Source: Gammaproteobacteria bacterium | GTDB lineage: Bacteria; Pseudomonadota; Gammaproteobacteria; Pseudomonadales; Azotimanducaceae | DNA length: 64,000 nucleotides | Assembly (NCBI GenBank): GCA_026707945.1 | Contig: JAPOVV010000047.1 | Span: 1-64,000, forward strand | Direction: 5' to 3' | In this document: piece by piece, positions 1 through 64,000 of the stretch | Position numbering within the stretch: the stretch's first letter is position 1 | Layout: each line of letters opens with the position of its first letter | Notes under the pieces: generated by a model | What the model was told of the DNA's origin: nothing | The model's input: the letters and a program-made list of their open reading frames with translations, nothing else | Databases searched by the model: none | Made by a program: the position numbers and the translations under genes

Positions 1-828
1 CGGGGGCCCCTCCCGAGCGCCCCCCGCTTCCCGGCCCTTGCCGTGCCCCAGCCTGGAGCAGGGGAGTCCGATGTGCCCCCCTACGATAGTCCCGTGAGTA
101 TCTACGATAGGTCCTGGGTCTTCGGGTAGGTAACGATTGAGAAAATCGCTGAAGCGGCGTTCACCGATAAAACAAATCCCGGTGCTGTCTTTTTTTGAAT
201 GTACGTGCAATGAATGGCGCTTCGCGGTGTTGCGAACCTCATCCTTGGTTAGACTCGCAAGCGGGAAAAAGCAACGTTCGAAACGTTCGATGGGAACAGC
301 CTGTAAGAAGTAAGTTTGATCTTTATCCAAGTCGTCAGAGCGATGCAATTCGAGCGGTTCCAGGCCACGCTCCAGTCTTGCGTAATGTCCGGTTGCGATC
401 CAATCTGCACCTCGCATCTCAGCGTAATCTTGAAAGACGGCGAATTTGATGTTTCGATTGCATAGGACGTCAGGATTGGGCGTTCGTCCGGCAGCGTACT
501 CACGTAAGAAATCCTCAAATACACTATCCCAATATTCCGCGGCGAAATTAATGGGATGTAACGGGATATCGAGCCGTTCTGCGACCCGTTGCGCGTCCTC
601 ATAATCTTGAATAGCTGTACAGTATTCAGTGTCGTCGTCTTCATCCCAGTTCTTCATGAAGATGCCTTCGACCTCGTAGCCTTCCTGTTTAAGGAGTAAC
701 GCGGTAACGGCTGAATCAACACCACCGGACAGTCCGACGGCGACTCGAGTGGGTTCCACTTTCTTAAAATGGCTCGGAAAAGGTACGACTCGTATCGAAA
801 GCTGCGGCGAGTCGATAGACGAGTGCAT
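1..828 (-). CDS. mnmA: tRNA-specific 2-thiouridylase MnmA, N-terminal 276 residues, cut by the left edge
   Basis: MnmA activates U34 of tRNA Glu/Gln/Lys with ATP and inserts sulfur (s2U34), taking it from the Tus relay. Reading the minus strand from ATG at 828 gives an open frame to base 1. It has the ATP-pyrophosphatase P-loop SGGVDS (about residues 35-40), the family block GIFMKNWDEDD, the first catalytic cysteine region NPDVLCNRNIKF, TGHYARL, the block DLDKDQTYFLQ, and the second cysteine in STGICFIGE. A GTG at 759 is an alternative start closer to the usual MnmA N terminus; ATG 828 leaves only 14 bp to the divergent moaC start. The last ~27 codons before the edge keep the family skeleton (G-H-GL, LG, KG, GG, EG) but with many odd residues coded by very GC-rich sequence, probably assembly-end errors. 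Confidence 0.93.
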   Translation of the reverse strand, partial: MHSSIDSPQLSIRVVPFPSHFKKVEPTRVAVGLSGGVDSAVTALLLKQEGYEVEGIFMKNWDEDDDTEYCTAIQDYEDAQRVAERLDIPLHPINFAAEYWDSVFEDFLREYAAGRTPNPDVLCNRNIKFAVFQDYAEMRGADWIATGHYARLERGLEPLELHRSDDLDKDQTYFLQAVPIERFERCFFPLASLTKDEVRNTAKRHSLHVHSKKDSTGICFIGERRFSDFLNRYLPEDPGPIVDTHGTIVGGHIGLPCSRLGHGKGREAGGAREGPP

Positions 829-842
829 TTTAATTAGGATCC

Positions 843-1316
843 ATGGCCAAGCTCAGTCATATCAACGCGGACGGCGAAGCGCAAATGGTTGATATTTCGA
901 CCAAATCCGTGACACAACGAGTGGCGACGGCCGCTGCGGTCCTAAAAATGGCGCCGTCCACGTTAACGATGATTCTCGACGGCGAAATCCCGAAAGGAGA
1001 CGTCTTTGCAGTAGCTCGGATCGCCGGTATTCAAGCTGCCAAACGTACGAGCGAACTCATACCACTATGCCATCCCTTGTCATTAACAAACGTCGTAATC
1101 GACTTTGAATCGCAGAACGACGAAGAGTTGCACGTGCGCGCATCAGCGAGTGTGAACGGTCAAACTGGCGTCGAAATGGAAGCACTGACTGCAGTCACGG
1201 TTGCCGCACTCACCGTCTACGACATGTGTAAGGCGGTACAGAAGGACATCGCTATTGCAGATATTCGACTCCTATCAAAATCGGGTGGTAAGTCCGGTAG
1301 CTGGCAGGCAGAGTGA
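843..1316 (+). CDS. moaC: cyclic pyranopterin monophosphate synthase MoaC
   Basis: MoaC converts the 3',8-cyclo-GTP made by MoaA into cyclic pyranopterin monophosphate, the first stable molybdenum cofactor intermediate. The 157-residue length is normal for the family. Conserved blocks visible are LIPLCHPL at about 73-79, the [10 protein letters not shown] segment at 109-118 and the VYDMCKA signature at 125-131 with the substrate-binding Asp/Lys region. The start is ATG 843 with a weak AGGA just upstream. Its stop overlaps the moaD start by 4 bases (GTGA), so moaC-moaD-moaE form one operon. moaA and moaB are not in the window. The gene is divergent from mnmA with almost no spacer. Confidence 0.96.
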
Positions 1317-1567
1317 AAGTCAACGTACTCTTCTTCGCATCATTGAAAGAAGACTTAGGCGTCAGTGAAATCGAACTCGATGTATCGGAGTTGGCTGGCC
1401 GTTCAGCCCTATTCGATTCGTTGACGATCGAGCTTGGCAGCGACTGTGTCGCCCCGTTACTCGCAGAGAACATCTCGATCGCGGTTAATCGAAACATAGA
1501 GAAGGGTGAGTTTGTTCTGAAGCCTGGGGACGAAATCGCGTTCCTACCTCCAATTACAGGAGGTTGA
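1313..1567 (+). CDS. moaD: molybdopterin synthase small subunit MoaD (sulfur carrier)
   Basis: MoaD is the ubiquitin-like sulfur carrier whose C-terminal glycine is thiocarboxylated and then gives sulfur to cyclic pyranopterin monophosphate inside the MoaD-MoaE synthase. The 84-residue product has the expected size, a beta-grasp-like pattern and the obligatory C-terminal Gly-Gly (ends FLPPITGG). It starts at GTG 1313 within the end of moaC, and its stop lies 2 bases before the preferred moaE start, indicating translational coupling. Confidence 0.94.
1558..1563 (+). promoter_or_regulatory. Shine-Dalgarno AGGAGG deciding the moaE start
   Basis: A perfect AGGAGG ends at 1563. It abuts the TTG at 1564 but sits 6 bases before the in-frame GTG at 1570, the spacing ribosomes prefer. 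I therefore start moaE at 1570. The same bases encode the last residues of MoaD. Confidence 0.7.
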
Positions 1568-1569
1568 GT

Positions 1570-2049
1570 GTGGACGAAATCCGCGTTCAAAGCGATGATT
1601 TTTCGCTAGCCGACGAATACCTAGCGTGCGGCGAAGTCGCAGGTCCAGATTGTGGCGCAATCGCCGCATTTGTGGGTCTAGTTCGCCATACCGAAGGCGA
1701 TGCAAAGGTGACGGGCTTGCACCTGGAGCACTACCCAGGGATGACCGAGAAGTCGATTGAAAAAATCGTCGAGGAAGCGCGCAATCGATGGTCGTTACAG
1801 CATGTACGCGTCGTGCATCGGATCGGAGTTCTTCCAGCCAGGTCCCAGATCGTCTTAGTTGTTGTCGCGAGTTCGCATCGACCGGACGCATTTGCGGCGT
1901 GCGAGTTCATCATGGACTTTCTCAAAACCGAAGCGGTTTTCTGGAAAAAAGAGATGCGTTCCGATGGTGATATCTGGATCAAGTCGACCACCGGCGACTA
2001 CGCGCGCCGCGACGGTTGGGAAAGCGGTATTTCTTCCTCCATCGAATGA
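1570..2049 (+). CDS. moaE: molybdopterin synthase catalytic subunit MoaE
   Basis: MoaE is the large subunit of molybdopterin synthase; it binds cyclic pyranopterin monophosphate and receives two sulfurs from MoaD. The 159-residue product carries the family blocks GAIAAFVGLVRHTEGDAKV (about 31-49), LEHYPGMTEKSI, HRIGVLPARSQIVLVVV and the active-site region FLKTEAVFWKKE with the catalytic lysines. The GTG at 1570 is preferred over the TTG at 1564 because of the AGGAGG spacing. It is the last gene of moaCDE; icd follows after 73 bases with its own promoter-like hexamer. Confidence 0.95.
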   Translation: MDEIRVQSDDFSLADEYLACGEVAGPDCGAIAAFVGLVRHTEGDAKVTGLHLEHYPGMTEKSIEKIVEEARNRWSLQHVRVVHRIGVLPARSQIVLVVVASSHRPDAFAACEFIMDFLKTEAVFWKKEMRSDGDIWIKSTTGDYARRDGWESGISSSIE

Positions 2050-2084
2050 CGCTGGGGTCGTGCAATCTCACGCCTGACCCTTTC

Positions 2085-2090
2085 TATAAT
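2085..2090 (+). promoter_or_regulatory. putative -10 hexamer TATAAT upstream of icd
   Basis: A perfect TATAAT lies 33 bases before the icd start, followed by a C-rich stretch. The -35 region is weak (TGCAAT, 18 bases upstream). The site lies after the moaE stop and would give icd its own transcript. Confidence 0.5.
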
Positions 2091-2122
2091 CCGCCCCCCT
2101 TTCAACGCACGGGTGACTCTAC

Positions 2123-3379
2123 ATGGGCTACCAACACATTGTTGTTCCGTCTGATGGTCAGCACGTATCTGTGGCGGAAGATGGTAGTCTCATAGTTCCT
2201 GATAACCCCATCATCCCTTTTATCGAAGGGGACGGTATCGGCGTCGATATCACGCCCGTGATGAAGAAAGTCGTCGATGTCGCGGTGAGCAAGGCATACC
2301 ACGACGAGCGTAGGATCGTCTGGATGGAAATCTATTCGGGTGAGAAATCACTTGAGATTTACGGTCCTGACGAATGGTTGCCGGAGGAGACGCTTGAGGC
2401 GATGCGAGAGTTTAGCATCGGCATCAAGGGTCCAATGACGACACCGGTCGGTGGCGGTATACGATCCCTCAATGTTGCCTTGCGACAACACCTCGATCTT
2501 TATGTCTGCCTACGCCCCGTACGCTGGTTTCAAGGCGTACCGAGTCCAGTCGTTGCGCCTCAGAAGACCGACATGGTGATCTTCCGTGAGAACACCGAGG
2601 ATATCTACGCAGGCGTTGAATGGGAGGCCGATAGCGCTGAGGCGGATCGTGTGATCGCGTTCCTTCGCGAGGAAATGGGTATTCAGAAGATTCGATTCCC
2701 GCAGCATTGTGGGATTGGCGTGAAACCTGTATCTGTCGAAGGATCGCACCGACTAATTCGCAAAGCAATTCAATACGCGATTCAAGAGGATCGTGACTCG
2801 GTAACGTTCGTTCACAAGGGGAACATCATGAAGTTCACCGAAGGCGCGTTTAAGGATTGGGGTTACGAGTTGGCGGCAGACGAGTTCGGTGCAACGCCAC
2901 TGGACGGTGGCCCATGGCATGAACTAACTAACCCTGATACTGGTAAGCAAATCGTTATTAAAGATATGATCGCCGACGCGATGCTACAGCAGATTTTGAC
3001 GCGTCCTGATGAGTACGACGTAATTGCGACGATGAACTTGAACGGCGACTATATTTCTGACGCGCTCGCGGCTCAGGTTGGCGGCATTGGTATTGCGCCA
3101 GGCGCGAATATCGGCGATCGGATCGCGTTGTTTGAGGCCACGCACGGTACTGCCCCTAAATATGCCGGTCAAGATAAAGTCAATCCAGGTTCATTGATCT
3201 TGTCTGCAGAAATGATGCTACGTCATTTAGGCTGGCGTGAAGCTGCCGATCTGATCATTCAAGGCATGGAAGGTGCAATCGGGGAGAAAACCGTTACTTA
3301 CGATTTTGAGCGATTGATGACGGGTGCGACGCTTCTCAAGTGTTCCGAGTTTGGCGACGCGATGATCGCCAAAATGTGA
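2123..3379 (+). CDS. icd: NADP-dependent isocitrate dehydrogenase
   Basis: This is the TCA-cycle enzyme that oxidises isocitrate to 2-oxoglutarate and CO2, cytosolic homodimer, 418 residues as in E. coli Icd. Seen are [15 protein letters not shown] near the N terminus, the substrate loop [11 protein letters not shown] with the regulatory serine, the Arg-rich [38 protein letters not shown], the metal-binding [13 protein letters not shown] and the cofactor block [20 protein letters not shown], whose Lys-Tyr pair is typical of NADP-specific enzymes. The gene is monocistronic between moaE and clpS. Many gammaproteobacteria have cspD between icd and clpS; no cspD is seen here. Confidence 0.97.
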
Positions 3380-3412
3380 ATCAGAAGCTTCATAAACTAG
3401 ATTAATTTCTCG

Positions 3413-3437
3413 ATGAATCGACTGTTTCGCGATTCAT
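3413..3437 (+). terminator. hairpin downstream of icd, possible terminator
   Basis: A perfect 8-bp stem, ATGAATCG (3413-3420) with CGATTCAT (3430-3437), and a 9-base loop lie 34 bases after the icd stop. No clean T-run follows, so it may be a weak terminator or an mRNA 3'-end structure. Confidence 0.35.
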
Positions 3438-3548
3438 ATATACCGTACATCGGCTCCTACTCACTGATTTCGTACAGGAGTGTGTCCAGGGAATTTGAGT
3501 AAACTATTTGTTTGTTAGCCGATAAAACACCAAGCTTTCAACGAGATT

Positions 3549-3878
3549 ATGCCCCCTGATTCCGACGACGATCTAGTCATTGAACGAGGCGTAAAAGTTG
3601 AACCTGCCAAGCCTAAACTAGAAAAACCACCTATGTACAAGGTCATTCTTTTGAATGACGATTACACGCCCATGGAATTTGTGGTTCATGTCCTTGAGTC
3701 TATTTTCGGAATTGAGACCGAACGTGCGATTCAATTGATGCTCGCCGTACATACGTTAGGTAGCGCAACGATCGCCATCTACCCACGTGAAATTGCTGAA
3801 ACCAAGAGCGAGCGTGTTAACGCATATGCTCAACAAAACAACCACCCGTTGTTGTCTAAAATCGAGAAAACGGATTGA
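3549..3878 (+). CDS. clpS: ATP-dependent Clp protease adaptor ClpS
   Basis: ClpS binds N-degron substrates with N-terminal Leu, Phe, Trp or Tyr and hands them to ClpA. The 109-residue product has a flexible charged N-terminal arm followed by the core: MYKVILLNDDYTPMEFVVHVL (about 29-49, the hydrophobic-pocket Asn-Asp-Asp and Met), then IQLMLAVHTLG, IYPREIAETK and the C-terminal NNHPLLSKIE. In most ClpS proteins the fourth element reads LMLxVHxxGxG; here it is LAVHTLGSATIAI, which is slightly divergent. The gene stands immediately before clpA, the usual arrangement, with 146 bases between them. Confidence 0.95.
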   Translation: MPPDSDDDLVIERGVKVEPAKPKLEKPPMYKVILLNDDYTPMEFVVHVLESIFGIETERAIQLMLAVHTLGSATIAIYPREIAETKSERVNAYAQQNNHPLLSKIEKTD

Positions 3879-4024
3879 CAAATGGCTTGTCTACTTGAAA
3901 ATGGACTCAACGTCTCCATATTTACTTTAAGCGCTCAGGCGACTTGACATTGCGCAAGGCTAACGCAATGCGACGTTCACCCACCTTTAGCCACTGCATT
4001 CTGTAAGGCAAAAGCGCCCTCCCG

Positions 4025-6337
4025 ATGATTGATAAAGAACTAACCGAAGCCATCAATGAAGTCTCCATGCACGCTATGCAGAAGCGTCATGATCTTCTTA
4101 CGACGGAACACCTTCTGTATGCGCTTCTGAATATTCCGGATGTCATCGACATTCTCGAAAACGTACTCGTTGATATCGATTTACTCAAGAAGAATCTTGA
4201 GAAGTATCTAGAAACCCACATAACGATGCGTTCTCAGGGCGACCCAGACAAGCGTCCGGACCACTCTTTGGCATTCATGAGGGTGATGCAGCGAGCGCTC
4301 TTCTCGGTTACACAGAGCCAAAAGAACGCGGTCGTTCAGGGTAGGCACGTGTTGATCGCACTCTTTACGGAACGAGAAACAGAAGCCTACAAAATGCTGC
4401 AAGCTCAGGGAGTTGACCGCACCGACGTGATTCGATATGTCACGCATGGCGCCTCAAAACGGCGTGAAGATGCGATGGCAGAAGGTCAAGGTTCTTCGAC
4501 CGCTAACCGTGATGAAGAACAGGAAAAAGAAACCGAGTCTGCACTATCGCGGTTCACGCTGAACCTTAATGATCAAGCACGAGAAGGCAAGATTGACCCG
4601 TTGATCGGGAGAGACCTTGAACTCGAACGCGTGCTACAGATCCTATGTCGCCGTCGCAAGAACAATCCTTTGCTTGTCGGCGAATCTGGTGTAGGTAAGA
4701 CGGCCATTGCCGAGGGACTCGCGAAACGAATCACCGACGGCCAGGTACCGGAAATCGTGAAAGATGCGGTCATATACGCACTAGATTTAGGGGCGTTGCT
4801 AGCCGGTACACGCTATCGGGGCGACTTTGAGGAGAGATTTAAGGCGGTTCTCAAGGAATTGACCGACGAGAAACGGGCGATTCTGTTCATAGATGAAATT
4901 CACACAGTGATCGGAGCTGGCTCGGCGTCCGGCTCGGTATCGGACGCCTCAAACATGCTGAAACCAGCGCTGGCAAACGGCGATATCCGCTGCATGGGAT
5001 CGACAACGTTTAAGGAGTTCCGCGGCATCTTTGACAAAGATCGAGCGCTGTCGCGACGGTTCCAAAAAGTCGACATCGGTGAACCGAGTGTTGACGACAC
5101 CTACAAGATTCTTAAGGGTCTGAAGAGCCGCTACGAAGATCACTACTCCTTGCGTTTCACGGATCGTGCACTTCGAGCGGCAGCGGAACTTTCGGCTAAA
5201 TACATCAATGAACGCTTCCTTCCAGACAAGGCAATCGATGTCGTTGATGAGGCCGGAGCCTATCAGAAGCTACAGTCTCCAAGTCGTCGAAAGAAATCGA
5301 TTGGTGTCGTAGATGTTGAACAGATCGTTGCAAAAATCGCTCGTATTCCATCCGCACAGGTAACTTCAACAGACAAGGAAAACCTGCAGGACTTGGAAGA
5401 AAAACTGCGCATGGCAGTTTTTGGCCAGGACGATGCGATCAAGACCTTGGCGTCTGCAATCCGACTTGCGCGTGCTGGGCTACAAGTGGACGAAAAGCCG
5501 ATTGGTTCATTCTTGTTTGCCGGACCAACAGGGGTTGGTAAGACCGAGGTCTGTCGTCAGCTCGCACGAATCATGGGTGTCGAGCTGCTTCGTTACGACA
5601 TGTCGGAGTACATGGAACGACACACCGTATCGCGGTTGATCGGCGCGCCTCCAGGCTACGTTGGCTACGATCAAGGCGGCTTGTTGACGGAAGCGGTGAC
5701 GAAGAATCCTCACTGCGTCGTATTGCTTGACGAGATTGAAAAAGCCCATCCGGACGTTTTCAACCTTCTACTCCAGGTGATGGATCACGGTACGCTTACG
5801 GATAACAACGGGCGTAGCGCAGACTTCCGGAACATCGTCTTGATTATGACGACGAATGCTGGCGCACAAGAGGCCAGTCGCTCGTCGATGGGATTCACTG
5901 AACAGGATCACACTACCGATCAAAGCGAAGTCATTAAGAAAATGTTTACGCCGGAATTTCGTAACCGGATGGACGCGATTGTTTATTTCAACGCGCTGCC
6001 GATGGAAGTCATTCGAACTGTCGTTGACAAGTTCTTGGATGAGTTACAGGCGCAACTTGACAATAAAAATGTCGAGCTGGAAGTATCAGACGAGGCGAAA
6101 GAATGGCTCGCGGTTAACGGGTTCGACGAAAAGATGGGGGCTCGTCCCATGCAACGCTTGATTCAGGAAGAGGTCAAGCGGAATCTGGCAGATTTCATCC
6201 TATTCGGTGAACTGGCGGACAATGGTGGTATTGCGGAAGTCAATATCGAGGACGACAAAATCAAGATTACTACTCGACCTCATAAAAGCCGACAGCAACC
6301 TCAAGAGAAAGAACCGGAAAAACAGCCGACGAATTAA
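4025..6337 (+). CDS. clpA: ATP-dependent Clp protease ATP-binding subunit ClpA
   Basis: ClpA is the hexameric AAA+ unfoldase that feeds substrates to ClpP. The 770-residue product has the N-terminal ClpN repeats (about 1-145, docking site of ClpS), a first AAA domain with Walker A GESGVGKT near 219 and Walker B ILFIDEIH, and a second with Walker A GPTGVGKT near 499, pore loop GYVGYDQGG and Walker B VVLLDEIEKAHPD. The ClpP-docking loop tripeptide is MGF (in SSMGFTEQD), in the place of the IGL of E. coli ClpA. The C terminus is a charged, Gln/Glu/Pro-rich tail. clpP is not in the window. It faces infA tail to tail. Confidence 0.97.
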   Translation: MIDKELTEAINEVSMHAMQKRHDLLTTEHLLYALLNIPDVIDILENVLVDIDLLKKNLEKYLETHITMRSQGDPDKRPDHSLAFMRVMQRALFSVTQSQKNAVVQGRHVLIALFTERETEAYKMLQAQGVDRTDVIRYVTHGASKRREDAMAEGQGSSTANRDEEQEKETESALSRFTLNLNDQAREGKIDPLIGRDLELERVLQILCRRRKNNPLLVGESGVGKTAIAEGLAKRITDGQVPEIVKDAVIYALDLGALLAGTRYRGDFEERFKAVLKELTDEKRAILFIDEIHTVIGAGSASGSVSDASNMLKPALANGDIRCMGSTTFKEFRGIFDKDRALSRRFQKVDIGEPSVDDTYKILKGLKSRYEDHYSLRFTDRALRAAAELSAKYINERFLPDKAIDVVDEAGAYQKLQSPSRRKKSIGVVDVEQIVAKIARIPSAQVTSTDKENLQDLEEKLRMAVFGQDDAIKTLASAIRLARAGLQVDEKPIGSFLFAGPTGVGKTEVCRQLARIMGVELLRYDMSEYMERHTVSRLIGAPPGYVGYDQGGLLTEAVTKNPHCVVLLDEIEKAHPDVFNLLLQVMDHGTLTDNNGRSADFRNIVLIMTTNAGAQEASRSSMGFTEQDHTTDQSEVIKKMFTPEFRNRMDAIVYFNALPMEVIRTVVDKFLDELQAQLDNKNVELEVSDEAKEWLAVNGFDEKMGARPMQRLIQEEVKRNLADFILFGELADNGGIAEVNIEDDKIKITTRPHKSRQQPQEKEPEKQPTN

Positions 6338-6362
6338 TCGTTCAGCTTAGTGCGAACGTAGG

Positions 6363-6578
6363 TTACTTCCGGAATGTGATACGACCTTTCGTCAGGTCGT
6401 AGGGCGTAAGTTCGACCTTTACGCGATCACCTTTCAAAATACGAATGTAGTTACGTCGCATTTTGCCTGAAATATGGGCCGTGACCACATGGTCGTTATC
6501 GAGTCGGACACGAAACATCGTATTTGGCAAGACGTCTTCGACTTGCCCGTCCATCTCCATAGGTTCTTGTTTCGGCAT
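6363..6578 (-). CDS. infA: translation initiation factor IF-1
   Basis: IF-1 binds the A site of the 30S subunit and helps IF-2 and IF-3 choose the initiator tRNA. The 71-residue OB-fold protein has the expected blocks: [50 protein letters not shown] and GRITFRK. The N terminus [12 protein letters not shown] differs from the usual MAKEDxIEMxG, but the rest is canonical. It lies 77 bases downstream of bpt on the same strand, with a possible -10 (TACAAT, 6606-6611 read on the minus strand). The gene order clpA-infA-bpt-aat is conserved in pseudomonads. Confidence 0.97.
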
Positions 6579-6655
6579 CTAATACCCAAAGCTGACAACG
6601 GCGGTATTGTAGACGTTAGTTCGAAGTTCCGTGCCGTTAAACGGACGTAAGGCGT

Positions 6656-7408
6656 CTATTCGTGGTGATCGTCGAATCGGACCCACTCGTCTTCGATTAG
6701 TCGTTCTTGAGGCTGAAAGTCCATCTTGTACCTCATATTCTTAACCGCATCAAGGGCAAACCCTAGGTAGAGATGGTCCAATCCGTCCCTACGGGCGAGC
6801 TCGATCTGCGTCAAGATCGCGAACGTGCCGAGACTTCGCTCGCTGAGATCGGTATCAAAAATCGTGTAGTTGGCTGAGAGCCCATCGAGTAGCCGGTCAG
6901 TTTGTGCGATGAACACGAGTCGATCGCCCAAAAACCCGTAAATATGAAAATCGAGTCGGTCAGGTTCTAAATGCAACATGGTTCGTAGCGTATTGAAATC
7001 GGGAGGGTACATCGAACCATTTGTATGCCTTGTTTTGATGTACTTGTCGTAGAGCCTAAAGGCTTCGTGGTCACTGACGAGTTTTTCTCTACTTACTTCG
7101 ATTTCTATATCTTTATTAGCGCGAAGAATTCTGCGGAACCTGCGTTTCATCTGAAACTCGTTCACAAGAACGCGCGTCGCGATGCAGGCTTCACAATTTG
7201 AACAGTAAGGTCTGTAGACAAGTCGTCCTTGTCGCCTGTATCCGTGAGAGCCGAAATCGCTCCAGAAGGCGTCGATTAGTGAGTCTCGAACCGATAACTC
7301 GTCAGTCGAATATTCTGGAAAGACTACATGGAAAAGGGTTTCCGTCTTACCCTCAATGTACGGACACGGTTGTTGCGAAGCAAGTAGCTTGGGTCCGACG
7401 GAGTTCAC
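6656..7408 (-). CDS. bpt: aspartate/glutamate leucyltransferase Bpt (N-degron pathway)
   Basis: Bpt (formerly annotated as arginyltransferase, Ate-like) transfers leucine from Leu-tRNA to proteins with N-terminal Asp or Glu, making them ClpS/ClpAP substrates. The 250-residue product contains the family N-terminal block CPYIEGKTETLFHVV, the Cys motif RPYCSNCEACIATRV, the phrase YDKYIKTRHTNGSMYP and the GNAT-like C-terminal half ending in the KNMRYKMDFQPQE segment followed by a short tail. It starts 3 bases after the aat stop, so the two transferases are co-transcribed. Distinction of Bpt from eukaryote-like Ate is by bacterial context and length. Confidence 0.93.
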   Translation of the reverse strand: MNSVGPKLLASQQPCPYIEGKTETLFHVVFPEYSTDELSVRDSLIDAFWSDFGSHGYRRQGRLVYRPYCSNCEACIATRVLVNEFQMKRRFRRILRANKDIEIEVSREKLVSDHEAFRLYDKYIKTRHTNGSMYPPDFNTLRTMLHLEPDRLDFHIYGFLGDRLVFIAQTDRLLDGLSANYTIFDTDLSERSLGTFAILTQIELARRDGLDHLYLGFALDAVKNMRYKMDFQPQERLIEDEWVRFDDHHE

Positions 7409-7411
7409 GAT

Positions 7412-9428
<2,017 letters not shown>

Positions 9429-9490
9429 CCGTTACTTGACGATCTCAGGTGATATGAGATGTTCATTGTTAGGATGTGTGAACGAAACGG

Positions 9491-12145
9491 TTAAGTTGGC
9501 GTGATTGCTTCGCCGATGTCGAGACATCGTCTAACCTGGAAGCGCATGTCGAGCAGTCGCTTTCGCATGGAAGGATGGAGTGTTGACCCATTGTTTACCA
9601 CATCTTCGAGCTGTTTAAGGTAGCCTTTATCACAAATGCTGCCTAGCAGCCCACTAAGGATTGCACTGTGATAACGAGAATCGACGTTATCGCTTAACTC
9701 CTGTAAACGCGAGAAGACTTCGCCGGTAACTTGGAGCTGTGCTGCTTGTTGTTCAAACGGAAAGACTCCTCTTGCATAAGCGCGAGCCTCGTAGACAGTC
9801 AATTCTGGTGGTGGATCAAGAAGTAATCCCACGACGTGTTCGCGGTGAGCTTGATCGGGGCGTGCAGCTCGAACAGAAAGCGCGCGAAGGCGTCCACTAT
9901 CTGTTCCGTCATTTGCGATTTCATTTTCAAGAAGCGCCGTCGTATCTGAGTAGTCATGGCTACTGAGTGTTTGCAAGACGCCCCAACGACGATCCTGATC
10001 AAACTGAATGCCATCAGGGACTGAACCTTCGATGAGGAATCCGGCAAGACGTGCTAATCCCGCATCGCTGGACGCAACGCTCGTGTAGGAATCAAATAAG
10101 AGTAGTTGCCGGTCGGAGCCTGATTCGCTTGCTAGAAGGCGTTCCCATACGAATTCCTCAATAAGCTCAGCGGTTGCTCGGACCGTTTCCTCGGGTGCAA
10201 GTCGACGTACGTATGACCATGCGCTCAGCATGTTGCCCAGAACTTGACGTTTTACGTCGTCGTTTGGTTCGCCCGGCAGAGACCGAACCGTAAAGTGAAT
10301 GAACTCAATGGGCGACATGCGTTGATAGAGCACCATTTCATACATGCTGTACCAAAGCATCGAGCGCTGTAGAGGATCGTCAAACTCGTTTATATGGCGG
10401 CCTAATTTGGTCATGGTGCTCTTGTCAAGCTCGACTCGAACGAAATCCCAGTTGCCATGATTTGCGTAGATCGCGTCCGGACACGGAACGGTTCTTATCG
10501 GAACATCAGTACGCGAACCTACATACGTCACCGGAACAACGATTTGAAGGACGGGTTCCGTGCTAAAGGTGTAAAGACCTAATTGAGTTTGATGCTTGCG
10601 GAGTGTAGGCCACTCAGCTGGTGCACTCTGGTTCAGGATCAGTGTACTTAGCTTGTCTTCATCACACGTGTATTCGACGGAAACGCTATTCGTGCCCGAT
10701 TGGTTGAGCCAGTTTGCCGCCCAATCACTCAGGTCCATACCTGCTGATTCCGCGATCGCGTTCAGGAAGTCGTCGATTGTCGTATTGGCGTAGGAGTGGC
10801 GCTTCAAGTAACTACTCACGCCGTCTCTAAGTTTGTCTGGTCCAACCAGATGTCGCAGCTGCGAGAGTACGGCTGAACCTTTGTTGTACGTAATGGCGTC
10901 AAAGATCGCGAACGCGGCGTCGGTATTGGGCGTCGGTTGTTCGATAGGGTGCGTCGTATCCCGTTCATCGGCACGATATGCGGCCGTGTTGCTGCGAAAC
11001 GCACTCAGATTGACCTCGTGGAATTCCGTAGCTTTTTCGAGAGCTAGATTTGCCATAAACGTCGCAAAAGCCTCGTTAAGCCAAAGTCCGTTCCACCAGT
11101 CCATCGTTACGAGATTCCCAAACCACATGTGCGCCATTTCGTGCATGATCACGCTGGCTAGTGATCGACGCTGGGCACGGGTGACCTTACCACGAGTCAG
11201 AAATCGCTCGCTGTACGTTACTGCACCTAAGTTCTCCATCGCACCGGAGTTGAAATGCGGGACGATGAGCTGGTCGTACTTACCGAACGGATATGGCACG
11301 TCGAAATACGTTTGGAAAAACTGAAATCCTTCTTTCGTGGGCGTAAACCAGTCGTCCGTTCGAACATAGTCCGCCATCGACGCACGCGCAAATAACCGCA
11401 AAGGGATGTCTCCGGCGTTTTCATGCCAGCTGACGTAGTTACCGGCGTGGAGTGCGTAGATGTATGTGCTAATCCGAGCTGATTCCGGGAATACCCATCG
11501 CTTCCGTTCGCCTAGAACCTCGATTTCAGATTCTTGGACGATAGAAATCACCTCCCAGCTCGATGGAACCGTGACCGTTGTAGCGTATGTCGCTTTTAGG
11601 TCAGGTTGGTCAAAACACGGGAACAACCTGTTCGCGTCGTATGGTTCGAAATCGGTATAGAGATAGTCGTTGTTATCAATAGGATCGCGAAATCGATACA
11701 GTCCGCTACCGTCGTTGCTATACGGGTGGGTGAAATCGATGGCAAGCGTGTTCGGCCCTTGTATTAAATCGTTCGGCGACAAAGTGATGTAGTAACCGTT
11801 GTAGTCGACCTCAGTCTCGGTGTCGTTGACCACGATGCGATTAACATCGCCTCCCACGAAGTCAAGCGTCAGAGATGTAGTTGGATCGGCTAAGTCGAAC
11901 CCGATGTCGACACGAGCGGTGAAATTGACACTTTCACCATCGAGCTCGAAATCTAGTTTGTACGAAACATTGGATACGCGCGATGATCTATTTCGGGCGT
12001 CCTTTTCTGCGAGGTTGGAGGTTTCAGCTCTGGCAGTCGCAATGGTGTTGTCTGGATGAGTGGGATCTCGCCCACAACCTAACAAAAACAAGGCAAGTAG
12101 AAGAGGTATCAAGAGGAATTGGCGCTTCGGCAAACGAGGTTTCAT
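9491..12145 (-). CDS. lipoprotein M1-family zinc aminopeptidase (PepN-like)
   Basis: A large M1 metallopeptidase predicted to cleave N-terminal residues from peptides in the periplasm. ATG 12145 is chosen because it begins a lipoprotein signal peptide (MKPRLPKRQFLLIPLLLALFLLGC, lipobox LLGC); the frame is open further upstream to 12247 without signal-like content. The mature protein of about 860 residues has the M1 N-terminal domain, the substrate motif GAMENLGAVTYSE, the zinc motif HEMAHMWFGNLVTMDWWNGLWLNEAFATF (HExxH plus the distant Glu 19 residues on) and an ERAP1_C-like helical C-terminal half. Cytosolic PepN of E. coli lacks such a signal, so this is a surface or periplasmic variant. 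It is transcribed away from the ABC export operon. Confidence 0.9.
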   Translation of the reverse strand: MKPRLPKRQFLLIPLLLALFLLGCGRDPTHPDNTIATARAETSNLAEKDARNRSSRVSNVSYKLDFELDGESVNFTARVDIGFDLADPTTSLTLDFVGGDVNRIVVNDTETEVDYNGYYITLSPNDLIQGPNTLAIDFTHPYSNDGSGLYRFRDPIDNNDYLYTDFEPYDANRLFPCFDQPDLKATYATTVTVPSSWEVISIVQESEIEVLGERKRWVFPESARISTYIYALHAGNYVSWHENAGDIPLRLFARASMADYVRTDDWFTPTKEGFQFFQTYFDVPYPFGKYDQLIVPHFNSGAMENLGAVTYSERFLTRGKVTRAQRRSLASVIMHEMAHMWFGNLVTMDWWNGLWLNEAFATFMANLALEKATEFHEVNLSAFRSNTAAYRADERDTTHPIEQPTPNTDAAFAIFDAITYNKGSAVLSQLRHLVGPDKLRDGVSSYLKRHSYANTTIDDFLNAIAESAGMDLSDWAANWLNQSGTNSVSVEYTCDEDKLSTLILNQSAPAEWPTLRKHQTQLGLYTFSTEPVLQIVVPVTYVGSRTDVPIRTVPCPDAIYANHGNWDFVRVELDKSTMTKLGRHINEFDDPLQRSMLWYSMYEMVLYQRMSPIEFIHFTVRSLPGEPNDDVKRQVLGNMLSAWSYVRRLAPEETVRATAELIEEFVWERLLASESGSDRQLLLFDSYTSVASSDAGLARLAGFLIEGSVPDGIQFDQDRRWGVLQTLSSHDYSDTTALLENEIANDGTDSGRLRALSVRAARPDQAHREHVVGLLLDPPPELTVYEARAYARGVFPFEQQAAQLQVTGEVFSRLQELSDNVDSRYHSAILSGLLGSICDKGYLKQLEDVVNNGSTLHPSMRKRLLDMRFQVRRCLDIGEAITPT

Positions 12146-12456
12146 ATCGTAGGTGTTGATTGAATCGCATAGGTAACAGGATGGCTTCAGATTTGCACAA
12201 CGGTCAGTCGCACGTCGGCATGAATGGTTGCTCCAAATTAGTGTCATACGTCAGAGAATCCTTTTGATCGCCGGATGTGTGTGAAGATAAGGTTCGTCAT
12301 ATGAGTAGCGCGCAAGATGATAGCTATGGAGTGGAGCGTATGTACCTCCTCACCTACAATCAGTGTCGTCGTTTGCTGGAACCTTCTGGTTTCGCGCTTA
12401 CTTCCCTCGTAGGAAATTGCTCAACACCGATCGATATCTGGTTAGGCTTTTAGCCG
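12146..12456. other. divergent intergenic region, no gene seen
   Basis: About 310 bases between the minus-strand aminopeptidase lipoprotein and the plus-strand ABC operon. Short open frames here (for example 12363-12659) run in the wrong frame through the ATPase gene and have no recognisable content. A TACAAT at 12355-12360 may be a -10 element for the ABC operon, but its -35 is poor. Confidence 0.5.
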
Positions 12457-13170
12457 GTGATCACATCTCAAACGAACGATGCGGCGGACGCGATCGTTCA
12501 TGGCGTAAATCTTTGCCGAACTTTCGAAGTTGGCGATACACGCGTCCGTGCTCTGGACCACGTCGATATGTCGATGGCGTCGGGGGACTTTGTAGCTGTG
12601 ATGGGTCCGTCAGGGAGCGGAAAATCGACCCTTATGAACATTCTGGGCTGTTTGGATAGACCGGACAGCGGTTCCTATCGACTTTTGCATCAAGATGTAT
12701 CTGACTTGGACGATATAAAGCTCTCGGCAATTCGAAATCAGCATCTCGGCTTTGTATTTCAGAGCTTTCATCTACTGCCGAGATTAACTGCTTTAGACAA
12801 CGTGCTCTTACCGTTACGCTTTGCCACCACCGACGCCGCGGATTCACATGAACACGCATTAGATCTCATGACTCGATTAGGGTTGGATGATCGAATGGAT
12901 CACCGACCCAATCAGTTATCTGGTGGACAGCGACAAAGAGTTGCGATCGCACGCGCGCTTTTGACAAAACCGACGCTGTTGCTTGCAGATGAGCCAACTG
13001 GCAATCTAGATTCGAAGACTGCGTCCGAGATACTGGAATTGTTGCTCACGTTCAATCAAGAAGGACAAACGATCTTGCTCGTTACGCACGAACGGACGAT
13101 TGCAGAACTCGCACATCGAATCGTCCACATGCGGGATGGAAAAATCGAAGGCGAAGAGAACAACGCATGA
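12457..13170 (+). CDS. ABC transporter ATP-binding protein, LolD/MacB type
   Basis: The ATPase of an export-type ABC system, 237 residues. It has Walker A GPSGSGKST (about 52-60), the Q-loop in FVFQSFHLLPRLTALDNV, signature LSGGQRQRVAIARALL, Walker B LLLADEPTGNLD and the H-loop VTHE. The family (LolD, MacB N-terminal part, FtsE) powers mechanotransmission across the periplasm rather than classical import. The start is a GTG at 12457 with no strong Shine-Dalgarno. It is followed by three periplasmic adaptors and a MacB-like permease, with a 4-base overlap (ATGA) into the first adaptor. Confidence 0.93.
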   Translation: MITSQTNDAADAIVHGVNLCRTFEVGDTRVRALDHVDMSMASGDFVAVMGPSGSGKSTLMNILGCLDRPDSGSYRLLHQDVSDLDDIKLSAIRNQHLGFVFQSFHLLPRLTALDNVLLPLRFATTDAADSHEHALDLMTRLGLDDRMDHRPNQLSGGQRQRVAIARALLTKPTLLLADEPTGNLDSKTASEILELLLTFNQEGQTILLVTHERTIAELAHRIVHMRDGKIEGEENNA

Positions 13171-14150
13171 AAGCGTCAGGTCGCTCGGTAAGGCCGTTTC
13201 AGTGCTGGATGATGGCTTTCATCATAGTCGTATCGGGTTCGAATCTCACAGTGTCGTTTGCAGGCGCTCCCTACCTCACGGGCGTAATTGAAGACGGTGA
13301 TTCACAAGCCATCGATATGCCTAGCCTTCCTTTAACTTTTAGAAGCCAAATTGAGTGGCTTTCCCCAGAAGGTAGTCAGGTTGAGGCTGGGGATGTTGTC
13401 GTGCGTATTGAACCTGGAAATCTCATCGAGCAAGCGGAAGCGTATGACGCAGCATACGACGAGCAGCTCGTAGCTGCGGAGACGGCTCAGGCCGAACACA
13501 CCTTAGCGATTATCGACGCTGAAACAGCTCTTGAGGTTGCGAAAACTAGCCGGGATCTAGCTGAGTTAGATGCAAGAGTCCCAGCGACCGCAGTAACGCA
13601 ACTGATTTACGATAGAGCACAACTTGCGCTCGAGAACGCCGAAAACGCGTTACGCCTCGCGGAAGAAGCGCTGGCAAATGCTGAACGCAAGTTCGATGAG
13701 TTAAAACCGGTTTTAGATATTCGGGTTGGCGAAGCGGCGGCAACGCGATTACGCATACACGAAGCGTTAGATAGATTGGCAATCCATGCAGAACGCTCTG
13801 GGATCGTGATTTACGCGGAAAACGAATTTTCCGGAATGAAGATTTTTTCGGGTGAAACGCTCATGCCGGGACACCCAATCGTCACGATTGCGTCCCGAGA
13901 ACAATTGCAGTTTGTGTTTTGGGTGCATGATGCTGACATCAATCAACTAAGTCAGGGACAGAAACTCTTGATTGTTGCCGATGCGCTTCCTGAACTCACC
14001 ATTGAGGCGGAAATTGATTGGATCGGCAACCATGCATCGACTCGTGAAACATGGAGTCAAGGAGGTTACTTCAAGCTAGTCGCGAAACCCATGTCAGCGG
14101 TACCGGACAACTTCATTCCAGGTATGGCCATTTCCGCGGAGGTTCTATAG
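13167..14150 (+). CDS. periplasmic adaptor 1 of the ABC system (HlyD/MacA-like)
   Basis: A 327-residue membrane-fusion-type protein. After a basic N terminus and one hydrophobic segment (about 14-33, signal or anchor) comes a first lipoyl/barrel-sandwich half (WLSPEGSQVEAGDVVVRIEPG), a long coiled-coil hairpin rich in Ala, Glu and Leu (about 90-200), the second lipoyl half (RLAIHAERSGIVIYAENEFSGMKIFSGETLMPGHPIVTIA) and a beta-barrel domain. Adaptors of this type link an inner-membrane ABC transporter to an outer-membrane channel. It overlaps the ATPase gene and lies 3 bases before adaptor 2. No outer-membrane TolC-like gene is nearby. Confidence 0.82.
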   Translation: MKASGRSVRPFQCWMMAFIIVVSGSNLTVSFAGAPYLTGVIEDGDSQAIDMPSLPLTFRSQIEWLSPEGSQVEAGDVVVRIEPGNLIEQAEAYDAAYDEQLVAAETAQAEHTLAIIDAETALEVAKTSRDLAELDARVPATAVTQLIYDRAQLALENAENALRLAEEALANAERKFDELKPVLDIRVGEAAATRLRIHEALDRLAIHAERSGIVIYAENEFSGMKIFSGETLMPGHPIVTIASREQLQFVFWVHDADINQLSQGQKLLIVADALPELTIEAEIDWIGNHASTRETWSQGGYFKLVAKPMSAVPDNFIPGMAISAEVL

Positions 14151-14153
14151 TCA

Positions 14154-15296
14154 ATGTTTCGCTACGCACCACTAGCAATCCTCGCTTCTTTACTCTCAAC
14201 AAGCCTCTGCGCAGAATGGCTAGAGGTTGAACGTGGCACACACCCGGTGACGATTGAGACATCCGGCGTCGTGGCTTCAAAGAACACAACTCTCATCACT
14301 CCGCCACCCAGTTTTTTCTGGAATTTGAACATTGGAGAGATCGTAGAAGAAGGGAAGCGGGTCGAGCCGGGGGACAAGCTCGTTCGATTCGAAGCTACGC
14401 GTGAAGATGAGCGATTGATGCAATTGACGCAACAATTGCGCGTGTCGGAAGGTGAACTTGCATCGTTGGCCGAGAAACACAATCAGGAGATTGAAACTGA
14501 GAAACTAAACCTCGCGCAAGCTAAAAGCGACGCGGATAAGGCACGTCGTAAAGCAACGCAACCAGCTGACCTGATACCTAGCGTTGAATATCAAAAACTG
14601 GTAAAACAGCGCGAGTTAGCGGATCGACGTGTGGGGCAGTTAGTTCGACGAGCAGAGGTTAGTGCTAAAGCGCGAGAGAGTCGCAAACGGAAGTTAGAGC
14701 TAGCCGTAAAGCGGTCAACGCGTGCGCTCGCATCAGCAAGATCTGACAAAGAACGACTTACGGTACACGCCTCCCGAGCGGGAATCGTGATTATCGGCAC
14801 AAGTTTCAATGGCGAGAAATTCGATGTCGGATCGATGACGCAGCCCAACCAGGTCATCCTTGAATTGGTGGATGATGCCACTCTTGAGGTTCGCGGCGAT
14901 GTACGTGAGGAACAGGCTGCACAACTAGACGTTGGTCAGAAAGTTCGAATGTACGTTGAGTCCGCAGGGGGGATCGAGATTAGCGGAAGGATCGTATCAA
15001 TCGGCGATACGGTACGTCGTAGATCACGATTCGCAGAAGAGATGATTCGGGATTTCCGCGTTTCGTTTGATCGGCAACCTGAAGGCGTGAAACTCGGCGT
15101 GTCTGTGCAAATGGTCATCGAAGTACAGAGTCGAGAAAACACCTTCGCAGTACCTCGCGATGCCATTCAGTACCGGAACGACGTTCCGGGCGTGGTCACT
15201 CGTAGTGGATGGCAGCGAGTCTATCTAGGCGCTCGAAGCAACGGCAAAATCATTGTGACCGAAGGTTTAACGATTGGTGAGGAAGTGCAAATATGA
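14154..15296 (+). CDS. periplasmic adaptor 2 of the ABC system (HlyD/MacA-like)
   Basis: A 380-residue adaptor with a cleavable-looking signal peptide (MFRYAPLAILASLLSTSLCA). It repeats the plan of its neighbour: half lipoyl motif (VEEGKRVEPGDKLVRFE), a coiled-coil hairpin strongly rich in Lys, Arg and Glu (about 90-195), second half (RLTVHASRAGIVIIGTSFNGEKFDVGSMTQPNQVILEL), then beta-barrel and membrane-proximal domains ending EGLTIGEEVQI. It overlaps adaptor 3 by 4 bases. The three adaptors are clearly related in plan but not close in sequence, so they are old paralogues rather than a fresh duplication. Confidence 0.85.
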   Translation: MFRYAPLAILASLLSTSLCAEWLEVERGTHPVTIETSGVVASKNTTLITPPPSFFWNLNIGEIVEEGKRVEPGDKLVRFEATREDERLMQLTQQLRVSEGELASLAEKHNQEIETEKLNLAQAKSDADKARRKATQPADLIPSVEYQKLVKQRELADRRVGQLVRRAEVSAKARESRKRKLELAVKRSTRALASARSDKERLTVHASRAGIVIIGTSFNGEKFDVGSMTQPNQVILELVDDATLEVRGDVREEQAAQLDVGQKVRMYVESAGGIEISGRIVSIGDTVRRRSRFAEEMIRDFRVSFDRQPEGVKLGVSVQMVIEVQSRENTFAVPRDAIQYRNDVPGVVTRSGWQRVYLGARSNGKIIVTEGLTIGEEVQI

Positions 15297-16486
15297 GACG
15301 CATGACCTCACTCGTTTTGATCCTGGTCCTATCCGTGTCCTGTGGCGAGCAATCTATTCAGCATATGACGGTCGAAGCCGTATCACAAGATCACACGTTT
15401 ACCCTCGAAGCGCGAGGTGAGATCGTCTCGTCGGAGTCGATTCCTATCAGTGTACCAAACACCGTCTCGATGCACCTCAACATTGAGTGGCTACTACCTG
15501 AGTTCACTGCTGTGTCCAAGGGCGATGTCGTCGCACGGTTTGAGAGCGATGAACTGTCGTCGCAACGAGGTCGCTCGTTGGTATCCATCGCCAATCAGTC
15601 GTTGGTGATTCGAAATCACATGATGGATAGCGAAACTGCTCACACTCGGATTGAGCATGAAAGTACTCGTGTGGAGGGTGAAACTGTCATTGCCAGGACT
15701 TTCGCAGATTTTGACCCACGCTACTTCAGTCGTATTGAGATCATCGATGCGATCGGTGATTTGGATTTCCTTGGTGTTGAAGCATCGTTTTACGATTGGC
15801 AGTCGGGCACCCACGAACAGAGGACGATGGCGGAGACTGCACGCATCGAAGCTGAACGGTCTTCGGTTGAGCTACAGTTAGATCGTCAAAACAGTGCACT
15901 AAGCGCGACTGAGCTAAAAAGCCCGGCGGATGGGGTTTTTCTTCACGCGAGGACTCCTTGGGGTCAAAAGGTTGGGCGTGGGAGTCCCGTTTTCCCCGGA
16001 GGTGCGATCGGAATGTTGCCAGTGGATGGGAAGTTGCAAGCTCGAATCTACGTTCCTAAAACCGATGCGGTAGGCATCGAAGTCGGCCAACCGGTCGAAC
16101 TACGTATTGACGTCGATATCGACCGAGTGTTAACAGGCACGATAGTGAGCGTTTCCCCCATGGCGATATCACGGAGTCGACAAGATCCGCGTCAATATGT
16201 GCTGGTATCTGCTTCACTCGACGAAGATATGCGAGAAGGCGTACGTATCGGGAGTGCGCTAACGGCAACGATCGTTACCGCGAATCTACACAACGCGATC
16301 GTCTTGCCTCAACAAGCCGTATTCAACGTAAATGAGATGTTTGTCGTTTACGTCATGGGAAACGACGGACCTAATACTCGAAAAGTAACGCTAGGGCGCA
16401 GAAGTCCAACACTCGTTGAAGTCGAAGAAGGGTTGACCGGAGGCGAATTGGTGAGTCTGATTGAACCGATCGCTGTCGACACCTAA
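15293..16486 (+). CDS. periplasmic adaptor 3 of the ABC system, lipoprotein (HlyD/MacA-like)
   Basis: A 397-residue adaptor with a lipoprotein signal (MRRMTSLVLILVLSVSCGEQ; Cys at 17). It has the first lipoyl half (WLLPEFTAVSKGDVVARFES), a helical hairpin of moderate length (about 85-200), the second half (ATELKSPADGVFLHARTPWGQKVGRGSPVFPGGAIGMLP), a beta-barrel (ARIYVPKTDAVGIEVGQPVELRID) and a membrane-proximal domain (AIVLPQQAVFNVNEMFVVYVMG). It is the one most like RND/MacA adaptors. A 121-base gap separates it from the permease gene. Confidence 0.87.
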   Translation: MRRMTSLVLILVLSVSCGEQSIQHMTVEAVSQDHTFTLEARGEIVSSESIPISVPNTVSMHLNIEWLLPEFTAVSKGDVVARFESDELSSQRGRSLVSIANQSLVIRNHMMDSETAHTRIEHESTRVEGETVIARTFADFDPRYFSRIEIIDAIGDLDFLGVEASFYDWQSGTHEQRTMAETARIEAERSSVELQLDRQNSALSATELKSPADGVFLHARTPWGQKVGRGSPVFPGGAIGMLPVDGKLQARIYVPKTDAVGIEVGQPVELRIDVDIDRVLTGTIVSVSPMAISRSRQDPRQYVLVSASLDEDMREGVRIGSALTATIVTANLHNAIVLPQQAVFNVNEMFVVYVMGNDGPNTRKVTLGRRSPTLVEVEEGLTGGELVSLIEPIAVDT

Positions 16487-16607
16487 CCTTGAGCCTTTTC
16501 GCTTCAATTTGAGTGGTCATCTGACTTTTTCCGAAACTAGTGCATCTTATTCCTTTCAAGCCATGATGCAGTAACGTGGTTTGTTCTTCAAAGCTCGTTA
16601 GAGATCT

Positions 16608-17864
16608 ATGGATCTGAAATCCTTCACAAAAGCGATCCTGCCTGATTTTCGTCAAGCATTGAGCCAACTCTCGCACCATAAGTTGCGATCGGCGTTGACG
16701 TTGTTAGGGATGGTGTTTGGCGTGGCAGCGGTCATCGCGATGTTGGCAGTCAGTGAAGGGGGGCGTCGCGAAGCGATGCAACTGGTTGAGGGGATGGGCG
16801 TGCGCAACCTGATCGTCGATGCAGTCGAAGGCTCGGGGGACGAACTACGCGAAGTCCGGGCTCATTCCGATGGGCTTTCGACGGCTGACGCGCGAGCGAT
16901 AAAAGCGACAATGCCATTTGTTGAAGCTTGGGCTGGCGTACGCCAGATTAGTGCGTGGAATCTCATTTCACATGAAGGTCAAAGTCAAGCTGAGGTTTAT
17001 GCAGTCAGTCCGTCCTACTTTTCGCTTTCGGGCTTAGAGGCATCCCAAGGTAACCTGATCAATGAGCACGATGACATGCGCTTCGCGCAGAAAGCTGTAC
17101 TTGGCAATGTTGCTTACAGACAGCTATTTCCGAACGGTGGCGGTATCGGAAAACGTATTAAGATCAATTACTTATGGGTGGAAGTTGCTGGTGTTCTGCG
17201 CGACAGTCAGATCGACGATGAGGAATTTCAGGGGGAGCAAGTGGGAGGCGAGAGCGAACGTGTCTACCTGCCGTTACAGACAGGTCTTAAGCGCTTGCGA
17301 TTGAATGCGTTGTCCTCCGAGCTATCCTCGCTAAAACTTCAAATTGCCGCCGAGGTACCTCCTGCGGAAGCGGCTAGGGCAGTACAGCACCTGCTCAATC
17401 GACGCCATGGAGGACAAGAGGATACGCGCATCGTGGTTCCAGCACGCCTGCTCGCTCAGCAGCGTCAAACGCAACGGATATTCACGATCGTGATGTCAGC
17501 GGTTGCAGGTATCTCCTTACTGGTAGGTGGGATCGGCATCATGAACATCATGCTAGCAAGCGTTTTAGAACGAAAGCCTGAAATCGGTTTACTACGAGCG
17601 GTGGGTGCGACCCAAATGGACGTCGTGCGTCAGTTTTTAGTTGAAACTGCGGTTATCGCTTTGATAGGCGCTTTAGCGGGTGTCTTGCTTGGCATTGCGA
17701 TCGCGTACAGCATCGCTGGATTTGCAGATTGGTCAGTGGCGTGGTCGGTCCCAACGATAGCCCTTGCTGTTGGAGTCTGTGTCTCGATAGCGGTCGGATT
17801 CGGCGTATACCCTTCGCTGTCGGCGGCGAGGTTGGATCCTGTGGAAGCGCTTCAAGATGAATGA
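16608..17864 (+). CDS. MacB/FtsX-family ABC permease
   Basis: A 418-residue inner-membrane protein with the MacB layout: one N-terminal transmembrane helix (KLRSALTLLGMVFGVAAVIAMLAVS, about 24-48), a large periplasmic MacB_PCD domain (about 50-290), and three C-terminal helices forming the FtsX domain (VMSAVAGISLLVGGIGIMNIMLASVLERKPEIGLLRAVGA, then two more) with the conserved ERxxEIGLLRAxGA coupling loop. Unlike E. coli MacB it has no fused ATPase; the separate ATPase is the first gene of the operon. With the ATPase and three adaptors it should form a tripartite exporter, substrate unknown. Confidence 0.9.
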   Translation: MDLKSFTKAILPDFRQALSQLSHHKLRSALTLLGMVFGVAAVIAMLAVSEGGRREAMQLVEGMGVRNLIVDAVEGSGDELREVRAHSDGLSTADARAIKATMPFVEAWAGVRQISAWNLISHEGQSQAEVYAVSPSYFSLSGLEASQGNLINEHDDMRFAQKAVLGNVAYRQLFPNGGGIGKRIKINYLWVEVAGVLRDSQIDDEEFQGEQVGGESERVYLPLQTGLKRLRLNALSSELSSLKLQIAAEVPPAEAARAVQHLLNRRHGGQEDTRIVVPARLLAQQRQTQRIFTIVMSAVAGISLLVGGIGIMNIMLASVLERKPEIGLLRAVGATQMDVVRQFLVETAVIALIGALAGVLLGIAIAYSIAGFADWSVAWSVPTIALAVGVCVSIAVGFGVYPSLSAARLDPVEALQDE

Positions 17865-17935
17865 CTGTCTAGAAGCTATTTTGGGATTTGTTTGACTTAC
17901 ACCACGATTCTCACACGTGCTAATCCAGCGCACGA

Positions 17936-17973
17936 TTAGTGTTATTTGTAGCAAATTGTTGAATTAGCACTAA
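17936..17973 (+). promoter_or_regulatory. imperfect inverted repeat upstream of ftsK
   Basis: TTAGTGTTATTT (17936-17947) and AATTAGCACTAA (17962-17973) pair in 10 of 12 positions with a 14-base spacer, ending 32 bases before the ftsK start. It may be an operator. It does not match a LexA box, which controls ftsK in E. coli. Confidence 0.3.
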
Positions 17974-18005
17974 AATTTGGGCGTCATTCATGGAGGAATG
18001 ATGCT

Positions 18006-20378
18006 ATGGCGCAGTCGGGCACGGAGCCAGTGGCTGTTAGCTTCTATATCCGCGAAATTGGGGCAATCCTCATCGGCGCAATTGCCGTTATTCTGCTCCT
18101 CGCGTTAGCCAGTTACGTTCCGTCAGACCGGGCGCCTGATCTGACAAGCGGCAGCTTCGCAAACATTATCGGGTCGGTTGGCGCTGCAGTCGCGTTCGGT
18201 TGCTATTGGGCGTTCGGTATTGTCGCGTATCTAGTTCCGTTCGGGATGCTTGCCGCATGTGCTGTTACGCTTCGATGGCATAGAGACAACGTCGATTGGT
18301 TTAGCACAGGTTGTCGAGTAGGTGGTGGCTTTTTGCTCGTGATTGCATCGACGACATTGGCGACCCTTCATGTCTCAGGCTTCTCAGCGCTACCGGCTGG
18401 ACCCGGTGGAAACGTGGGCGATACCTTAGTCCATTACACCATTCAATATATCAACAACGCAGGATTAACGATTTTGTCGTTTGTGGGAGTCTTGATTGCT
18501 CTTCAACTGCTCATCGGATTTTCTTGGTTAAACGTCCTTGAATGGATCGGGCGTTGGGTCACAAAAGCCTCAGTGGGAGCGCTCAACGCCACGAGGTGGG
18601 TATACCGGTGTATGGTCACAGGCGTTCGAGCGATAGGTCGGTTCATAAACTACGAGAACCGCCGTCCTGCGGCGCGACCGCGAGAATCCGTTCGACCGAT
18701 GCGTGTGACACCCTCCGTTGGAAACGCCTCGAAGGATCAATCTGATCGCCCGGCGACGAAGGCAGTAGGGTTACCGCACCTCGATGATTGGAAACAGCGT
18801 GACGGCGCGTCGTCTCATTTTGAGACGGCTGCGGAGCGACCGCCTGCTGGTGCTCGAGTCGCAGCGGTACCACCGCGAAGTGATATCGAACCCACTGTAT
18901 TAAGCAAGTTGCCGAGCCTAGAGATACTCTCAACTCATTCGAGCGAAAACGCAACGAAAGAGGAAGAGCATCAAGCGCTCATTGCACTTGGGGAGAGATT
19001 GCGCGCCATTCTCGCTGATTACGGCGTCGCGATCGAAGTGGAATCGATTATTTCCGGTCCTGTCGTCTCGCGATTTGAAATCCAACTAGCTCCTGGGTTA
19101 AAGGTCAACAAGATCATCTCTCTCGCAAATGATCTTGCACGAGAAATCGCCGTCAGTTCAGTTCGAGTCGTTCCTGTCATTCCTGGTAAGAGCGTGGTCG
19201 GCATCGAAATCCCGAATCGGGTACGCGCGACGGTGACGTTGAAGGAAGTGCTCGCACAATCCGAGTTTAACGATGCGAAACGACCTCTAACGCTCGCACT
19301 GGGCAAGGATATTGCTGGCGAACCCGTTTATGCGGACTTGGAACGCATGCCACACCTACTTGTTGCTGGCACCACGGGTTCCGGTAAGTCCGTTGGCATT
19401 AACACCATGCTGCTGAGCATGATGTATCGGCTCACACCTGAAGATGTCCGATTGATCCTTGTTGACCCCAAAATGCTTGAGCTTTCGGTCTACGAGGGAA
19501 TCCCACATCTGCTTACGCCCGTCGTTACGGATATGCAGGACGCAGCTAAAGCCCTGCAATGGTGTGTGGCTGAGATGGAGCGACGCTATCGACTCATGAA
19601 AGAGCTCGAGGTACGTAGCCTGGGTGGTTTCAATGAGAAGATCGCGGAGGCAGAGAAGCGAGGTACAACGCTACCGGATCCCCTTTGGCAACCAGATTCG
19701 GGTGAGGATCAGCAAGTGCTCACAAAGCTGCCGCTAATTGTTGTGGTCATCGATGAATTTGCGGACATGATCATGATCGTTGGTAAGAAAGTCGAGCAAC
19801 TGATCGCCCGTATCGCGCAAAAGGCTCGGGCGGCTGGAATTCATCTTGTCCTCGCGACCCAGCGACCATCTGTTGATGTAATTACGGGGCTAATAAAAGC
19901 CAATATACCTTGTCGAATCAGTTATCAGGTTTCGAGTCAGGTTGATTCAAGAACGATCATCGATCAAGTTGGCGCAGAGCAACTGCTTGGTCATGGCGAC
20001 ATGCTTTATCTACCGCCCGGATCAAGCGTTCCCGAGCGTGTACATGGTGCGTTCGTTAGCGATGATGAAGTATTAGCCGTTATCGCCGATTGGCGCCGTC
20101 GTGGGACGCCGGACTATGCATATGACATCATGAATGAGGACGTTTCGTTCAATATCAGCGATCTAGGTTTCGATAGTGGCGACGACGCAGATGACCTATA
20201 TCAGCAGGCAGTTCAGTTTGTAATTGAGTCACGTCGCGCTTCAGCTTCAGCATTACAGACCAAATTCCAAATCGGCTGGAACAAAGCCGCGCGCTTTATG
20301 GATCAGATGGAACAGCACGGCGTCGTAACCGTGCCCGATCACAAGGGACGTCGCGAGGTTCTAGCGGCTGAGGAATAA
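18006..20378 (+). CDS. ftsK: DNA translocase FtsK
   Basis: FtsK anchors at the septum and pumps DNA toward dif for XerCD resolution. The 790-residue product has several N-terminal membrane helices (about 15-190), a linker of moderate length (about 215-320) and the motor: alpha domain, RecA-like beta domain with Walker A GTTGSGKSVGINTM (about 454-467), Walker B LPLIVVVIDEFADMIM and RIAQKARAAGIHLVLATQRPS, then the winged-helix gamma domain (AVQFVIESRRASASALQTKFQIGWNKAARFMDQME) that reads KOPS. The linker is much shorter than in E. coli FtsK, as in pseudomonads. A GGAGG sits 8 bases before the start. Confidence 0.97.
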   Translation: MAQSGTEPVAVSFYIREIGAILIGAIAVILLLALASYVPSDRAPDLTSGSFANIIGSVGAAVAFGCYWAFGIVAYLVPFGMLAACAVTLRWHRDNVDWFSTGCRVGGGFLLVIASTTLATLHVSGFSALPAGPGGNVGDTLVHYTIQYINNAGLTILSFVGVLIALQLLIGFSWLNVLEWIGRWVTKASVGALNATRWVYRCMVTGVRAIGRFINYENRRPAARPRESVRPMRVTPSVGNASKDQSDRPATKAVGLPHLDDWKQRDGASSHFETAAERPPAGARVAAVPPRSDIEPTVLSKLPSLEILSTHSSENATKEEEHQALIALGERLRAILADYGVAIEVESIISGPVVSRFEIQLAPGLKVNKIISLANDLAREIAVSSVRVVPVIPGKSVVGIEIPNRVRATVTLKEVLAQSEFNDAKRPLTLALGKDIAGEPVYADLERMPHLLVAGTTGSGKSVGINTMLLSMMYRLTPEDVRLILVDPKMLELSVYEGIPHLLTPVVTDMQDAAKALQWCVAEMERRYRLMKELEVRSLGGFNEKIAEAEKRGTTLPDPLWQPDSGEDQQVLTKLPLIVVVIDEFADMIMIVGKKVEQLIARIAQKARAAGIHLVLATQRPSVDVITGLIKANIPCRISYQVSSQVDSRTIIDQVGAEQLLGHGDMLYLPPGSSVPERVHGAFVSDDEVLAVIADWRRRGTPDYAYDIMNEDVSFNISDLGFDSGDDADDLYQQAVQFVIESRRASASALQTKFQIGWNKAARFMDQMEQHGVVTVPDHKGRREVLAAEE

Positions 20379-20415
20379 GTACCGATCGGCGCAATATCTG
20401 CGCCGGACGTCAACG

Positions 20416-21048
20416 TTGATATGGGTGCTGGGATTTATTTGGTTCGGTACGGCACTTGCGGATGACGCGTCTAAAACCGAACTGATCCAACGTTTTCAGC
20501 ACATCGAGACGTTGCGAGCGGATTTTGTACAGCGAGTACTCGATGAGAATGGCGAGGAACTTCAGGTTCTTCAAGGTGAGATGCTCATACGTACGCCGTC
20601 GTTTTTTCGTTGGGAGGTCAAAAGCCCGTACGGATTAACATACGTACTCCACGATCTCGACCTAATGGTCGTGGACCCAGATCTGCACCAAGTCTCGTAT
20701 CGAACGATCGACTCACCGGACGAAGTACCCATCGTCGCTTTGTTGCTTCATCGCGACTTGGATGTGCTAAGTGACTTTGACGTTTCCAAGCGGCCGAACG
20801 CATTCGAGCTAGAACCCATCAATCAAATGCAGCTGTTCAAGTTAATTACGGTCTACTTCGACAATCTGCGACTCGATGCGATTGATGTACGCGACTCGCA
20901 CGACCGTTTAACCGAATTTACGTTTCGTGAGGTACAGGAGAATTTGGTTCTTGATAACGCACTATTCGAAGTGGAGATTCCCGAGGACATGGAAGTGATC
21001 GGTGAGCCACCTGGAACCGACATGCAGCCACCAAACGATTCGCTATAG
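20416..21048 (+). CDS. lolA: outer-membrane lipoprotein carrier protein LolA
   Basis: LolA ferries lipoproteins from the LolCDE exporter to LolB through the periplasm. The 210-residue product has a signal-like stretch (IWVLGFIWFGTALA) and the LolA core: LIQRFQHIETLRADFVQRVLDENG, GEMLIRTPSFFRWEVKSPY, LDLMVVDPDLHQVSYR and the C-terminal FREVQENLVLDNALFEVEIPEDMEVI. The start is a TTG; no ATG is available in frame, and the frame is open upstream to 20365, so a non-standard start that adds the arginines before 20416 cannot be excluded. It lies between ftsK and rarA, its standard place. Confidence 0.9.
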   Translation: MIWVLGFIWFGTALADDASKTELIQRFQHIETLRADFVQRVLDENGEELQVLQGEMLIRTPSFFRWEVKSPYGLTYVLHDLDLMVVDPDLHQVSYRTIDSPDEVPIVALLLHRDLDVLSDFDVSKRPNAFELEPINQMQLFKLITVYFDNLRLDAIDVRDSHDRLTEFTFREVQENLVLDNALFEVEIPEDMEVIGEPPGTDMQPPNDSL

Positions 21049-21068
21049 TTGAAAGCAACAAACTAGGT

Positions 21069-22346
21069 TTGCTAGGTGCAGCTATCCCGGTAACGCCACT
21101 CGCGGAACGACTGCGACCGCAGAAATTTGAGGATTTCGTCGGCCAAGAGCACGTACTCGGTGCGGGTCGGCCACTTGCTACGCTTGCGAAGCAGCGGGCA
21201 ATCCATTCGATGATCCTATGGGGTCCACCAGGATCGGGCAAAACCACGCTCGCTCGATTGTTCGCCGCAAATTCTGACGCCCATTGGATCGCGATTTCAG
21301 CGGTATTGGCTGGTGTCAAAGACGTACGAGAGGCAATCGACGAGGCGAAAGCGCAACTCCCGCGTCAAACCGTGCTCTTCGTTGACGAAGTTCACCGTTT
21401 TAATAAGGCTCAACAAGATGCTTTCTTGCCGCATGTCGAGTCAGGGATGCTCACTTTGATCGGTGCTACGACTGAGAATCCCGCATTCGAGGTCAATTCT
21501 GCTCTGTTGTCTCGCACACACGTGTACGTACTGCATCGTCTTGAATCTCACCACGTTGAAGAGATCGCACGACGAGCGTTAGAGGCTACCGGAGAACCGT
21601 TTAAGTTCACGGATGACGCTTTATCGCTACTTGTAGGACTAGCCGATGGGGACGCGAGGCGTGCGCTGAACACCATCGAAGCTGTGCTACGCCTGGGAAC
21701 GTTTGATCTTGACGTGGAGGTTATTGAGCGAGCGGCCGGCCAATCCTTTCGTCATTTCGACAAAGGTGGCGATGCGTTCTATGACCAGATTTCAGCGTTG
21801 CATAAAGCGATCAGGGGGAGCGATCCTGATGCTTCCCTGTATTGGTTTACGCGGATGATTGATGGCGGTTGCGATCCTTTGTACGTCGCTAGACGCCTGG
21901 TACGGATCGCAACGGAAGATATCGGTACGGCAGATCCACGATGTTTGCAATTGGCAATCGCAGCACGGGACGCATACCACCACCTTGGATCGCCCGAAGG
22001 TGAGTTAGCGCTCGCCGAAGCGGTTTTGTACTTTGCTAGTGTTCCTAAGAGCAATGCGGTTGAAGTTGCATTCAAACGAGCGAAAGCGTTTGTGCGCAGC
22101 CAACCATCGCACCCCGTTCCGCTCCGATTCCGCAATGCGCCAACCGGACTGGCGAAGTCACTTGGACATGGCGATGGCTATCGGTACGCGCACGATGAAG
22201 ACGATGCATTCGCTACAGGTGAGCGTTACTTTCCCGATGAAATGGCGGATCAACAGTTTTATTTCCCTTCTGAGCGTGGCGTAGAAAAGCAGATTAAAGC
22301 TAGGATATCTAAACTTCGCGCCTTAAATGAACGCGCCAAGCGCTAA
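21069..22346 (+). CDS. rarA: replication-associated recombination protein RarA (MgsA)
   Basis: RarA is a AAA+ ATPase of the clamp-loader/Holliday-helicase group that acts at stalled forks and interacts with SSB. The 425-residue product has [22 protein letters not shown], Walker [17 protein letters not shown] (about 57-72), Walker [24 protein letters not shown], sensor 1 [18 protein letters not shown] and the C-terminal tetramerisation region ([43 protein letters not shown]). The start is a TTG 20 bases after the lolA stop. Its 3' end overlaps crcB by 20 bases. Confidence 0.95.
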
Positions 22347-22719
22347 ATTTGTGATCAAGTCGATATTGCTTGTCGCCGGTGCAGGTGCGCTTGGCGCTGT
22401 TGCACGGTATAGTGTTACCTCGCTTGCCGCTTGGCAAGGCTGGACGCCGTGGGGTACCTTCGCAGTAAATGTGCTCGGTTGTTTCGCGATCGGAGTTCTG
22501 ATCGCCGCTGCAAGCGAAGCTGAATGGTTTGAAAATTACGGGCGAAATTTGCTTGTATTCGGATTTCTAGGTGCTTTCACGACGTTTTCAGCGTTTTCGA
22601 TGGATACGCTTCAGCTCGCGCAAGAGGGCAAGCTACACGTCGCGATCATCTACGCGACGCTGACCGTGGGTGCGTGTATTGCAGCAACGTATACAGGATT
22701 GAGACTGGTTAACCACTGA
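22327..22719 (+). CDS. crcB: fluoride ion channel CrcB (Fluc)
   Basis: CrcB/Fluc proteins are dual-topology dimeric channels that let fluoride leave the cell. The 130-residue product has four transmembrane segments and family motifs GALGAVARY (about 19-27), [13 protein letters not shown] (43-55) with the pore-lining Asn, and [16 protein letters not shown] (about 78-93), the Phe-box region. It begins within the last 20 bases of rarA and its stop overlaps the serS ATG by one base, so it is part of a continuous operon. No fluoride riboswitch can fit upstream, because the upstream DNA is rarA coding sequence. Confidence 0.94.
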
Positions 22720-24011
22720 TGTTAGATCCCCGTTCGCTAAGACGAGAACCGGAGCTCATTGCTCAAGCATTGAGTAAACGTGGTTTGGTATTTGATCTCG
22801 ACACATATGAAGAGCTCGAATCATCTCGTCATGATCTGCAGACCGAAATGGAGACGTTGCAGCACGATCGCAATGAGATTTCGCGCACGATTGGCCAGGC
22901 GAAACGAGATGGTCTCGATATTGAGCCCTTGCGATTGAGTGTCAGTGAGATCGGCTATCGGCTGGATGTCGTTAAACAGGAATTCGGCAAGATCCGCGAT
23001 GAACTAGATGCATTCTTACTGTCGATACCCAATATACCTCACGAGTCGGTTCCGGACGGCGCTGACGAGGAAGACAATCTTGTGCTTCGACAGCACGGGA
23101 CAACCCCCGAATTCAACTTCAAACCAAAAGATCACGTGGATCTCGCGCCTGGTCTTCTGAATTTAGAACTTGCCGTGAAGATTAGCGGCAGCCGATTTAG
23201 CGTGCTGCGCGGTCCGCTTGCGAAACTCCAGCGAAGCCTGACGCAATTTATGCTCGACGTTCACACGGAGCAACACGGTTACGAAGAGGTGTACGTCCCG
23301 TTCATCGTTAATGCGGCATCTATGACGGCCACTGGGCAGCTGCCGAAATTTGCCGAAGATGCATTCCACGTCGAACATACGGAACCGATGTACTTGGTAC
23401 CCACCGCCGAAGTTCCAGTTACGAACTTCGTACGCGATGAAATTCTGAGCGCGGATGATCTACCGATGAAATTCGTCGCCCATACGCCGTGTTTTCGTAG
23501 CGAGGCTGGATCCTACGGCAAAGACATGCGCGGGATATTCCGGCAACACCAATTCGAAAAGGTTGAGCTGGTCCAGATTGTTTCGCCGGATGTGTCGTGG
23601 GACGCGTTTGAGGAACTGCTCGGACATGCTGAAACGATTCTGAAAATGCTGGAACTACCGTATCAAGCGAGCGTGTTGTGTGGCGGCGACTTGGGATTCG
23701 CGGCGGCGAAGACCATCGATCTCGAAGTCTGGCTTCCGAGTCAGGGGCGGTATCGCGAGATCTCGAGCGTGAGCAACTTTCTCGATTTCCAGGCGCGTCG
23801 TGCTCAAGCGCGTTTCCGACGAAAGGCGGGCGAGCGCCCTGAGCTGGTGCACACCTTAAATGGGTCCGGGCTAGCAGTCGGACGATCTCTCATTGCATTA
23901 ATGGAGAACTATCAAAACGGCGATGGTTCGGTCACGATTCCGGATGCCTTGCGCAGCTACATGGGTGGTATTGATTCGCTAAAACTCGCCGACGCAGACG
24001 GTCAAAAGTAG
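22719..24011 (+). CDS. serS: seryl-tRNA synthetase
   Basis: Charges tRNA-Ser (a tRNA-Ser(UGA) gene lies at the other end of the window). The 430-residue class II enzyme has the N-terminal coiled-coil arm (about 28-105), motif 1 around residues 180-200, motif 2 [25 protein letters not shown] and motif 3 [20 protein letters not shown]. Also seen are [10 protein letters not shown] and the C-terminal [19 protein letters not shown]. The gene overlaps crcB upstream and cysG downstream by a single base each. Confidence 0.97.
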
Positions 24012-25366
24012 TGGCGCAGTTGCCGCTGTTTTTAAACAGCGCCAGATTGCGATGTCTGTTGATTGGTGGCGGGACGGTCGGCGCACGAAAGCTTGAAACG
24101 CTTGTAAAACACGGCGTCTCTTGCCGTGTCGTAGCAACGTCGGTAAACGATGAATTTCGGCAACTCGCGGAAGCGAACGACGTTCCAATTGAATTGCGAT
24201 CCTTTGCCCCTTTTGACTTGGATGGAGTTAATCTGGTCATTGCAGCGACCAACGATCGAGAAGTAAATACTCATATTGCCGCGGCATGTGCGTCTAGATC
24301 GGTGATGGTGAACGTCGTCGATGATTACGAACTATCGACCGCCACGTTTCCAGCCATCGTCAATCGAACTCCCGTCTTAGTCGCAGTATCGACGGATGGG
24401 CGATCGCCAACGCTAGCGCGTCGCATAAAGTCGACGCTCGAAGGTCAACTGAGCGAAGGTCTTGGCCGTTTAGCAGAATTCATTTCCACTAAGCGCAAAG
24501 AACTTGGTGGACAGGTGTCACGTCCTCTTTGGGATGCACTAATTGACTCCTCGATTCCTGATTTACTCGAACGTGGCGACGAAGAAGGTGCAGAGCGACA
24601 GTTCAAGCTTCTTCAAACCGACGATTCAAGAAAGAGCGGGCTAGTCTCACTGGTAGGCGCGGGACCAGGGGATCCGTCTCTTCTGACGCTCAAAGCAATA
24701 CGCTGCATGGAACGCGCTGATGTCGTGTATTACGACAACTTGGTTTCGAGCGACGTGCTAGAACGTGTGCGCAAGGATGCGCAGAAAGTCTATGTTGGGA
24801 AGAAACGCAAATTTGCCGGTATAAGACAAGCGGAAATCAACCGTTTACTTAAAAACGACGCGCTCGAAGGAAAACGCGTTGTTCGTTTAAAAGGCGGAGA
24901 TCCGTTTATGTTCGGTCGAGGCGGTGAAGAAATTGAATCACTGATCAGCGATGGTATTGACTTTGAAGTCGTGCCCGGGATTACCGCGGCGCTCGGATGC
25001 GCAGCCTATGCTGGAATCCCCTTGACCCACCGTGATTACTCGCAATCGGTTCGTTTTGTGACGGGTCACCTTAAGAGCGATGAAATCCATCTTGATTGGC
25101 CCGAGCTCGCTCGACCGGAGCAGACACTCGTGGTCTATATGGGGCTGGCGAATCTCAAACTATTTACGAGTAACCTGATCAAAAATGGTATGAGTACTGA
25201 CGTAGGGATCGCGGTGATTTCACGAGGTACGTTTCCGGATCAGAAGGTCATCAAGTCGACCGTTGGTGACATTAGTAACGAGCTAGAACGTCACGAACTG
25301 GTGAGCCCGACCACTGCGATTATCGGAAATGTCGTTGCTTTTTCGGGTCGCTTCGAGAACCGATAA
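24011..25366 (+). CDS. cysG: siroheme synthase CysG (multifunctional)
   Basis: CysG makes siroheme for sulfite and nitrite reductases: the C-terminal half methylates uroporphyrinogen III, the N-terminal half oxidises precorrin-2 with NAD and chelates iron. The 451-residue product starts with the NAD-binding fold (LRCLLIGGGTVGARKLETLVKHG, about 12-34; NLVIAATNDREVNTHIAAAC), followed by the dimerisation region and the SUMT domain from about 213 (VSLVGAGPGDPSLLTLKAI, VVYYDNLVS, RVVRLKGGDPFMFGRGGEE, VVPGITAALGCAAYAGIPLTHRDYS, TLVVYMGL). Start is GTG 24011 overlapping the serS stop. It is the last gene of the plus-strand block. Confidence 0.96.
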   Translation: MAQLPLFLNSARLRCLLIGGGTVGARKLETLVKHGVSCRVVATSVNDEFRQLAEANDVPIELRSFAPFDLDGVNLVIAATNDREVNTHIAAACASRSVMVNVVDDYELSTATFPAIVNRTPVLVAVSTDGRSPTLARRIKSTLEGQLSEGLGRLAEFISTKRKELGGQVSRPLWDALIDSSIPDLLERGDEEGAERQFKLLQTDDSRKSGLVSLVGAGPGDPSLLTLKAIRCMERADVVYYDNLVSSDVLERVRKDAQKVYVGKKRKFAGIRQAEINRLLKNDALEGKRVVRLKGGDPFMFGRGGEEIESLISDGIDFEVVPGITAALGCAAYAGIPLTHRDYSQSVRFVTGHLKSDEIHLDWPELARPEQTLVVYMGLANLKLFTSNLIKNGMSTDVGIAVISRGTFPDQKVIKSTVGDISNELERHELVSPTTAIIGNVVAFSGRFENR

Positions 25367-25373
25367 CTAGGAC

Positions 25374-25847
25374 TCAGTAGCGTCCACCTAGTTTTCTATG
25401 GTCCCAGGTAATGTATCGCTCAGGGACGAACCGGAGTGCGACACGTTTTTGTGCTGTTCCTTGGACCGATTCGCGTAGTTTGGATCGTTGATCTTCCGTC
25501 AATTCTCGACCGCGTGAATTGATTTTTACTAAGGTATCAACCACCAAATCGGGATCTTCAATGACCTCGGTCTGTGCGTAAATCACAACACCTTGAAGCT
25601 CAGAATACTGCGTACCTGATTCAATCAACAGACTCGCTTTAGGATCGCGTCGCCAATTAAGCACTTTCTGACTTTTGCCGAATGTTGTACAGAGCAAGCT
25701 TTCATCATCGTCGATGCCGAACCACATCGGCATCGGGTGAGGATAGCCGTGTTTACCGTTGGATACGATGATGAGCGTTTGTGCGTTGTTGACGTACTCC
25801 TTTCGTTGTTCATCATCCATTTCGATGAGACTGCGGCGGGATGGCAT
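25374..25847 (-). CDS. PNPOx-like flavin-binding split-barrel protein
   Basis: A 157-residue protein of the pyridoxamine 5'-phosphate oxidase-like superfamily (FMN- or F420-binding split barrel). Visible are the N-terminal helix, the strand pair LIIVSNGKHGYPHPMPMWFGID, LLCTTFGKSQKVLNWRRDPKASLLIESG and GVVIYAQTEVIEDPD, the pattern of TIGR03618-type enzymes, and a C-terminal RVALRFVPERYITWDHRKL. The actual substrate cannot be read from sequence. It faces cysG tail to tail with 7 bases between them. A short AGGGG sits before the ATG. Confidence 0.75.
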   Translation of the reverse strand: MPSRRSLIEMDDEQRKEYVNNAQTLIIVSNGKHGYPHPMPMWFGIDDDESLLCTTFGKSQKVLNWRRDPKASLLIESGTQYSELQGVVIYAQTEVIEDPDLVVDTLVKINSRGRELTEDQRSKLRESVQGTAQKRVALRFVPERYITWDHRKLGGRY

Positions 25848-25933
25848 GGTTAACCCCTACGGTTTAAAGTGGATTCGTGTAAGGTGGGATTGATTTGATG
25901 TGCTTCACACGGCGACCGTTGTCGTAACAACCA

Positions 25934-27046
25934 TTACGAGAGTGGGTTGCCGTAAATATCGACTTCATCATATCTGAGAAGACTTGGGTCGTATTCCGGG
26001 TGTCGATCAAACATCTGAGGCTCTCCCCATTTAGTCGGGATCGTGTTGTCGTAATCCGACGGAAGTTCTCCAGACGTTCGCTTCGAGAGTTCGTCATGTA
26101 GAGGTAAGAACACGCGACCTAGATCGGGTGGCATGGGACCTCGGCCGGAAGGTTGCGTCTGTTCTGCAGGCCGGAGATTTAGTTCCTTATCGAACCGGAA
26201 CGCTACTTGCTGATATTCGCTTTGTTCTTCTTTTTCAACGTCCGTCATATTCGCGACGACAGTACGACCTACTGGGATCACGGGTGCGTACATTGCTTTG
26301 GTTAGCATGTCGGCTGGTTGGCTGTTTTCAGGTAGCGGACCGGCGCCTATCGTTAACTTACCTTGGCGACACTGTACCCAGAACCCACCGTGCGATCCAT
26401 CGGGGAATGCATACTTCGGGGTATGAGAAAACTCCTCCGAAAACGTGAAATCGATGTTCTTTATTCCATCTCGATACTTGACAGATCGTGCTCGAGTCGT
26501 CAATATCGCTCTCGCGTTCGATACCCATTCAGGAGTCATGAACACGAAGCGCGGCATGGTCCGTTCCGCCATCGCATCATTGACGGCCTGCCAGATGGAA
26601 TGCAGTACCGTTTCGGGCGGTTGATTGCCATACATTTCCCAGCGACCGAGACTAAACAGACGATTTCTCGCGGCTTCAAGAACCTTCGGATCCTTGCCCT
26701 GAAAGACTAGTCGCGCCATATTGCTCATGAGCGAATGGTCGCCCGTCATTTTCATGTCACACTGATCATCGGGCAATTCTTCGGCCACGATTTCCGCGCC
26801 ACCGTTTTCGAAAATGACAGTGTAAGCCAGAGTATTTCCCGCGTGAAGGTGCGCCGGCGCGTTGCGGGCGACTTGGGAAAACGAGTGCCGACTAACGCCC
26901 TCTAGTTCTTCGCGATAACGATCAACTTCTTCATTAAGTACATGTCTTGCCGCATCGACCCATTCCTTCGTCGCAAAGGTGAGGTCGCCGATGCTCTCTG
27001 GCATAGCGGCAGTTAAAACTGAAACAGTCCCGTTCGCAATCGTCAA
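25934..27046 (-). CDS. unknown protein with a tandem-duplicated (SCP2-like?) domain
   Basis: A 370-residue soluble protein that I do not recognise by name. It is built of two related halves: about 24-120 and 169-265 both begin with F-x-T-x-EWV-x2-AR-x-(V/I)L, continue with a YR-x3 segment and an FS-x5-P turn, and then have a strand-rich part. The first copy, with DMKMTGDHSLMSNMARLVFQGKDP, resembles SCP2 sterol-carrier domains, which is a weak suggestion of lipid binding. The C terminus is Pro/Asp/Tyr-rich (HPEYDPSLLRYDEVDIYGNPLS). The start is a TTG at 27046; an ATG at 27004 is also possible. It lies on the minus strand just downstream of the ABC exporter pair. Confidence 0.6.
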   Translation of the reverse strand: MTIANGTVSVLTAAMPESIGDLTFATKEWVDAARHVLNEEVDRYREELEGVSRHSFSQVARNAPAHLHAGNTLAYTVIFENGGAEIVAEELPDDQCDMKMTGDHSLMSNMARLVFQGKDPKVLEAARNRLFSLGRWEMYGNQPPETVLHSIWQAVNDAMAERTMPRFVFMTPEWVSNARAILTTRARSVKYRDGIKNIDFTFSEEFSHTPKYAFPDGSHGGFWVQCRQGKLTIGAGPLPENSQPADMLTKAMYAPVIPVGRTVVANMTDVEKEEQSEYQQVAFRFDKELNLRPAEQTQPSGRGPMPPDLGRVFLPLHDELSKRTSGELPSDYDNTIPTKWGEPQMFDRHPEYDPSLLRYDEVDIYGNPLS

Positions 27047-27088
27047 TGAAAATCTCTGATGGTGAGAAGGCGCGGAATGATAGAGGGT

Positions 27089-28897
27089 CTATCGATACGC
27101 GGCCGCTTGGGTCTCGTACAGACTTGCATATTGCCCTTCTTGCGCGAGGAGCTCTTCGTGAGAACCTGCTTCGATCAACGAAGCGCCATCAAGCACGATG
27201 ATGTGGTCGGCCATTCTCACTGTACTGAACCGATGCGAGACCAGCAAGGTGATTCCACCATCAGTGCCTGAACCCTCTGCGGCGTCGGCACGTCGAATCC
27301 CTTGCGCATATCGTTCGAATAGAGCGTACTCAGTTTCAGCGTCTAGGGCAGCTGTAGGTTCATCCAATAACAGTAGGAGTGGTTTATTGCGCATGAACCC
27401 TCTGGCGAGCGAGAGTTTCTGCCACTGCCCGAAACTGACCTCGACGCCTTCCGGCCAGCCAGGACCTAGTTGAGTGTCCAGCCCATTCCTAAGCTGATCA
27501 ATGACATCATCTGCACCGGCTCGATGGACCGCGGTCGTTACTGCTTCGCCATTGCTCATCTCCGGTTCATCTCCGATGCCGACGGTGGTCTTCGCGTGTA
27601 ACTCGAAACGGAAGAAATCCTGAAACGCGCCAGCCAATCGTAAACGCCAAGCCTGCGGTTCAAATCGGGATAGATCTTTGCCGTCCACGAGAATTTGGCC
27701 TTCCGTAGGCTGGTACATGCGTGCCAGCAACTTCACCAAAGTCGTCTTACCGGCACCGTTCTCACCAACAATTGCGATCACTGATCCTGCCTTGAGCGTC
27801 ACGTTTACATTCTTGAGTGCGAAGCGATCTGCTCCTGGATACTTGAAGGAGACGTTCCTAAACTCGATTTCATGTTCGATACGCTCTGGAACATCGACGG
27901 TATCTTCAACAAGTTGCGCTTCGGCGTAGTCTTCAAGCCACGCGAGTCGCTTTGATCCGTCCATCCAGATGCCTCGTAAGAATCCAAGCTCACCTACGGT
28001 TGCGCTAATGTAACCCGCGAGTCGTGAACCGGCACCAATAAGCAGTAACGTCTGCGCCGCAGGCGCTTCGAGACCGTATACGACAAATACGACAGCGAGT
28101 ACGAAACCTATCCCGAAAATGCTCCAGGCGATGGATTGATAGACACCGCTGCCGTTGCGAGCGCGTGACACAGGCCGATACCAACGCTCCCACGTTTCCC
28201 TGCGCCGTTCTACTAAATCACGCGTAACACCCGTCAGTCGAACCTCTTTACCAGGAGGCGCCATGGTTGCGAGATCAAACAGATGTTTTGCAAGACGATC
28301 GAACGGTGCGTTTTTCTCCTCCACCGCTCGCTCTAATCCCGGGCGCCACAACGAAGCGCCAAGACTAGGTATCGCGAATAGCACAAGCGCTAGCAATGCA
28401 GGGTGGATGACCACCAGAATCGTCACCGTTACGCCAAGTCTCAGAATCCAACCCGCGGTCGAAAAGATCGACATGTACATGTGATCCAACGTGAACACTT
28501 GGTCGCGCAATACGGCTAAGCGGTCAAGATATTCGGCTCGTTCATGAAGTTCGATGCTTACGATGCTGGCTTGAAGATTTGCGACATGCGATTCCAATGC
28601 GATCGAGACGCGATCCCGAAATCGACGCTGAGTCCGATCACTTACAACCCTCAAGGTCCACGTCAATGTTGCGGACGCACCCATACCAATTGCGCCGATC
28701 CAGACAAACGTGTTGTTCGCTTCAATCAAGCCGTAGCCAAGCAGTCCTAGCCAGACGGCATACAACGCATCGGGTAGAGCGGCGAGAAGCGCAAGCGCGA
28801 AGGAAATCACGAGTAAGGCGGGTTCCGCTACATAGCCGCGTTTCAATGCTCGCCACATGGACGCGAGTGCACCCGGCATGGGCTCAATTGAGGACAT
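27089..28897 (-). CDS. ABC exporter half-transporter, second gene of a heterodimeric pair
   Basis: A 602-residue permease-ATPase (from ATG 28897, 14 bases inside the previous gene; the frame is open further upstream to 28966). Membrane domain in the first ~330 residues, then an ATPase with Walker A GENGAGKTTLVKLLARM, signature VSFGQWQKLSLARGFM, Walker B LLLLLDEPTAALD and LLVSHRFSTVRMADHI. The signature differs from the standard LSGGQ (SFGQW), whereas its partner has FSGGQW; such asymmetry is common in heterodimeric exporters with one degenerate site. The gene overlap with the partner supports a heterodimer. Substrate unknown; peptide, lipid or drug export are all possible. Confidence 0.88.
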   Translation of the reverse strand: MSSIEPMPGALASMWRALKRGYVAEPALLVISFALALLAALPDALYAVWLGLLGYGLIEANNTFVWIGAIGMGASATLTWTLRVVSDRTQRRFRDRVSIALESHVANLQASIVSIELHERAEYLDRLAVLRDQVFTLDHMYMSIFSTAGWILRLGVTVTILVVIHPALLALVLFAIPSLGASLWRPGLERAVEEKNAPFDRLAKHLFDLATMAPPGKEVRLTGVTRDLVERRRETWERWYRPVSRARNGSGVYQSIAWSIFGIGFVLAVVFVVYGLEAPAAQTLLLIGAGSRLAGYISATVGELGFLRGIWMDGSKRLAWLEDYAEAQLVEDTVDVPERIEHEIEFRNVSFKYPGADRFALKNVNVTLKAGSVIAIVGENGAGKTTLVKLLARMYQPTEGQILVDGKDLSRFEPQAWRLRLAGAFQDFFRFELHAKTTVGIGDEPEMSNGEAVTTAVHRAGADDVIDQLRNGLDTQLGPGWPEGVEVSFGQWQKLSLARGFMRNKPLLLLLDEPTAALDAETEYALFERYAQGIRRADAAEGSGTDGGITLLVSHRFSTVRMADHIIVLDGASLIEAGSHEELLAQEGQYASLYETQAAAYR

Positions 28898-30677
28898 CGA
28901 GCTCCGTCTCATTTTCTTCGAAGTGCGATGCCTGTAGGTCGAACATGGTCTGGTATCGACCGCCAAGCGCCATTAGTTCGTCATGAGAACCCAATTCGAT
29001 AACGCGACCGTGCTCGAGTACGCAAATCAGGTCAGTCTTACGTACCGTCGAAAATCTATGCGAAATCAGGATGGTCGTAACGTCTTTAGTCTCTTCAATC
29101 ACACGATTGAAAATCTCGGCTTCGCCTCGCACGTCGAGCTGTGCTGTCGGTTCATCGAGTAACACCAATCCCGCTCCGAGATACACCTGACAAAGTGCGC
29201 GTGCAAGCGCGATTCGCTGCCACTGACCTCCAGAAAAATCCGTACCGCCCGCATACGCTTTGTTTAGGATCGTGTCAAGCGATACCAAGTCTGCCATACC
29301 CGCCTTATCTAACGCACGCAAGATCTGTTCATCCGACGCTTCGCCCGTCGGGCAGACGTTTTCTCTCAGCGATAGTTCAAATCTGACGAAATCCTGAAAC
29401 ACCGCCGTGACACGATTGCGCCACGAATCGATGGAAAGGTCTCGTAAGTCGATACCGTCGATCTCGATCGAGCCTTCCTGTGGATCGTAAAGCCGGCACA
29501 GCAATTTTGCGAGTGTGGTCTTCCCGGCACCGTTTGGTCCAACAATAGCCAACGTGGTTCCAGCCGGAATGTGTAGATTGAAGTTCTCAAGCGTGACCTC
29601 ACCAGTTGTTGGGTACGCGAACTTGAGGTTCTTGAAGTCGATGGCTTTAGCGGGTAAGTTATCTGCTGCGTTCGAGCCATTCTGAAGATGACCAGCTTCC
29701 GCCATAGCCGGTTGAAGGCGCAAAACCGCTCCGGCTGGGGCTGCTGCGCCATCGAGCGCCCAAGAAAGACCACCGAATGCGATCATGCTCGCGGTCATCG
29801 CTGCCGCCGCAAAGATCACAAGTTCTCGAAGTTCGAGGTTCCCTTGCGTTGCGTCGTATCCCAGTGAGACGAAGACGATGACGTTCGCGATGGTCACGCT
29901 TACTAAACTAAGGGCTAACGGCCGTTGACGCAAACGGGTCGCTTCCCATCTCAAGTCGTGTAACTTGCGTCGATGCGTTGCGAATCGATTGACGACCCAA
30001 TCCGCTAGACTGAATAGTCGAAGTTCTTTGCTCGCCGGTGGATTGACTGCCATCTGGTATGCATAGTCGGCGTGACGCTGAGCCATACGCACTTCATTGG
30101 TCTGGCGGTCACGCCATACCCCGCTTTCGCGCAGTAGATAGTGCGTCATTAGCCACGCGCCACCGATCAAGATAGGTGCCCACCACGCGTAGCCGAACAA
30201 AAGACTCGTCGCAACCAAACCAGCGACCATCTCGACTAAGCCTGCGGCGATAAAGTCCATCGAAACGAAGAGCGGTGGACCACTGATGCCAAGATCAAAA
30301 TCGCGCGCCATAGCAAGGTCGTTGTTCATCTCTGGGTTTTCGAGATGAGCCATACCTTGGGGCTCGGTGCAAGCGACGGTTAGACGATCGTATAGGTGCG
30401 CCGCCATTTTGCTACCAAGATTCTGACTCACCATAAGATGCAAAGGCGAGAGGACCTGAACGAGAACGAACATGCCACCGACGAGTGCGAGTGGGACGAG
30501 TAGGTTGTCACCCTTTTGAACCGCACCGACAAGTACACCCATTGCGACTACGAAAAGCGCTGGGAGTAGTCCCCGAGCTATTAGCAGAAACCACCATACA
30601 AAGGTGAGTACCGCAGATGCACGCGGAAGTAAGAGCATGTACTTCCATTCGTCGCGCGCAGTTAATCTAGCGAACAT
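28884..30677 (-). CDS. ABC exporter half-transporter, first gene of a heterodimeric pair
   Basis: A 597-residue ABC exporter subunit. N-terminal membrane domain with helices at about 20-40, 55-80, 135-190 and 250-310, followed by an ATPase domain: Walker A GPNGAGKTTLAKLLCRLYD, signature FSGGQWQRIALARAL, Walker B LVLLDEPTAQLD and H-loop ISHRFSTVRKTD. It overlaps its partner's start by 14 bases. No biosynthetic, maturation or peptide precursor gene is adjacent that would name the cargo; the nearest downstream gene codes for the duplicated-domain protein. Confidence 0.88.
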   Translation of the reverse strand: MFARLTARDEWKYMLLLPRASAVLTFVWWFLLIARGLLPALFVVAMGVLVGAVQKGDNLLVPLALVGGMFVLVQVLSPLHLMVSQNLGSKMAAHLYDRLTVACTEPQGMAHLENPEMNNDLAMARDFDLGISGPPLFVSMDFIAAGLVEMVAGLVATSLLFGYAWWAPILIGGAWLMTHYLLRESGVWRDRQTNEVRMAQRHADYAYQMAVNPPASKELRLFSLADWVVNRFATHRRKLHDLRWEATRLRQRPLALSLVSVTIANVIVFVSLGYDATQGNLELRELVIFAAAAMTASMIAFGGLSWALDGAAAPAGAVLRLQPAMAEAGHLQNGSNAADNLPAKAIDFKNLKFAYPTTGEVTLENFNLHIPAGTTLAIVGPNGAGKTTLAKLLCRLYDPQEGSIEIDGIDLRDLSIDSWRNRVTAVFQDFVRFELSLRENVCPTGEASDEQILRALDKAGMADLVSLDTILNKAYAGGTDFSGGQWQRIALARALCQVYLGAGLVLLDEPTAQLDVRGEAEIFNRVIEETKDVTTILISHRFSTVRKTDLICVLEHGRVIELGSHDELMALGGRYQTMFDLQASHFEENETELDVLN

Positions 30678-30712
30678 CTAGCTAGTCCAGCTGTTGAATT
30701 TCTACTCGAATA

Positions 30713-30741
30713 AAGTCGTGTAAGGATAAACGGGACGACTT
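30713..30741 (-). terminator. hairpin after hsdR, probable terminator
   Basis: AAGTCGT (30713-30719) pairs perfectly with ACGACTT (30735-30741) over a 15-base loop; read on the minus strand the stem is followed by TTTATT, and the outer bases CTCG/CGAG can extend it. It lies 61 bases past the hsdR stop and before the ABC pair. Confidence 0.4.
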
Positions 30742-30801
30742 CGAGTTTTACTTCCCGATTAGATGCAGTCTGATGGTTTTGGAGTACGGTGTGCCAGAGG
30801 C

Positions 30802-33800
30802 TTAAACAAAACTGGCGAACCGTTCAAAGTAAGCAGTCAGACGGTCTATTACTGTCGCTTTCTTCGACGCGTGCTCGTTGTTTTTGCTGAATTTTGAAAT
30901 TGGTGGAAGTATCTTGGTGATCGCAATACCGGTGATGGGGATCGCACCGTCCCGGAACGCGTTCTCAACGAAGTCCTTGGTTTCTGAGGCTTTGAGACTT
31001 TCCTCCGCGATGAGCACTTCGAGTTCGACTCGCCTCTTTGCGTCGATGTATGCGAGCCATTCATCATTAAGGTGTGAGGACGTTGAAACGGAATCTACAA
31101 ATTGCTCGATTAGGTCTTTTTTATTGCGCAGACTAGGGCTGGAGTCGATCGCTCGCTGGATGCTGCTCCGGATTTCTGTCGCTTGTTCTGCGCCTTTGGC
31201 TTCAAGGTACTGCTCTACAAGCATGAGAATATAGTCAACGTTAATCTCGACCTGCTTTATGAGCTCGATTTCGAAGACAACGTCATCATTGACGCGCTCT
31301 TTGTCCCCGTCCTTTTCACCGCGGAATTCGGCATACAGATAAAGGTATACGCTCTGATAGTCTTGGAAATCTCGTTCACTCAGAATCTCGTTGTCCACAA
31401 ATTCATCGAATGCGGTGAGGATATTTTTCAATCGCAATATGGCACCAAATATTGCGATAAATGCTCTCTTCTTAGATTCGCCTTCGATGCTCTGGCCTAA
31501 TGGGAAATTTATCTGAAGCTCCTCAATCTTCTGTTCGTACTCGTCGTAATACTCAGCGTATGGTTTTAGGAGAACGACGCCTTTCGCATCCTTGTTCCCA
31601 AACAAGGCAAGTGCGTCGTTCGTTTCCTGTTCAAGATCGCGGAACGACACGATATTGCCGTACGTCTTAACTGAATTGAGGATGCGATTCGTGCGTGAAT
31701 ACGCTTGTAATAAGCCGTGAGATCGCAAATTCTTGTCGAGCCAAAGCGTGTTGAGCGTCGTGGCATCAAACCCAGTCAACAGCATGTTCACCACGATCGC
31801 GACGTCCAGATCGCGTTTCTTCAGTCTCTCGGAGAGATCTTTGTAGTAGTTCTGGAACTTGTCAGATGTCGTGTCGAAGTTGGTAGTGAAAAGCTCGTTG
31901 TAGTCGTTGATTGACGCGTCTAAAAAATCCTGCGAGCTTTGGTCCAATCCTTCTGTTTCAAAGTCTTCTTCACCCAATGTACCATCGGGTTCAGGTTCAT
32001 TCGCGGAGAAACTGTAGATGAGTCCAATCTTCAATTGCTTGTCAGATGGAAGGCCTTGTTGTTGCTTACCGAATTCCGTGTAGTAACGTTTCGCCGCTTC
32101 GATTGATGCTGTGGCAAATAAAGAATTGAAGCCTCTAACTCGGTTCCCATCGATGTTGTAGTTAGCAACCCGTTTGGTCTTTTGGTCGAAGTGCTCTCGG
32201 ATATATGCGACTACCTGCGTGACTCGTTCTGGGTCAAGCAACACTCGTTCAGTATCGATGGCACTTACTTTTTTATCCTCGATGTCAGGTGACGTCTTAA
32301 CGGTATTGATATAGTCGATACGGAAAGGCAATACGTTCTTGTCGTTGATCGCGTCGACGATGGTGTAGTTGTGCAGCATCTCGCCAAACACCTGTTCGGT
32401 CGTTTGATTGATCGAACCGCTGTGACTGCCAGCGTTGTCAGCGAATATCGGCGTACCTGTGAAGCCGAACAAGTGATAGCGATTGAAGACACGTGTAATG
32501 GTCGTGTGCATTTCTCCGAACTGACTGCGATGACACTCATCGAATATCAGGACAATATGCTGTGAGTAGGCTGCATGGGTCTTGCGCTTAGTAACAAATC
32601 GGCTGAGCTTCTGAATGGTCGTGATGATGATGCGTGCATTAGGATCTTCAAGCTGTCTTTGCAGAACTACCGTAGACGTATTGGAGTTCGCGGCCCCTTT
32701 TTCAAATCGTTCGTACTCGCGCATCGTCTGATAGTCGAGATCCTTGCGGTCGACGACAAATAGCACCTTGTCGATGTCCGGTAAATCCCGAGCAAGTTGT
32801 GCGGTCTTGAAACTAGTCAGTGTCTTTCCGCTTCCTGTCGTATGCCAGATATAGCCACCCGCTGCTTTCCTGCCGAGTTGCCCGTGATTCGTACTCGTTG
32901 CGATGCGCTGAAGGATTTGCTCTGTCGCCGCGATCTGGTACGGTCGCATAACGAGCAGTTTTCGGTCTACATCGAAGACGCAGTATCGGTTCAAGATGTT
33001 CAGCAAAGTGTGTTTTGCGAAGAAAGTCGCGGTGAAGCTGGTTAGGTCAGCAATGGGTTTGTTCGTTGCGGTTGTCCACCAGTTTGTGAACGCGAAGCTG
33101 TTCGACGACTTGCTCTTCGATCGTTTGGAGCTCTTTTCGTCCAAATGGCCTCTGCGAACGGTATTGCTGTAGTACTTGGTCAGCGTACCATTGCTGATCA
33201 CGAAGAGCTGCACGTATTCGAATAGACCACATCCTGACCAGAAACTGTCGCGTTGGTAGCGATTGATCTGGTTGAAAGCCTCTCGAATGTCAACGCCTCG
33301 TCGCTTCAGCTCCACATGGACCATCGGGAGACCATTGACCAGAACCGTTACGTCGTACCTATTGACTTTGCTCCCTTTCGCTTCGTACTGGTTAATGACC
33401 TGAAGACTGTTGTTGTGGATGTGCTGTTTATCGATTAGGTAGACGTTTTTGAAAGAGCCGTCGTCTCGGGAGAGCACTTGGACGTAATCTTCTTGTACTC
33501 GAAGTGTTTTTTCGACTATGCCGTCATTAGCGCCGGCTATCTGCGTCTCAAAGAACTGTTGCCATTCCGCATCAGAGAACTTGATCTGATTGAGTTTCTC
33601 CAATTGGTTGCGTAGATTCGCTACTAACTGTTCCTCCGTGTGAATTGGGAGGTATGCGTAAGCCTGAGTCTGTAATCGATTGACAAAAGCCGCTTCGAGT
33701 TGCGCTTCAGATTGATACCCTGTTTCTTGTTTTGTATTCGGGAAGTATTCCGCGACGACGGTACTTTCGTCAGAGACCGCTATCGGTTCGTAACGTTGCG

Positions 33801-33819
33801 ACCTCGACTCTTCACTCAT
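30802..33819 (-). CDS. hsdR: type I restriction endonuclease subunit R
   Basis: HsdR translocates DNA and cleaves it when the complex meets unmethylated target sites. The 1005-residue product starts with the PD-(D/E)XK nuclease domain (RYDVTVLVNGLPMVHVELKRRG: D, then ELK), followed by the superfamily 2 motor: Walker A TTGSGKTLTSFKTAQLA, VVDRKDLDYQ, motif II IFDECHRSQFGE, motif III FGFTGTP, motif VI LLQAYSRTNRILNSVKTYGNIV, and a helical C terminus. Length and N terminus (GYQSEAQLEAAFVNRLQTQAY) resemble the EcoR124 (type IC) group. The start overlaps the hsdS stop (ATGA). Order M-S-R in one operon. Confidence 0.96.
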   Translation of the reverse strand: MSEESRSQRYEPIAVSDESTVVAEYFPNTKQETGYQSEAQLEAAFVNRLQTQAYAYLPIHTEEQLVANLRNQLEKLNQIKFSDAEWQQFFETQIAGANDGIVEKTLRVQEDYVQVLSRDDGSFKNVYLIDKQHIHNNSLQVINQYEAKGSKVNRYDVTVLVNGLPMVHVELKRRGVDIREAFNQINRYQRDSFWSGCGLFEYVQLFVISNGTLTKYYSNTVRRGHLDEKSSKRSKSKSSNSFAFTNWWTTATNKPIADLTSFTATFFAKHTLLNILNRYCVFDVDRKLLVMRPYQIAATEQILQRIATSTNHGQLGRKAAGGYIWHTTGSGKTLTSFKTAQLARDLPDIDKVLFVVDRKDLDYQTMREYERFEKGAANSNTSTVVLQRQLEDPNARIIITTIQKLSRFVTKRKTHAAYSQHIVLIFDECHRSQFGEMHTTITRVFNRYHLFGFTGTPIFADNAGSHSGSINQTTEQVFGEMLHNYTIVDAINDKNVLPFRIDYINTVKTSPDIEDKKVSAIDTERVLLDPERVTQVVAYIREHFDQKTKRVANYNIDGNRVRGFNSLFATASIEAAKRYYTEFGKQQQGLPSDKQLKIGLIYSFSANEPEPDGTLGEEDFETEGLDQSSQDFLDASINDYNELFTTNFDTTSDKFQNYYKDLSERLKKRDLDVAIVVNMLLTGFDATTLNTLWLDKNLRSHGLLQAYSRTNRILNSVKTYGNIVSFRDLEQETNDALALFGNKDAKGVVLLKPYAEYYDEYEQKIEELQINFPLGQSIEGESKKRAFIAIFGAILRLKNILTAFDEFVDNEILSERDFQDYQSVYLYLYAEFRGEKDGDKERVNDDVVFEIELIKQVEINVDYILMLVEQYLEAKGAEQATEIRSSIQRAIDSSPSLRNKKDLIEQFVDSVSTSSHLNDEWLAYIDAKRRVELEVLIAEESLKASETKDFVENAFRDGAIPITGIAITKILPPISKFSKNNEHASKKATVIDRLTAYFERFASFV

Positions 33820-34961
33820 AGAGATTCGTTGAAGGTTAAAAGTCTGTCACGGTAGTACTCGTATTGATTGTGACGTGCAGTAATTTCAGCTGGTAGTCCT
33901 AAACATAAGTCGTTAACGAGTGCATCAAATTGATCTAGTATCCCTGCGATCCGTTTCTGTTCGTTGATTGGAGGCAAAGGAACGCGCAGTGAATCAGTAT
34001 CTCCTACACCTAGTTGCGGTAATTTCACGGACGTCGCGCTTGCAATCGATTGGAGACGATTCTCTTGCGCGACTAAGTAGTGGTAGACAAACTTTTGGTC
34101 CGCCACTTTGCTTGTAATTGTGTAAGACCACAGTTCAGCTTTGTGAGTAAATGGACGATCGTAATATGTAAATCCGATAATGCCTCGAGATTTGACGACT
34201 ATGCTAGGTACTCGCACCACATCTTCCTCAGGTACCGACTCTTCGAGGACATCGGCTGTAGTTTGACCACCCGCGAAAACACGAATTGACCCGTCTTTGT
34301 GGTTTAGTTCTCGCATTCGAGCCGCTGTGATCTTCGTCCCTTTGTTGCGCGATCCAAGCTCAATCAACTTCATCCACGGTACAACTTGCTTGCTTGTGGC
34401 GAGCTCATCGAATGTTAGGAGAGCGTCGCGATAGTGTTGATACTGCTTCTTTCGCGCCTCCAGCTCCGCCTCCAGCTCCGCCTCCAGCTCCGTGAAAGTG
34501 TCAAGCGTTTTGACGATTTCAGTTTGCAGTTCAAGTGGAGGTATAGGGATTCGAAAATCTGTAATCATGGGTTTACGGATCGAAGTCACCGTAGCACTGA
34601 CCGCCTTTGAAAGAATGAAATTCCTAAAGCTGCTCGCGAAATAGTAAAACGCGAATTTGGTTATTAACTCACTTTGGAAGCAAATTCGATATGCACGTTG
34701 GTGCAGACCGTATTTACCCTTTACGTAGTGAAAAATCTCTCCAATCCCGCCTTCTCCGGGAATCACGATCGCCTCTTCGTCAAACTCATATGAATCGATG
34801 AGGAGAATTTCCCTAGATCGGACGTAGAACGGATAATCGCCGTCGATCTTTGCGTCTCTTCGATCTCTACTACCAGTACTTACGCTCGCTATGTCTCCCA
34901 CACGACGATACTCCACGCCGCTCGGACATAAGTCTCTGAGCAATTCATCAATCTGACTCAC
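33816..34961 (-). CDS. hsdS: type I restriction specificity subunit S
   Basis: HsdS has two target-recognition domains that read the two halves of a bipartite DNA site. The 381-residue product has TRD1 (about 15-145), a conserved helical spacer ([47 protein letters not shown]), TRD2 (about 195-335) and a C-terminal copy of the helical region ([23 protein letters not shown] ... YYRDRLLTF). The spacer holds three ELEA repeats coded by three identical 12-bp units, at the place where EcoR124-type HsdS carries its TAEL repeats. Start is GTG 34961 overlapping hsdM (GTGA). Confidence 0.94.
34456..34491 (-). repeat. three perfect 12-bp tandem repeats inside hsdS
   Basis: The unit GCCTCCAGCTCC (plus strand) occurs three times without mismatch. 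On the coding strand it encodes a four-residue Leu-Glu-Ala-Glu unit in the spacer helix. Gain or loss of a unit keeps the frame and changes the distance between the two recognition domains. Confidence 0.9.
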
Positions 34962-36535
34962 GTATTTCCTCTCTCTAAGTCGGCGACGATAGTGTCGATC
35001 CGATCTCTCAATTCGTTTTGCCTCACGACTATTCTTCGGATCTCAGCATTCAGTTCCTTGATGTTGACTATTTCACGCTTGTCTCTCTTCTCTACGTACG
35101 AAGATACGGAAATGTTGTAACTGTTTTCCACAAGTTCCCCGTTCTCTACTAGTCGAGCGAAGTGCTCGATATCCTTCCGAGAAGCAAACGCATCAAGGAT
35201 GCTCTTTTGGTGTTCAGCTAAGAGTTTGTTCTTGTTCCCAATGCGACTGAATTCGTTGGAAGCATCAATGAACAACGTGTTGTTGTCGGACTTAGACTTC
35301 TTCAGAACGATGATGCATGTCGCTATCGTAGTTCCAAAGAAGAGATCTGGCGGTAACTGGATGACCGTATCTATATAGTTGTTTTCGATCAGGTATTGAC
35401 GAATTTTCTGCTCTGCGCCGCCGCGATAGAGAACTCCCGGAAATTCGACGATTGCTGCTGTGCCGTTTACTGCCAAAGACGAGAGCATGTGCATGGTAAA
35501 TGCAAGATCCGCCTTACTTTTCGGTGCTAGTACACCTGCCGGAGCAAAACGAGTATCGTTGATCAATAGTGGGTTGTCCTTTCCTTCCCATTTGATGGAA
35601 TATGGTGGATTGGAGACGATCGCTTCAAAAGGTTCATCATCAAGGTGGGCTGGGTTGATTAGGGTGTTCCCGTGTGCGATGTCAAATTTCTCATAATTCA
35701 CGTCGTGGAGGAACATATTGATGCGGCAAAGGTTGTACGTGGTGAGGTTGATTTCCTGACCAAAGAAGCCTTGGTGCACGTTGTTATGCCCCAGCACTTT
35801 GACGAATTTGAGTAACAACGAGCCTGAACCGCACGCTGGATCGTAGACTTTGTTGACGGACTTTTTGCCAACTACTGTGATGCGTGCCAGCAGTTCAGAC
35901 ACCTCCTGAGGTGTGAAAAATTCACCGCCGGACTTGCCAGCTGTGGACGCATACATTGTCATGAGATACTCATAGGCATCCCCAAATAGGTCGATGTTGT
36001 TTTTCGAAAAGTCACCATCCTCACTAAGTGGGAGATCGCCGATGGCATCAAGCAATCTACAGAGCTTCTCGTTCCGCTGAGGTACGGTAGCACCAAGTTT
36101 GGTGCTGTTGACGTCGAGTTCATCGAATAACCCTTTTAGATCGTCTTCGCTCTCCGTGCCAAGTGCTGAACGCTCGATATTGTTGAATGTAGTACTTAGC
36201 GTTTCATTAAGGTTAGGGTCGTCCCTTGCACGTTTACGAACATTGGCAAAAAGCTCAGATGGTAGGATGTAAAACCCCTTTTCCTGTATTGTTTCAGCGC
36301 GACCTCGATCCGCGTCGGAGTCGCTGAGACGAGCGTAGTCAAAATCCGAGTCACCAGCGTCTCTCTCATGCATAGTGAGGTAATTTGAAAGGTTCTCTGA
36401 GATAAATCGGTAGAACAACATGCCTAGGACGTAGCTCTTGAAGTCCCAACCATCCACGGCACCACGTAAGTCATTGGCGATACGCCAGATAGTCTTATGC
36501 AGCTCTGCTCTTTCTGTTTCCTTTACGTTATCCAT
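34958..36535 (-). CDS. hsdM: type I DNA methyltransferase subunit M
   Basis: HsdM methylates adenine at the N6 position in the target of the type I complex. The 525-residue product has the N-terminal HsdM_N helical domain ([35 protein letters not shown]), AdoMet motif [16 protein letters not shown] (about residues 225-240), motif [10 protein letters not shown] and downstream [12 protein letters not shown], then a coiled-coil C terminus (about 480-525) that packs with HsdS. Start is ATG 36535 after a GAGAGA. First gene of the hsdM-hsdS-hsdR operon. Confidence 0.96.
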
Positions 36536-36836
36536 ACTTATCTCTCAGTCATCCAGATATCCTGAGTGTTCATCGTTCAAATTCGCTCCAATATCTGGTT
36601 CCTTGTTTGAAAGCTATATCCGTTCGAAGCGAGGTATTTTGCGCCCAACGGGATGGCTAAACCCGCGATTTGCCAAAACTCGCATTGTTCAGGTAGCCGG
36701 TTTGGACGGCATTAAGACGTGATTCCATCCGGGAATCCGCTGAAAATCAATTGCAATCTCAAGAGTTCGAATTGGACGGTCAAGTATCGCCTAGTTTTTC
36801 CTAGATCGCATACCTAACTTCGTGTCTCCTCAATCG
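36536..36836. other. intergenic region upstream of hsdM, no gene seen
   Basis: About 300 bases between hsdM and the end of tusE. A plus-strand open frame (36438-36722) overlaps hsdM antisense and shows nothing recognisable. The hsd promoter should lie here. Confidence 0.5.
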
Positions 36837-37166
36837 TTAGATGCAATCTGATGGTTTAGGCAAGCCACTGATCATCGCGACGTGTCGAGTGGTTTGACTG
36901 CCAAACAATCGCGCCAATGCAATCGAGTTACCGAGCGTCGCTGCAACCTCGTTTCGTACGACGCGAACTAAGGGTCGCATGGAAAGGCTGCGACCTGTAC
37001 GTTCGTAGAACCGTCGAACACCGTGAATGACCCTCCAATGCTCATCGGTTAAGGTGATTTCCAAATTAGTGGCGATTTTCGTGGCTAGATCTGCGGTCCA
37101 AAGCTGATTGTCGCAGAGAAATCCGTCGTCCGTGAATGTTGGGGGCGATTGTTCAGGCATACGCAA
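36837..37166 (-). CDS. tusE: sulfur carrier TusE/DsrC family
   Basis: TusE takes the persulfide from TusBCD and passes it to MnmA for 2-thiouridine formation. The 109-residue product has the DsrC/TusE fold features: FTDDGFLCDNQLWTADLATKIA, LTDEHWRVIHGVRRFYERTGRSLSMRPLVRVV, and the C terminus ISGLPKPSDCI with the penultimate cysteine at 108, which is the persulfide carrier. The second C-terminal cysteine of true DsrC (ten residues earlier) is absent (Val here), so this is TusE-like rather than sulfite-reductase DsrC. It follows tusD after 24 bases, with no tusC or tusB between them. Confidence 0.9.
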   Translation of the reverse strand: MRMPEQSPPTFTDDGFLCDNQLWTADLATKIATNLEITLTDEHWRVIHGVRRFYERTGRSLSMRPLVRVVRNEVAATLGNSIALARLFGSQTTRHVAMISGLPKPSDCI

Positions 37167-37190
37167 AGGTTGTTTGAAGTCGATGACTTA

Positions 37191-37562
37191 CTAAGCAGTA
37201 AAGGACACTAGGCGATCACTCTCAAGCATCGCCTCAATTAGTTGACCTAATCCACTTACGGCGAAGCCATCTGCAATTGTGTCGTGATCGACGTCTTGAC
37301 TTATTCCTCGGCGCTGCGCCGCACTTACGCAGAGTACGAGCTCGAAATTCTGATGCTTGCCGAGAGCGACCCATCTACTCTGAAGATTCGGTTCGTCTGG
37401 TGATGTATCGAGGTAGCGTGCGCCAATGGTTACAGCGTCTTGATAGAAGAACACCCGAAAGATGTCATGCTCTGAATCGACAACTGAATTCGCGAAGTCC
37501 AGCGCTGTATGACATGCACGCGTTGACGTTGGTGAACCTTGAACGAGGATGCTTATCTGCAT
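37191..37562 (-). CDS. tusD: sulfurtransferase TusD
   Basis: TusD is the catalytic member of the TusBCD hexamer that relays persulfide sulfur from TusA to TusE. The 123-residue product begins MQISILVQGSPTSTRACHTALDFA, continues HDIFRVFFYQDAVTIGARYL and has the active cysteine at position 78 in VLCVSAAQRRGI, the same number as in E. coli, and ends FAVSGLGQLIEAMLESDRLVSF. tusC and tusB, normally next, are missing. Its first 94 bases recur as a broken copy at 43931-44024, so the DNA upstream of this gene has been exchanged or inserted. Confidence 0.93.
   Translation of the reverse strand: MQISILVQGSPTSTRACHTALDFANSVVDSEHDIFRVFFYQDAVTIGARYLDTSPDEPNLQSRWVALGKHQNFELVLCVSAAQRRGISQDVDHDTIADGFAVSGLGQLIEAMLESDRLVSFTA
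37469..37562 (-). repeat. tusD 5' end, intact copy of a 94-bp direct repeat
   Basis: These first 31 codons of tusD match 43931-44024 in the same orientation at 79 of 94 positions by my count. The two copies enclose the DUF262/DUF1524 gene, the MNT remnant and the SIR2-Argonaute gene (spacing 6462 bases). The similarity fades within about 20 bases upstream of the start codon. Confidence 0.85.
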
Positions 37563-37899
37563 GAGTGGTATTGTGTCAGTTTTTAAGCGGACCGTCGTAC
37601 GTTAGTCTGGAATATTAAGGCAAATCATGGAACATAGATTGGTGTGCTATTTTTAGTTTACGTCGACTTACGAATGGTGTTCGAACGAATCGTGATTAAG
37701 GCAACGAACAAGAGATGTGGACAATTACTAACGCTATTCATGCTCAATTTGTAGCGCTAGACTGATTCGATAACACTCCTTGCTCCGAGTGTAGCAAAAA
37801 ATAGCAGTTGGAATAAGTATTGGTTCTTGTTACCACGGTATTGTCACCAGGCTCCCACGGATCCGTGTTATTTTGTTAAAAAATTGTTAGAGAGGTTTG
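37563..37899. promoter_or_regulatory. divergent regulatory region of tusD and the DUF262 gene
   Basis: About 340 bases, A+T-rich, without a gene. It contains a perfect 12-bp palindrome CACGGATCCGTG at 37856-37867, 33 bases before the DUF262 gene start, which could be an operator, and an AGAGAGG ribosome-binding site at 37889-37895. Confidence 0.4.
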
Positions 37900-39807
37900 A
37901 TGCAAACAGACGATCATCCAGTCGAAGTAATTCTTGCGGAAGGACGCCGATTCATGGTGCCGCTATACCAAAGGAAATATCAATGGCATGACACACAGCT
38001 CATTCCTTTTTGGGAAGATGTTGAAGCGAAAGCGATCGAAGTTCTCGAAGGAACAAGCAAGTTTCAGCACTATATGGGTGCATTAATTCTCGCTCCGATT
38101 GGAGAGACAGCGCAGATTGGCGTAACGCCACGGGTTCAAATTGTGGATGGTCAGCAACGACTAACAACATTTCAAATACTCCTCTCCGCAATTCGTGAAG
38201 TCGCGTTGAAACATGGATGTGAAGATGTCGCGACACATGTAACAGATTACCTATTCAACAAACTAAAGGCGAAAGACACACCCCCTTCGAAGTACAAGCT
38301 GACGCCAACACCTTCCGATCAGAAGGTCTTCTTCGACATACTGGACGAACGATACGACACGATTAGAGTAGAGTACGACGACCTTTACTGGCATGGACAT
38401 GTACCAAAGAACACTCAGGTGAGAGCACTCCGTGCGTATGAGGAACTACACCGCAGGATCGACCTATTTGTTCAATTCGGAGCCGCAGATTCAAGTAATG
38501 GTGAGAACCACAGTGAACTATCTCACGTAATCCACGACGAGAATGACACCGAAGAGGCAATCGAGACGCGACTTACCGCGTTGCTAACAGCGTTATTAAA
38601 CAGGATCAAGTTGGTCGTGATTATCTTAGGTGAAGACGACGATGCTCAGGTCATTTTTGAGACATTAAACTCGAAAGGTGAACCTTTACTCGCCATGGAT
38701 CTTGTGAGAAACAACATTTTCTATAGAGCTGAAAAAGAGGAAGCAGATGTCGATGAACTATACAAGAAGCTCTGGGATCCGTTTGACGATCCATGGTGGC
38801 GTGAATCCGCTCCGTTTGCGCGTCCTAGCCGTCCTCGGATCGACCACTTTCTTACGCATATGCTCGCTGCGGAAACCGGCCAGAAGATTTCGATGCGTGA
38901 ACTATACGCCGAATACCGAGACTTTGCTGTACCAAAAGGCAGCCAACGTTTTCTGAGAGTGGAGGATGAACTCCGTCTTCTTGTCAAATATGCTCCTATC
39001 TATGAAACTCTCGAAGGGCGTATCGAAGGGATTGGAGATCTGCGCTGGCTTGGTCGCAAACTTGCAGCCTGGCAAGTGACCACGGCCTATCCCGTTGCAA
39101 TGCAAATATGCTTGAGCGATATACCCAATTGTGAAAAGCGCAAGCTCTACACCCTAGTTTATTCGTATATCGTGCGTCGTGCGCTTGCGGGTTTGACGGC
39201 GAAAAACTTAAACAATCTGTTTCAAGGGATTTCGCAAGCGTTTCTGCGTGATGGTCCCTCACTCCGCGTTTTCAAGGATTTCTTTTCCGATCGAAAGGGA
39301 GACAGTACGCGTTTTCCTAATGACAACGAATTTCGACAAGGAATCTTCTCTAAACCTGCGTATACCTTAGCTCCAGGACCTCGAATTAAGGATGTCCTAT
39401 GGGAATTGGAGTTAGCGAGTCGGTCTCATTACGCCGAGACTTTTGAGATGCCATCTGAACTTTGGACGGAGCACATGCTCCCCGTGTCATGGACTGAAGA
39501 ATGGCCCTTTGAGGACGGCGAGTTCGTCGAGTTGTGGTCGGATGATCCGAAAGCGGAATACCGTAACAACATACTTCATACACTAGGAAATCTCACTTTA
39601 TTGAAATACAGTCTCAATATAGCGGCCGGTAACAACGGCTTTATTGCAAAGCGTGAGATGCTTGAAGAGCATACAGGGTTATTTCTGAATAGATGGTTCC
39701 GAGCGAGAGATTCTTGGAATGAGACCGAGATCAGAAAGCGGAGCGAATCTTTATCTGAGCTTGCCATAGAAATCTGGCCGACGCTCAATTTTCCTGAATT
39801 GGAGTAA
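37900..39807 (+). CDS. DUF262/DUF1524 protein, GmrSD-like modification-dependent restriction enzyme
   Basis: A 635-residue single-chain protein with both halves of GmrSD: an N-terminal DUF262 (ParB-like) domain with PLYQRKYQW near 17-28 and the nucleotide-site motif VDGQQRLTTFQILLSA (about 80-95), FETLNSKGEPLLAMDLVRN (about 250), and a C-terminal DUF1524 HNH-type domain with WTEHMLPVSW (about 520-530) and LGNLTLLKYSLNIAAGNNGFIAKREML. Members such as GmrSD cut glucosylated or otherwise modified phage DNA using NTP. The ATG at 37900 is preferred to the TTG at 37897 because of the ribosome-binding site. It is divergent from tusD and convergent to the Argonaute gene. Confidence 0.88.
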   Translation: MQTDDHPVEVILAEGRRFMVPLYQRKYQWHDTQLIPFWEDVEAKAIEVLEGTSKFQHYMGALILAPIGETAQIGVTPRVQIVDGQQRLTTFQILLSAIREVALKHGCEDVATHVTDYLFNKLKAKDTPPSKYKLTPTPSDQKVFFDILDERYDTIRVEYDDLYWHGHVPKNTQVRALRAYEELHRRIDLFVQFGAADSSNGENHSELSHVIHDENDTEEAIETRLTALLTALLNRIKLVVIILGEDDDAQVIFETLNSKGEPLLAMDLVRNNIFYRAEKEEADVDELYKKLWDPFDDPWWRESAPFARPSRPRIDHFLTHMLAAETGQKISMRELYAEYRDFAVPKGSQRFLRVEDELRLLVKYAPIYETLEGRIEGIGDLRWLGRKLAAWQVTTAYPVAMQICLSDIPNCEKRKLYTLVYSYIVRRALAGLTAKNLNNLFQGISQAFLRDGPSLRVFKDFFSDRKGDSTRFPNDNEFRQGIFSKPAYTLAPGPRIKDVLWELELASRSHYAETFEMPSELWTEHMLPVSWTEEWPFEDGEFVELWSDDPKAEYRNNILHTLGNLTLLKYSLNIAAGNNGFIAKREMLEEHTGLFLNRWFRARDSWNETEIRKRSESLSELAIEIWPTLNFPELE

Positions 39808-39872
39808 ATCATCGAAGAGACGGTCAGCGCTAGTTACTCAGTAATGTAACGCTAAATTTAGAGTGTGAGCAT

Positions 39873-40100
39873 ATAGTTAATCTTGAAGAGGCTCTGAGCG
39901 AAATTCTCTTAACAGGTGCGATCCAAAACATGCCACACGGTATGTGGATAGGCTGTCGTTGAGGCTACGGCGGAAATTGGACGGTCTGTCGAACCGATGG
40001 ACACGAATTACTAGATGCGCGGCTGTTGTTTCGTGACATACCTCATAGCTACACGGCGTTTCAACACTAGGCGATCGTTCGAAGCCTACTTCTTGACTAG
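39873..40100 (+). pseudogene. possible remnant of the partner of an MNT nucleotidyltransferase
   Basis: A short broken stretch with a suggestive peptide (NLEEALSEIL near 39880, RDIPHSYTAF at 40032-40061, then an in-frame stop) in the frame that leads into the MNT remnant. It resembles the HI0074-type substrate-binding or HEPN partners (R-x2-x-SHTY) that precede such genes. Too little is left for certainty. Confidence 0.25.
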
Positions 40101-40332
40101 ATTCCCGATCGTGAAGTAATCGCGTTCGAATCCCATGCGACGTGGTCTACCAACAACCAAATCAGCCTTAGATCTTGCCGTTCTTGGCAAGGATCCATTG
40201 TCAATCGATGCAATTGCTCGGTTATAGGAAAGTCTGGCAGAATCTGATTTGGTATTTAGATTTGATCTCGTTGATTGGCCGAGATTAATCGATGAGTTTC
40301 AAACCTTCGTCCAGCGTGACGGTGTACCACTT
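40101..40332 (+). pseudogene. decayed MNT-type nucleotidyltransferase gene
   Basis: Reading the plus strand gives IPDREVIAFESHA, a one-base shift at 40140, then RGLPTTKSALDLAVLGKDPL, an in-frame TAG at 40225-40227, and after it ESLAESDLVFRFDLVDWP and the tail EFQTFVQRDGVPL. This follows the small nucleotidyltransferase pattern (FGSRARG, SDIDLAV, DLVDW, then the C-terminal helix with RDGV). The catalytic Gly-Ser is Glu-Ser and the first Asp is lost, so the gene is dead by frameshift, stop and active-site change. MNT proteins are antitoxins of HEPN toxins (type VII). It lies between the DUF262 and Argonaute genes. Confidence 0.65.
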
Positions 40333-40378
40333 GCGTCTCAAATCAGTCGTTCCGACATAGGTGCACAGCAAAATCCAC

Positions 40379-43300
40379 CTAGATGAAGAGCCGATAGTCA
40401 TACGATTCAGCACCAAAACGTTGAAGTAGAGAACCGATACGTGCGATCTCACCAGATGACTGCAATGTTGCGGGCATCTTTGTATAGAGGTCAAAAGTGT
40501 TCCAGTTCATTTTAGATAGACCGAGAATCTCTGAACTCAGCTGCTCAAGCGAACTATCACCAGCGTAGCGCTGAAGAGTGAGGGGCGCTGGTATTCTTCT
40601 CTTGCCTTGAAAGTACTTAAAGCTAGGGTTTATCGCCATCGTGGCGCCATGAACCCAAAGCAGCGCAGAGTAACGATCCAAGTTCATTACTGTTCCGCGA
40701 CGGACCGGATAGTTGTCTTCATCAATTGATCCATCACTTTTGCGTACCGATGCGACATAACGGAGCGCCTGATCTTGTTGTATAGACAACATATCAATTG
40801 CTTCCACGCCGCTTAGGCCGTCGAGCAATCCTTCCCTTTCGTCTTTGAGAAACGGAGTACGTTTGTGCAACACCACGCGCCGTGGCAGTCCCATACGTGC
40901 ATGGTAGAAAAGTTGGCGTATAGTCTCTCCAGTACGACGCGCATCATCTTTTGACATGAAGGGATTACCGCGCCGTATTAGAGGATCTTCCACCTTGCTC
41001 AGGCGGTATTGAAGACCTTCGCCGCGCGCGCTGTAAATATGACTGCAACCGAGTACGACATGAGCTCCTCTTTGGGCATTGCGATCAACGCTGAAACCGA
41101 GACCTACATAGGCTGTGTCTTCGTCTAGCCCATCAAGTACCCACGGAGTGCGCATTCCCTTGACGTAAAGAGCCAGAGACAGCCACCACCATACGCGACA
41201 CTGCTGCTTGTCTGAAAGTGTGTCTTCAGTAAGGAATTGCGTAGCGTTTCCGCGCTGGACGGCATAAGCTTTAACGAAGTCGTGCACGTCAAAACGCTCG
41301 TGGTCATCGCGGTACCCTCGCAATCCTTCCCAACGTCTCGGAAAGAAGATCAAGATCACATGGGGGGCGTATGAAGCTCGAACCGATTCAACGGCAGCCG
41401 TGATCTGCTGCGCGACCGAAATGGTACGAGTTTGGGTGTCTGTACCAAGCGGTTCTGCACACTCATGCCAGCCAGGTGATCCAGGTTCGGGTAGTTCGAT
41501 GGGAAGACCGTAGGCCTGCTGAAATCCCGGATAGTCGACTAAATAATCTCGCTCTTTAGGAGAGGGCTGATGTCCCTGATTTGCTTTCTGAAGGTAGGAG
41601 CGAAGGATAGACGTTTCCGATTGTGGACATATGACTCCGATCCGTAGTGAAGGAGCGAGCCCACTCGTGGTGAGCGGATAGTCGTAAGGGCGATTCGCAA
41701 CGACGCCACGGATTGGGTGTGTATCGCTCGTAACCCCCGTCCCGTTTCTATTGCCGAATACAAGGGAAGGCTCCGTGAGCTCCAAACCACGATGTTTAAG
41801 CAAAGGTCGAAGATTGGACGGAAGAGACGCAGTAGATTGGTCTCGAGGACGCCCAATTTCGGCAAATATGGGCGTGCGACTGATGCGGAATTTGAAGGAG
41901 GAAGCAACTCCGGATGGAAACTCGAATGTCAATGGCGTACCCTTTGGGAAGAGACGACGACGCCATTTGTTCATAGCGATGTTGAAAGGCTTGTTATGTT
42001 GATAACCGAGAATTCGAAGCTTTACGGTAGCGGCGATGTTGCTAGCCACTGGCTTACCCTGTGCGTCGAGAACCTTTATGGAAGGCTTTAGAACTACATA
42101 CTGAGTTCCTGCAAAGCGTCTCAAGAAGACTACCACGGACTCGTGGGCATGGCAGAGATGACCGTTTTGCTTTGTCGTCTCGAGAGGTTGTTTGAACCAG
42201 AGTTCAGAGCGGCCGTTTGATGCAACATCGGCGTTCTCTGCTAGCGTGTGAACAAGGGTATCGCGCATTAGGCTAACAATAGCGCCGTCTTCATAGCGAA
42301 GCTCATCTGGACTGACAGAGGTCCTTTCTATACGTCCTTTAAGGTTGTCGCCGAAGACATCTTTTACACTGTCTACTGTCCCAAGTGCGTAAATCTTGCC
42401 TTTAAACGGGACGGCAACAACTGCACGGTCACCGATTGTTTCGCGCAACCAGGACCAGACTCTCTCTGTCGGCCAAGCTTTGAGATCGAACTCCAAAACT
42501 TCTGACGGACAATCGATCTCAAAAGCGTTGCTCTTGATTACCGTATTCGCCCGAAATTCAGGGATTTCAAATGGTTGACGCTCAAGAAGATCTTTCGAAG
42601 CAGATGCAACAATATCATCACGCGCACGGTCACGATGCTCGCCATCGAGACAGTAGAGAGAAAGCCGCGTCATGAGATCATCGAACCCTAAACTAGGAAT
42701 GTAATAGGCTTTCCCACCGTTTGCCCGTATATTCTGGATGAGTACCGCTATCGGTTCAGGAGCGTCCCCGTCGCCGAAACCGCACCAATACAGAGTGCCA
42801 GTTCCTTCGGCGGCGAATGCCGAACGTAAAACGTTCATGACGGACTGATCTCGTCCACTGTATCCACATACGATAGTCGGACGTTGTCGCAACTCATCTA
42901 TCAGAGCCTTGCTCAATGCCTCTTCCTGACGCTGGAGCTCGTAAGATGTATTCTTAAGTGCGTCGTATCGGTAATCACCGTGAAGGGAGACACAAAGCAA
43001 TTCGCCTTTTCCGGTTTGTCGAACCGCACGTTCTTGCGAATCAATTCCCACTTCAAGAGGAGAGAGTTTGAAGGTCGCCGCAGCGCGAGCCGGTAAGCCA
43101 TCGAAATTAGTCGACCACACCGATCGGATAAGGTCAGCTTGCGCCAAATGACAGAGAAGTCGATAACCTATGTGCGGTTGTGCGTGGAGCACCTTCTCTT
43201 GGAAATATGCCCTTCTATCATCAGGAATCGGGAAACACTTCTGAATGTAAAAACCATATTCATCGGGTTCTCCTTCTTGCGGATAGGTACCTTGCTGATC

Positions 43301-43600
43301 GAGCCACTGCTGAATCCTGCGCTGGCTACTCGGCAATGAAAGTTCATCAAACTGGGCTTCTAACCCGGGATTATTAGTTAGGAATAGATCACGCTTCCAT
43401 TCCCAGATGCATGCTTGTGCTGACGGAATCCCAGAACTTATGGATGCCCCAGCACCAAGAAACAACGAGTGCGGCGTCACACTTCGGACGCCAAATGATC
43501 GGACGAACGCGTCGAGAGTCAGTTCAAAGTCGTCATCCATCTCAGATTTGACAAGGGATATGGAAGAGGAAGTTGAGATAGTGCGTCTGGATTCGGGCAT
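40379..43600 (-). CDS. fused SIR2-APAZ-short Argonaute (SPARSA-type defence NADase)
   Basis: A 1073-residue protein. Residues 46-60 (SLFLGAGASISSGIP) are the NAD-binding SIR2 signature; WSTNFDG with Asn165 and SLHGD with His207 are the catalytic positions. The middle (about 330-600) fits the APAZ domain. From about 690 to the end lie MID and PIWI-like parts (LRIGVICPQSE, VILIFFPRRWEG, WWWLSLALYVKGMRTPWVL, YVGLGFSVD, GLPRRVVLHKRTPF) without a recognisable DEDX tetrad, so the PIWI part should bind but not cut. In this family guide-directed recognition of invading DNA triggers NAD depletion and death of the cell. Most described SPARSA have two genes; a single fused chain is the less common architecture. 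A GGAAG precedes the ATG. Confidence 0.88.
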   Translation of the reverse strand: MPESRRTISTSSSISLVKSEMDDDFELTLDAFVRSFGVRSVTPHSLFLGAGASISSGIPSAQACIWEWKRDLFLTNNPGLEAQFDELSLPSSQRRIQQWLDQQGTYPQEGEPDEYGFYIQKCFPIPDDRRAYFQEKVLHAQPHIGYRLLCHLAQADLIRSVWSTNFDGLPARAAATFKLSPLEVGIDSQERAVRQTGKGELLCVSLHGDYRYDALKNTSYELQRQEEALSKALIDELRQRPTIVCGYSGRDQSVMNVLRSAFAAEGTGTLYWCGFGDGDAPEPIAVLIQNIRANGGKAYYIPSLGFDDLMTRLSLYCLDGEHRDRARDDIVASASKDLLERQPFEIPEFRANTVIKSNAFEIDCPSEVLEFDLKAWPTERVWSWLRETIGDRAVVAVPFKGKIYALGTVDSVKDVFGDNLKGRIERTSVSPDELRYEDGAIVSLMRDTLVHTLAENADVASNGRSELWFKQPLETTKQNGHLCHAHESVVVFLRRFAGTQYVVLKPSIKVLDAQGKPVASNIAATVKLRILGYQHNKPFNIAMNKWRRRLFPKGTPLTFEFPSGVASSFKFRISRTPIFAEIGRPRDQSTASLPSNLRPLLKHRGLELTEPSLVFGNRNGTGVTSDTHPIRGVVANRPYDYPLTTSGLAPSLRIGVICPQSETSILRSYLQKANQGHQPSPKERDYLVDYPGFQQAYGLPIELPEPGSPGWHECAEPLGTDTQTRTISVAQQITAAVESVRASYAPHVILIFFPRRWEGLRGYRDDHERFDVHDFVKAYAVQRGNATQFLTEDTLSDKQQCRVWWWLSLALYVKGMRTPWVLDGLDEDTAYVGLGFSVDRNAQRGAHVVLGCSHIYSARGEGLQYRLSKVEDPLIRRGNPFMSKDDARRTGETIRQLFYHARMGLPRRVVLHKRTPFLKDEREGLLDGLSGVEAIDMLSIQQDQALRYVASVRKSDGSIDEDNYPVRRGTVMNLDRYSALLWVHGATMAINPSFKYFQGKRRIPAPLTLQRYAGDSSLEQLSSEILGLSKMNWNTFDLYTKMPATLQSSGEIARIGSLLQRFGAESYDYRLFI

Positions 43601-43930
43601 TTAATTAGCTTCCAACTATGTTCGTCTATTTATGGGGTTGAGGGTCTCTTTCACGTCATGCTTTGTAGGAGCGCACCGTTCAGGAAACTTCTACACATAC
43701 GTTATTTAGTTGATGTGCTGGAACTACTCTAGTTTGAGTAAAGTAGTTGAAATAGACAAATCTATCTGCATCGCTTGTGACGGTAACCTTTTCCATGTTC
43801 TCGATATTCGATCGGCTTGTTAGTAATTATCATGTTTTAAACGCATATGTACACACTAAACATAGGGTACTGTTTAAAGTGAAAAGTGGAAATTCAAGAG
43901 CGTAATCGAGGAATAAACCTAACAGGTCGT
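43601..43930. other. A+T-rich region upstream of the Argonaute gene, no gene seen
   Basis: About 330 bases between the Argonaute start and the tusD fragment. No convincing frame. It should hold the Argonaute promoter and, if the block was inserted, one junction. Confidence 0.5.
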
Positions 43931-44024
43931 GCTCTGAATCGACAATCGATTTTGCGAAATCAAGCGCGGAATGACATGCACGTGTTGACGTCGGCGAGCC
44001 TTGAACGAGGATGCTGATTTACAT
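43931..44024 (-). pseudogene. tusD 5'-end fragment, broken copy of the direct repeat
   Basis: On the minus strand from 44024: ATG, then TAA at codon 2, then ISILVQGSPTSTRACHSALDFAKSIVDSEHDL, which is the TusD N terminus (codons 3-33). Identity to the intact gene is 79 of 94 bases, with most differences synonymous. Beyond codon 33 no similarity remains. It reads as the 5' end of a tusD that was cut off by insertion or replacement. Confidence 0.85.
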
Positions 44025-44120
44025 AGTCGGAATTTTGATTAATCTCGTTCAAACCGAGTGCTTTTATTTTCTGGGTAGCGGATTGAAGGTAATGAAATCG
44101 ACCACATTGAGACTGTCCAA

Positions 44121-44507
44121 CTACACCATCTGAATTGGACCCGGGTAACTTCCGATAACCCGGTCAGCGGTTAACAACATGATGGATTCACTTGTCGCCT
44201 GTCCAATCAGCATTCGATCGAATGGGTCTCTATGTATCGTCGGAAGTTCCGCGACTGCAATGGCATGATCGGCATGTACGGGGAGTTCGGCATATCCCCT
44301 ATCAATCAATTCCTCAAGAAACCGTGCGGGTTTCACGTAAAAGTCGGAACGTCCGAGTGTGCTTTTAATTGCGACTTCCCAAACACTAACAGAGCTGTAA
44401 AAAAGCCTAACTGTAGAGTAAGGAATGATCTTCTCAGCTGCTTCCGATAGTCGTTCCTGTGCCCCTGTGGCCCAAAGAAGCAATTGCGTATCCAGCAAAA
44501 ACCTCAT
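44121..44507 (-). CDS. PIN-domain toxin (VapC-like)
   Basis: A 128-residue PIN ribonuclease of the kind paired with Phd/VapB antitoxins. MRFLLDTQLLLWATG gives the first acidic residue (Asp6), SSVSVWEVAIKSTLGR the Glu, and HRDPFDRMLIGQA and LLTADRVIGSYP the later acidic cluster. Gln replaces the usual His after the first Asp-Thr. The start overlaps the stop of the upstream partner gene by 4 bases (ATGA), the typical toxin-antitoxin coupling. Confidence 0.88.
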   Translation of the reverse strand: MRFLLDTQLLLWATGAQERLSEAAEKIIPYSTVRLFYSSVSVWEVAIKSTLGRSDFYVKPARFLEELIDRGYAELPVHADHAIAVAELPTIHRDPFDRMLIGQATSESIMLLTADRVIGSYPGPIQMV

Positions 44508-45439
44508 GCTTTGCCTTCAAACAAGCTCGTGATTTCCTCGGCTCCCATTTCATTGAAGTCATCGGGTATCTCGATCTCGCCTAAAAGAGAACCGATTCGA
44601 CTGCGCGCTTTTTCGTTTTGCTTGCCACGTCGGCTTGATCCGTCGCGAAATTCCAAAATGAGATCTTGGTAAGTCGATCGCGCTGGTTCGTCCGCACGCA
44701 AGATAGCAAACCTGAGACGTTCCAAGTTTGCGCCAGAGTAGAGTAGGTCAATCGTGTCCGCAATGAAGTCATCCTGTACCGGATCATTTTGGTCAAGTTG
44801 AACTACCCACCGCCAAAACCTCGCCATGACTTCCTCGCGTGGTCGAACGTAGTCTTCGGGTTGTAATCCCGCGACCGCCCAAGGTTCGCCAATGCGTAAA
44901 TCTGGATGTATGGATCCTTTATACGTCCAGATCTTCAGTCCGACCATGAGAGCCGCGCAAATAAATGCGCCGTTCGCAGTGTACCGATCTGATGCTATTT
45001 CTTCCTTCACTTTGCCCGTTCGGCGGTCGCGCTCACGCAAATACGACTCTACACTATGTCTGAGTCGATAGCTGGATGTCTTCGGCGGGGCTGGACCGTT
45101 GAATCGCTTTGGTTGAGCGCAACCTCGAAGACGATAGCTCAACGATATTCGACCGTCAACAAAGTATTCAAGGGTATTTCGAATGCCTTGTTCAAAACGA
45201 CCGCCGCTTCGAAGCGCGTCACGTGATGTTTCAAAATCGTGTGCTTCCTCAGCTTCCAGTAGCGTGAGTTCCTCTGCTTTGCGGATAGGATCCCCTCTCT
45301 GCGAGCGCAAAGGAAATCCGAGTCCCCTCGAATTGAGTAGCGGGTGTGATTCAAGTGTCTTATTTCGTTGAGATTCAAAAAAATCGGGATCGCTTAATAA
45401 CCGACTTGCCGTGTCCCAAAGCCTACGGTTTTTTAACAT
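44504..45439 (-). CDS. 311-residue partner of the PIN toxin with an antitoxin-like C terminus
   Basis: It occupies the antitoxin place, upstream of and overlapping the PIN gene, but is about four times longer than Phd/VapB proteins. The last 25 residues (LGEIEIPDDFNEMG ... EEITSLFEGKA) look like the toxin-binding tail of Phd-type antitoxins that partner PIN proteins. The rest is not recognised. A part near 155-235 (NGAFICAALMVGLKIW ... FWRWVVQLDQNDPVQDDFIADTID) faintly recalls YozE/SAM-like helical modules. The N-terminal region is basic and charged and might bind DNA or RNA. The 20-bp palindrome just upstream supports autoregulation. An AGGGAG precedes the ATG. Confidence 0.7.
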   Translation of the reverse strand: MLKNRRLWDTASRLLSDPDFFESQRNKTLESHPLLNSRGLGFPLRSQRGDPIRKAEELTLLEAEEAHDFETSRDALRSGGRFEQGIRNTLEYFVDGRISLSYRLRGCAQPKRFNGPAPPKTSSYRLRHSVESYLRERDRRTGKVKEEIASDRYTANGAFICAALMVGLKIWTYKGSIHPDLRIGEPWAVAGLQPEDYVRPREEVMARFWRWVVQLDQNDPVQDDFIADTIDLLYSGANLERLRFAILRADEPARSTYQDLILEFRDGSSRRGKQNEKARSRIGSLLGEIEIPDDFNEMGAEEITSLFEGKA

Positions 45440-45458
45440 TACTCCCTACGGTTAATTT

Positions 45459-45478
45459 ATTAATTCCTAGGAATTAAT
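45459..45478. promoter_or_regulatory. 20-bp perfect palindrome, probable toxin-antitoxin operator
   Basis: Half-site ATTAATTCCT followed by its exact reverse complement, 19 bases upstream of the 311-residue gene's start. A second, imperfect inverted repeat (AATTC-n5-GAATT, 45483-45497) with the same half-site lies next to it and overlaps the -10 hexamer. Two adjacent operators are usual for conditional cooperativity in type II toxin-antitoxin loci. Confidence 0.7.
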
Positions 45479-45493
45479 TTAAATTCCCAAAGA

Positions 45494-45499
45494 ATTATA
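45494..45499 (-). promoter_or_regulatory. -10 hexamer TATAAT of the toxin-antitoxin operon
   Basis: A perfect TATAAT on the minus strand, 54 bases before the start codon, overlapping the second operator-like repeat; the -35 region is weak (CACGAA), as expected for a repressed promoter. Confidence 0.5.
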
Positions 45500-45621
45500 G
45501 GTAGTTCATTTTGTTTTCGTGAGTCTTCGTCTTTAGAAACCGACGGTTATTTGCTCGGCAGGTTGAAGTGTGCATGACCTAATTCGATAATAGCGTTCGA
45601 GCTACCGACGTAAAACTCCAA

Positions 45622-46773
45622 ATGACAGCCGTCTTGTCTACTACGGAATATCAACAACGATTGGCATCCTATGCGTGCGAAGGGAAAAAGCGCGCCCAAC
45701 AACTAGGAAATCGCGGTCCGATCCGTTTTGACGATCATGGAAAACTCCACTCTGACATAGTCCGAGCATACTGGGAACACGGGTTCTACGTGTTTACCAG
45801 CATTCTAAGTGAAGCAGAGGTCAATGAGCTTAGAAGTGACGTTATGAACGTCTTGGAGCATGCGCCTGATGGTCCGGGTCAGAAAATTGATGCAAATGGA
45901 GAACCTGCGGTCGGTATCGATATGAAACGGTATCCGTATCACTTCGTGAAGCCGCTGTCAGACCCTGTTGGCGGCACTGCGAGTTCGGAAGGTCGACATA
46001 TGAGCAAGATGGCTGAAGCAAGTCCCGGTGATGACGCGCCGGAATATGTAATTCAGATCATCGCGGGAATGTGTCAGCTGTTTGACTCCGGGCTCCGAGT
46101 TTACGGTCATCCACAACTATTGGCGGTTGCGGAAGCCATAAATGGACCGGATTTCGTACCTTACAACGACGCGATTTTTGTTAAACAACCTGGGCTAGGT
46201 GGGTCCGTAGCTTGGCACCAGGATGGCGTAACCCATTGGAATAGCCCCGATTGGGATGAAGGTATCCACGGCGTCAATTTCCAAGCTCAACTGAACGAGA
46301 CTTCACCGGTGAGTTGTCTGTGGGTAGTACCGGGAACGCACAAGCTTGGCCGGGTTGATATCAAGGCGATGGTTGAAGCAAACGGAGGTTCTGATCAACT
46401 ACCTGACGCGATTCCACTATATTGCGAGCCCGGAGATGTGACGATCGTTAACCGCCAAACATTGCATTGCTCATTCGCGAATACGTCAGATGATTTTCGT
46501 ATTTCCGTGTCATGGGGTATGCACAGGCGAGCTGCGGTACTAGGTCAACATGGGCATCTATTGCAACCGAAGGAAGTGATCTACGACGACGATTTCGTGG
46601 ATAAAAGGGCGAGTGTGATTCAAGTCGCCATCGATGCACGACGACAGTACTACCCGGATGAATCTTCGTTCGAATATCTACCATTTAGGCACGTTCAGGA
46701 TGAATACCGCTGGAGTCCCAACACCTTTGAGAGTGTTATTCGCGACTACAACACCCGTGACATCGGCATATAA
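45622..46773 (+). CDS. phytanoyl-CoA dioxygenase (PhyH) family oxygenase
   Basis: A 383-residue non-haem Fe(II)/2-oxoglutarate-dependent oxygenase of the PhyH family. The iron triad is visible as HQDG (His199, Asp201, in SVAWHQDGVTHW) and the distal His in TLHCSFANTSDD (near 281), followed by the 2-oxoglutarate-binding Arg in FRISVSWGMHRR. The substrate is unknown; this family hydroxylates small molecules, including natural products. It is followed after 82 bases by a TauD-type dioxygenase in the same direction, so the two probably form a pathway segment. It is divergent from the toxin-antitoxin genes. Confidence 0.88.
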   Translation: MTAVLSTTEYQQRLASYACEGKKRAQQLGNRGPIRFDDHGKLHSDIVRAYWEHGFYVFTSILSEAEVNELRSDVMNVLEHAPDGPGQKIDANGEPAVGIDMKRYPYHFVKPLSDPVGGTASSEGRHMSKMAEASPGDDAPEYVIQIIAGMCQLFDSGLRVYGHPQLLAVAEAINGPDFVPYNDAIFVKQPGLGGSVAWHQDGVTHWNSPDWDEGIHGVNFQAQLNETSPVSCLWVVPGTHKLGRVDIKAMVEANGGSDQLPDAIPLYCEPGDVTIVNRQTLHCSFANTSDDFRISVSWGMHRRAAVLGQHGHLLQPKEVIYDDDFVDKRASVIQVAIDARRQYYPDESSFEYLPFRHVQDEYRWSPNTFESVIRDYNTRDIGI

Positions 46774-46855
46774 GGTGGATAAACCCAGATGTCGACATAG
46801 GTGTAAGCGTCATCAATGACAAATACACACACCACCCACGTAAAGATTTGCTGAG

Positions 46856-47998
46856 ATGAGTAGTGAAAGCAATAACGCAGATCCGTTCGAACCTCGCGAT
46901 ATGAACAAACCGCGAGATCGAAAGAGCCGTACTGACGGGTGGGTTGGCGGTCGCGCTGATACCTGGTTCGGCCATTACAGGGAGAATCCAGCCAGCAGAA
47001 GCGCTGCTGACGCCAGACGCATGGCGACAGACAAAGACTACGCTGGCGAGGTTGCTGAGAACTTAAGGCAGGAAGACGATTCGCTAGTTAACAGTGATAA
47101 AGCACTTGCGGCTGCAGGGTTAACCGTTGAACCTCTTTCACCCGGCATTGGTATTGAGGTGAATGGGATTGACATCGCCGATCCAACGGACGCTCAGATA
47201 GAACAGATCTGGCGTCTGTATTTATCTCGTAAAGTGGTGTTTTTTCGAGATCAAGGTCATATCACATGGGCTGAACACATCGCTTTCGGTAAACGCTTTG
47301 CAGATATCGGTTTTGCGTTTGGTCGTCAAAGAGCGCTCGGACAAAACAATTCACCCGATGACTATCCTGAAATACTTCGTCTATATTCCGACGAAGCACG
47401 ACCTTTTGCGGCAGCGAATTGGCACTCTGATGTGACCTGGTCGAATCGACCACCACTCGGGTCGATTCTTCTTGCGCGTAAAGTGCCACCTGTTGGCGGC
47501 GACACGGTGTTTGTTGACTGTTATGCGCTGTGGGATAGTCTCAGCCCTGTACTTCGGGATTTTTTACAAGGGCGTATGGCAGTTCATGGTCGAGGCGGTC
47601 GCGATGAAGCCGCCCACCCGATTTGTCGGACGCACCCGGAAACGGGCCGGAATGCGCTCTACATTAATCCGACATTTACGAATTCCATTTGTGGCATGGA
47701 TCCAGAGGAATCGGCGCGGCTATTGGCGAAGCTGTACGCCAAGATGTACTCGACGCCTGAACATACATGTCGTTTTCGATGGCGAGATGGCTCTGTCGCG
47801 ATGTGGGACAATCGAAGTTGCCAACACTATGCGGTAGCAGACTTCTGGCCCCACGAACGCAAAATGGAACGGGTCACGCTAGTCGATCGTTCCGAAGACG
47901 ACGAAGTACCTTTTTGGCTGGACGAGAACGGCGAACGCCACTACGGCAAGCGGCTCGCGTCGCAGGAATCGATTGATACACCACTGAGCTACGCATAG
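46856..47998 (+). CDS. TauD/TfdA-family dioxygenase
   Basis: A 380-residue Fe(II)/2-oxoglutarate dioxygenase. A charged N-terminal extension of about 85 residues precedes the TauD core (LTVEPLSPGIGIEVNGIDIADPTD ... RKVVFFRDQ). Iron ligands are NWHSDVTW (His190, Asp192) and the distal His in WDNRSCQHYAVADFWP; the 2-oxoglutarate Arg follows in KMERVTLVD. PVGGDTVFVD and HPICRTHPETGRNALYINPTF are typical of the taurine/2,4-D/alkylsulfate group. The extension is unusual for TauD. Substrate cannot be told from sequence. Confidence 0.9.
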   Translation: MSSESNNADPFEPRDMNKPRDRKSRTDGWVGGRADTWFGHYRENPASRSAADARRMATDKDYAGEVAENLRQEDDSLVNSDKALAAAGLTVEPLSPGIGIEVNGIDIADPTDAQIEQIWRLYLSRKVVFFRDQGHITWAEHIAFGKRFADIGFAFGRQRALGQNNSPDDYPEILRLYSDEARPFAAANWHSDVTWSNRPPLGSILLARKVPPVGGDTVFVDCYALWDSLSPVLRDFLQGRMAVHGRGGRDEAAHPICRTHPETGRNALYINPTFTNSICGMDPEESARLLAKLYAKMYSTPEHTCRFRWRDGSVAMWDNRSCQHYAVADFWPHERKMERVTLVDRSEDDEVPFWLDENGERHYGKRLASQESIDTPLSYA

Positions 47999-48286
47999 TT
48001 TCGCGTGCTGATAACTCTCATCGTCTTTAGTGGTTTCTTCATAAAATAAAATTAAATAAATCAAATGGTTATATAAATTTACTGCAATTTATAATTAGTA
48101 CACGAGAAGATGCACAATACCGCGAAACGGATCAGTGAAATCTAGTCGCAAGTAGAGCATCGAACCCCAACTATTTCGTAATGAACCACATTAATTACCA
48201 AGAGCTGCACTCCCATCGCGACGGATTTCGACCTCTATCAAGTTCAGAATTTGTTTCGTAGTTTGTTCAGCTAGTTTGGAGCCACT
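47999..48286. promoter_or_regulatory. A+T-rich region upstream of the DUF262-ATPase cassette
   Basis: About 290 bases without a gene, markedly A+T-rich at 48040-48100, with a TATAAT at 48090-48095 as a possible -10. It separates the oxygenase pair from the three-gene defence-like cassette. Confidence 0.4.
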
Positions 48287-49420
48287 ATGAAGGAAGAAGA
48301 TGTAGTAAAAAACAACGATTCATCAGGTGGTGCACAACCCGACATTTCGGGTGACCCCGAAGGGCTCGACGTCTCAGGTGAATCATGGGGTGAGTATCCA
48401 CTCGATGAATTACTCATTCGACATGAGCATAGATCCGTTCATGAGGTACTACGTCGCATTGATCGCGGGTCTTACGTCATGAATCCAGATTTCCAACGCG
48501 ACTTTATTTGGCCTGAGGACAAGCAGAGTAAGTTAATTGAGTCTGTCATCATGAGAATTCCGTTACCAGTGTTTTATATGGCGGAAGATGATCAAGGTCG
48601 GTCGATCGTAGTCGATGGCTTACAAAGGTTGTCAACGTTTCGAAACTACCATGGTGACGGATTCGGCTTAAGACTCTCGGATCGTCCAGAATTAAATGGA
48701 CTAAAGTTCTCGCAGTTGCCGACTAAGTTTCAAAATCGAATTGAAGACTGCAATCTGATCTTCTACGTCATAGATGCTAAAGCGCCAGAACGGGCTAGAT
48801 TGGACATTTTCGAGCGCGTGAACAGCGGAGAGCCTCTCACTCGGCAACAGATGCGCAACAGCTTATTCATGGGGAAGGCTACGACTTTCTTGAGGGAAGA
48901 AGCGAACTCGTCGATATTTATCGAAGCAACAGGGAGTAGTTTGAATAGAAAAACTATGAGGGATCGCGAATTCGTAAATCGCTTCTGTGCGTTTCGGCTT
49001 CTAGGTATCGATAAATACCGAGGGGACATGGACAACTATCTTGCCGAATCTCTTACTTATATGAACCAGATGACTGATTGCGAACTATTGAACTTATCTA
49101 GTCAATTTCGATCCGGTCTTGTGAATAACGTTCAACTCTTCGACCAGCACGCATTTAGGAGATCTTTAGTTGAGCAGGAACGACGTACGGTAATTAATGC
49201 TTCACTTTGGGACGTGATGTCAACAGGTCTCTGTAACTACTCGAAAGACGCCGTACTAGAAAGTGCGGACGATCTTAGATTGGCTATCTGGGGTTTATTA
49301 GATGATGAAATGTTTGTCAATTCGATTAGCTCAGCAACGAATGACACAGAACGAGTACAGCATCGATTCGCACGAACAGCGACTGTTTTCAAGGAGATTC
49401 TAGGTGCTCCGACGGATTGA
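48287..49420 (+). CDS. DUF262 protein, first gene of a three-gene defence-like cassette
   Basis: A 377-residue DUF262 protein without the DUF1524 nuclease part. It shows the ParB/Srx-like NTP site: GSYVMNPDFQRDFIWPEDKQSKLIESVIMRIPLPVFYM (about 62-100) and IVVDGLQRLSTFRNYH (about 107-122), then IFERVNSGEPLTRQQMRNSLF. The Gly-Leu-Gln-Arg-Leu replaces the GQQRLTT of full GmrS. The C-terminal half is helical. Its last 17 bases overlap the ATPase gene. DUF262 proteins occur in several anti-phage systems as NTP-dependent sensors or regulators; the role here is inference. Confidence 0.85.
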   Translation: MKEEDVVKNNDSSGGAQPDISGDPEGLDVSGESWGEYPLDELLIRHEHRSVHEVLRRIDRGSYVMNPDFQRDFIWPEDKQSKLIESVIMRIPLPVFYMAEDDQGRSIVVDGLQRLSTFRNYHGDGFGLRLSDRPELNGLKFSQLPTKFQNRIEDCNLIFYVIDAKAPERARLDIFERVNSGEPLTRQQMRNSLFMGKATTFLREEANSSIFIEATGSSLNRKTMRDREFVNRFCAFRLLGIDKYRGDMDNYLAESLTYMNQMTDCELLNLSSQFRSGLVNNVQLFDQHAFRRSLVEQERRTVINASLWDVMSTGLCNYSKDAVLESADDLRLAIWGLLDDEMFVNSISSATNDTERVQHRFARTATVFKEILGAPTD

Positions 49421-50591
49421 CTTTCTGCACTTCAAATGTTTCGAAGTCTTACGGCTTCCTTTAAAACGACTGACCTTGTTGTCTGGTATCAATGCGTCCG
49501 GTAAGTCATCTGTCATGCAGGCGTTTGCTCTTTTTCACCAGACTATCCGTGAGCATGAGTGGTCTCAAGCATTGATGCTCAATGGTAGTGCCGTCCGACT
49601 CGGTACCGCAGGTGATGTCATTGACCAGGTGAGCGGAAGTCGTAATTGCAGCATTCGATTATGTGACGAGGATCGAGAGTACGAATGGGAATTCGCCGCT
49701 AAGCGAACGGATATGTCTTTGACCGTCACAAGTGTAGCTATAGATGAGGAAAAATCGACCATTCGAAACGATGCAACTGAGGTTTTGCATCGCATGCTAC
49801 CTAGAAGGGAGAGATCGAACATCACTATAGGAACGATTACACCTCTTGGTGACGATCTCATGATGCGTTTGAATGATATGTCATATCTTACTGCGGAAAG
49901 AACGGGGCCAAGGGACGTTTACCCATTGGAAGGGGTAGAGTATTCAGGTGTAATCGGTTCGAAAGGTGAGCATGCAGTGTCACTCCTGTATTCGCGAGGG
50001 GACGAATCTGTTTTCGATTCCTTAGCGTTACCTGATTTTCCAACGACTCGATTACGTCAAGTGGAAGCACGGATGGCTTCCTTTTTTCCGGGTTTCGAGC
50101 TTGAGATCTCTCCGATTCCGCGCGCCAATTCTCTTTCACTAGGCGTTAGGACTTCCCATGAGACAGATTTTCATCGACCAGTACATACCGGTTTCGGAAT
50201 TACTCAGGTACTTCCTATAGTCGTTGCCGCACTTTTGGCTGAGCCGAATAGCTTGATATTGATTGAAAATCCTGAAGTACACCTGCATCCGATGGGGCAA
50301 GCGACGATGGGTGAGTTCCTTGCAGAGGTAGCCGCGGCGGGAGTGCAAGTGGTGCTTGAGACACACAGCGACCACGTTGTTAATGGAGTACGGCGTGCTG
50401 TGAAACGAAAATTACTAGGAGCTGACGACACTGCCATACATTTTTTTCGGTCGCGGGAAGACGCACACGAATATGGCGTGGCGCAAGTACAAACCCCACG
50501 GATTGCAGGTGATGGTAGCGTGGACCATTGGCCAGACGGCTTTTTTGATCAGTTTGACAAGGATATGAGCTACTTTGCGGATTGGAGCTGA
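49404..50591 (+). CDS. AAA/ABC-type ATPase of the DUF3696 group
   Basis: A 395-residue ATPase with SMC/OLD-like halves: Walker A SGINASGKSSVMQAF (about 27-41), a long middle region (about 60-270), signature-like GFGITQVLPIVVAALLAEP, Walker B SLILIENPEVHLHP and the H-loop VLETHSDHVVNGVRRAV. The end (PDGFFDQFDKDMSYF) is the DUF3696 C-terminal motif. No TOPRIM nuclease domain is fused, unlike OLD proteins. Start is GTG 49404, 7 bases after AAGGAG and inside the end of the DUF262 gene; it lies 4 bases before the third gene. Such ATPases often sense infection and control an effector. Confidence 0.9.
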   Translation: MLRRIDFLHFKCFEVLRLPLKRLTLLSGINASGKSSVMQAFALFHQTIREHEWSQALMLNGSAVRLGTAGDVIDQVSGSRNCSIRLCDEDREYEWEFAAKRTDMSLTVTSVAIDEEKSTIRNDATEVLHRMLPRRERSNITIGTITPLGDDLMMRLNDMSYLTAERTGPRDVYPLEGVEYSGVIGSKGEHAVSLLYSRGDESVFDSLALPDFPTTRLRQVEARMASFFPGFELEISPIPRANSLSLGVRTSHETDFHRPVHTGFGITQVLPIVVAALLAEPNSLILIENPEVHLHPMGQATMGEFLAEVAAAGVQVVLETHSDHVVNGVRRAVKRKLLGADDTAIHFFRSREDAHEYGVAQVQTPRIAGDGSVDHWPDGFFDQFDKDMSYFADWS

Positions 50592-50595
50592 TTGA

Positions 50596-51555
50596 TTGGA
50601 ATTGTTCGCTAACGATCTATCGGTGCACTCACAGTTTTTTAATGTGGAAGCCTTTCGCGAGTCCTTTAGCAAAATCCAGACACTGAGAAATATGGCGAAG
50701 CGATATGGTCGTGATATCTATTGTTCTCGGTCCCTGTTGATGAAGCAACCGATTTCTGGAGTTCCGATGAGTCAGGCTATCGGTCAGTTCTCTCGAGATG
50801 AACGCCGTTCGATTATGGTGTGGCTCACTGCTGGAGGTCCTTTTTGGGATGACTTTATGCGTCATGACCCGGACGATTACTTTGAGTGTGGAGGTGAAGT
50901 GGTTACAAATACGGCGGTGGCTGAAGCGGCGTCTCGTTCATTGCTCGCGATCCAGTGTGCCCTTGTCAGTTTTGTCCCTTCAGATTGGGACTTCTCCCCG
51001 ATCAGAGTGGTATTGCGTAGTGGAAAAGATGGTTCGCCGGACCCTGTCGCGGAAATCCAAAATTGGCGGACAGTATCAGAACTTGAGAAAGGTCTCGCTG
51101 ATGCCGAATCACCCATTAATACTTGGGACGAACTTGAGGTGAATTGCTCTACTCGATTTAAACGGATTCACTTTTCCGACAGCGCATTTGAGAATCTAAA
51201 TGGCGTTCCTTTCGCACGGAGTTCAGCAATTCGGATCCTAAAATTGCTGGAAATTCTCGATCAACGGGCAACTTCGTTCGATTTAGGGGGTGTGCCGACA
51301 CCTGAATCACATCGGTTGAACAAAGATTACTTTCTAGGTGAAAACGCGTTATTTAGTGATTCTTCTGAAACGGAAAAGCAGCGCTTTAAAGATCGATTAA
51401 CGTTTAAACATCCAGTGAATCCTGAATTGCCAATCTGGTGTCCGTGGCATGCAAAAGAACACCACTCGCTACTACGGATTCACTTTTCTTGGCCAATTCG
51501 CCCCGATACACCGGTATACGTCGTGTATGTGGGTCCCAAACTCACAAAACGTTAG
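50596..51555 (+). CDS. unknown protein, third gene of the DUF262-ATPase cassette
   Basis: A 319-residue soluble protein that I do not recognise. Visible are an Arg/Lys-rich N-terminal helix (FRESFSKIQTLRNMAKRYGRDIYCSR), an internal DDYFECGGEVVTNTAVAEAA segment, a Trp/Glu-rich middle and a C terminus with a short His-rich turn and beta strands (CPWHAKEHHSLLRIHFSWPI then VYVVYVGPKL). It starts at a TTG 8 bases after GGAG, right behind the ATPase gene, so the three genes are one transcript. In such cassettes the last gene is often the effector or a specificity factor; nothing in the sequence proves nuclease activity. Confidence 0.75.
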   Translation: MELFANDLSVHSQFFNVEAFRESFSKIQTLRNMAKRYGRDIYCSRSLLMKQPISGVPMSQAIGQFSRDERRSIMVWLTAGGPFWDDFMRHDPDDYFECGGEVVTNTAVAEAASRSLLAIQCALVSFVPSDWDFSPIRVVLRSGKDGSPDPVAEIQNWRTVSELEKGLADAESPINTWDELEVNCSTRFKRIHFSDSAFENLNGVPFARSSAIRILKLLEILDQRATSFDLGGVPTPESHRLNKDYFLGENALFSDSSETEKQRFKDRLTFKHPVNPELPIWCPWHAKEHHSLLRIHFSWPIRPDTPVYVVYVGPKLTKR

Positions 51556-51626
51556 TTTGTCGCTTCGCTCAATATCAAATTACATTTAATATCAAAAATC
51601 GCTTTTCTTTCCTGCTACCAAATGCA

Positions 51627-52502
51627 CTATCGCACTTTATATCTCTGTTTGAATGCGGGTGTTTCTAACTGCACGAAAAAGCGAACCTCAACGCTTTTAC
51701 GCTCTTGGAGTCCATCGGAATCCGGAATGGGAACTGCGGTATGGAGCGTGGGGCAAAAAATCTCATTGCGAGGCGGATGTGAGTCGTACGTAGTGAACAC
51801 CAACGCTTCATCCTTGGTCATGGCTGAGTAGTAATTCCAACGCTGATCGTCATTTGGCTTACAGTAATGCGCATTAAAGGGTCTAGGCATTGCATTCGGA
51901 TTTAGGTTGTATTCGAGGTCGCTTGGTTCGATGGATGTTCGATCGCAAACTGCGAGCGGAAAGCGTTCAAGCGGTTTTGGCGAAACTGATCGCCAGATGT
52001 TGATCCCGAGATAGTGCTTGTCTTGTGGCATACCTTGAACTTGACTGAATTTCTCAATAACCTCACCGGTATCTTCATCAATGAAATCGGCGTAATCGTT
52101 GTGAACTCCGGTTGCGCACGGGCCATATTGCACGCCGTTTTCCCAGAAGTGCTCGTTGAATTGTTCGTTGCGGTACGTGTGGCTACTTGTGGGCGGCACA
52201 ACCGCATTCGGTAGTAACCGTTGAAGCAGATCACGCGTTTCGGAGTAATAAATTTCCGCAACTTGCTTGATGTCGGTCCAGTCTTGAACTTTCGATGGTG
52301 AATTGACGAGCAGAAAACCAGAACCACTCGTTAACAAATCCGTAGCGTCTCGCGGTTCAGGCATGACGCCTTGTGTCAATCGAGCGTCTCGAATCAAGGT
52401 CGGCTTGTTAAAGCGAGTCTTGTAGAAGCTCTTCTGTTGCCGAGCCGAGCCGTGCGATTGCGTTTCGGGGTTGACGAAATTCAAGTTGCCAACGAAATCC
52501 AA
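51627..52502 (-). CDS. CmcJ/NvfI-family oxidoreductase
   Basis: A 291-residue protein with the pattern of the CmcJ/NvfI (GA4 desaturase-like) group: VHNDYADF (HxD-type metal ligands), YLGINIWRSVSPKPLERFPLAVCDRTSIEPSDLEY and the C-terminal WNYYSAMTKDEALVFTTYDS followed by PTLHTAV with a His. Members include cephamycin 7-alpha-hydroxylation and fungal tailoring enzymes, likely 2-oxoglutarate-type oxygenases. The TTG start at 52502 is supported by GAGGAG 6 bases upstream. It converges on the defence cassette and diverges from the Nramp-like gene. Confidence 0.82.
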   Translation of the reverse strand: MDFVGNLNFVNPETQSHGSARQQKSFYKTRFNKPTLIRDARLTQGVMPEPRDATDLLTSGSGFLLVNSPSKVQDWTDIKQVAEIYYSETRDLLQRLLPNAVVPPTSSHTYRNEQFNEHFWENGVQYGPCATGVHNDYADFIDEDTGEVIEKFSQVQGMPQDKHYLGINIWRSVSPKPLERFPLAVCDRTSIEPSDLEYNLNPNAMPRPFNAHYCKPNDDQRWNYYSAMTKDEALVFTTYDSHPPRNEIFCPTLHTAVPIPDSDGLQERKSVEVRFFVQLETPAFKQRYKVR

Positions 52503-52724
52503 TGTGGGCTCCTCAGAAATAGGTTTGGTGTGATAGTTCTATAGGGTAGAGTGACTGATCTGAATGCGTCGCTCGCATACAGACACTTGGCTACCAATGC
52601 CGCTTCAGCGCGAGGTTTATGTCTGGGTCGTTAAATAGTAACGTATTGCTGTTAGTTAGCGCGAAGACCGTCGTTCAGCAGCTCTGTACAACCGGCTACG
52701 CATCTCAAGTCATTTAGATCACTA

Positions 52725-54191
52725 ATGCTCGTACCCATACAACCGCTAAAAACCGAAGATTTACCTGAACGTACAAGACCGATTCTGGTCATGCTCGGAC
52801 CCGGAATCGTGATGGCGGGTCTCGCCATCGGATCGGGCGAGTTGATTATGTGGCCGTGGATTACGTCGGTGGTCGGCGCGCAACTGCTTTGGGCAGCCGC
52901 AATAGGCATCTTCCTACAACTTTGGGTCAATATCGAGATCGGCCGGTGGTCTATCGTGACGGGCGAGAGTCCGTTTACAGGGATGGCACGCGTCATCAAA
53001 CTGATGGTATTCCTGTTTGTGTTTGTCATCTTCGTCGGCAAATTTCTCCCAGGATGGGCGCGGGAAACCGGTATTGCGTTACGAGATCTGATTTTTGGAC
53101 CCGGCCACGACAGCCCGCCTTGGATGTGGACAGCGATCATCTTCGCCATCGTCGCCGCGATACTGTTTGGTCCGAAGGTCATCTACACCGCGGTCGAACG
53201 ATGCATCATGGGTTTGATCGTCGTGATCGTCATAGGGCTGATGTACGTTGTTTGGGAGATCGGCTCAGTTGAGATTTTCGTTGCGATGTGGAAAGGCGTT
53301 ATCGGGATCTTCAACTTTCCGGACTTTCCCGTTGATGTTCTCGCCGATGACGGGTCCGTCCGCGATCAGTTGACCTTCAATCGATTCTTCGGCGCGGTCG
53401 TGTTTGCTGGCGCTGGTGGGTTAGGGAACCTCTATTACGCGTATTACTTAAGAGAGAAGAACATCGGGATGGGAGCTCGGATGCCGTCACTGATGAGCCC
53501 CGCACACAAGCACGAAGTTAAAGAAATGGACACGGGATACCTTTATCCCGAAACGGAAGAAAACCGTCGAAGGTTTAAGGATTGGTTCCGGTACGTTGTT
53601 GTTGACCAGACGTTTACCTTCTGGCTCCTTGGCACGTTCACGATGTTTCTGTTCATATTTGGTGCCCTTGCCGTATTGCACCCGATCGGGCTCGTTCCTG
53701 ATCGTGCCAGTCTAGTTTGGGATTTGGCATCTATTCTTGAGCAGAGCATGGGGACGTTTGGCCGCTACGTCTTCTTGATCGTCGGTATGGCTGCATTGTT
53801 TAGCACGCAGTTGGGAGGTGTAGACGGCGGCTCCCGAATCTTCTCCGATCTTTTGCATACTAATTTCAAATTTGGGCGCTGGTTAAAACTTGAGCAGTGG
53901 TATGTCGTGCTTGTCGGGACGACGATGGTCATTGGGGTGTTTAGCGTCTGGTTCTTCGGGAAGTACGACATCGCTGGCTTGGACTTCTTGTTTATTGCTG
54001 CACTAATGAGCGGGTTCGTGATGGCGGTTTATGTCCCGATGATCCTCTACCTCAATCTCACTCGTCTCCCTAAGTCCGCGCGACCGGGTTGGATCAACAT
54101 TCTGTTCATGGTTCTTGCTTCAGCCATGTATATCTCATTTGCAGGTTACACGATCTACAGCAAAGTCGCCGAAGTGATCGTGGCAGCCTAA
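52725..54191 (+). CDS. Nramp-superfamily transporter lacking the metal-site motifs
   Basis: A 488-residue inner-membrane protein with about 11 helices and the Nramp fold pattern. Helix 1 reads MLGPGIVMAGLAIGSGELIMWP where true Nramps have the metal-binding DPGN; helix 6 reads FAGAGGLGNLYYAYYLREKN where they have MPHN. The canonical Asp, Asn, Met are thus missing, so Mn/Fe transport is not assured; related clades move other substrates. A cytoplasmic loop (about 250-285) carries YLYPETEENRRRFKDWFRYVVVD. A second copy's last 31 codons are found at 58396-58491, so the cell once had (or a neighbour strain has) a paralogue. Confidence 0.85.
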   Translation: MLVPIQPLKTEDLPERTRPILVMLGPGIVMAGLAIGSGELIMWPWITSVVGAQLLWAAAIGIFLQLWVNIEIGRWSIVTGESPFTGMARVIKLMVFLFVFVIFVGKFLPGWARETGIALRDLIFGPGHDSPPWMWTAIIFAIVAAILFGPKVIYTAVERCIMGLIVVIVIGLMYVVWEIGSVEIFVAMWKGVIGIFNFPDFPVDVLADDGSVRDQLTFNRFFGAVVFAGAGGLGNLYYAYYLREKNIGMGARMPSLMSPAHKHEVKEMDTGYLYPETEENRRRFKDWFRYVVVDQTFTFWLLGTFTMFLFIFGALAVLHPIGLVPDRASLVWDLASILEQSMGTFGRYVFLIVGMAALFSTQLGGVDGGSRIFSDLLHTNFKFGRWLKLEQWYVVLVGTTMVIGVFSVWFFGKYDIAGLDFLFIAALMSGFVMAVYVPMILYLNLTRLPKSARPGWINILFMVLASAMYISFAGYTIYSKVAEVIVAA

Positions 54192-54553
54192 CTGATCTGC
54201 AACGGTTTGCGCAGGTTCAACCTTGCACTATCGAAGCGACTTTTGAGAGCGTGCGTATTGATTGTCGTACGCCGAGAAAACTCATGGTGAAGACAAGAAG
54301 GATAGAAATATATCCGTTTTATATCAAAGAGTTAAATGGAATTAATGGTAGATTCTGCATACTAATTTCTGCTTTTCATATAGGCTTGGCGAAGTTCAGA
54401 TGAGAGTGTGCTAGTTCTACAGTTCCTGCTCGTTGACGGATAGGACGCACTCCTACCAGTCTAAGTCGCGTCTATGGAATCGCTTAGAAGCTCTCGGTAT
54501 CACTTACGAAGACGCTGGTGAGTACTTGTAGCTCCTGTAACAATGCACCGATG
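54192..54553. other. intergenic region after the Nramp-like gene, no convincing gene
   Basis: About 360 bases between two converging genes. A stretch at 54457-54531 reads SKSRLWNRLEALGI on the plus strand, which recalls the last helix of a Fis-type helix-turn-helix, followed by a stop; it may be a gene remnant, but I cannot support it further. Confidence 0.35.
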
Positions 54554-55789
54554 TCACTCAAACAACTCCTCAAGTTTTTCGTCGAGATGGTGACCACGGA
54601 GATCCGTGGCGTCGATCTTGCCACTCTTCGAATCCACGAGAAAGTTCTTAGGGACCCCCGTGACATTAAAAGCCTTCGCCGCTTTTGCGTCTTGGCCGAA
54701 GCCTAAGTTGATCCAAGGTAAGTCCTCTTCTTCCGACGCCAATTCCCAATCTTCTCGATTGTTGTCTATTGTGAATGACACGATCTCGAAACCCTTCTCA
54801 CGGAAACGCTCGTATGCTTCCTTCATATGTGGTATTTCAATACGACAGGGACCGCACCAGGAAGCCCAGAACTCAAGTAGGACGTAACGGCTATTTGCCC
54901 GTACGGTAGCTAGATTTACCGCTTCACCGGACAGTGACATCGCGGTGAAATCACGGATGTTTGCGCCCGTCGCGAGATGTTTGCGTTCTTCTGCACGTCT
55001 GAGCGCATCTTTCTCCTCACGCGCAAGACGTTCGATCACCCAGGGATCATCAGGTGTCAGCTTGGCCATGTTGCGTAGTGCGTCGAGTACCCAAGGTCCG
55101 ATAAGCCAAGCGGTCTCGATGGCGAGCCGTCGGGTAACTGAATCAGGATGTGTGCGTGCAATATGAGACCGGCCTTCGTTCTCGAGCTCAAGAGTGCGTG
55201 CGTAAGCCGCGGAGGCTCGATCAACACGCATCCGTCGAGATTCTTCGGACTCACCCGCCACGGGTCGGCTTAATCGTTCGTGTTCAACCTCCGCAACAAG
55301 GTACGGCTCCGATTCACGCCAAGCGTTATAAACGGCTTCGTTGTACTTGCCTCCGACGATCGTAAATCGGTCACCGCGTGACATCGTAAGTCGGAGTTGG
55401 CCTGGTTCAAGGATGAAGGAATTACCTTTTATTGGCGATATGGGTTCACCATTTGGGTGCGTCGCGTTAAGGACATAAAAGTTGACCTGACGCGGGTGGT
55501 CTACGGCAACTTCAAGTATGAATCGACCATCGGTACCTATAGGTGCCTTGCCTACCACGTCCAGGGTGGATTCCAACGAAGTCGGCTTGTCTTTCTCCTC
55601 CGTGTTGGTGCCCGCCGCCATCGCCATTGGTCTGCCGCTCTCACGTTTGGGATTCCAGATGACGAAGTCTCCGTTCGCATAGAGAGCTGACAGGTCGCCT
55701 TGTAGCACCATCGTATCAGGCTCACTGGCGAGGAATGGCGACGTGATCAGAAGAACGAGTATCCAACGTATAAAAAATGCAGGTCTCAT
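54554..55789 (-). CDS. exported TlpA-like thiol-disulfide oxidoreductase with a DUF4369-like N-terminal part
   Basis: A 411-residue protein with a signal peptide (MRPAFFIRWILVLLITSPFLASE, from ATG 55789; the frame is open to 55882). The first ~200 residues are beta-rich (LEVAVDHPRQVNFYVLNA, NSFILEPGQLRLTMSRG), resembling the DUF4369 domain that precedes thioredoxin in Bacteroidetes-type proteins; a helical linker follows, and the C-terminal thioredoxin domain has FWASWCGPCRIEIPHMKEAYERF with the CGPC active site and cis-Pro in VTGVPKNFLVD. Likely a periplasmic reductase. It lies opposite to the Zur-controlled cobW gene. Confidence 0.85.
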   Translation of the reverse strand: MRPAFFIRWILVLLITSPFLASEPDTMVLQGDLSALYANGDFVIWNPKRESGRPMAMAAGTNTEEKDKPTSLESTLDVVGKAPIGTDGRFILEVAVDHPRQVNFYVLNATHPNGEPISPIKGNSFILEPGQLRLTMSRGDRFTIVGGKYNEAVYNAWRESEPYLVAEVEHERLSRPVAGESEESRRMRVDRASAAYARTLELENEGRSHIARTHPDSVTRRLAIETAWLIGPWVLDALRNMAKLTPDDPWVIERLAREEKDALRRAEERKHLATGANIRDFTAMSLSGEAVNLATVRANSRYVLLEFWASWCGPCRIEIPHMKEAYERFREKGFEIVSFTIDNNREDWELASEEEDLPWINLGFGQDAKAAKAFNVTGVPKNFLVDSKSGKIDATDLRGHHLDEKLEELFE

Positions 55790-55882
55790 CCGATTTCTAA
55801 ATGTCGCTGTAATTACGTGTGCCTCGCGCTTAGACATTTCAAATCGCGTCCAAGTTCGGCGCACATAGGTGCTCTTGTTCAT

Positions 55883-56388
55883 TTACCTTCTGCGAATCCG
55901 AGAGACAACGACAAACGCTCTCAAGATTAAGGTAACGTGTCACAGCGTGAACGGAATCGATATTGGCCGGAATCCTTACTCGTAGTTGCTTCTATACGTA
56001 TCGGGTTTTCCTATGACCGAAGAAAAGCCGTCGCTTCAGTTCTAGTGGTCTTTTTGCAGCGCCTCAAGCATCCGAATCAACCGTGGTGTGCCGATCAGAA
56101 AGGCGAGTATAAACTCGGCAAACCAACAGAACTGCTACTCGATTCCAATCCTAGTCTTAATTTATCGGCTAAACGGGACTCCCTGTTCGTCTTCGTAAAA
56201 CGGGCGTTTATTTTGGAACATCCCCTCCATCATTTCCGATCAGCAGTACACGCTGGATATTTGAGATTTCGCTTTTATCGCGTATAGAAAAATAAGACGA
56301 TCGCTCTGAAAGCTCGCAGAACTTCTAATCGGAATTAAGTGCACTCGGTTATTTCTACCAAGAGTGGCATCAGTCCTTGGTAAGAACT
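55883..56388. other. intergenic region between the TlpA-like and cobW genes, no convincing gene
   Basis: About 500 bases. A GTG-start open frame of 116 codons (55937-56287) gives a basic, non-descript product without homology-like patterns and no ribosome-binding site. I treat it as non-coding. Confidence 0.45.
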
Positions 56389-56411
56389 GATATGTTATAA
56401 CATAACCTATT
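56389..56411 (+). promoter_or_regulatory. Zur box upstream of the CobW GTPase gene
   Basis: The 23-bp site with core TGTTATAACATAAC matches the gammaproteobacterial Zur consensus (GAAATGTTATAnTATAACATTTC) at 18 of 22 defined positions by my count. It lies 13 bases before the start codon of the CobW-family gene, so zinc-loaded Zur would repress and zinc shortage would induce it. Confidence 0.8.
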
Positions 56412-56424
56412 TATAGAGGTAGCC

Positions 56425-57642
56425 ATGGGATCAACTCTACCTGTAACCGTGTTGTCAGGCTTTCTTGGTGCTGGCAAGTCAACGATCATGAATCATGTAC
56501 TTAACAATCGTGAAGGTCTGCGGGTAGCGGTGATCGTGAATGACATGGGAGAGGTCAACATCGACGCTGATCTCCTCCGAGAAGACGTGTCGCTCCAGCA
56601 AGTGGATGAAAAACTCGTTGAGATGACCAACGGATGCATCTGCTGTACGCTTCGGGAGGATCTGCTCGTCGAGGTAGCGCGTCTCGCAGACGAGCAACGG
56701 TTTGATTATCTGCTCATCGAATCAACTGGTGTCTCCGAGCCCTTACCCGTAGCAGAAACATTTACTTTCGAAGATGAAATGGGTCGCTCACTTACCTCGG
56801 TAGCTCAGCTCGACACCATGGTTACGGTGGTAGACGCATACAACTTTCCGCGACTATTGGTCGAAGCTGAAAGCCTCAAAGACAAGAACATGGCGATCGG
56901 GGACGACGACGAACGCAATATCGCTGATCTTCTCGTTGACCAGGTCGAATTCAGCAACGTCATCGTCGTAACCAAGACCGATTTGCTCAATCGGACTCAA
57001 AGTGATGAACTGCTAGCCACGTTGCGTCGCTTGAATCCAGGCGCGGAGGTGGTTGTCGCAGATTACGGAAAGATCGAGCCAGCCAAGATACTTGGTACCA
57101 ATAAATTTGATATGGTCGAGGCAGCAAGCGCTCCTGGTTGGCTTGTGGAGATTCGTGGCGAACACGTACCAGAGACCGAGGAATACGGGATAGGAAGTTT
57201 CGTGTACCGTGCTCGTAAGCCGTTTCACCCTCAGCGACTCTACGACTTTCTTGTAGAGGGATGGCGTTATGGCAACCTTGTACGGTCAAAAGGTTACTTT
57301 TGGTTGGCCTCACGATTCGATCAGGCCGGTTCATGGTCTCAGGCAGGTGGCATCATGAACCATGGTTTTGCTGGCTTGTTCTGGTCCGCGGTATCGAGAG
57401 ATCAATGGCCTGATCATATGGAACACAGAGAGGCGATCGAAAGCAAGTGTGAGTCACCGTACGGAGATCGGCGACAGGAGATTGTCTTTATAGGACAGGA
57501 ACTGGAAGAAGAACGAGCGAAACGAGCATTGGATGCATGCCTTCTCGATGAGAGAGAACTTGCTGCGGGTCCGGATAGTTGGAAACAGTTTCCCGACCCT
57601 TTCCCACACTGGGTAAGCGAAGTAGAGGAGGCAAGCATCTAA
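56425..57642 (+). CDS. CobW/COG0523-family GTPase, zinc metallochaperone type
   Basis: A 405-residue G3E GTPase. Walker A GFLGAGKSTIMNHVLNN (about 12-28), the metal-binding CxCC in NGCICCTLREDLLVEV (about 71-86), the switch ESTGVSEPLPVAETF, the guanine-specificity TKTD (about 193-196) and the C-terminal CobW_C domain (RPFHPQRLYDFLVEGW is near 268). The Zur box directly upstream places it with zinc-responsive members (ZigA/YciC-type), which load zinc enzymes under starvation. It overlaps the DUF1826 gene by one base; that partnership recurs in Zur regulons. It is not linked to cobalamin genes here. Confidence 0.92.
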   Translation: MGSTLPVTVLSGFLGAGKSTIMNHVLNNREGLRVAVIVNDMGEVNIDADLLREDVSLQQVDEKLVEMTNGCICCTLREDLLVEVARLADEQRFDYLLIESTGVSEPLPVAETFTFEDEMGRSLTSVAQLDTMVTVVDAYNFPRLLVEAESLKDKNMAIGDDDERNIADLLVDQVEFSNVIVVTKTDLLNRTQSDELLATLRRLNPGAEVVVADYGKIEPAKILGTNKFDMVEAASAPGWLVEIRGEHVPETEEYGIGSFVYRARKPFHPQRLYDFLVEGWRYGNLVRSKGYFWLASRFDQAGSWSQAGGIMNHGFAGLFWSAVSRDQWPDHMEHREAIESKCESPYGDRRQEIVFIGQELEEERAKRALDACLLDERELAAGPDSWKQFPDPFPHWVSEVEEASI

Positions 57643-58250
57643 TGCGACAGGTTTTTAGTAATCGACTGGGCGACTTCGCAGCAATCTACGATGAGGATGT
57701 TGAAATCGTCAGTGTGAAACGCCCCCGCGCCAACACTTGTGAAGCCTTATCGAATCGTTTGATCCGTTCACGACAGGTACCGGAATTGCGTTGGATCCAA
57801 CCTGTGGACGATCCCGCTGCGCCGGCTCGTGTGTTACCAGCGACAATCGACGGTGACATTCATTCCGTGCTGCTTGACCAAATCTCTGAAGCCAGCGAAA
57901 TGCTTGGCGAGCTAGTAGCGTGTGAACGGGTTGGCGTTCGCTTAGAGACATTAAACGGGCCAATGTGCCCACGATTTCACGTGGATCATATACCGTGTCG
58001 CATGTTGATTACGCTCAGTGGGGTGGGCACTGAGTGGATTTCGAACAACGATGTTGATTGGGTTGTATTCGATGACCTCGAAACCATGGCGCCTCCGGTC
58101 CAAGAGAACCGACAGATTCACCGATTGACAACTGGACACTGGTCGTTGTTGAAGGGAGGAGCGTGGCAAGACCACTTTCGCGGCGTCGTGCACCGCTCTC
58201 CGCACGGAGTTGGTGAACGACTACTTTTAGCACTTGATCCGATTCTTTAG
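57642..58250 (+). CDS. DUF1826 protein, partner of the CobW GTPase
   Basis: A 202-residue DUF1826 protein beginning at ATG 57642 overlapping the cobW stop (a longer frame from 57579 lies within cobW). It has CPRFHVDHIPCRMLITLSGVGTEWISNNDVDW with a His-Val-Asp-His and Cys cluster and HRSPHGVGERLLLALDPI at the end, the conserved His-rich sites of this family. The Zur box upstream should govern it as well. Known gene neighbourhoods connect DUF1826 with COG0523 GTPases and zinc response, but its reaction is not established; a metal-dependent role is likely. Confidence 0.88.
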   Translation: MRQVFSNRLGDFAAIYDEDVEIVSVKRPRANTCEALSNRLIRSRQVPELRWIQPVDDPAAPARVLPATIDGDIHSVLLDQISEASEMLGELVACERVGVRLETLNGPMCPRFHVDHIPCRMLITLSGVGTEWISNNDVDWVVFDDLETMAPPVQENRQIHRLTTGHWSLLKGGAWQDHFRGVVHRSPHGVGERLLLALDPIL

Positions 58251-58395
58251 TCTACTGTCTTAGATCGAGCCGCCGAAACGGAAGGCTTACGCGTTTCCCT
58301 GTGGAACTGATTAGTAGATTCGCGGAGGCGGTTTTGGCTTCGATGTCGTCTGACTAAATGCTGTTCATCCTTTAAAATCAGCCCGACTCGATCAG

Positions 58396-58491
58396 GTGAA
58401 TATTCTGTCCATGGTGCCCGCGTCAGCCATGCCTATCTCGTTTGTGGGATATTCGTTCTATAGCAAAATCAATGACGTAGCAACAGCGTAA
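58396..58491 (+). pseudogene. 3'-end fragment of a second Nramp-like gene
   Basis: The plus strand reads VNILSMVPASAMPISFVGYSFYSKINDV then ATA and TAA, which matches the last residues of the Nramp-like transporter (INILFMVLASAMYISFAGYTIYSK ... VAA). Similarity is confined to the last ~31 codons; upstream DNA is unrelated. It is a paralogue relic, in the same orientation as the intact gene and about 4.3 kb downstream of its end. Confidence 0.8.
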
Positions 58492-58515
58492 CGAGACTCA
58501 AACTTTTCATAGACG

Positions 58516-60204
58516 TTACTTTTGAGACCATTCCTCCTGCCAAAGGTGTGGGGGGAGGGGCATTCGGAAATGGCGGCTAGCCGTGACAAGTAATGGGCAT
58601 CTCCTCTGAGAATATGCCGACAGAGAATAGAATGCTCTCGAATCGTTACATTCCTCCAAAATCGGACTAAGCATCTGCTCGGGTTTCGATGGAATATTGA
58701 TTTCCGCTGAGCAGAGTCCATGGTTGCCTCCTGTATATACGGCTTCTTCCGAGTCCGGACCGGGATACAGTAGCTGTAAGGCACAGTGATCGAGATCTTT
58801 AGAAACAAAATCTGATAAATTCCTCAGAGTTTCTTCATCGTTTACGGTAGCGGCCCAAACAGCGAGCGTTGGGTAAAGTATGCTCGCCTCTGTAGCTTTG
58901 GTTCGGTAACCGTTGTCTAACCTGGGATGGTCGAGTAGATCTTGATAATCATCGAACACGCAGGGGTAAGGTCCATTCCTGCGATACGCAAATACCACGG
59001 CATACGAAGTCTGTCGTATAAATTTCGCAATCACGTCTTGACGACCGATCTGATTTAGAAAGAGACACGCTATATTTATGTCAGTCGCTTGACTGTCCTT
59101 GATGGGAGTGTAAAGAATTGGGTTTGTGTAAATCAGACTGATGAGTAATTCCCCGATCTGTTCAACGGAAAAATTGAATTTCGTGCTCGGACTATCTGTT
59201 CGGTCATGATTTCGGTGCCGCGTTTCGTGAAGCAACCAAAGTCCTTGTGTCGCAACTCTTCCGAGAATATCAAATAATCTCAGGTTAATGTCCAGAGCGA
59301 ATTGACTAGGTACCGCCGACGTCAATCCGTGAGGAACGAATGCTCGAGGTTCGACGTACGTTTTGAGGTAGTCATCTGCAATAGATTGATGTAGAGTAAT
59401 CAGGCGTTCGATAGAGTCACTTATGTGGCGAGCATCTTTCGAAGCGTCCGTGGTGAACTTCCTTGCGAGGAACCACGCTTGAAGCAACGCATATTCGCTG
59501 GCAAGATAGGCGGATTCGATGTTCTCTGCTTCTCGACCCCAAACATATAGAGTCCATAGAGCAATATATATTTGACGAATTGCTCTGAGCTGAGAACGTC
59601 TCGCATCTTGACACTGCTCAAGTACATTTACAACGAATCGGTTGAAGTGTTCAAAACTCACCTGTGGTTCGTCCACAAGAGCCACACACTTCCGAAAATC
59701 TGATCGCCAAGATTTAGGGAGAAACCTCTCTCGTAGCAAGCCTGAGAGTAACGCGTCAGCTAAGAAATCCCCATCCCATAGAGTGAATTCTGTGTTTTCA
59801 CCCCCGTTAGTTTCCATGAAGCCGTTCACATCAGCTTTAACATCTTCATGAAGAATCCCACCTATACACAAACTTACGACAATAGGTAAATCCCTATATC
59901 GTTCAGGAATATGATGTGGGATGTAAACGTCAAGAATTTGATTGAGCGATGGACGAAGTGATTGCTCTCCTGTATCCCAATCGCGACGACGAAGATCTCC
60001 GGGCTTAATCGAAAATAAGAACACTTTGCGAACACCATCTCCGTCCGTGCCGATCGCTGCAACGTCGACGCCGAATTGCTTAGTACCGATCGCTGGTTTA
60101 GATATGACCGAATAGCCTCTTTCGATAAGTAGGTCGGGCAAGATGGCGTCAAGCTCCTCGCGCTCCTTTAGGGAAGCAAGATACTCCATAAAGATGATCT
60201 TCAT
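58516..60204 (-). CDS. unknown protein with an N-terminal PD-(D/E)XK nuclease-like domain
   Basis: A 562-residue protein. Its first ~150 residues follow the Mrr/restriction-like pattern: ILPDLLIERGYSVISKPAIGTKQFGVDVAAIG (the GVD acidic strand), then KVFLFSIKPGD in place of the usual (E/Q)xK, and LPIVVSLCIGG as a later strand, so the fold is supported but the second acidic residue is not standard. The rest is helix-rich without a known name. It starts inside the stop of the helical-repeat gene (ATGA), so the two work together. I take the pair for an undescribed defence system. The gene ends near the Nramp fragment. Confidence 0.7.
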   Translation of the reverse strand: MKIIFMEYLASLKEREELDAILPDLLIERGYSVISKPAIGTKQFGVDVAAIGTDGDGVRKVFLFSIKPGDLRRRDWDTGEQSLRPSLNQILDVYIPHHIPERYRDLPIVVSLCIGGILHEDVKADVNGFMETNGGENTEFTLWDGDFLADALLSGLLRERFLPKSWRSDFRKCVALVDEPQVSFEHFNRFVVNVLEQCQDARRSQLRAIRQIYIALWTLYVWGREAENIESAYLASEYALLQAWFLARKFTTDASKDARHISDSIERLITLHQSIADDYLKTYVEPRAFVPHGLTSAVPSQFALDINLRLFDILGRVATQGLWLLHETRHRNHDRTDSPSTKFNFSVEQIGELLISLIYTNPILYTPIKDSQATDINIACLFLNQIGRQDVIAKFIRQTSYAVVFAYRRNGPYPCVFDDYQDLLDHPRLDNGYRTKATEASILYPTLAVWAATVNDEETLRNLSDFVSKDLDHCALQLLYPGPDSEEAVYTGGNHGLCSAEINIPSKPEQMLSPILEECNDSRAFYSLSAYSQRRCPLLVTASRHFRMPLPPHLWQEEWSQK

Positions 60205-61922
60205 GACGGTGGCCTTTCAATCTTGAACTGATATTGCCTGTAAAGAAAACCTACCGGATCCATCACTTCGAGACGGGGAAACTCCGCCTTGTATTCGACG
60301 GTTAAAAGTTTTACTTCCTTTCTCTCAGGTTTGTCGGCTGAAGATGAATAAACATGTGAGACCAAACTAGTGCCGTAGAGCATAGGTATCTGATGTACCA
60401 TGCTAGAGAGTACCGATCTCTTTTTTGCGACATCATGGACGCCTCGCCACAAATCGAGCTGTCGATATCGTTGAAGAGATCGATCGCGTTCGCTCGGTTT
60501 AAATGCAGCACAGACACCATGCCGCGATAGACCTGTAATGTAATCATCCAATCCAGCTCGAAGCCGTTTCACGGAATCCACAGCAACGTCGTCCCGTGTA
60601 ATCTTTGATTCGAAGATTTCAATCGCGGACGGATAGTTCACGAGAAAGAAATCGACTATCAGTTTCTCGACGTCCGATGTGTCATCACTAGCGAGAGTAC
60701 GTAAGCAAGATAGTAGTAGTGATGCGGCCCCTTCCTTTTTTAATATACAGTAGCCGAGAATTTTCTGGACCAGGAAACGAATCCAAGGTGGAGTGAGCCC
60801 AAAACTTCCCAGGTCGATGTCAAGACCCTCTCGATCCTCTTGAAATGGCAGAAATTCTGAAGCGGCAACGCTCAACCTATCGTTGCCAGTTAGCAATAGA
60901 GACACGACATACCAACCTAATATTGGTCCAGCGCTATTTGCAAGCTTGTGGCGAAAATTGGACAGCGAACGTACTTCCACTGAATCTTCTGCCCGTCCGA
61001 GGAGATTAGACAGAAGCGCAAGAACGCGTTTTTGATCGTCTTCGATGTGCCACTGGTAGAGAATGGAGTCGATTACAGAAATCGTCGTTTCATCGTAGCG
61101 GTCTGTTTTTCCGATCACTTCGAAAGCCACGTCGATCATTGTGCCAATGAATAAACGTGGTCGGTCGCGTAGTCCTTCGGCGATAGCAAGCCGAAGCGCT
61201 TCACCTGAGTCTACGCAACTGGCTATCACTAGTCGTTGTAATTCTGTAACATCGACATCGGGCAAGCGTTCAAGCAGGTCTAATACTGCAGTGAAGGCTG
61301 CAATCTGATTTGCTGCGACAGTCGAGTCTTGGATTGCCTCTTGCAGACGTTCAAGTACATCGCGATCGAGAGGTTTCTCTGCAGGTGCTAACCTCCCTAA
61401 GACGGAAATCGCGGCTCGACAAACATTCTCGTTTGGTCCCCTCGAAATTTTGATCGCTTTGCGAACAAACTGATCTGGATCGAAGGTTGATCCTGAGAGC
61501 AGTGCGCATCGTGTGATTTCGAATGCCGCAGCATCGTACGTTAGTGCGATGGCAAGACCTTCGTCCACGCTCTCAATATTCTTTACGAACCATTTTTGTA
61601 GCGCACTGGAAACAGTAAATGAAGATAAGTCTTCGCGAGAGCGGTTATAGAAACTTAGGCAAAGAGTGATAGCTTCCACACATTTGCAGCGTACATAAGG
61701 CAATGCTTTGACGAAAACCTGTTGAATGCAGAAGAACGCGTGGTTCGATAGCTCTCGGAGCTGATCATCCGCGAAGACAGTAAGAAGGTGCAAGTCTCCT
61801 TCGTTATGTAATTCTGCTAGGATCTTTGCGCTGTCATCTTGATCAGAATATCCTATATCTGCAATCTCCTTGAGCAGACAGCCTTGCGCACAAGCGGAGA
61901 TTAACTTCTCGCGTAATTCCAA
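60201..61922 (-). CDS. unknown helical-repeat (HEAT/ARM-like) protein, first gene of a two-gene unit
   Basis: A 573-residue protein made almost wholly of amphipathic helices, with HEAT-like units such as NVCRAAISVLGRLAPAEKPLDRDVLERL (about 160-190) and AANQIAAFTAVLDLLERLPDVDVTELQRLV (about 203-235). No catalytic motif is visible. It ends with a beta-like segment (MDPVGFLYRQYQFKIERPP). The start is a TTG at 61922 with no clear ribosome-binding site. A scaffold or sensor role for the PD-(D/E)XK-like partner, with which it overlaps by 4 bases, is inference. It is the last gene before tRNA-Ser. Confidence 0.65.
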   Translation of the reverse strand: MELREKLISACAQGCLLKEIADIGYSDQDDSAKILAELHNEGDLHLLTVFADDQLRELSNHAFFCIQQVFVKALPYVRCKCVEAITLCLSFYNRSREDLSSFTVSSALQKWFVKNIESVDEGLAIALTYDAAAFEITRCALLSGSTFDPDQFVRKAIKISRGPNENVCRAAISVLGRLAPAEKPLDRDVLERLQEAIQDSTVAANQIAAFTAVLDLLERLPDVDVTELQRLVIASCVDSGEALRLAIAEGLRDRPRLFIGTMIDVAFEVIGKTDRYDETTISVIDSILYQWHIEDDQKRVLALLSNLLGRAEDSVEVRSLSNFRHKLANSAGPILGWYVVSLLLTGNDRLSVAASEFLPFQEDREGLDIDLGSFGLTPPWIRFLVQKILGYCILKKEGAASLLLSCLRTLASDDTSDVEKLIVDFFLVNYPSAIEIFESKITRDDVAVDSVKRLRAGLDDYITGLSRHGVCAAFKPSERDRSLQRYRQLDLWRGVHDVAKKRSVLSSMVHQIPMLYGTSLVSHVYSSSADKPERKEVKLLTVEYKAEFPRLEVMDPVGFLYRQYQFKIERPPS

Positions 61923-62201
61923 AACTTAGAAGACGTTTAGCCTGCGGAACATCGATCGTGTACTCTTCACAACAGGTATCGTCCGGTGTTAGCAGTTGAG
62001 CGACGAAGTGGACGGTAGCTATATTTTCGGAATGCTCGAGATTCTAGTGCGTTTCTATTGTGCGAACACATACCTGGATTGCATTTCGTGAAGCGAATTC
62101 TGGATCTGAAAGGAAGTAATTCTAGATTCAGATTCCAGCAAAATAAGCAAATCGGACTATAGTATAAAACTCTTTGAAATCAGCAAGTTATTTCGAATTT
62201 A
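61923..62201. other. A+T-rich region between the helical-repeat gene and tRNA-Ser, no gene seen
   Basis: About 280 bases. It must hold the promoter of the two-gene unit and the 3' trailer of the tRNA; no integrase, repeat of the tRNA end or clear terminator was found. Confidence 0.4.
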
Positions 62202-62289
62202 TGGCGGAGGGGCAGGGATTCGAACCCTGGGAGGCGCTAACCTCGCTGGTTTTCAAGACCAGTGCTTTCGACCACTCAGCCACCCCTCC
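62202..62289 (-). tRNA. tRNA-Ser (anticodon UGA)
   Basis: The minus strand folds into an 88-base class II tRNA: acceptor GGAGGGG/CCCCTCC, GGCTGAGTGGTCGAAAGC D arm, anticodon stem CTGGT with loop CTTGAAA (anticodon TGA, complement of 62253-62255), a long variable arm typical of serine tRNA, T arm with GGTTCGAATCC, and an encoded CCA. tRNA-Ser genes are frequent insertion sites for islands; the accessory stretch ends beside its 3' end. Confidence 0.97.
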
Positions 62290-62300
62290 AACGGGACGGG

Positions 62301-62306
62301 ATTATA
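62301..62306 (-). promoter_or_regulatory. -10 hexamer TATAAT of tRNA-Ser with GC-rich discriminator
   Basis: Perfect TATAAT on the minus strand, followed by CCCGTCCCG before the tRNA, the GC-rich discriminator of stringently controlled stable-RNA promoters. A 6-bp hairpin ATACGC/GCGTAT (62315-62332) lies upstream. Confidence 0.6.
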
Positions 62307-62371
62307 GGAAGGAGATACGCTTGTTAGCGTATGAATATCCGCCCGGCGGGCTTCAATACGTAAGTGAAATC

Positions 62372-64000
62372 CTACTGCGGCGCTTCATCTGGATCAGCTA
62401 ATCGCTTCGCCCACTTATAGTCGGCTTTGCCACTGGGGCTCCGAAATACTTCATCAACATAAACGAAGTCCTTCGGTAGCTTATAGCGAGCAATATGCTC
62501 TTCGCACGTTTTAAGAATGGCCGACGAATCCGGTTCTACGCCATCGCGCATTTGGACGATCGCGACGACTTCGTTGCCCCATCTTTCGGACTTTCGAGCC
62601 GTGACGACTGTGTCAAATACACTAGGATGATGCTTGATCGCTTGCTCGACCTCTTCTGCAAAGATCTTCTCGCCACCGGAGTTAATCGTCACGGATTCGC
62701 GCCCATGGAGCTCCAATGATCCATCGGCCAGCAGTCGCACCTTATCTCCAGGAATGGAATAACGAGTGCCGTTGACGGTTGCGAACGTTCGTTTGGTCTT
62801 CTCTTCGTCACCAAGGTACCCAAGCGGGATATTGCCGCTCCGTGCCCACCAGCCCAATCCTTCATGGCCTGGCTCAAGTTCAGTGGACATGTCCTCCGAC
62901 AGCACGGCGTTGTGTTCGGTTAACGTGAATTGACCCGTACTGACTCCCGTCTTCGCACTACTGACATGAGACGCTTGGCCACCTGTTTCTGATGATCCCG
63001 CGGAATCGATGATGTTTAGGTTAGGGAGTAGAGAGATCAGTTCTTCTTTAACCTTGGCGGTCATGATTGCGCCGCCTGTAATGATGTTGCGCAAGGTCGG
63101 AAGTTCGCGGTGTGCTCGTGCTAGTTGATCGGCGAGCGGTCGACCGAATGCGTCTCCGACAATTAACAAATTCGAGACGTTTTCACGTTCAATGTTGTTG
63201 ATGACGTCTTCCGCGTCGAATTTCCTCACATTGTCCTGAATCACGACCGTACCGCCCGAATTGAGCATTTGTAGAGCATTCCAATGACCGGCACCATGCA
63301 TGAACGGCGGTGCGGGTAGCGAGCGCCGATCCATCGGAATCGCGCGTTGTACGAATTCGTCCACACTGGTTAAGACGGACCCATTGGTACGCCGAGCACC
63401 TAAAGCGGCGATCAGGATGTCTGCCTGACGCCAAAGAACGCCCTTTGGCATTCCAGTCGTTCCGCCAGTGTAGAGGATGTAAAGGTCGTCCTCAGAGAGC
63501 TCGACGTCCGGTTCCTGTTCAGGTGATACCGCGAGCGCTTTTTCGTAATCAACGGCACCGTCGATTAATGGATCATCCGAATCCTGAACCTGTAGAAATA
63601 CAGATAGGGTAGGCACTTCGTTTCTGATAGCTTGAACGCGATCCGCCAAAGAGCTATGAAATACCAGTGCCTTTGCTTTCGCGTCGTTGAGGAGATAGAT
63701 CAGTTCTTCGTCAACGTATCGATAGTTAACGTTGAATGCTGAAGCTCGCGCTTTGAATGCGCCAAGCATTCCCTCTAAATATTCATTGCCGTTGTAGAGG
63801 TACAGACCGACGTGGTCTTGTCCTGACTCCCACGGTTGGAGTTCTTCACGCGGCTGATTGAACCCGATGTCTTTTTGTAGAAGGTAATTAGCGAGTCGCC
63901 GGGTGCGTTGCTGCAATTCGTAGTACGTGATCCTCCGATCTCGAAAAACGATCGCCTCGCGCAATGGGACAGCGCTCGCGACTGCATCGTTGATGGTACC
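62372..64000 (-). CDS. acyl-CoA synthetase (AMP-forming), N terminus cut by the right edge
   Basis: An adenylate-forming enzyme that activates a fatty or other carboxylic acid with ATP and CoA. The frame is open to base 64000 (GTINDAVASAVPLREAIVFRDRRITYYELQQ), so the start codon lies just outside; the TTG at 63964 is not the start. Motifs: P-loop LYILYTGGTTGMPKGVLWRQ, A4-like FMHGAGHWNALQML, SAGSSETGGQA, GDKVRLLADGSLELHGRESVTINSGGEKIFAEEVEQAI and the C-terminal catalytic Lys in SPSGKADYKW. At least 543 residues. Its type resembles the steroid/fatty-acid FadD-like ligases of uncultured marine bacteria; substrate not told. Confidence 0.92.
   Translation of the reverse strand, partial: GTINDAVASAVPLREAIVFRDRRITYYELQQRTRRLANYLLQKDIGFNQPREELQPWESGQDHVGLYLYNGNEYLEGMLGAFKARASAFNVNYRYVDEELIYLLNDAKAKALVFHSSLADRVQAIRNEVPTLSVFLQVQDSDDPLIDGAVDYEKALAVSPEQEPDVELSEDDLYILYTGGTTGMPKGVLWRQADILIAALGARRTNGSVLTSVDEFVQRAIPMDRRSLPAPPFMHGAGHWNALQMLNSGGTVVIQDNVRKFDAEDVINNIERENVSNLLIVGDAFGRPLADQLARAHRELPTLRNIITGGAIMTAKVKEELISLLPNLNIIDSAGSSETGGQASHVSSAKTGVSTGQFTLTEHNAVLSEDMSTELEPGHEGLGWWARSGNIPLGYLGDEEKTKRTFATVNGTRYSIPGDKVRLLADGSLELHGRESVTINSGGEKIFAEEVEQAIKHHPSVFDTVVTARKSERWGNEVVAIVQMRDGVEPDSSAILKTCEEHIARYKLPKDFVYVDEVFRSPSGKADYKWAKRLADPDEAPQ

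What the first reader, a model, noticed from the sequence alone, without database searches (positions are those of the whole stretch)
37469..44024. A defence block (DUF262/DUF1524 plus fused SIR2-Argonaute) enclosed by an intact and a broken copy of the tusD 5' end
The first 94 bases of tusD recur 6462 bases away in the same direction with 79 identities and a stop at codon 2. Everything between (GmrSD-like gene, dead MNT gene, SPARSA gene) is accessory. This is the footprint of an insertion or recombination at the tusD start in which the incoming DNA supplied a new 5' end, the old one being left as a relic. No integrase is present, so homologous replacement or a mobilised satellite is possible. 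If the tusD 5' end is a recurrent target, this marks a defence hotspot.
Basis: partly seen in the sequence, partly recalled or inferred. Interest (0 to 1): 0.72.

Follow-up and report, generated by a model that had tools for sequence, protein, structure and literature searches.

The report
Defence genes imported beside tusD
A block of two antiviral genes appears to have arrived from a sister species still attached to that species' version of the start of a neighbouring housekeeping gene, which is now in use while the original start lies nearby as a dead scrap.

Summary
In detail: the first 94 bases of tusD recur 6462 bases away, same strand, 79/94 identical, stop at codon 2. The four nearest relatives have one tusD start; in three, PhyH follows directly (empty site). 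The two copies are not one duplicated sequence. They differ mostly at silent positions (12 of 16, codons 1-33), which simulated decay of a dead copy never gave (0 of 5000). Codons 1-26 of the working tusD match sister genomes G017 and G016 at 74/78 and 73/78, the only one of 4675 windows in 14 neighbouring genes to do so; relic and tusD 3' part show ordinary distance. So the working 5' end came with the block and the relic is the recipient's own start. Two other relics beside insertions (Nramp-like gene end near OloAB; TauD end in G010) are not decayed copies of their own genome's gene either, and the type I RM block is flanked by a 21-bp repeat of the tusE 3' end. Among five genomes tusD is occupied once; the neighbourhood is the hotspot. 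No integrase was found in the block. Short-homology recombination with sister-species DNA fits best; a recombinase in trans is not excluded. No donor genome was found.

The parts
36837..37166 (-). tusE/DsrC-like gene; its 3' end is the flank of the type I RM block
   Evidence: PF04358 E 7e-26
37191..37562 (-). intact tusD, chimeric
   Evidence: PF02635, TIGR03012; mosaic
37485..37562 (-). codons 1-26 of tusD: inferred imported 5' end, G016/G017-like
   Evidence: 4 and 5 differences in 78 nt; only such window of 4675
37468..37483 (.). 16-nt stretch identical in both copies, at the switch point of the mosaic
   Evidence: alignment, site patterns
37563..37896 (.). DNA upstream of the intact tusD; only about the first 17 nt clearly resemble the tusD upstream of relatives
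   Evidence: no sigma-70-like consensus site found in 37500-37960
37897..39807 (+). GmrSD-type (DUF262/DUF1524) type IV restriction-like gene, 636 aa
   Evidence: PF03235 and PF07510; PADLOC mREase_IV 5e-89
   Evidence: no MNT match to two of its pieces
40379..43600 (-). one-chain SIR2-pAgo (SPARSA-like), 1073 aa
   Evidence: PADLOC PDLC02384 1361 bits over 25-1073; PDB 8in8 chains B and C match parts of its two halves
43908..44024 (-). relic of tusD codons 1-39, stop at codon 2: inferred old 5' end of the recipient
43930..43945 (.). relic copy of the 16-nt identical stretch
44025..44055 (.). native-like tusD upstream DNA next to the relic
   Evidence: alignment to G017/G016/G010
44121..44507 (-). 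PIN-domain gene, apparently a separate insertion in the tusD-PhyH gap
   Evidence: PF01850 2e-11
44504..45439 (-). 311-aa gene overlapping the PIN gene; weak VapB-like tail (E 0.046, far under the cut-off)
   Evidence: no Pfam match
45622..46773 (+). PhyH backbone gene, next to tusD in G017, G016 and G010
30802..36535 (-). type I RM (hsdR, hsdS, hsdM), absent at this site from G017, G016, G010 and G006
36837..36857 (.). tusE 3'-end repeat, copy in tusE
   Evidence: 20/21 with 30759-30779 (sequences)
30759..30779 (.). tusE 3'-end repeat, relic copy followed by native-like downstream DNA
58375..58466 (+). relic of the 3' end of the Nramp-like gene 52725-54191, best explained as a decayed G017-like allele
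58516..61922 (-). OloB and OloA-like (Olokun) genes beside that relic
   Evidence: PADLOC 3e-175 and 7e-67
48287..51555 (+). NsnABC-like genes in the TauD/291-aa junction
   Evidence: PADLOC

Best explanation
The recipient had one tusD followed at a short gap by PhyH, as in G017, G016 and G010. DNA from a sister species of the G016/G017 lineage, in which the GmrSD and SIR2-pAgo genes stood about 17 nt upstream of tusD, entered the cell. It joined the recipient's tusD within codons 27-33, where both resulting copies read the same 16 nt. The working tusD now takes codons 27-123 from the recipient and codons 1-26 plus its upstream from the donor; the recipient's own codons 1-33 or so and its native upstream remain at the far end of the block and are decaying. 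Shown: two copies, empty sites, unusual closeness of the working 5' end to G016/G017, former function of the relic. Inferred: that this closeness means import, the donor arrangement (not found in any genome), and the joining step, most likely homologous recombination over a short stretch (a single crossover of a circularised fragment, or homology on one side with an illegitimate join on the other). The same route would explain the other partial gene ends at insertions in this neighbourhood. The cargo is expected to act as known systems do (restriction of modified DNA; NAD depletion after guided recognition; both recalled, not tested).
For: Relic vs intact, codons 1-33: 12 silent, 4 non-silent, none at second codon positions; simulated neutral decay of the intact copy gives mean 4.3 and at most 11 silent of 16 in 5000 runs. 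Codons 1-26 of the intact copy: 4 and 5 differences to G017 and G016 against means 15.4 and 15.7; 1 of 4675 overlapping windows in 14 genes is that close to both, and it is not simply conserved: G017 and the intact copy each differ from G010 by 16 there. The relic has 13 and 13 in the same codons. Best break for intact-G017 falls after codon 26 (P 0.042 corrected for the scan); with the break fixed at 26, P 0.0009 (G017) and 0.0003 (G016). Sites read with G010 as outgroup: in codons 1-26, 4 join intact with G016/G017 against the relic, 0 join intact with relic; in codons 27-33, 2 join intact with relic, 0 the other way. Native-like upstream DNA of about 30 nt lies by the relic, only about 17 nt by the intact copy. 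A second relic points to the same side: the Nramp-end relic differs from G017 by 4 silent and 14 non-silent changes, as plain decay gives (null mean 4.5 of 18), but from the window's own gene by 13 silent of 26 (P 0.0014). The TauD-end relic in G010 is also not a decayed own copy (17 silent of 36, null mean 7.6, 0 of 5000).
Against: No genome with the block beside a G016/G017-like tusD was found; G016 and G017 lack it. The mosaic rests on 78 nt; the break scan for intact-G016 peaks after codon 67, not 26, and 1 of 5 outgroup-informative sites in codons 1-26 points the other way. G017 and G016 are themselves rather alike at the tusD start (0/51 differences in codons 1-17, scan P 0.17; 3/78 vs 28/291, P 0.06 at the fixed break). 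Transformation is not obvious: the ComEC domain was found in 0 of 12 genomes of the genus examined, against 5 of 5 from other families (own genome also negative with TIGR00361). The window is from a draft genome of 117 contigs with no reads at hand, so a misassembly of co-occurring species cannot be fully excluded, though it would need two joins at nearly the same codons.
Confidence: 0.7

Rival explanations
1. Site-specific integration into the tusD 5' end by a recombinase supplied in trans: the element carries an attachment core (the 16 nt) followed by a replacement 5' end. This rival accepts the import and disputes only the joining step, so its odds overlap with those of the main reading.
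For: Both junctions share one 16-nt core with native-like DNA on the outer sides; the type I RM block has a 21-bp repeat of the tusE 3' end, 20/21 identical; the genome has five PF00589 matches elsewhere, four over the cut-off; SXT Int recombines at the 5' end of prfC (PMC2791158, passages).
Against: No integrase family match in the four ORFs scanned, and none of the five PF00589 matches is on this contig. The tusD and tusE repeats show no evident common sequence (by eye). A site-specific element would carry its own 5' end, not necessarily one close to two sister species' native tusD. The TauD-end and Nramp-end relics are about 190 and 92 nt and gene-specific.
Confidence: 0.2
2. Ordinary insertion with target duplication: one sequence copied at insertion, one copy later decaying.
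For: Topology: both outer flanks are native-like; such insertions are known for RM genes (PMC1643837, passages).
Against: The copies differ mainly at silent sites; neutral decay gave this in 0 of 5000 runs; likewise rejected for the two other testable relics against their own genome's copy.
Confidence: 0.06
3. The relic, not the intact 5' end, came in with the block, and the intact tusD is wholly native.
For: The Nramp-end relic beside OloAB does look imported, so relics can be the foreign copy.
Against: The relic has the native-like upstream and an ordinary distance to relatives; the intact 5' end has mostly unfamiliar upstream DNA and unusual closeness to G016/G017.
Confidence: 0.1
4. Assembly chimera of two co-occurring sister species.
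For: Draft genome in 117 contigs; the four nearest relatives are metagenome assemblies by title.
Against: Needs two false joins at nearly the same codons; backbone identity to G017 is alike on both sides (79% left, 79-85% right); similar scars occur at other sites and in G010.
Confidence: 0.07

Closest known systems
[quoted passage not shown] 2017, PMC5635113; passages read)
   Same: Accessory genes without recognisable mobility genes between conserved genes; signs of recombination in the flanking gene
   Different: That model is a double exchange in the flanking genes, which by itself would leave no relic; here one event seems to leave a chimeric gene and the displaced gene end. The paper links it to transformable species; ComEC was not found in 12 genomes of this genus
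Insertion with long target duplication, Nobusato et al. 2000 (not held, not read; seen as cited in PMC1643837 and PMC3031569, passages)
   Same: Defence genes (there RM genes) flanked by a long direct repeat with the unoccupied site in a relative
   Different: Described as duplication of the target; here the two copies look like alleles of different species. Whether the original cases were tested for this I could not read
Homology-facilitated illegitimate recombination and single crossover of circularised fragments (PMC3240628, abstract and section list)
   Same: Homology on one side, or one crossover, suffices to bring in unrelated DNA
   Different: Laboratory events in E. coli, the first at 3x10^-10 per recipient; here an inferred natural event between species about 20% apart
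SXT/R391 elements in the 5' end of prfC (PMC2791158, PMC5122569, passages)
   Same: Insertion at a gene's 5' end
   Different: Those carry their own tyrosine recombinase and conjugation genes; no recombinase was found in this block. That they restore the gene with a new 5' end is recalled, not read
SPARSA (SIR2 protein with short pAgo; PDB 8in8 and others; the name SPARSA is recalled)
   Same: Parts of both halves match the two chains of the solved complex
   Different: One polypeptide here; a full-length profile of this fused form already exists in PADLOC (PDLC02384)

Membership tests
Insertion with target duplication | direct repeat at both ends, single copy in an unoccupied relative | tested here: met
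Insertion with target duplication | both copies stem from one target sequence | tested here: not met
   silent-site excess, 0 of 5000 simulations; mosaic
Hotspot driven by recombination at flanking core genes | variable accessory content between conserved genes | tested here: met
   five junctions compared in the window, G017, G016, G010
Hotspot driven by recombination at flanking core genes | recombination signal in the flanking core gene | tested here: met
   tusD codons 1-26; one gene, 78 nt
Hotspot driven by recombination at flanking core genes | absence of mobility genes | tested here: met
   no integrase or transposase family among the ORFs scanned; no PF00589 match on the contig; short ORFs not scanned
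Integrase-borne genomic island | recombinase gene in the element | tested here: not met
   (tyrosine recombinases genome-wide; serine recombinases only through the ORFs scanned)
Integrase-borne genomic island | attachment-like direct repeat | tested here: inconclusive
   16-nt core at tusD, 21-bp repeat at tusE; no further copy of the tRNA-Ser 3' end in the window
SPARSA / SIR2-pAgo | SIR2 domain, APAZ-type region and MID-PIWI | tested here: met
   SIR2_2, PADLOC profiles over the whole length, PDB chains; the middle region is covered by the PADLOC profiles only
SPARSA / SIR2-pAgo | NAD degradation on guided recognition | not testable with these tools
   no assay; catalytic residues not checked
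GmrSD type IV restriction | DUF262 and DUF1524 domains in one chain | tested here: met

The most novel reading that the evidence does not exclude
In this lineage defence genes travel between sister species as cargo welded to the end of a neighbouring core gene, and the core-gene end is the vehicle: it provides the homology for entry and keeps the core gene working afterwards, so that no mobility gene is needed. Each entry leaves a displaced or surplus gene end, so the history of a defence hotspot could be read from such scars.
Probability: 0.3. Interest if true: 0.65.

Novelty: new variant of a known kind. Interest (0 to 1): 0.5.

Why it matters
How chromosomal defence genes move without mobility genes is poorly understood (so stated in passages of PMC12829572 and, for one E. 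coli hotspot, PMC10121019). A scar in which the working gene is half donor and the recipient's piece survives beside the cargo gives direction, donor lineage and joining point for one event. The test used here (are the two flanking copies alleles of different species, with silent changes in excess?) can be run on other hotspots and separates imported gene ends from true target duplications.

Tried and rejected
Classical tRNA island: the tRNA-Ser 3' end (20, 25 and 30 nt; up to 4, 6 and 6 mismatches) occurs nowhere else in the window, although the hot region does lie between tusD and the 3' end of that tRNA.

A viral carrier: no relative of the pAgo or the GmrSD protein was found in viral contigs (narrow peptide patterns, so close relatives only).

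A donor in the family: the pAgo search matched 11 of 206 genomes, own included; the strongest other matches are half-length pieces at 29-34% identity. The GmrSD search matched 30 of 206, own included; G003, G009 and G008 at 66-69%, G060 at 57%. The G009 and G008 copies sit among other genes, and the fetched stretches of G003, G009 and G008 show no plus-strand self-duplication; the G003 contig is under 4 kb. The G060 stretch was fetched but not examined.

Second tusD copies elsewhere: 84 of 97 genomes, own included, have a tusD match; besides the window only G047 has two, the second being a 36% stretch in a 777-aa frame. A 39-codon relic in a distant genome could fall below the cut-off. A search with the relic DNA in 17 genomes (G016 and G017 not among them) found only the two known places and a 22-nt piece in G005; it missed even the intact tusD of G010 and G006, so it is insensitive.

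The dead MNT gene: two pieces searched, no MNT match. A promoter for the new tusD start: none found by consensus, which says little.

Literature: tusD with 'defense system' gave one paper, on the translation apparatus of Mollicutes. A search for partial duplication, illegitimate recombination, flanking gene and defense system (any three) gave nine papers, none of them on this by title and abstract start. A search on sponge symbionts and Argonaute gave 179 papers of which ten were listed; none was opened. I therefore say only that these searches showed no description of the scar; the held library lacks most subscription journals.

Full report
What was claimed and what is there. All four numbers are right. 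The region between holds a GmrSD-type gene and a 1073-aa one-chain SIR2-pAgo, parts of whose two halves match the two chains of solved complexes such as 8in8. The supposed dead MNT gene could not be confirmed.

Empty sites. The window is the first 64 kb of a 70.8-kb contig of a 3.8-Mb draft genome in 117 contigs. In G017, G016 and G010 (backbone about 79% identical to the window for G017) tusD is followed after 90 to 168 bases, by longest ORF, by PhyH, with one tusD start. In G006 tusD lies about 450 bases from tRNA-Ser with no PhyH between.

The two copies look like alleles of different lineages. Over codons 1-33 the relic differs from the intact copy at 16 positions: 3 first, 0 second, 13 third codon positions; 12 silent and 4 not. 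Simulated neutral decay gives 4.3 silent on average and 11 at most in 5000 runs; decay from G017 or G016 is rejected in the same way. So the relic was a working tusD for most of the time since the copies parted.

Which one is foreign. I slid 78-nt codon windows along 14 backbone genes (19 listed, 5 dropped because no match to them was found in the fetched G017 stretch; windows with more than 3 gaps also dropped): 4675 overlapping windows, mean differences 15.4 to G017 and 15.7 to G016. Codons 1-26 of the intact tusD, with 4 and 5, is the only window that close to both, and it is not simply conserved since it differs from G010 by 16. The relic has 13 and 13 there, an ordinary value. A break scan puts the switch against G017 after codon 26 (P 0.042 corrected for the scan; 0.0009 with the break fixed). 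Against G016 the fixed-break P is 0.0003, but the scan peaks after codon 67, which weakens the exact place. G017 and G016 are also somewhat closer to each other there (3/78 against 28/291, P 0.06). From codon 27 the intact copy shares with the relic two states that G016/G017 lack, and both copies are identical over 16 nt, 37468-37483 and 43930-43945. Beside the relic lies about 30 nt of native-like upstream DNA, then unrelated DNA with the PIN and 311-aa genes; the intact copy keeps only about 17 nt that clearly resemble it.

The scar recurs nearby. Between the ABC gene and tRNA-Ser, five gene junctions are filled differently. ABC/tusE: type I RM in the window only. tusD/PhyH: the window only. 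TauD/291-aa: NsnABC in the window, a type IIG-like gene plus TIR-APAZ-like and pAgo genes in G016, 1.7 kb in G010 whose 169-aa ORF has no PADLOC match, 158 bases in G017. Nramp/CobW: a thioredoxin-domain gene in the window, two ORFs without PADLOC match in G016 (one with cytochrome c domains), 389 and 281 bases in G017 and G010. DUF1826/tRNA-Ser: OloAB in the window, 1.9 kb in G010 (one of its three ORFs scanned, no PADLOC match), 115 and 93 bases in G017 and G016. Known defence genes thus fill 4 of 5 junctions in the window and 1 of 5 in G016; none were found in G010, where only two small ORFs were scanned, or in G017, where no ORF of 90 aa or more was listed in the gaps. Four of these insertions carry a second, partial copy of a core-gene end: tusD 5' (window); tusE 3' end, 20 of 21 bases, relic copy next to native-like downstream DNA (window, RM); Nramp-like 3' end, 92 nt, beside OloAB and not at its own junction (window); TauD 3' end, about 190 nt (G010). 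Five others (NsnABC and the thioredoxin gene in the window, two in G016, one in G010) and the PIN/311-aa stretch showed none at E<=0.01. Of the three relics long enough to test, all reject decay of the genome's own copy, and the Nramp-end relic fits plain decay of a G017-like allele (4 silent of 18, null mean 4.5). There the relic is the foreign copy; in tusD the working end is. Both point to the G016/G017 side as donor. The TauD-end relic of G010 is not especially close to any of the four TauD genes.

Mechanism. No recombinase was found among the ORFs scanned, the genome's five PF00589 matches lie on other contigs, and there is no tRNA-type repeat. A short-homology exchange with a fragment carrying the tusD 5' end plus block explains the mosaic, the shared 16 nt and the displaced native end together. 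Circularised fragments integrating by one crossover, and one-sided homology at low frequency, are both reported in E. coli (PMC3240628, abstract). How DNA entered is open: the ComEC domain was found in 0 of 12 genomes of the genus examined (18 have handles; the other six were not searched) and in 5 of 5 outside it, so transduction, conjugation or another route seems likelier than classical transformation; incomplete assemblies could hide the gene in some. Lateral transduction of defence islands followed by homologous recombination is shown in Staphylococcus aureus and E. coli (PMC12829572, passages).

Comparison. Oliveira et al. proposed exchange at flanking core genes for hotspots without mobility genes (PMC5635113, passages). 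Nobusato et al. described RM insertions with long target duplications (not read; as cited in PMC1643837 and PMC3031569). The case here has the topology of the second and, on my reading, the cause of the first. It fails the defining feature of a target duplication, since the copies do not look like one sequence at the time of insertion.

Limits. One genome carries the tusD event; the imported stretch is 78 nt; windows overlap and are not independent; no donor was found; a draft metagenome-type assembly without reads underlies everything.

Noticed in passing
window 30802-61922: About 31 kb holds type I RM, GmrSD, SIR2-pAgo, a PIN/311-aa pair, NsnABC and OloAB, spread over four core-gene junctions rather than in one island.
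   Followed up: partly
L035 2124-8245 (G016): In sister genome G016 the TauD junction holds a type IIG-like enzyme and a two-gene TIR-APAZ-like plus pAgo system, so two relatives carry different short-pAgo systems within the same neighbourhood.
   Followed up: partly
genus g1 genomes G000-G011: The ComEC domain (PF03772) was found in none of the 12 genomes of the genus examined but in all 5 examined from other families of the order.
   Followed up: partly
window 44121-45439: A PIN-domain gene overlaps a 311-aa gene without Pfam match whose tail very weakly resembles VapB (E 0.046); possibly an unusually long antitoxin.
   Followed up: no
window 58375-58466: A foreign-looking Nramp-gene end lies after the DUF1826 gene instead of beside the Nramp gene, next to OloAB.
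   Followed up: partly
L033 10898-12361 (G017): The Nramp-like gene of G017 is split into two reading frames in this assembly.
   Followed up: no
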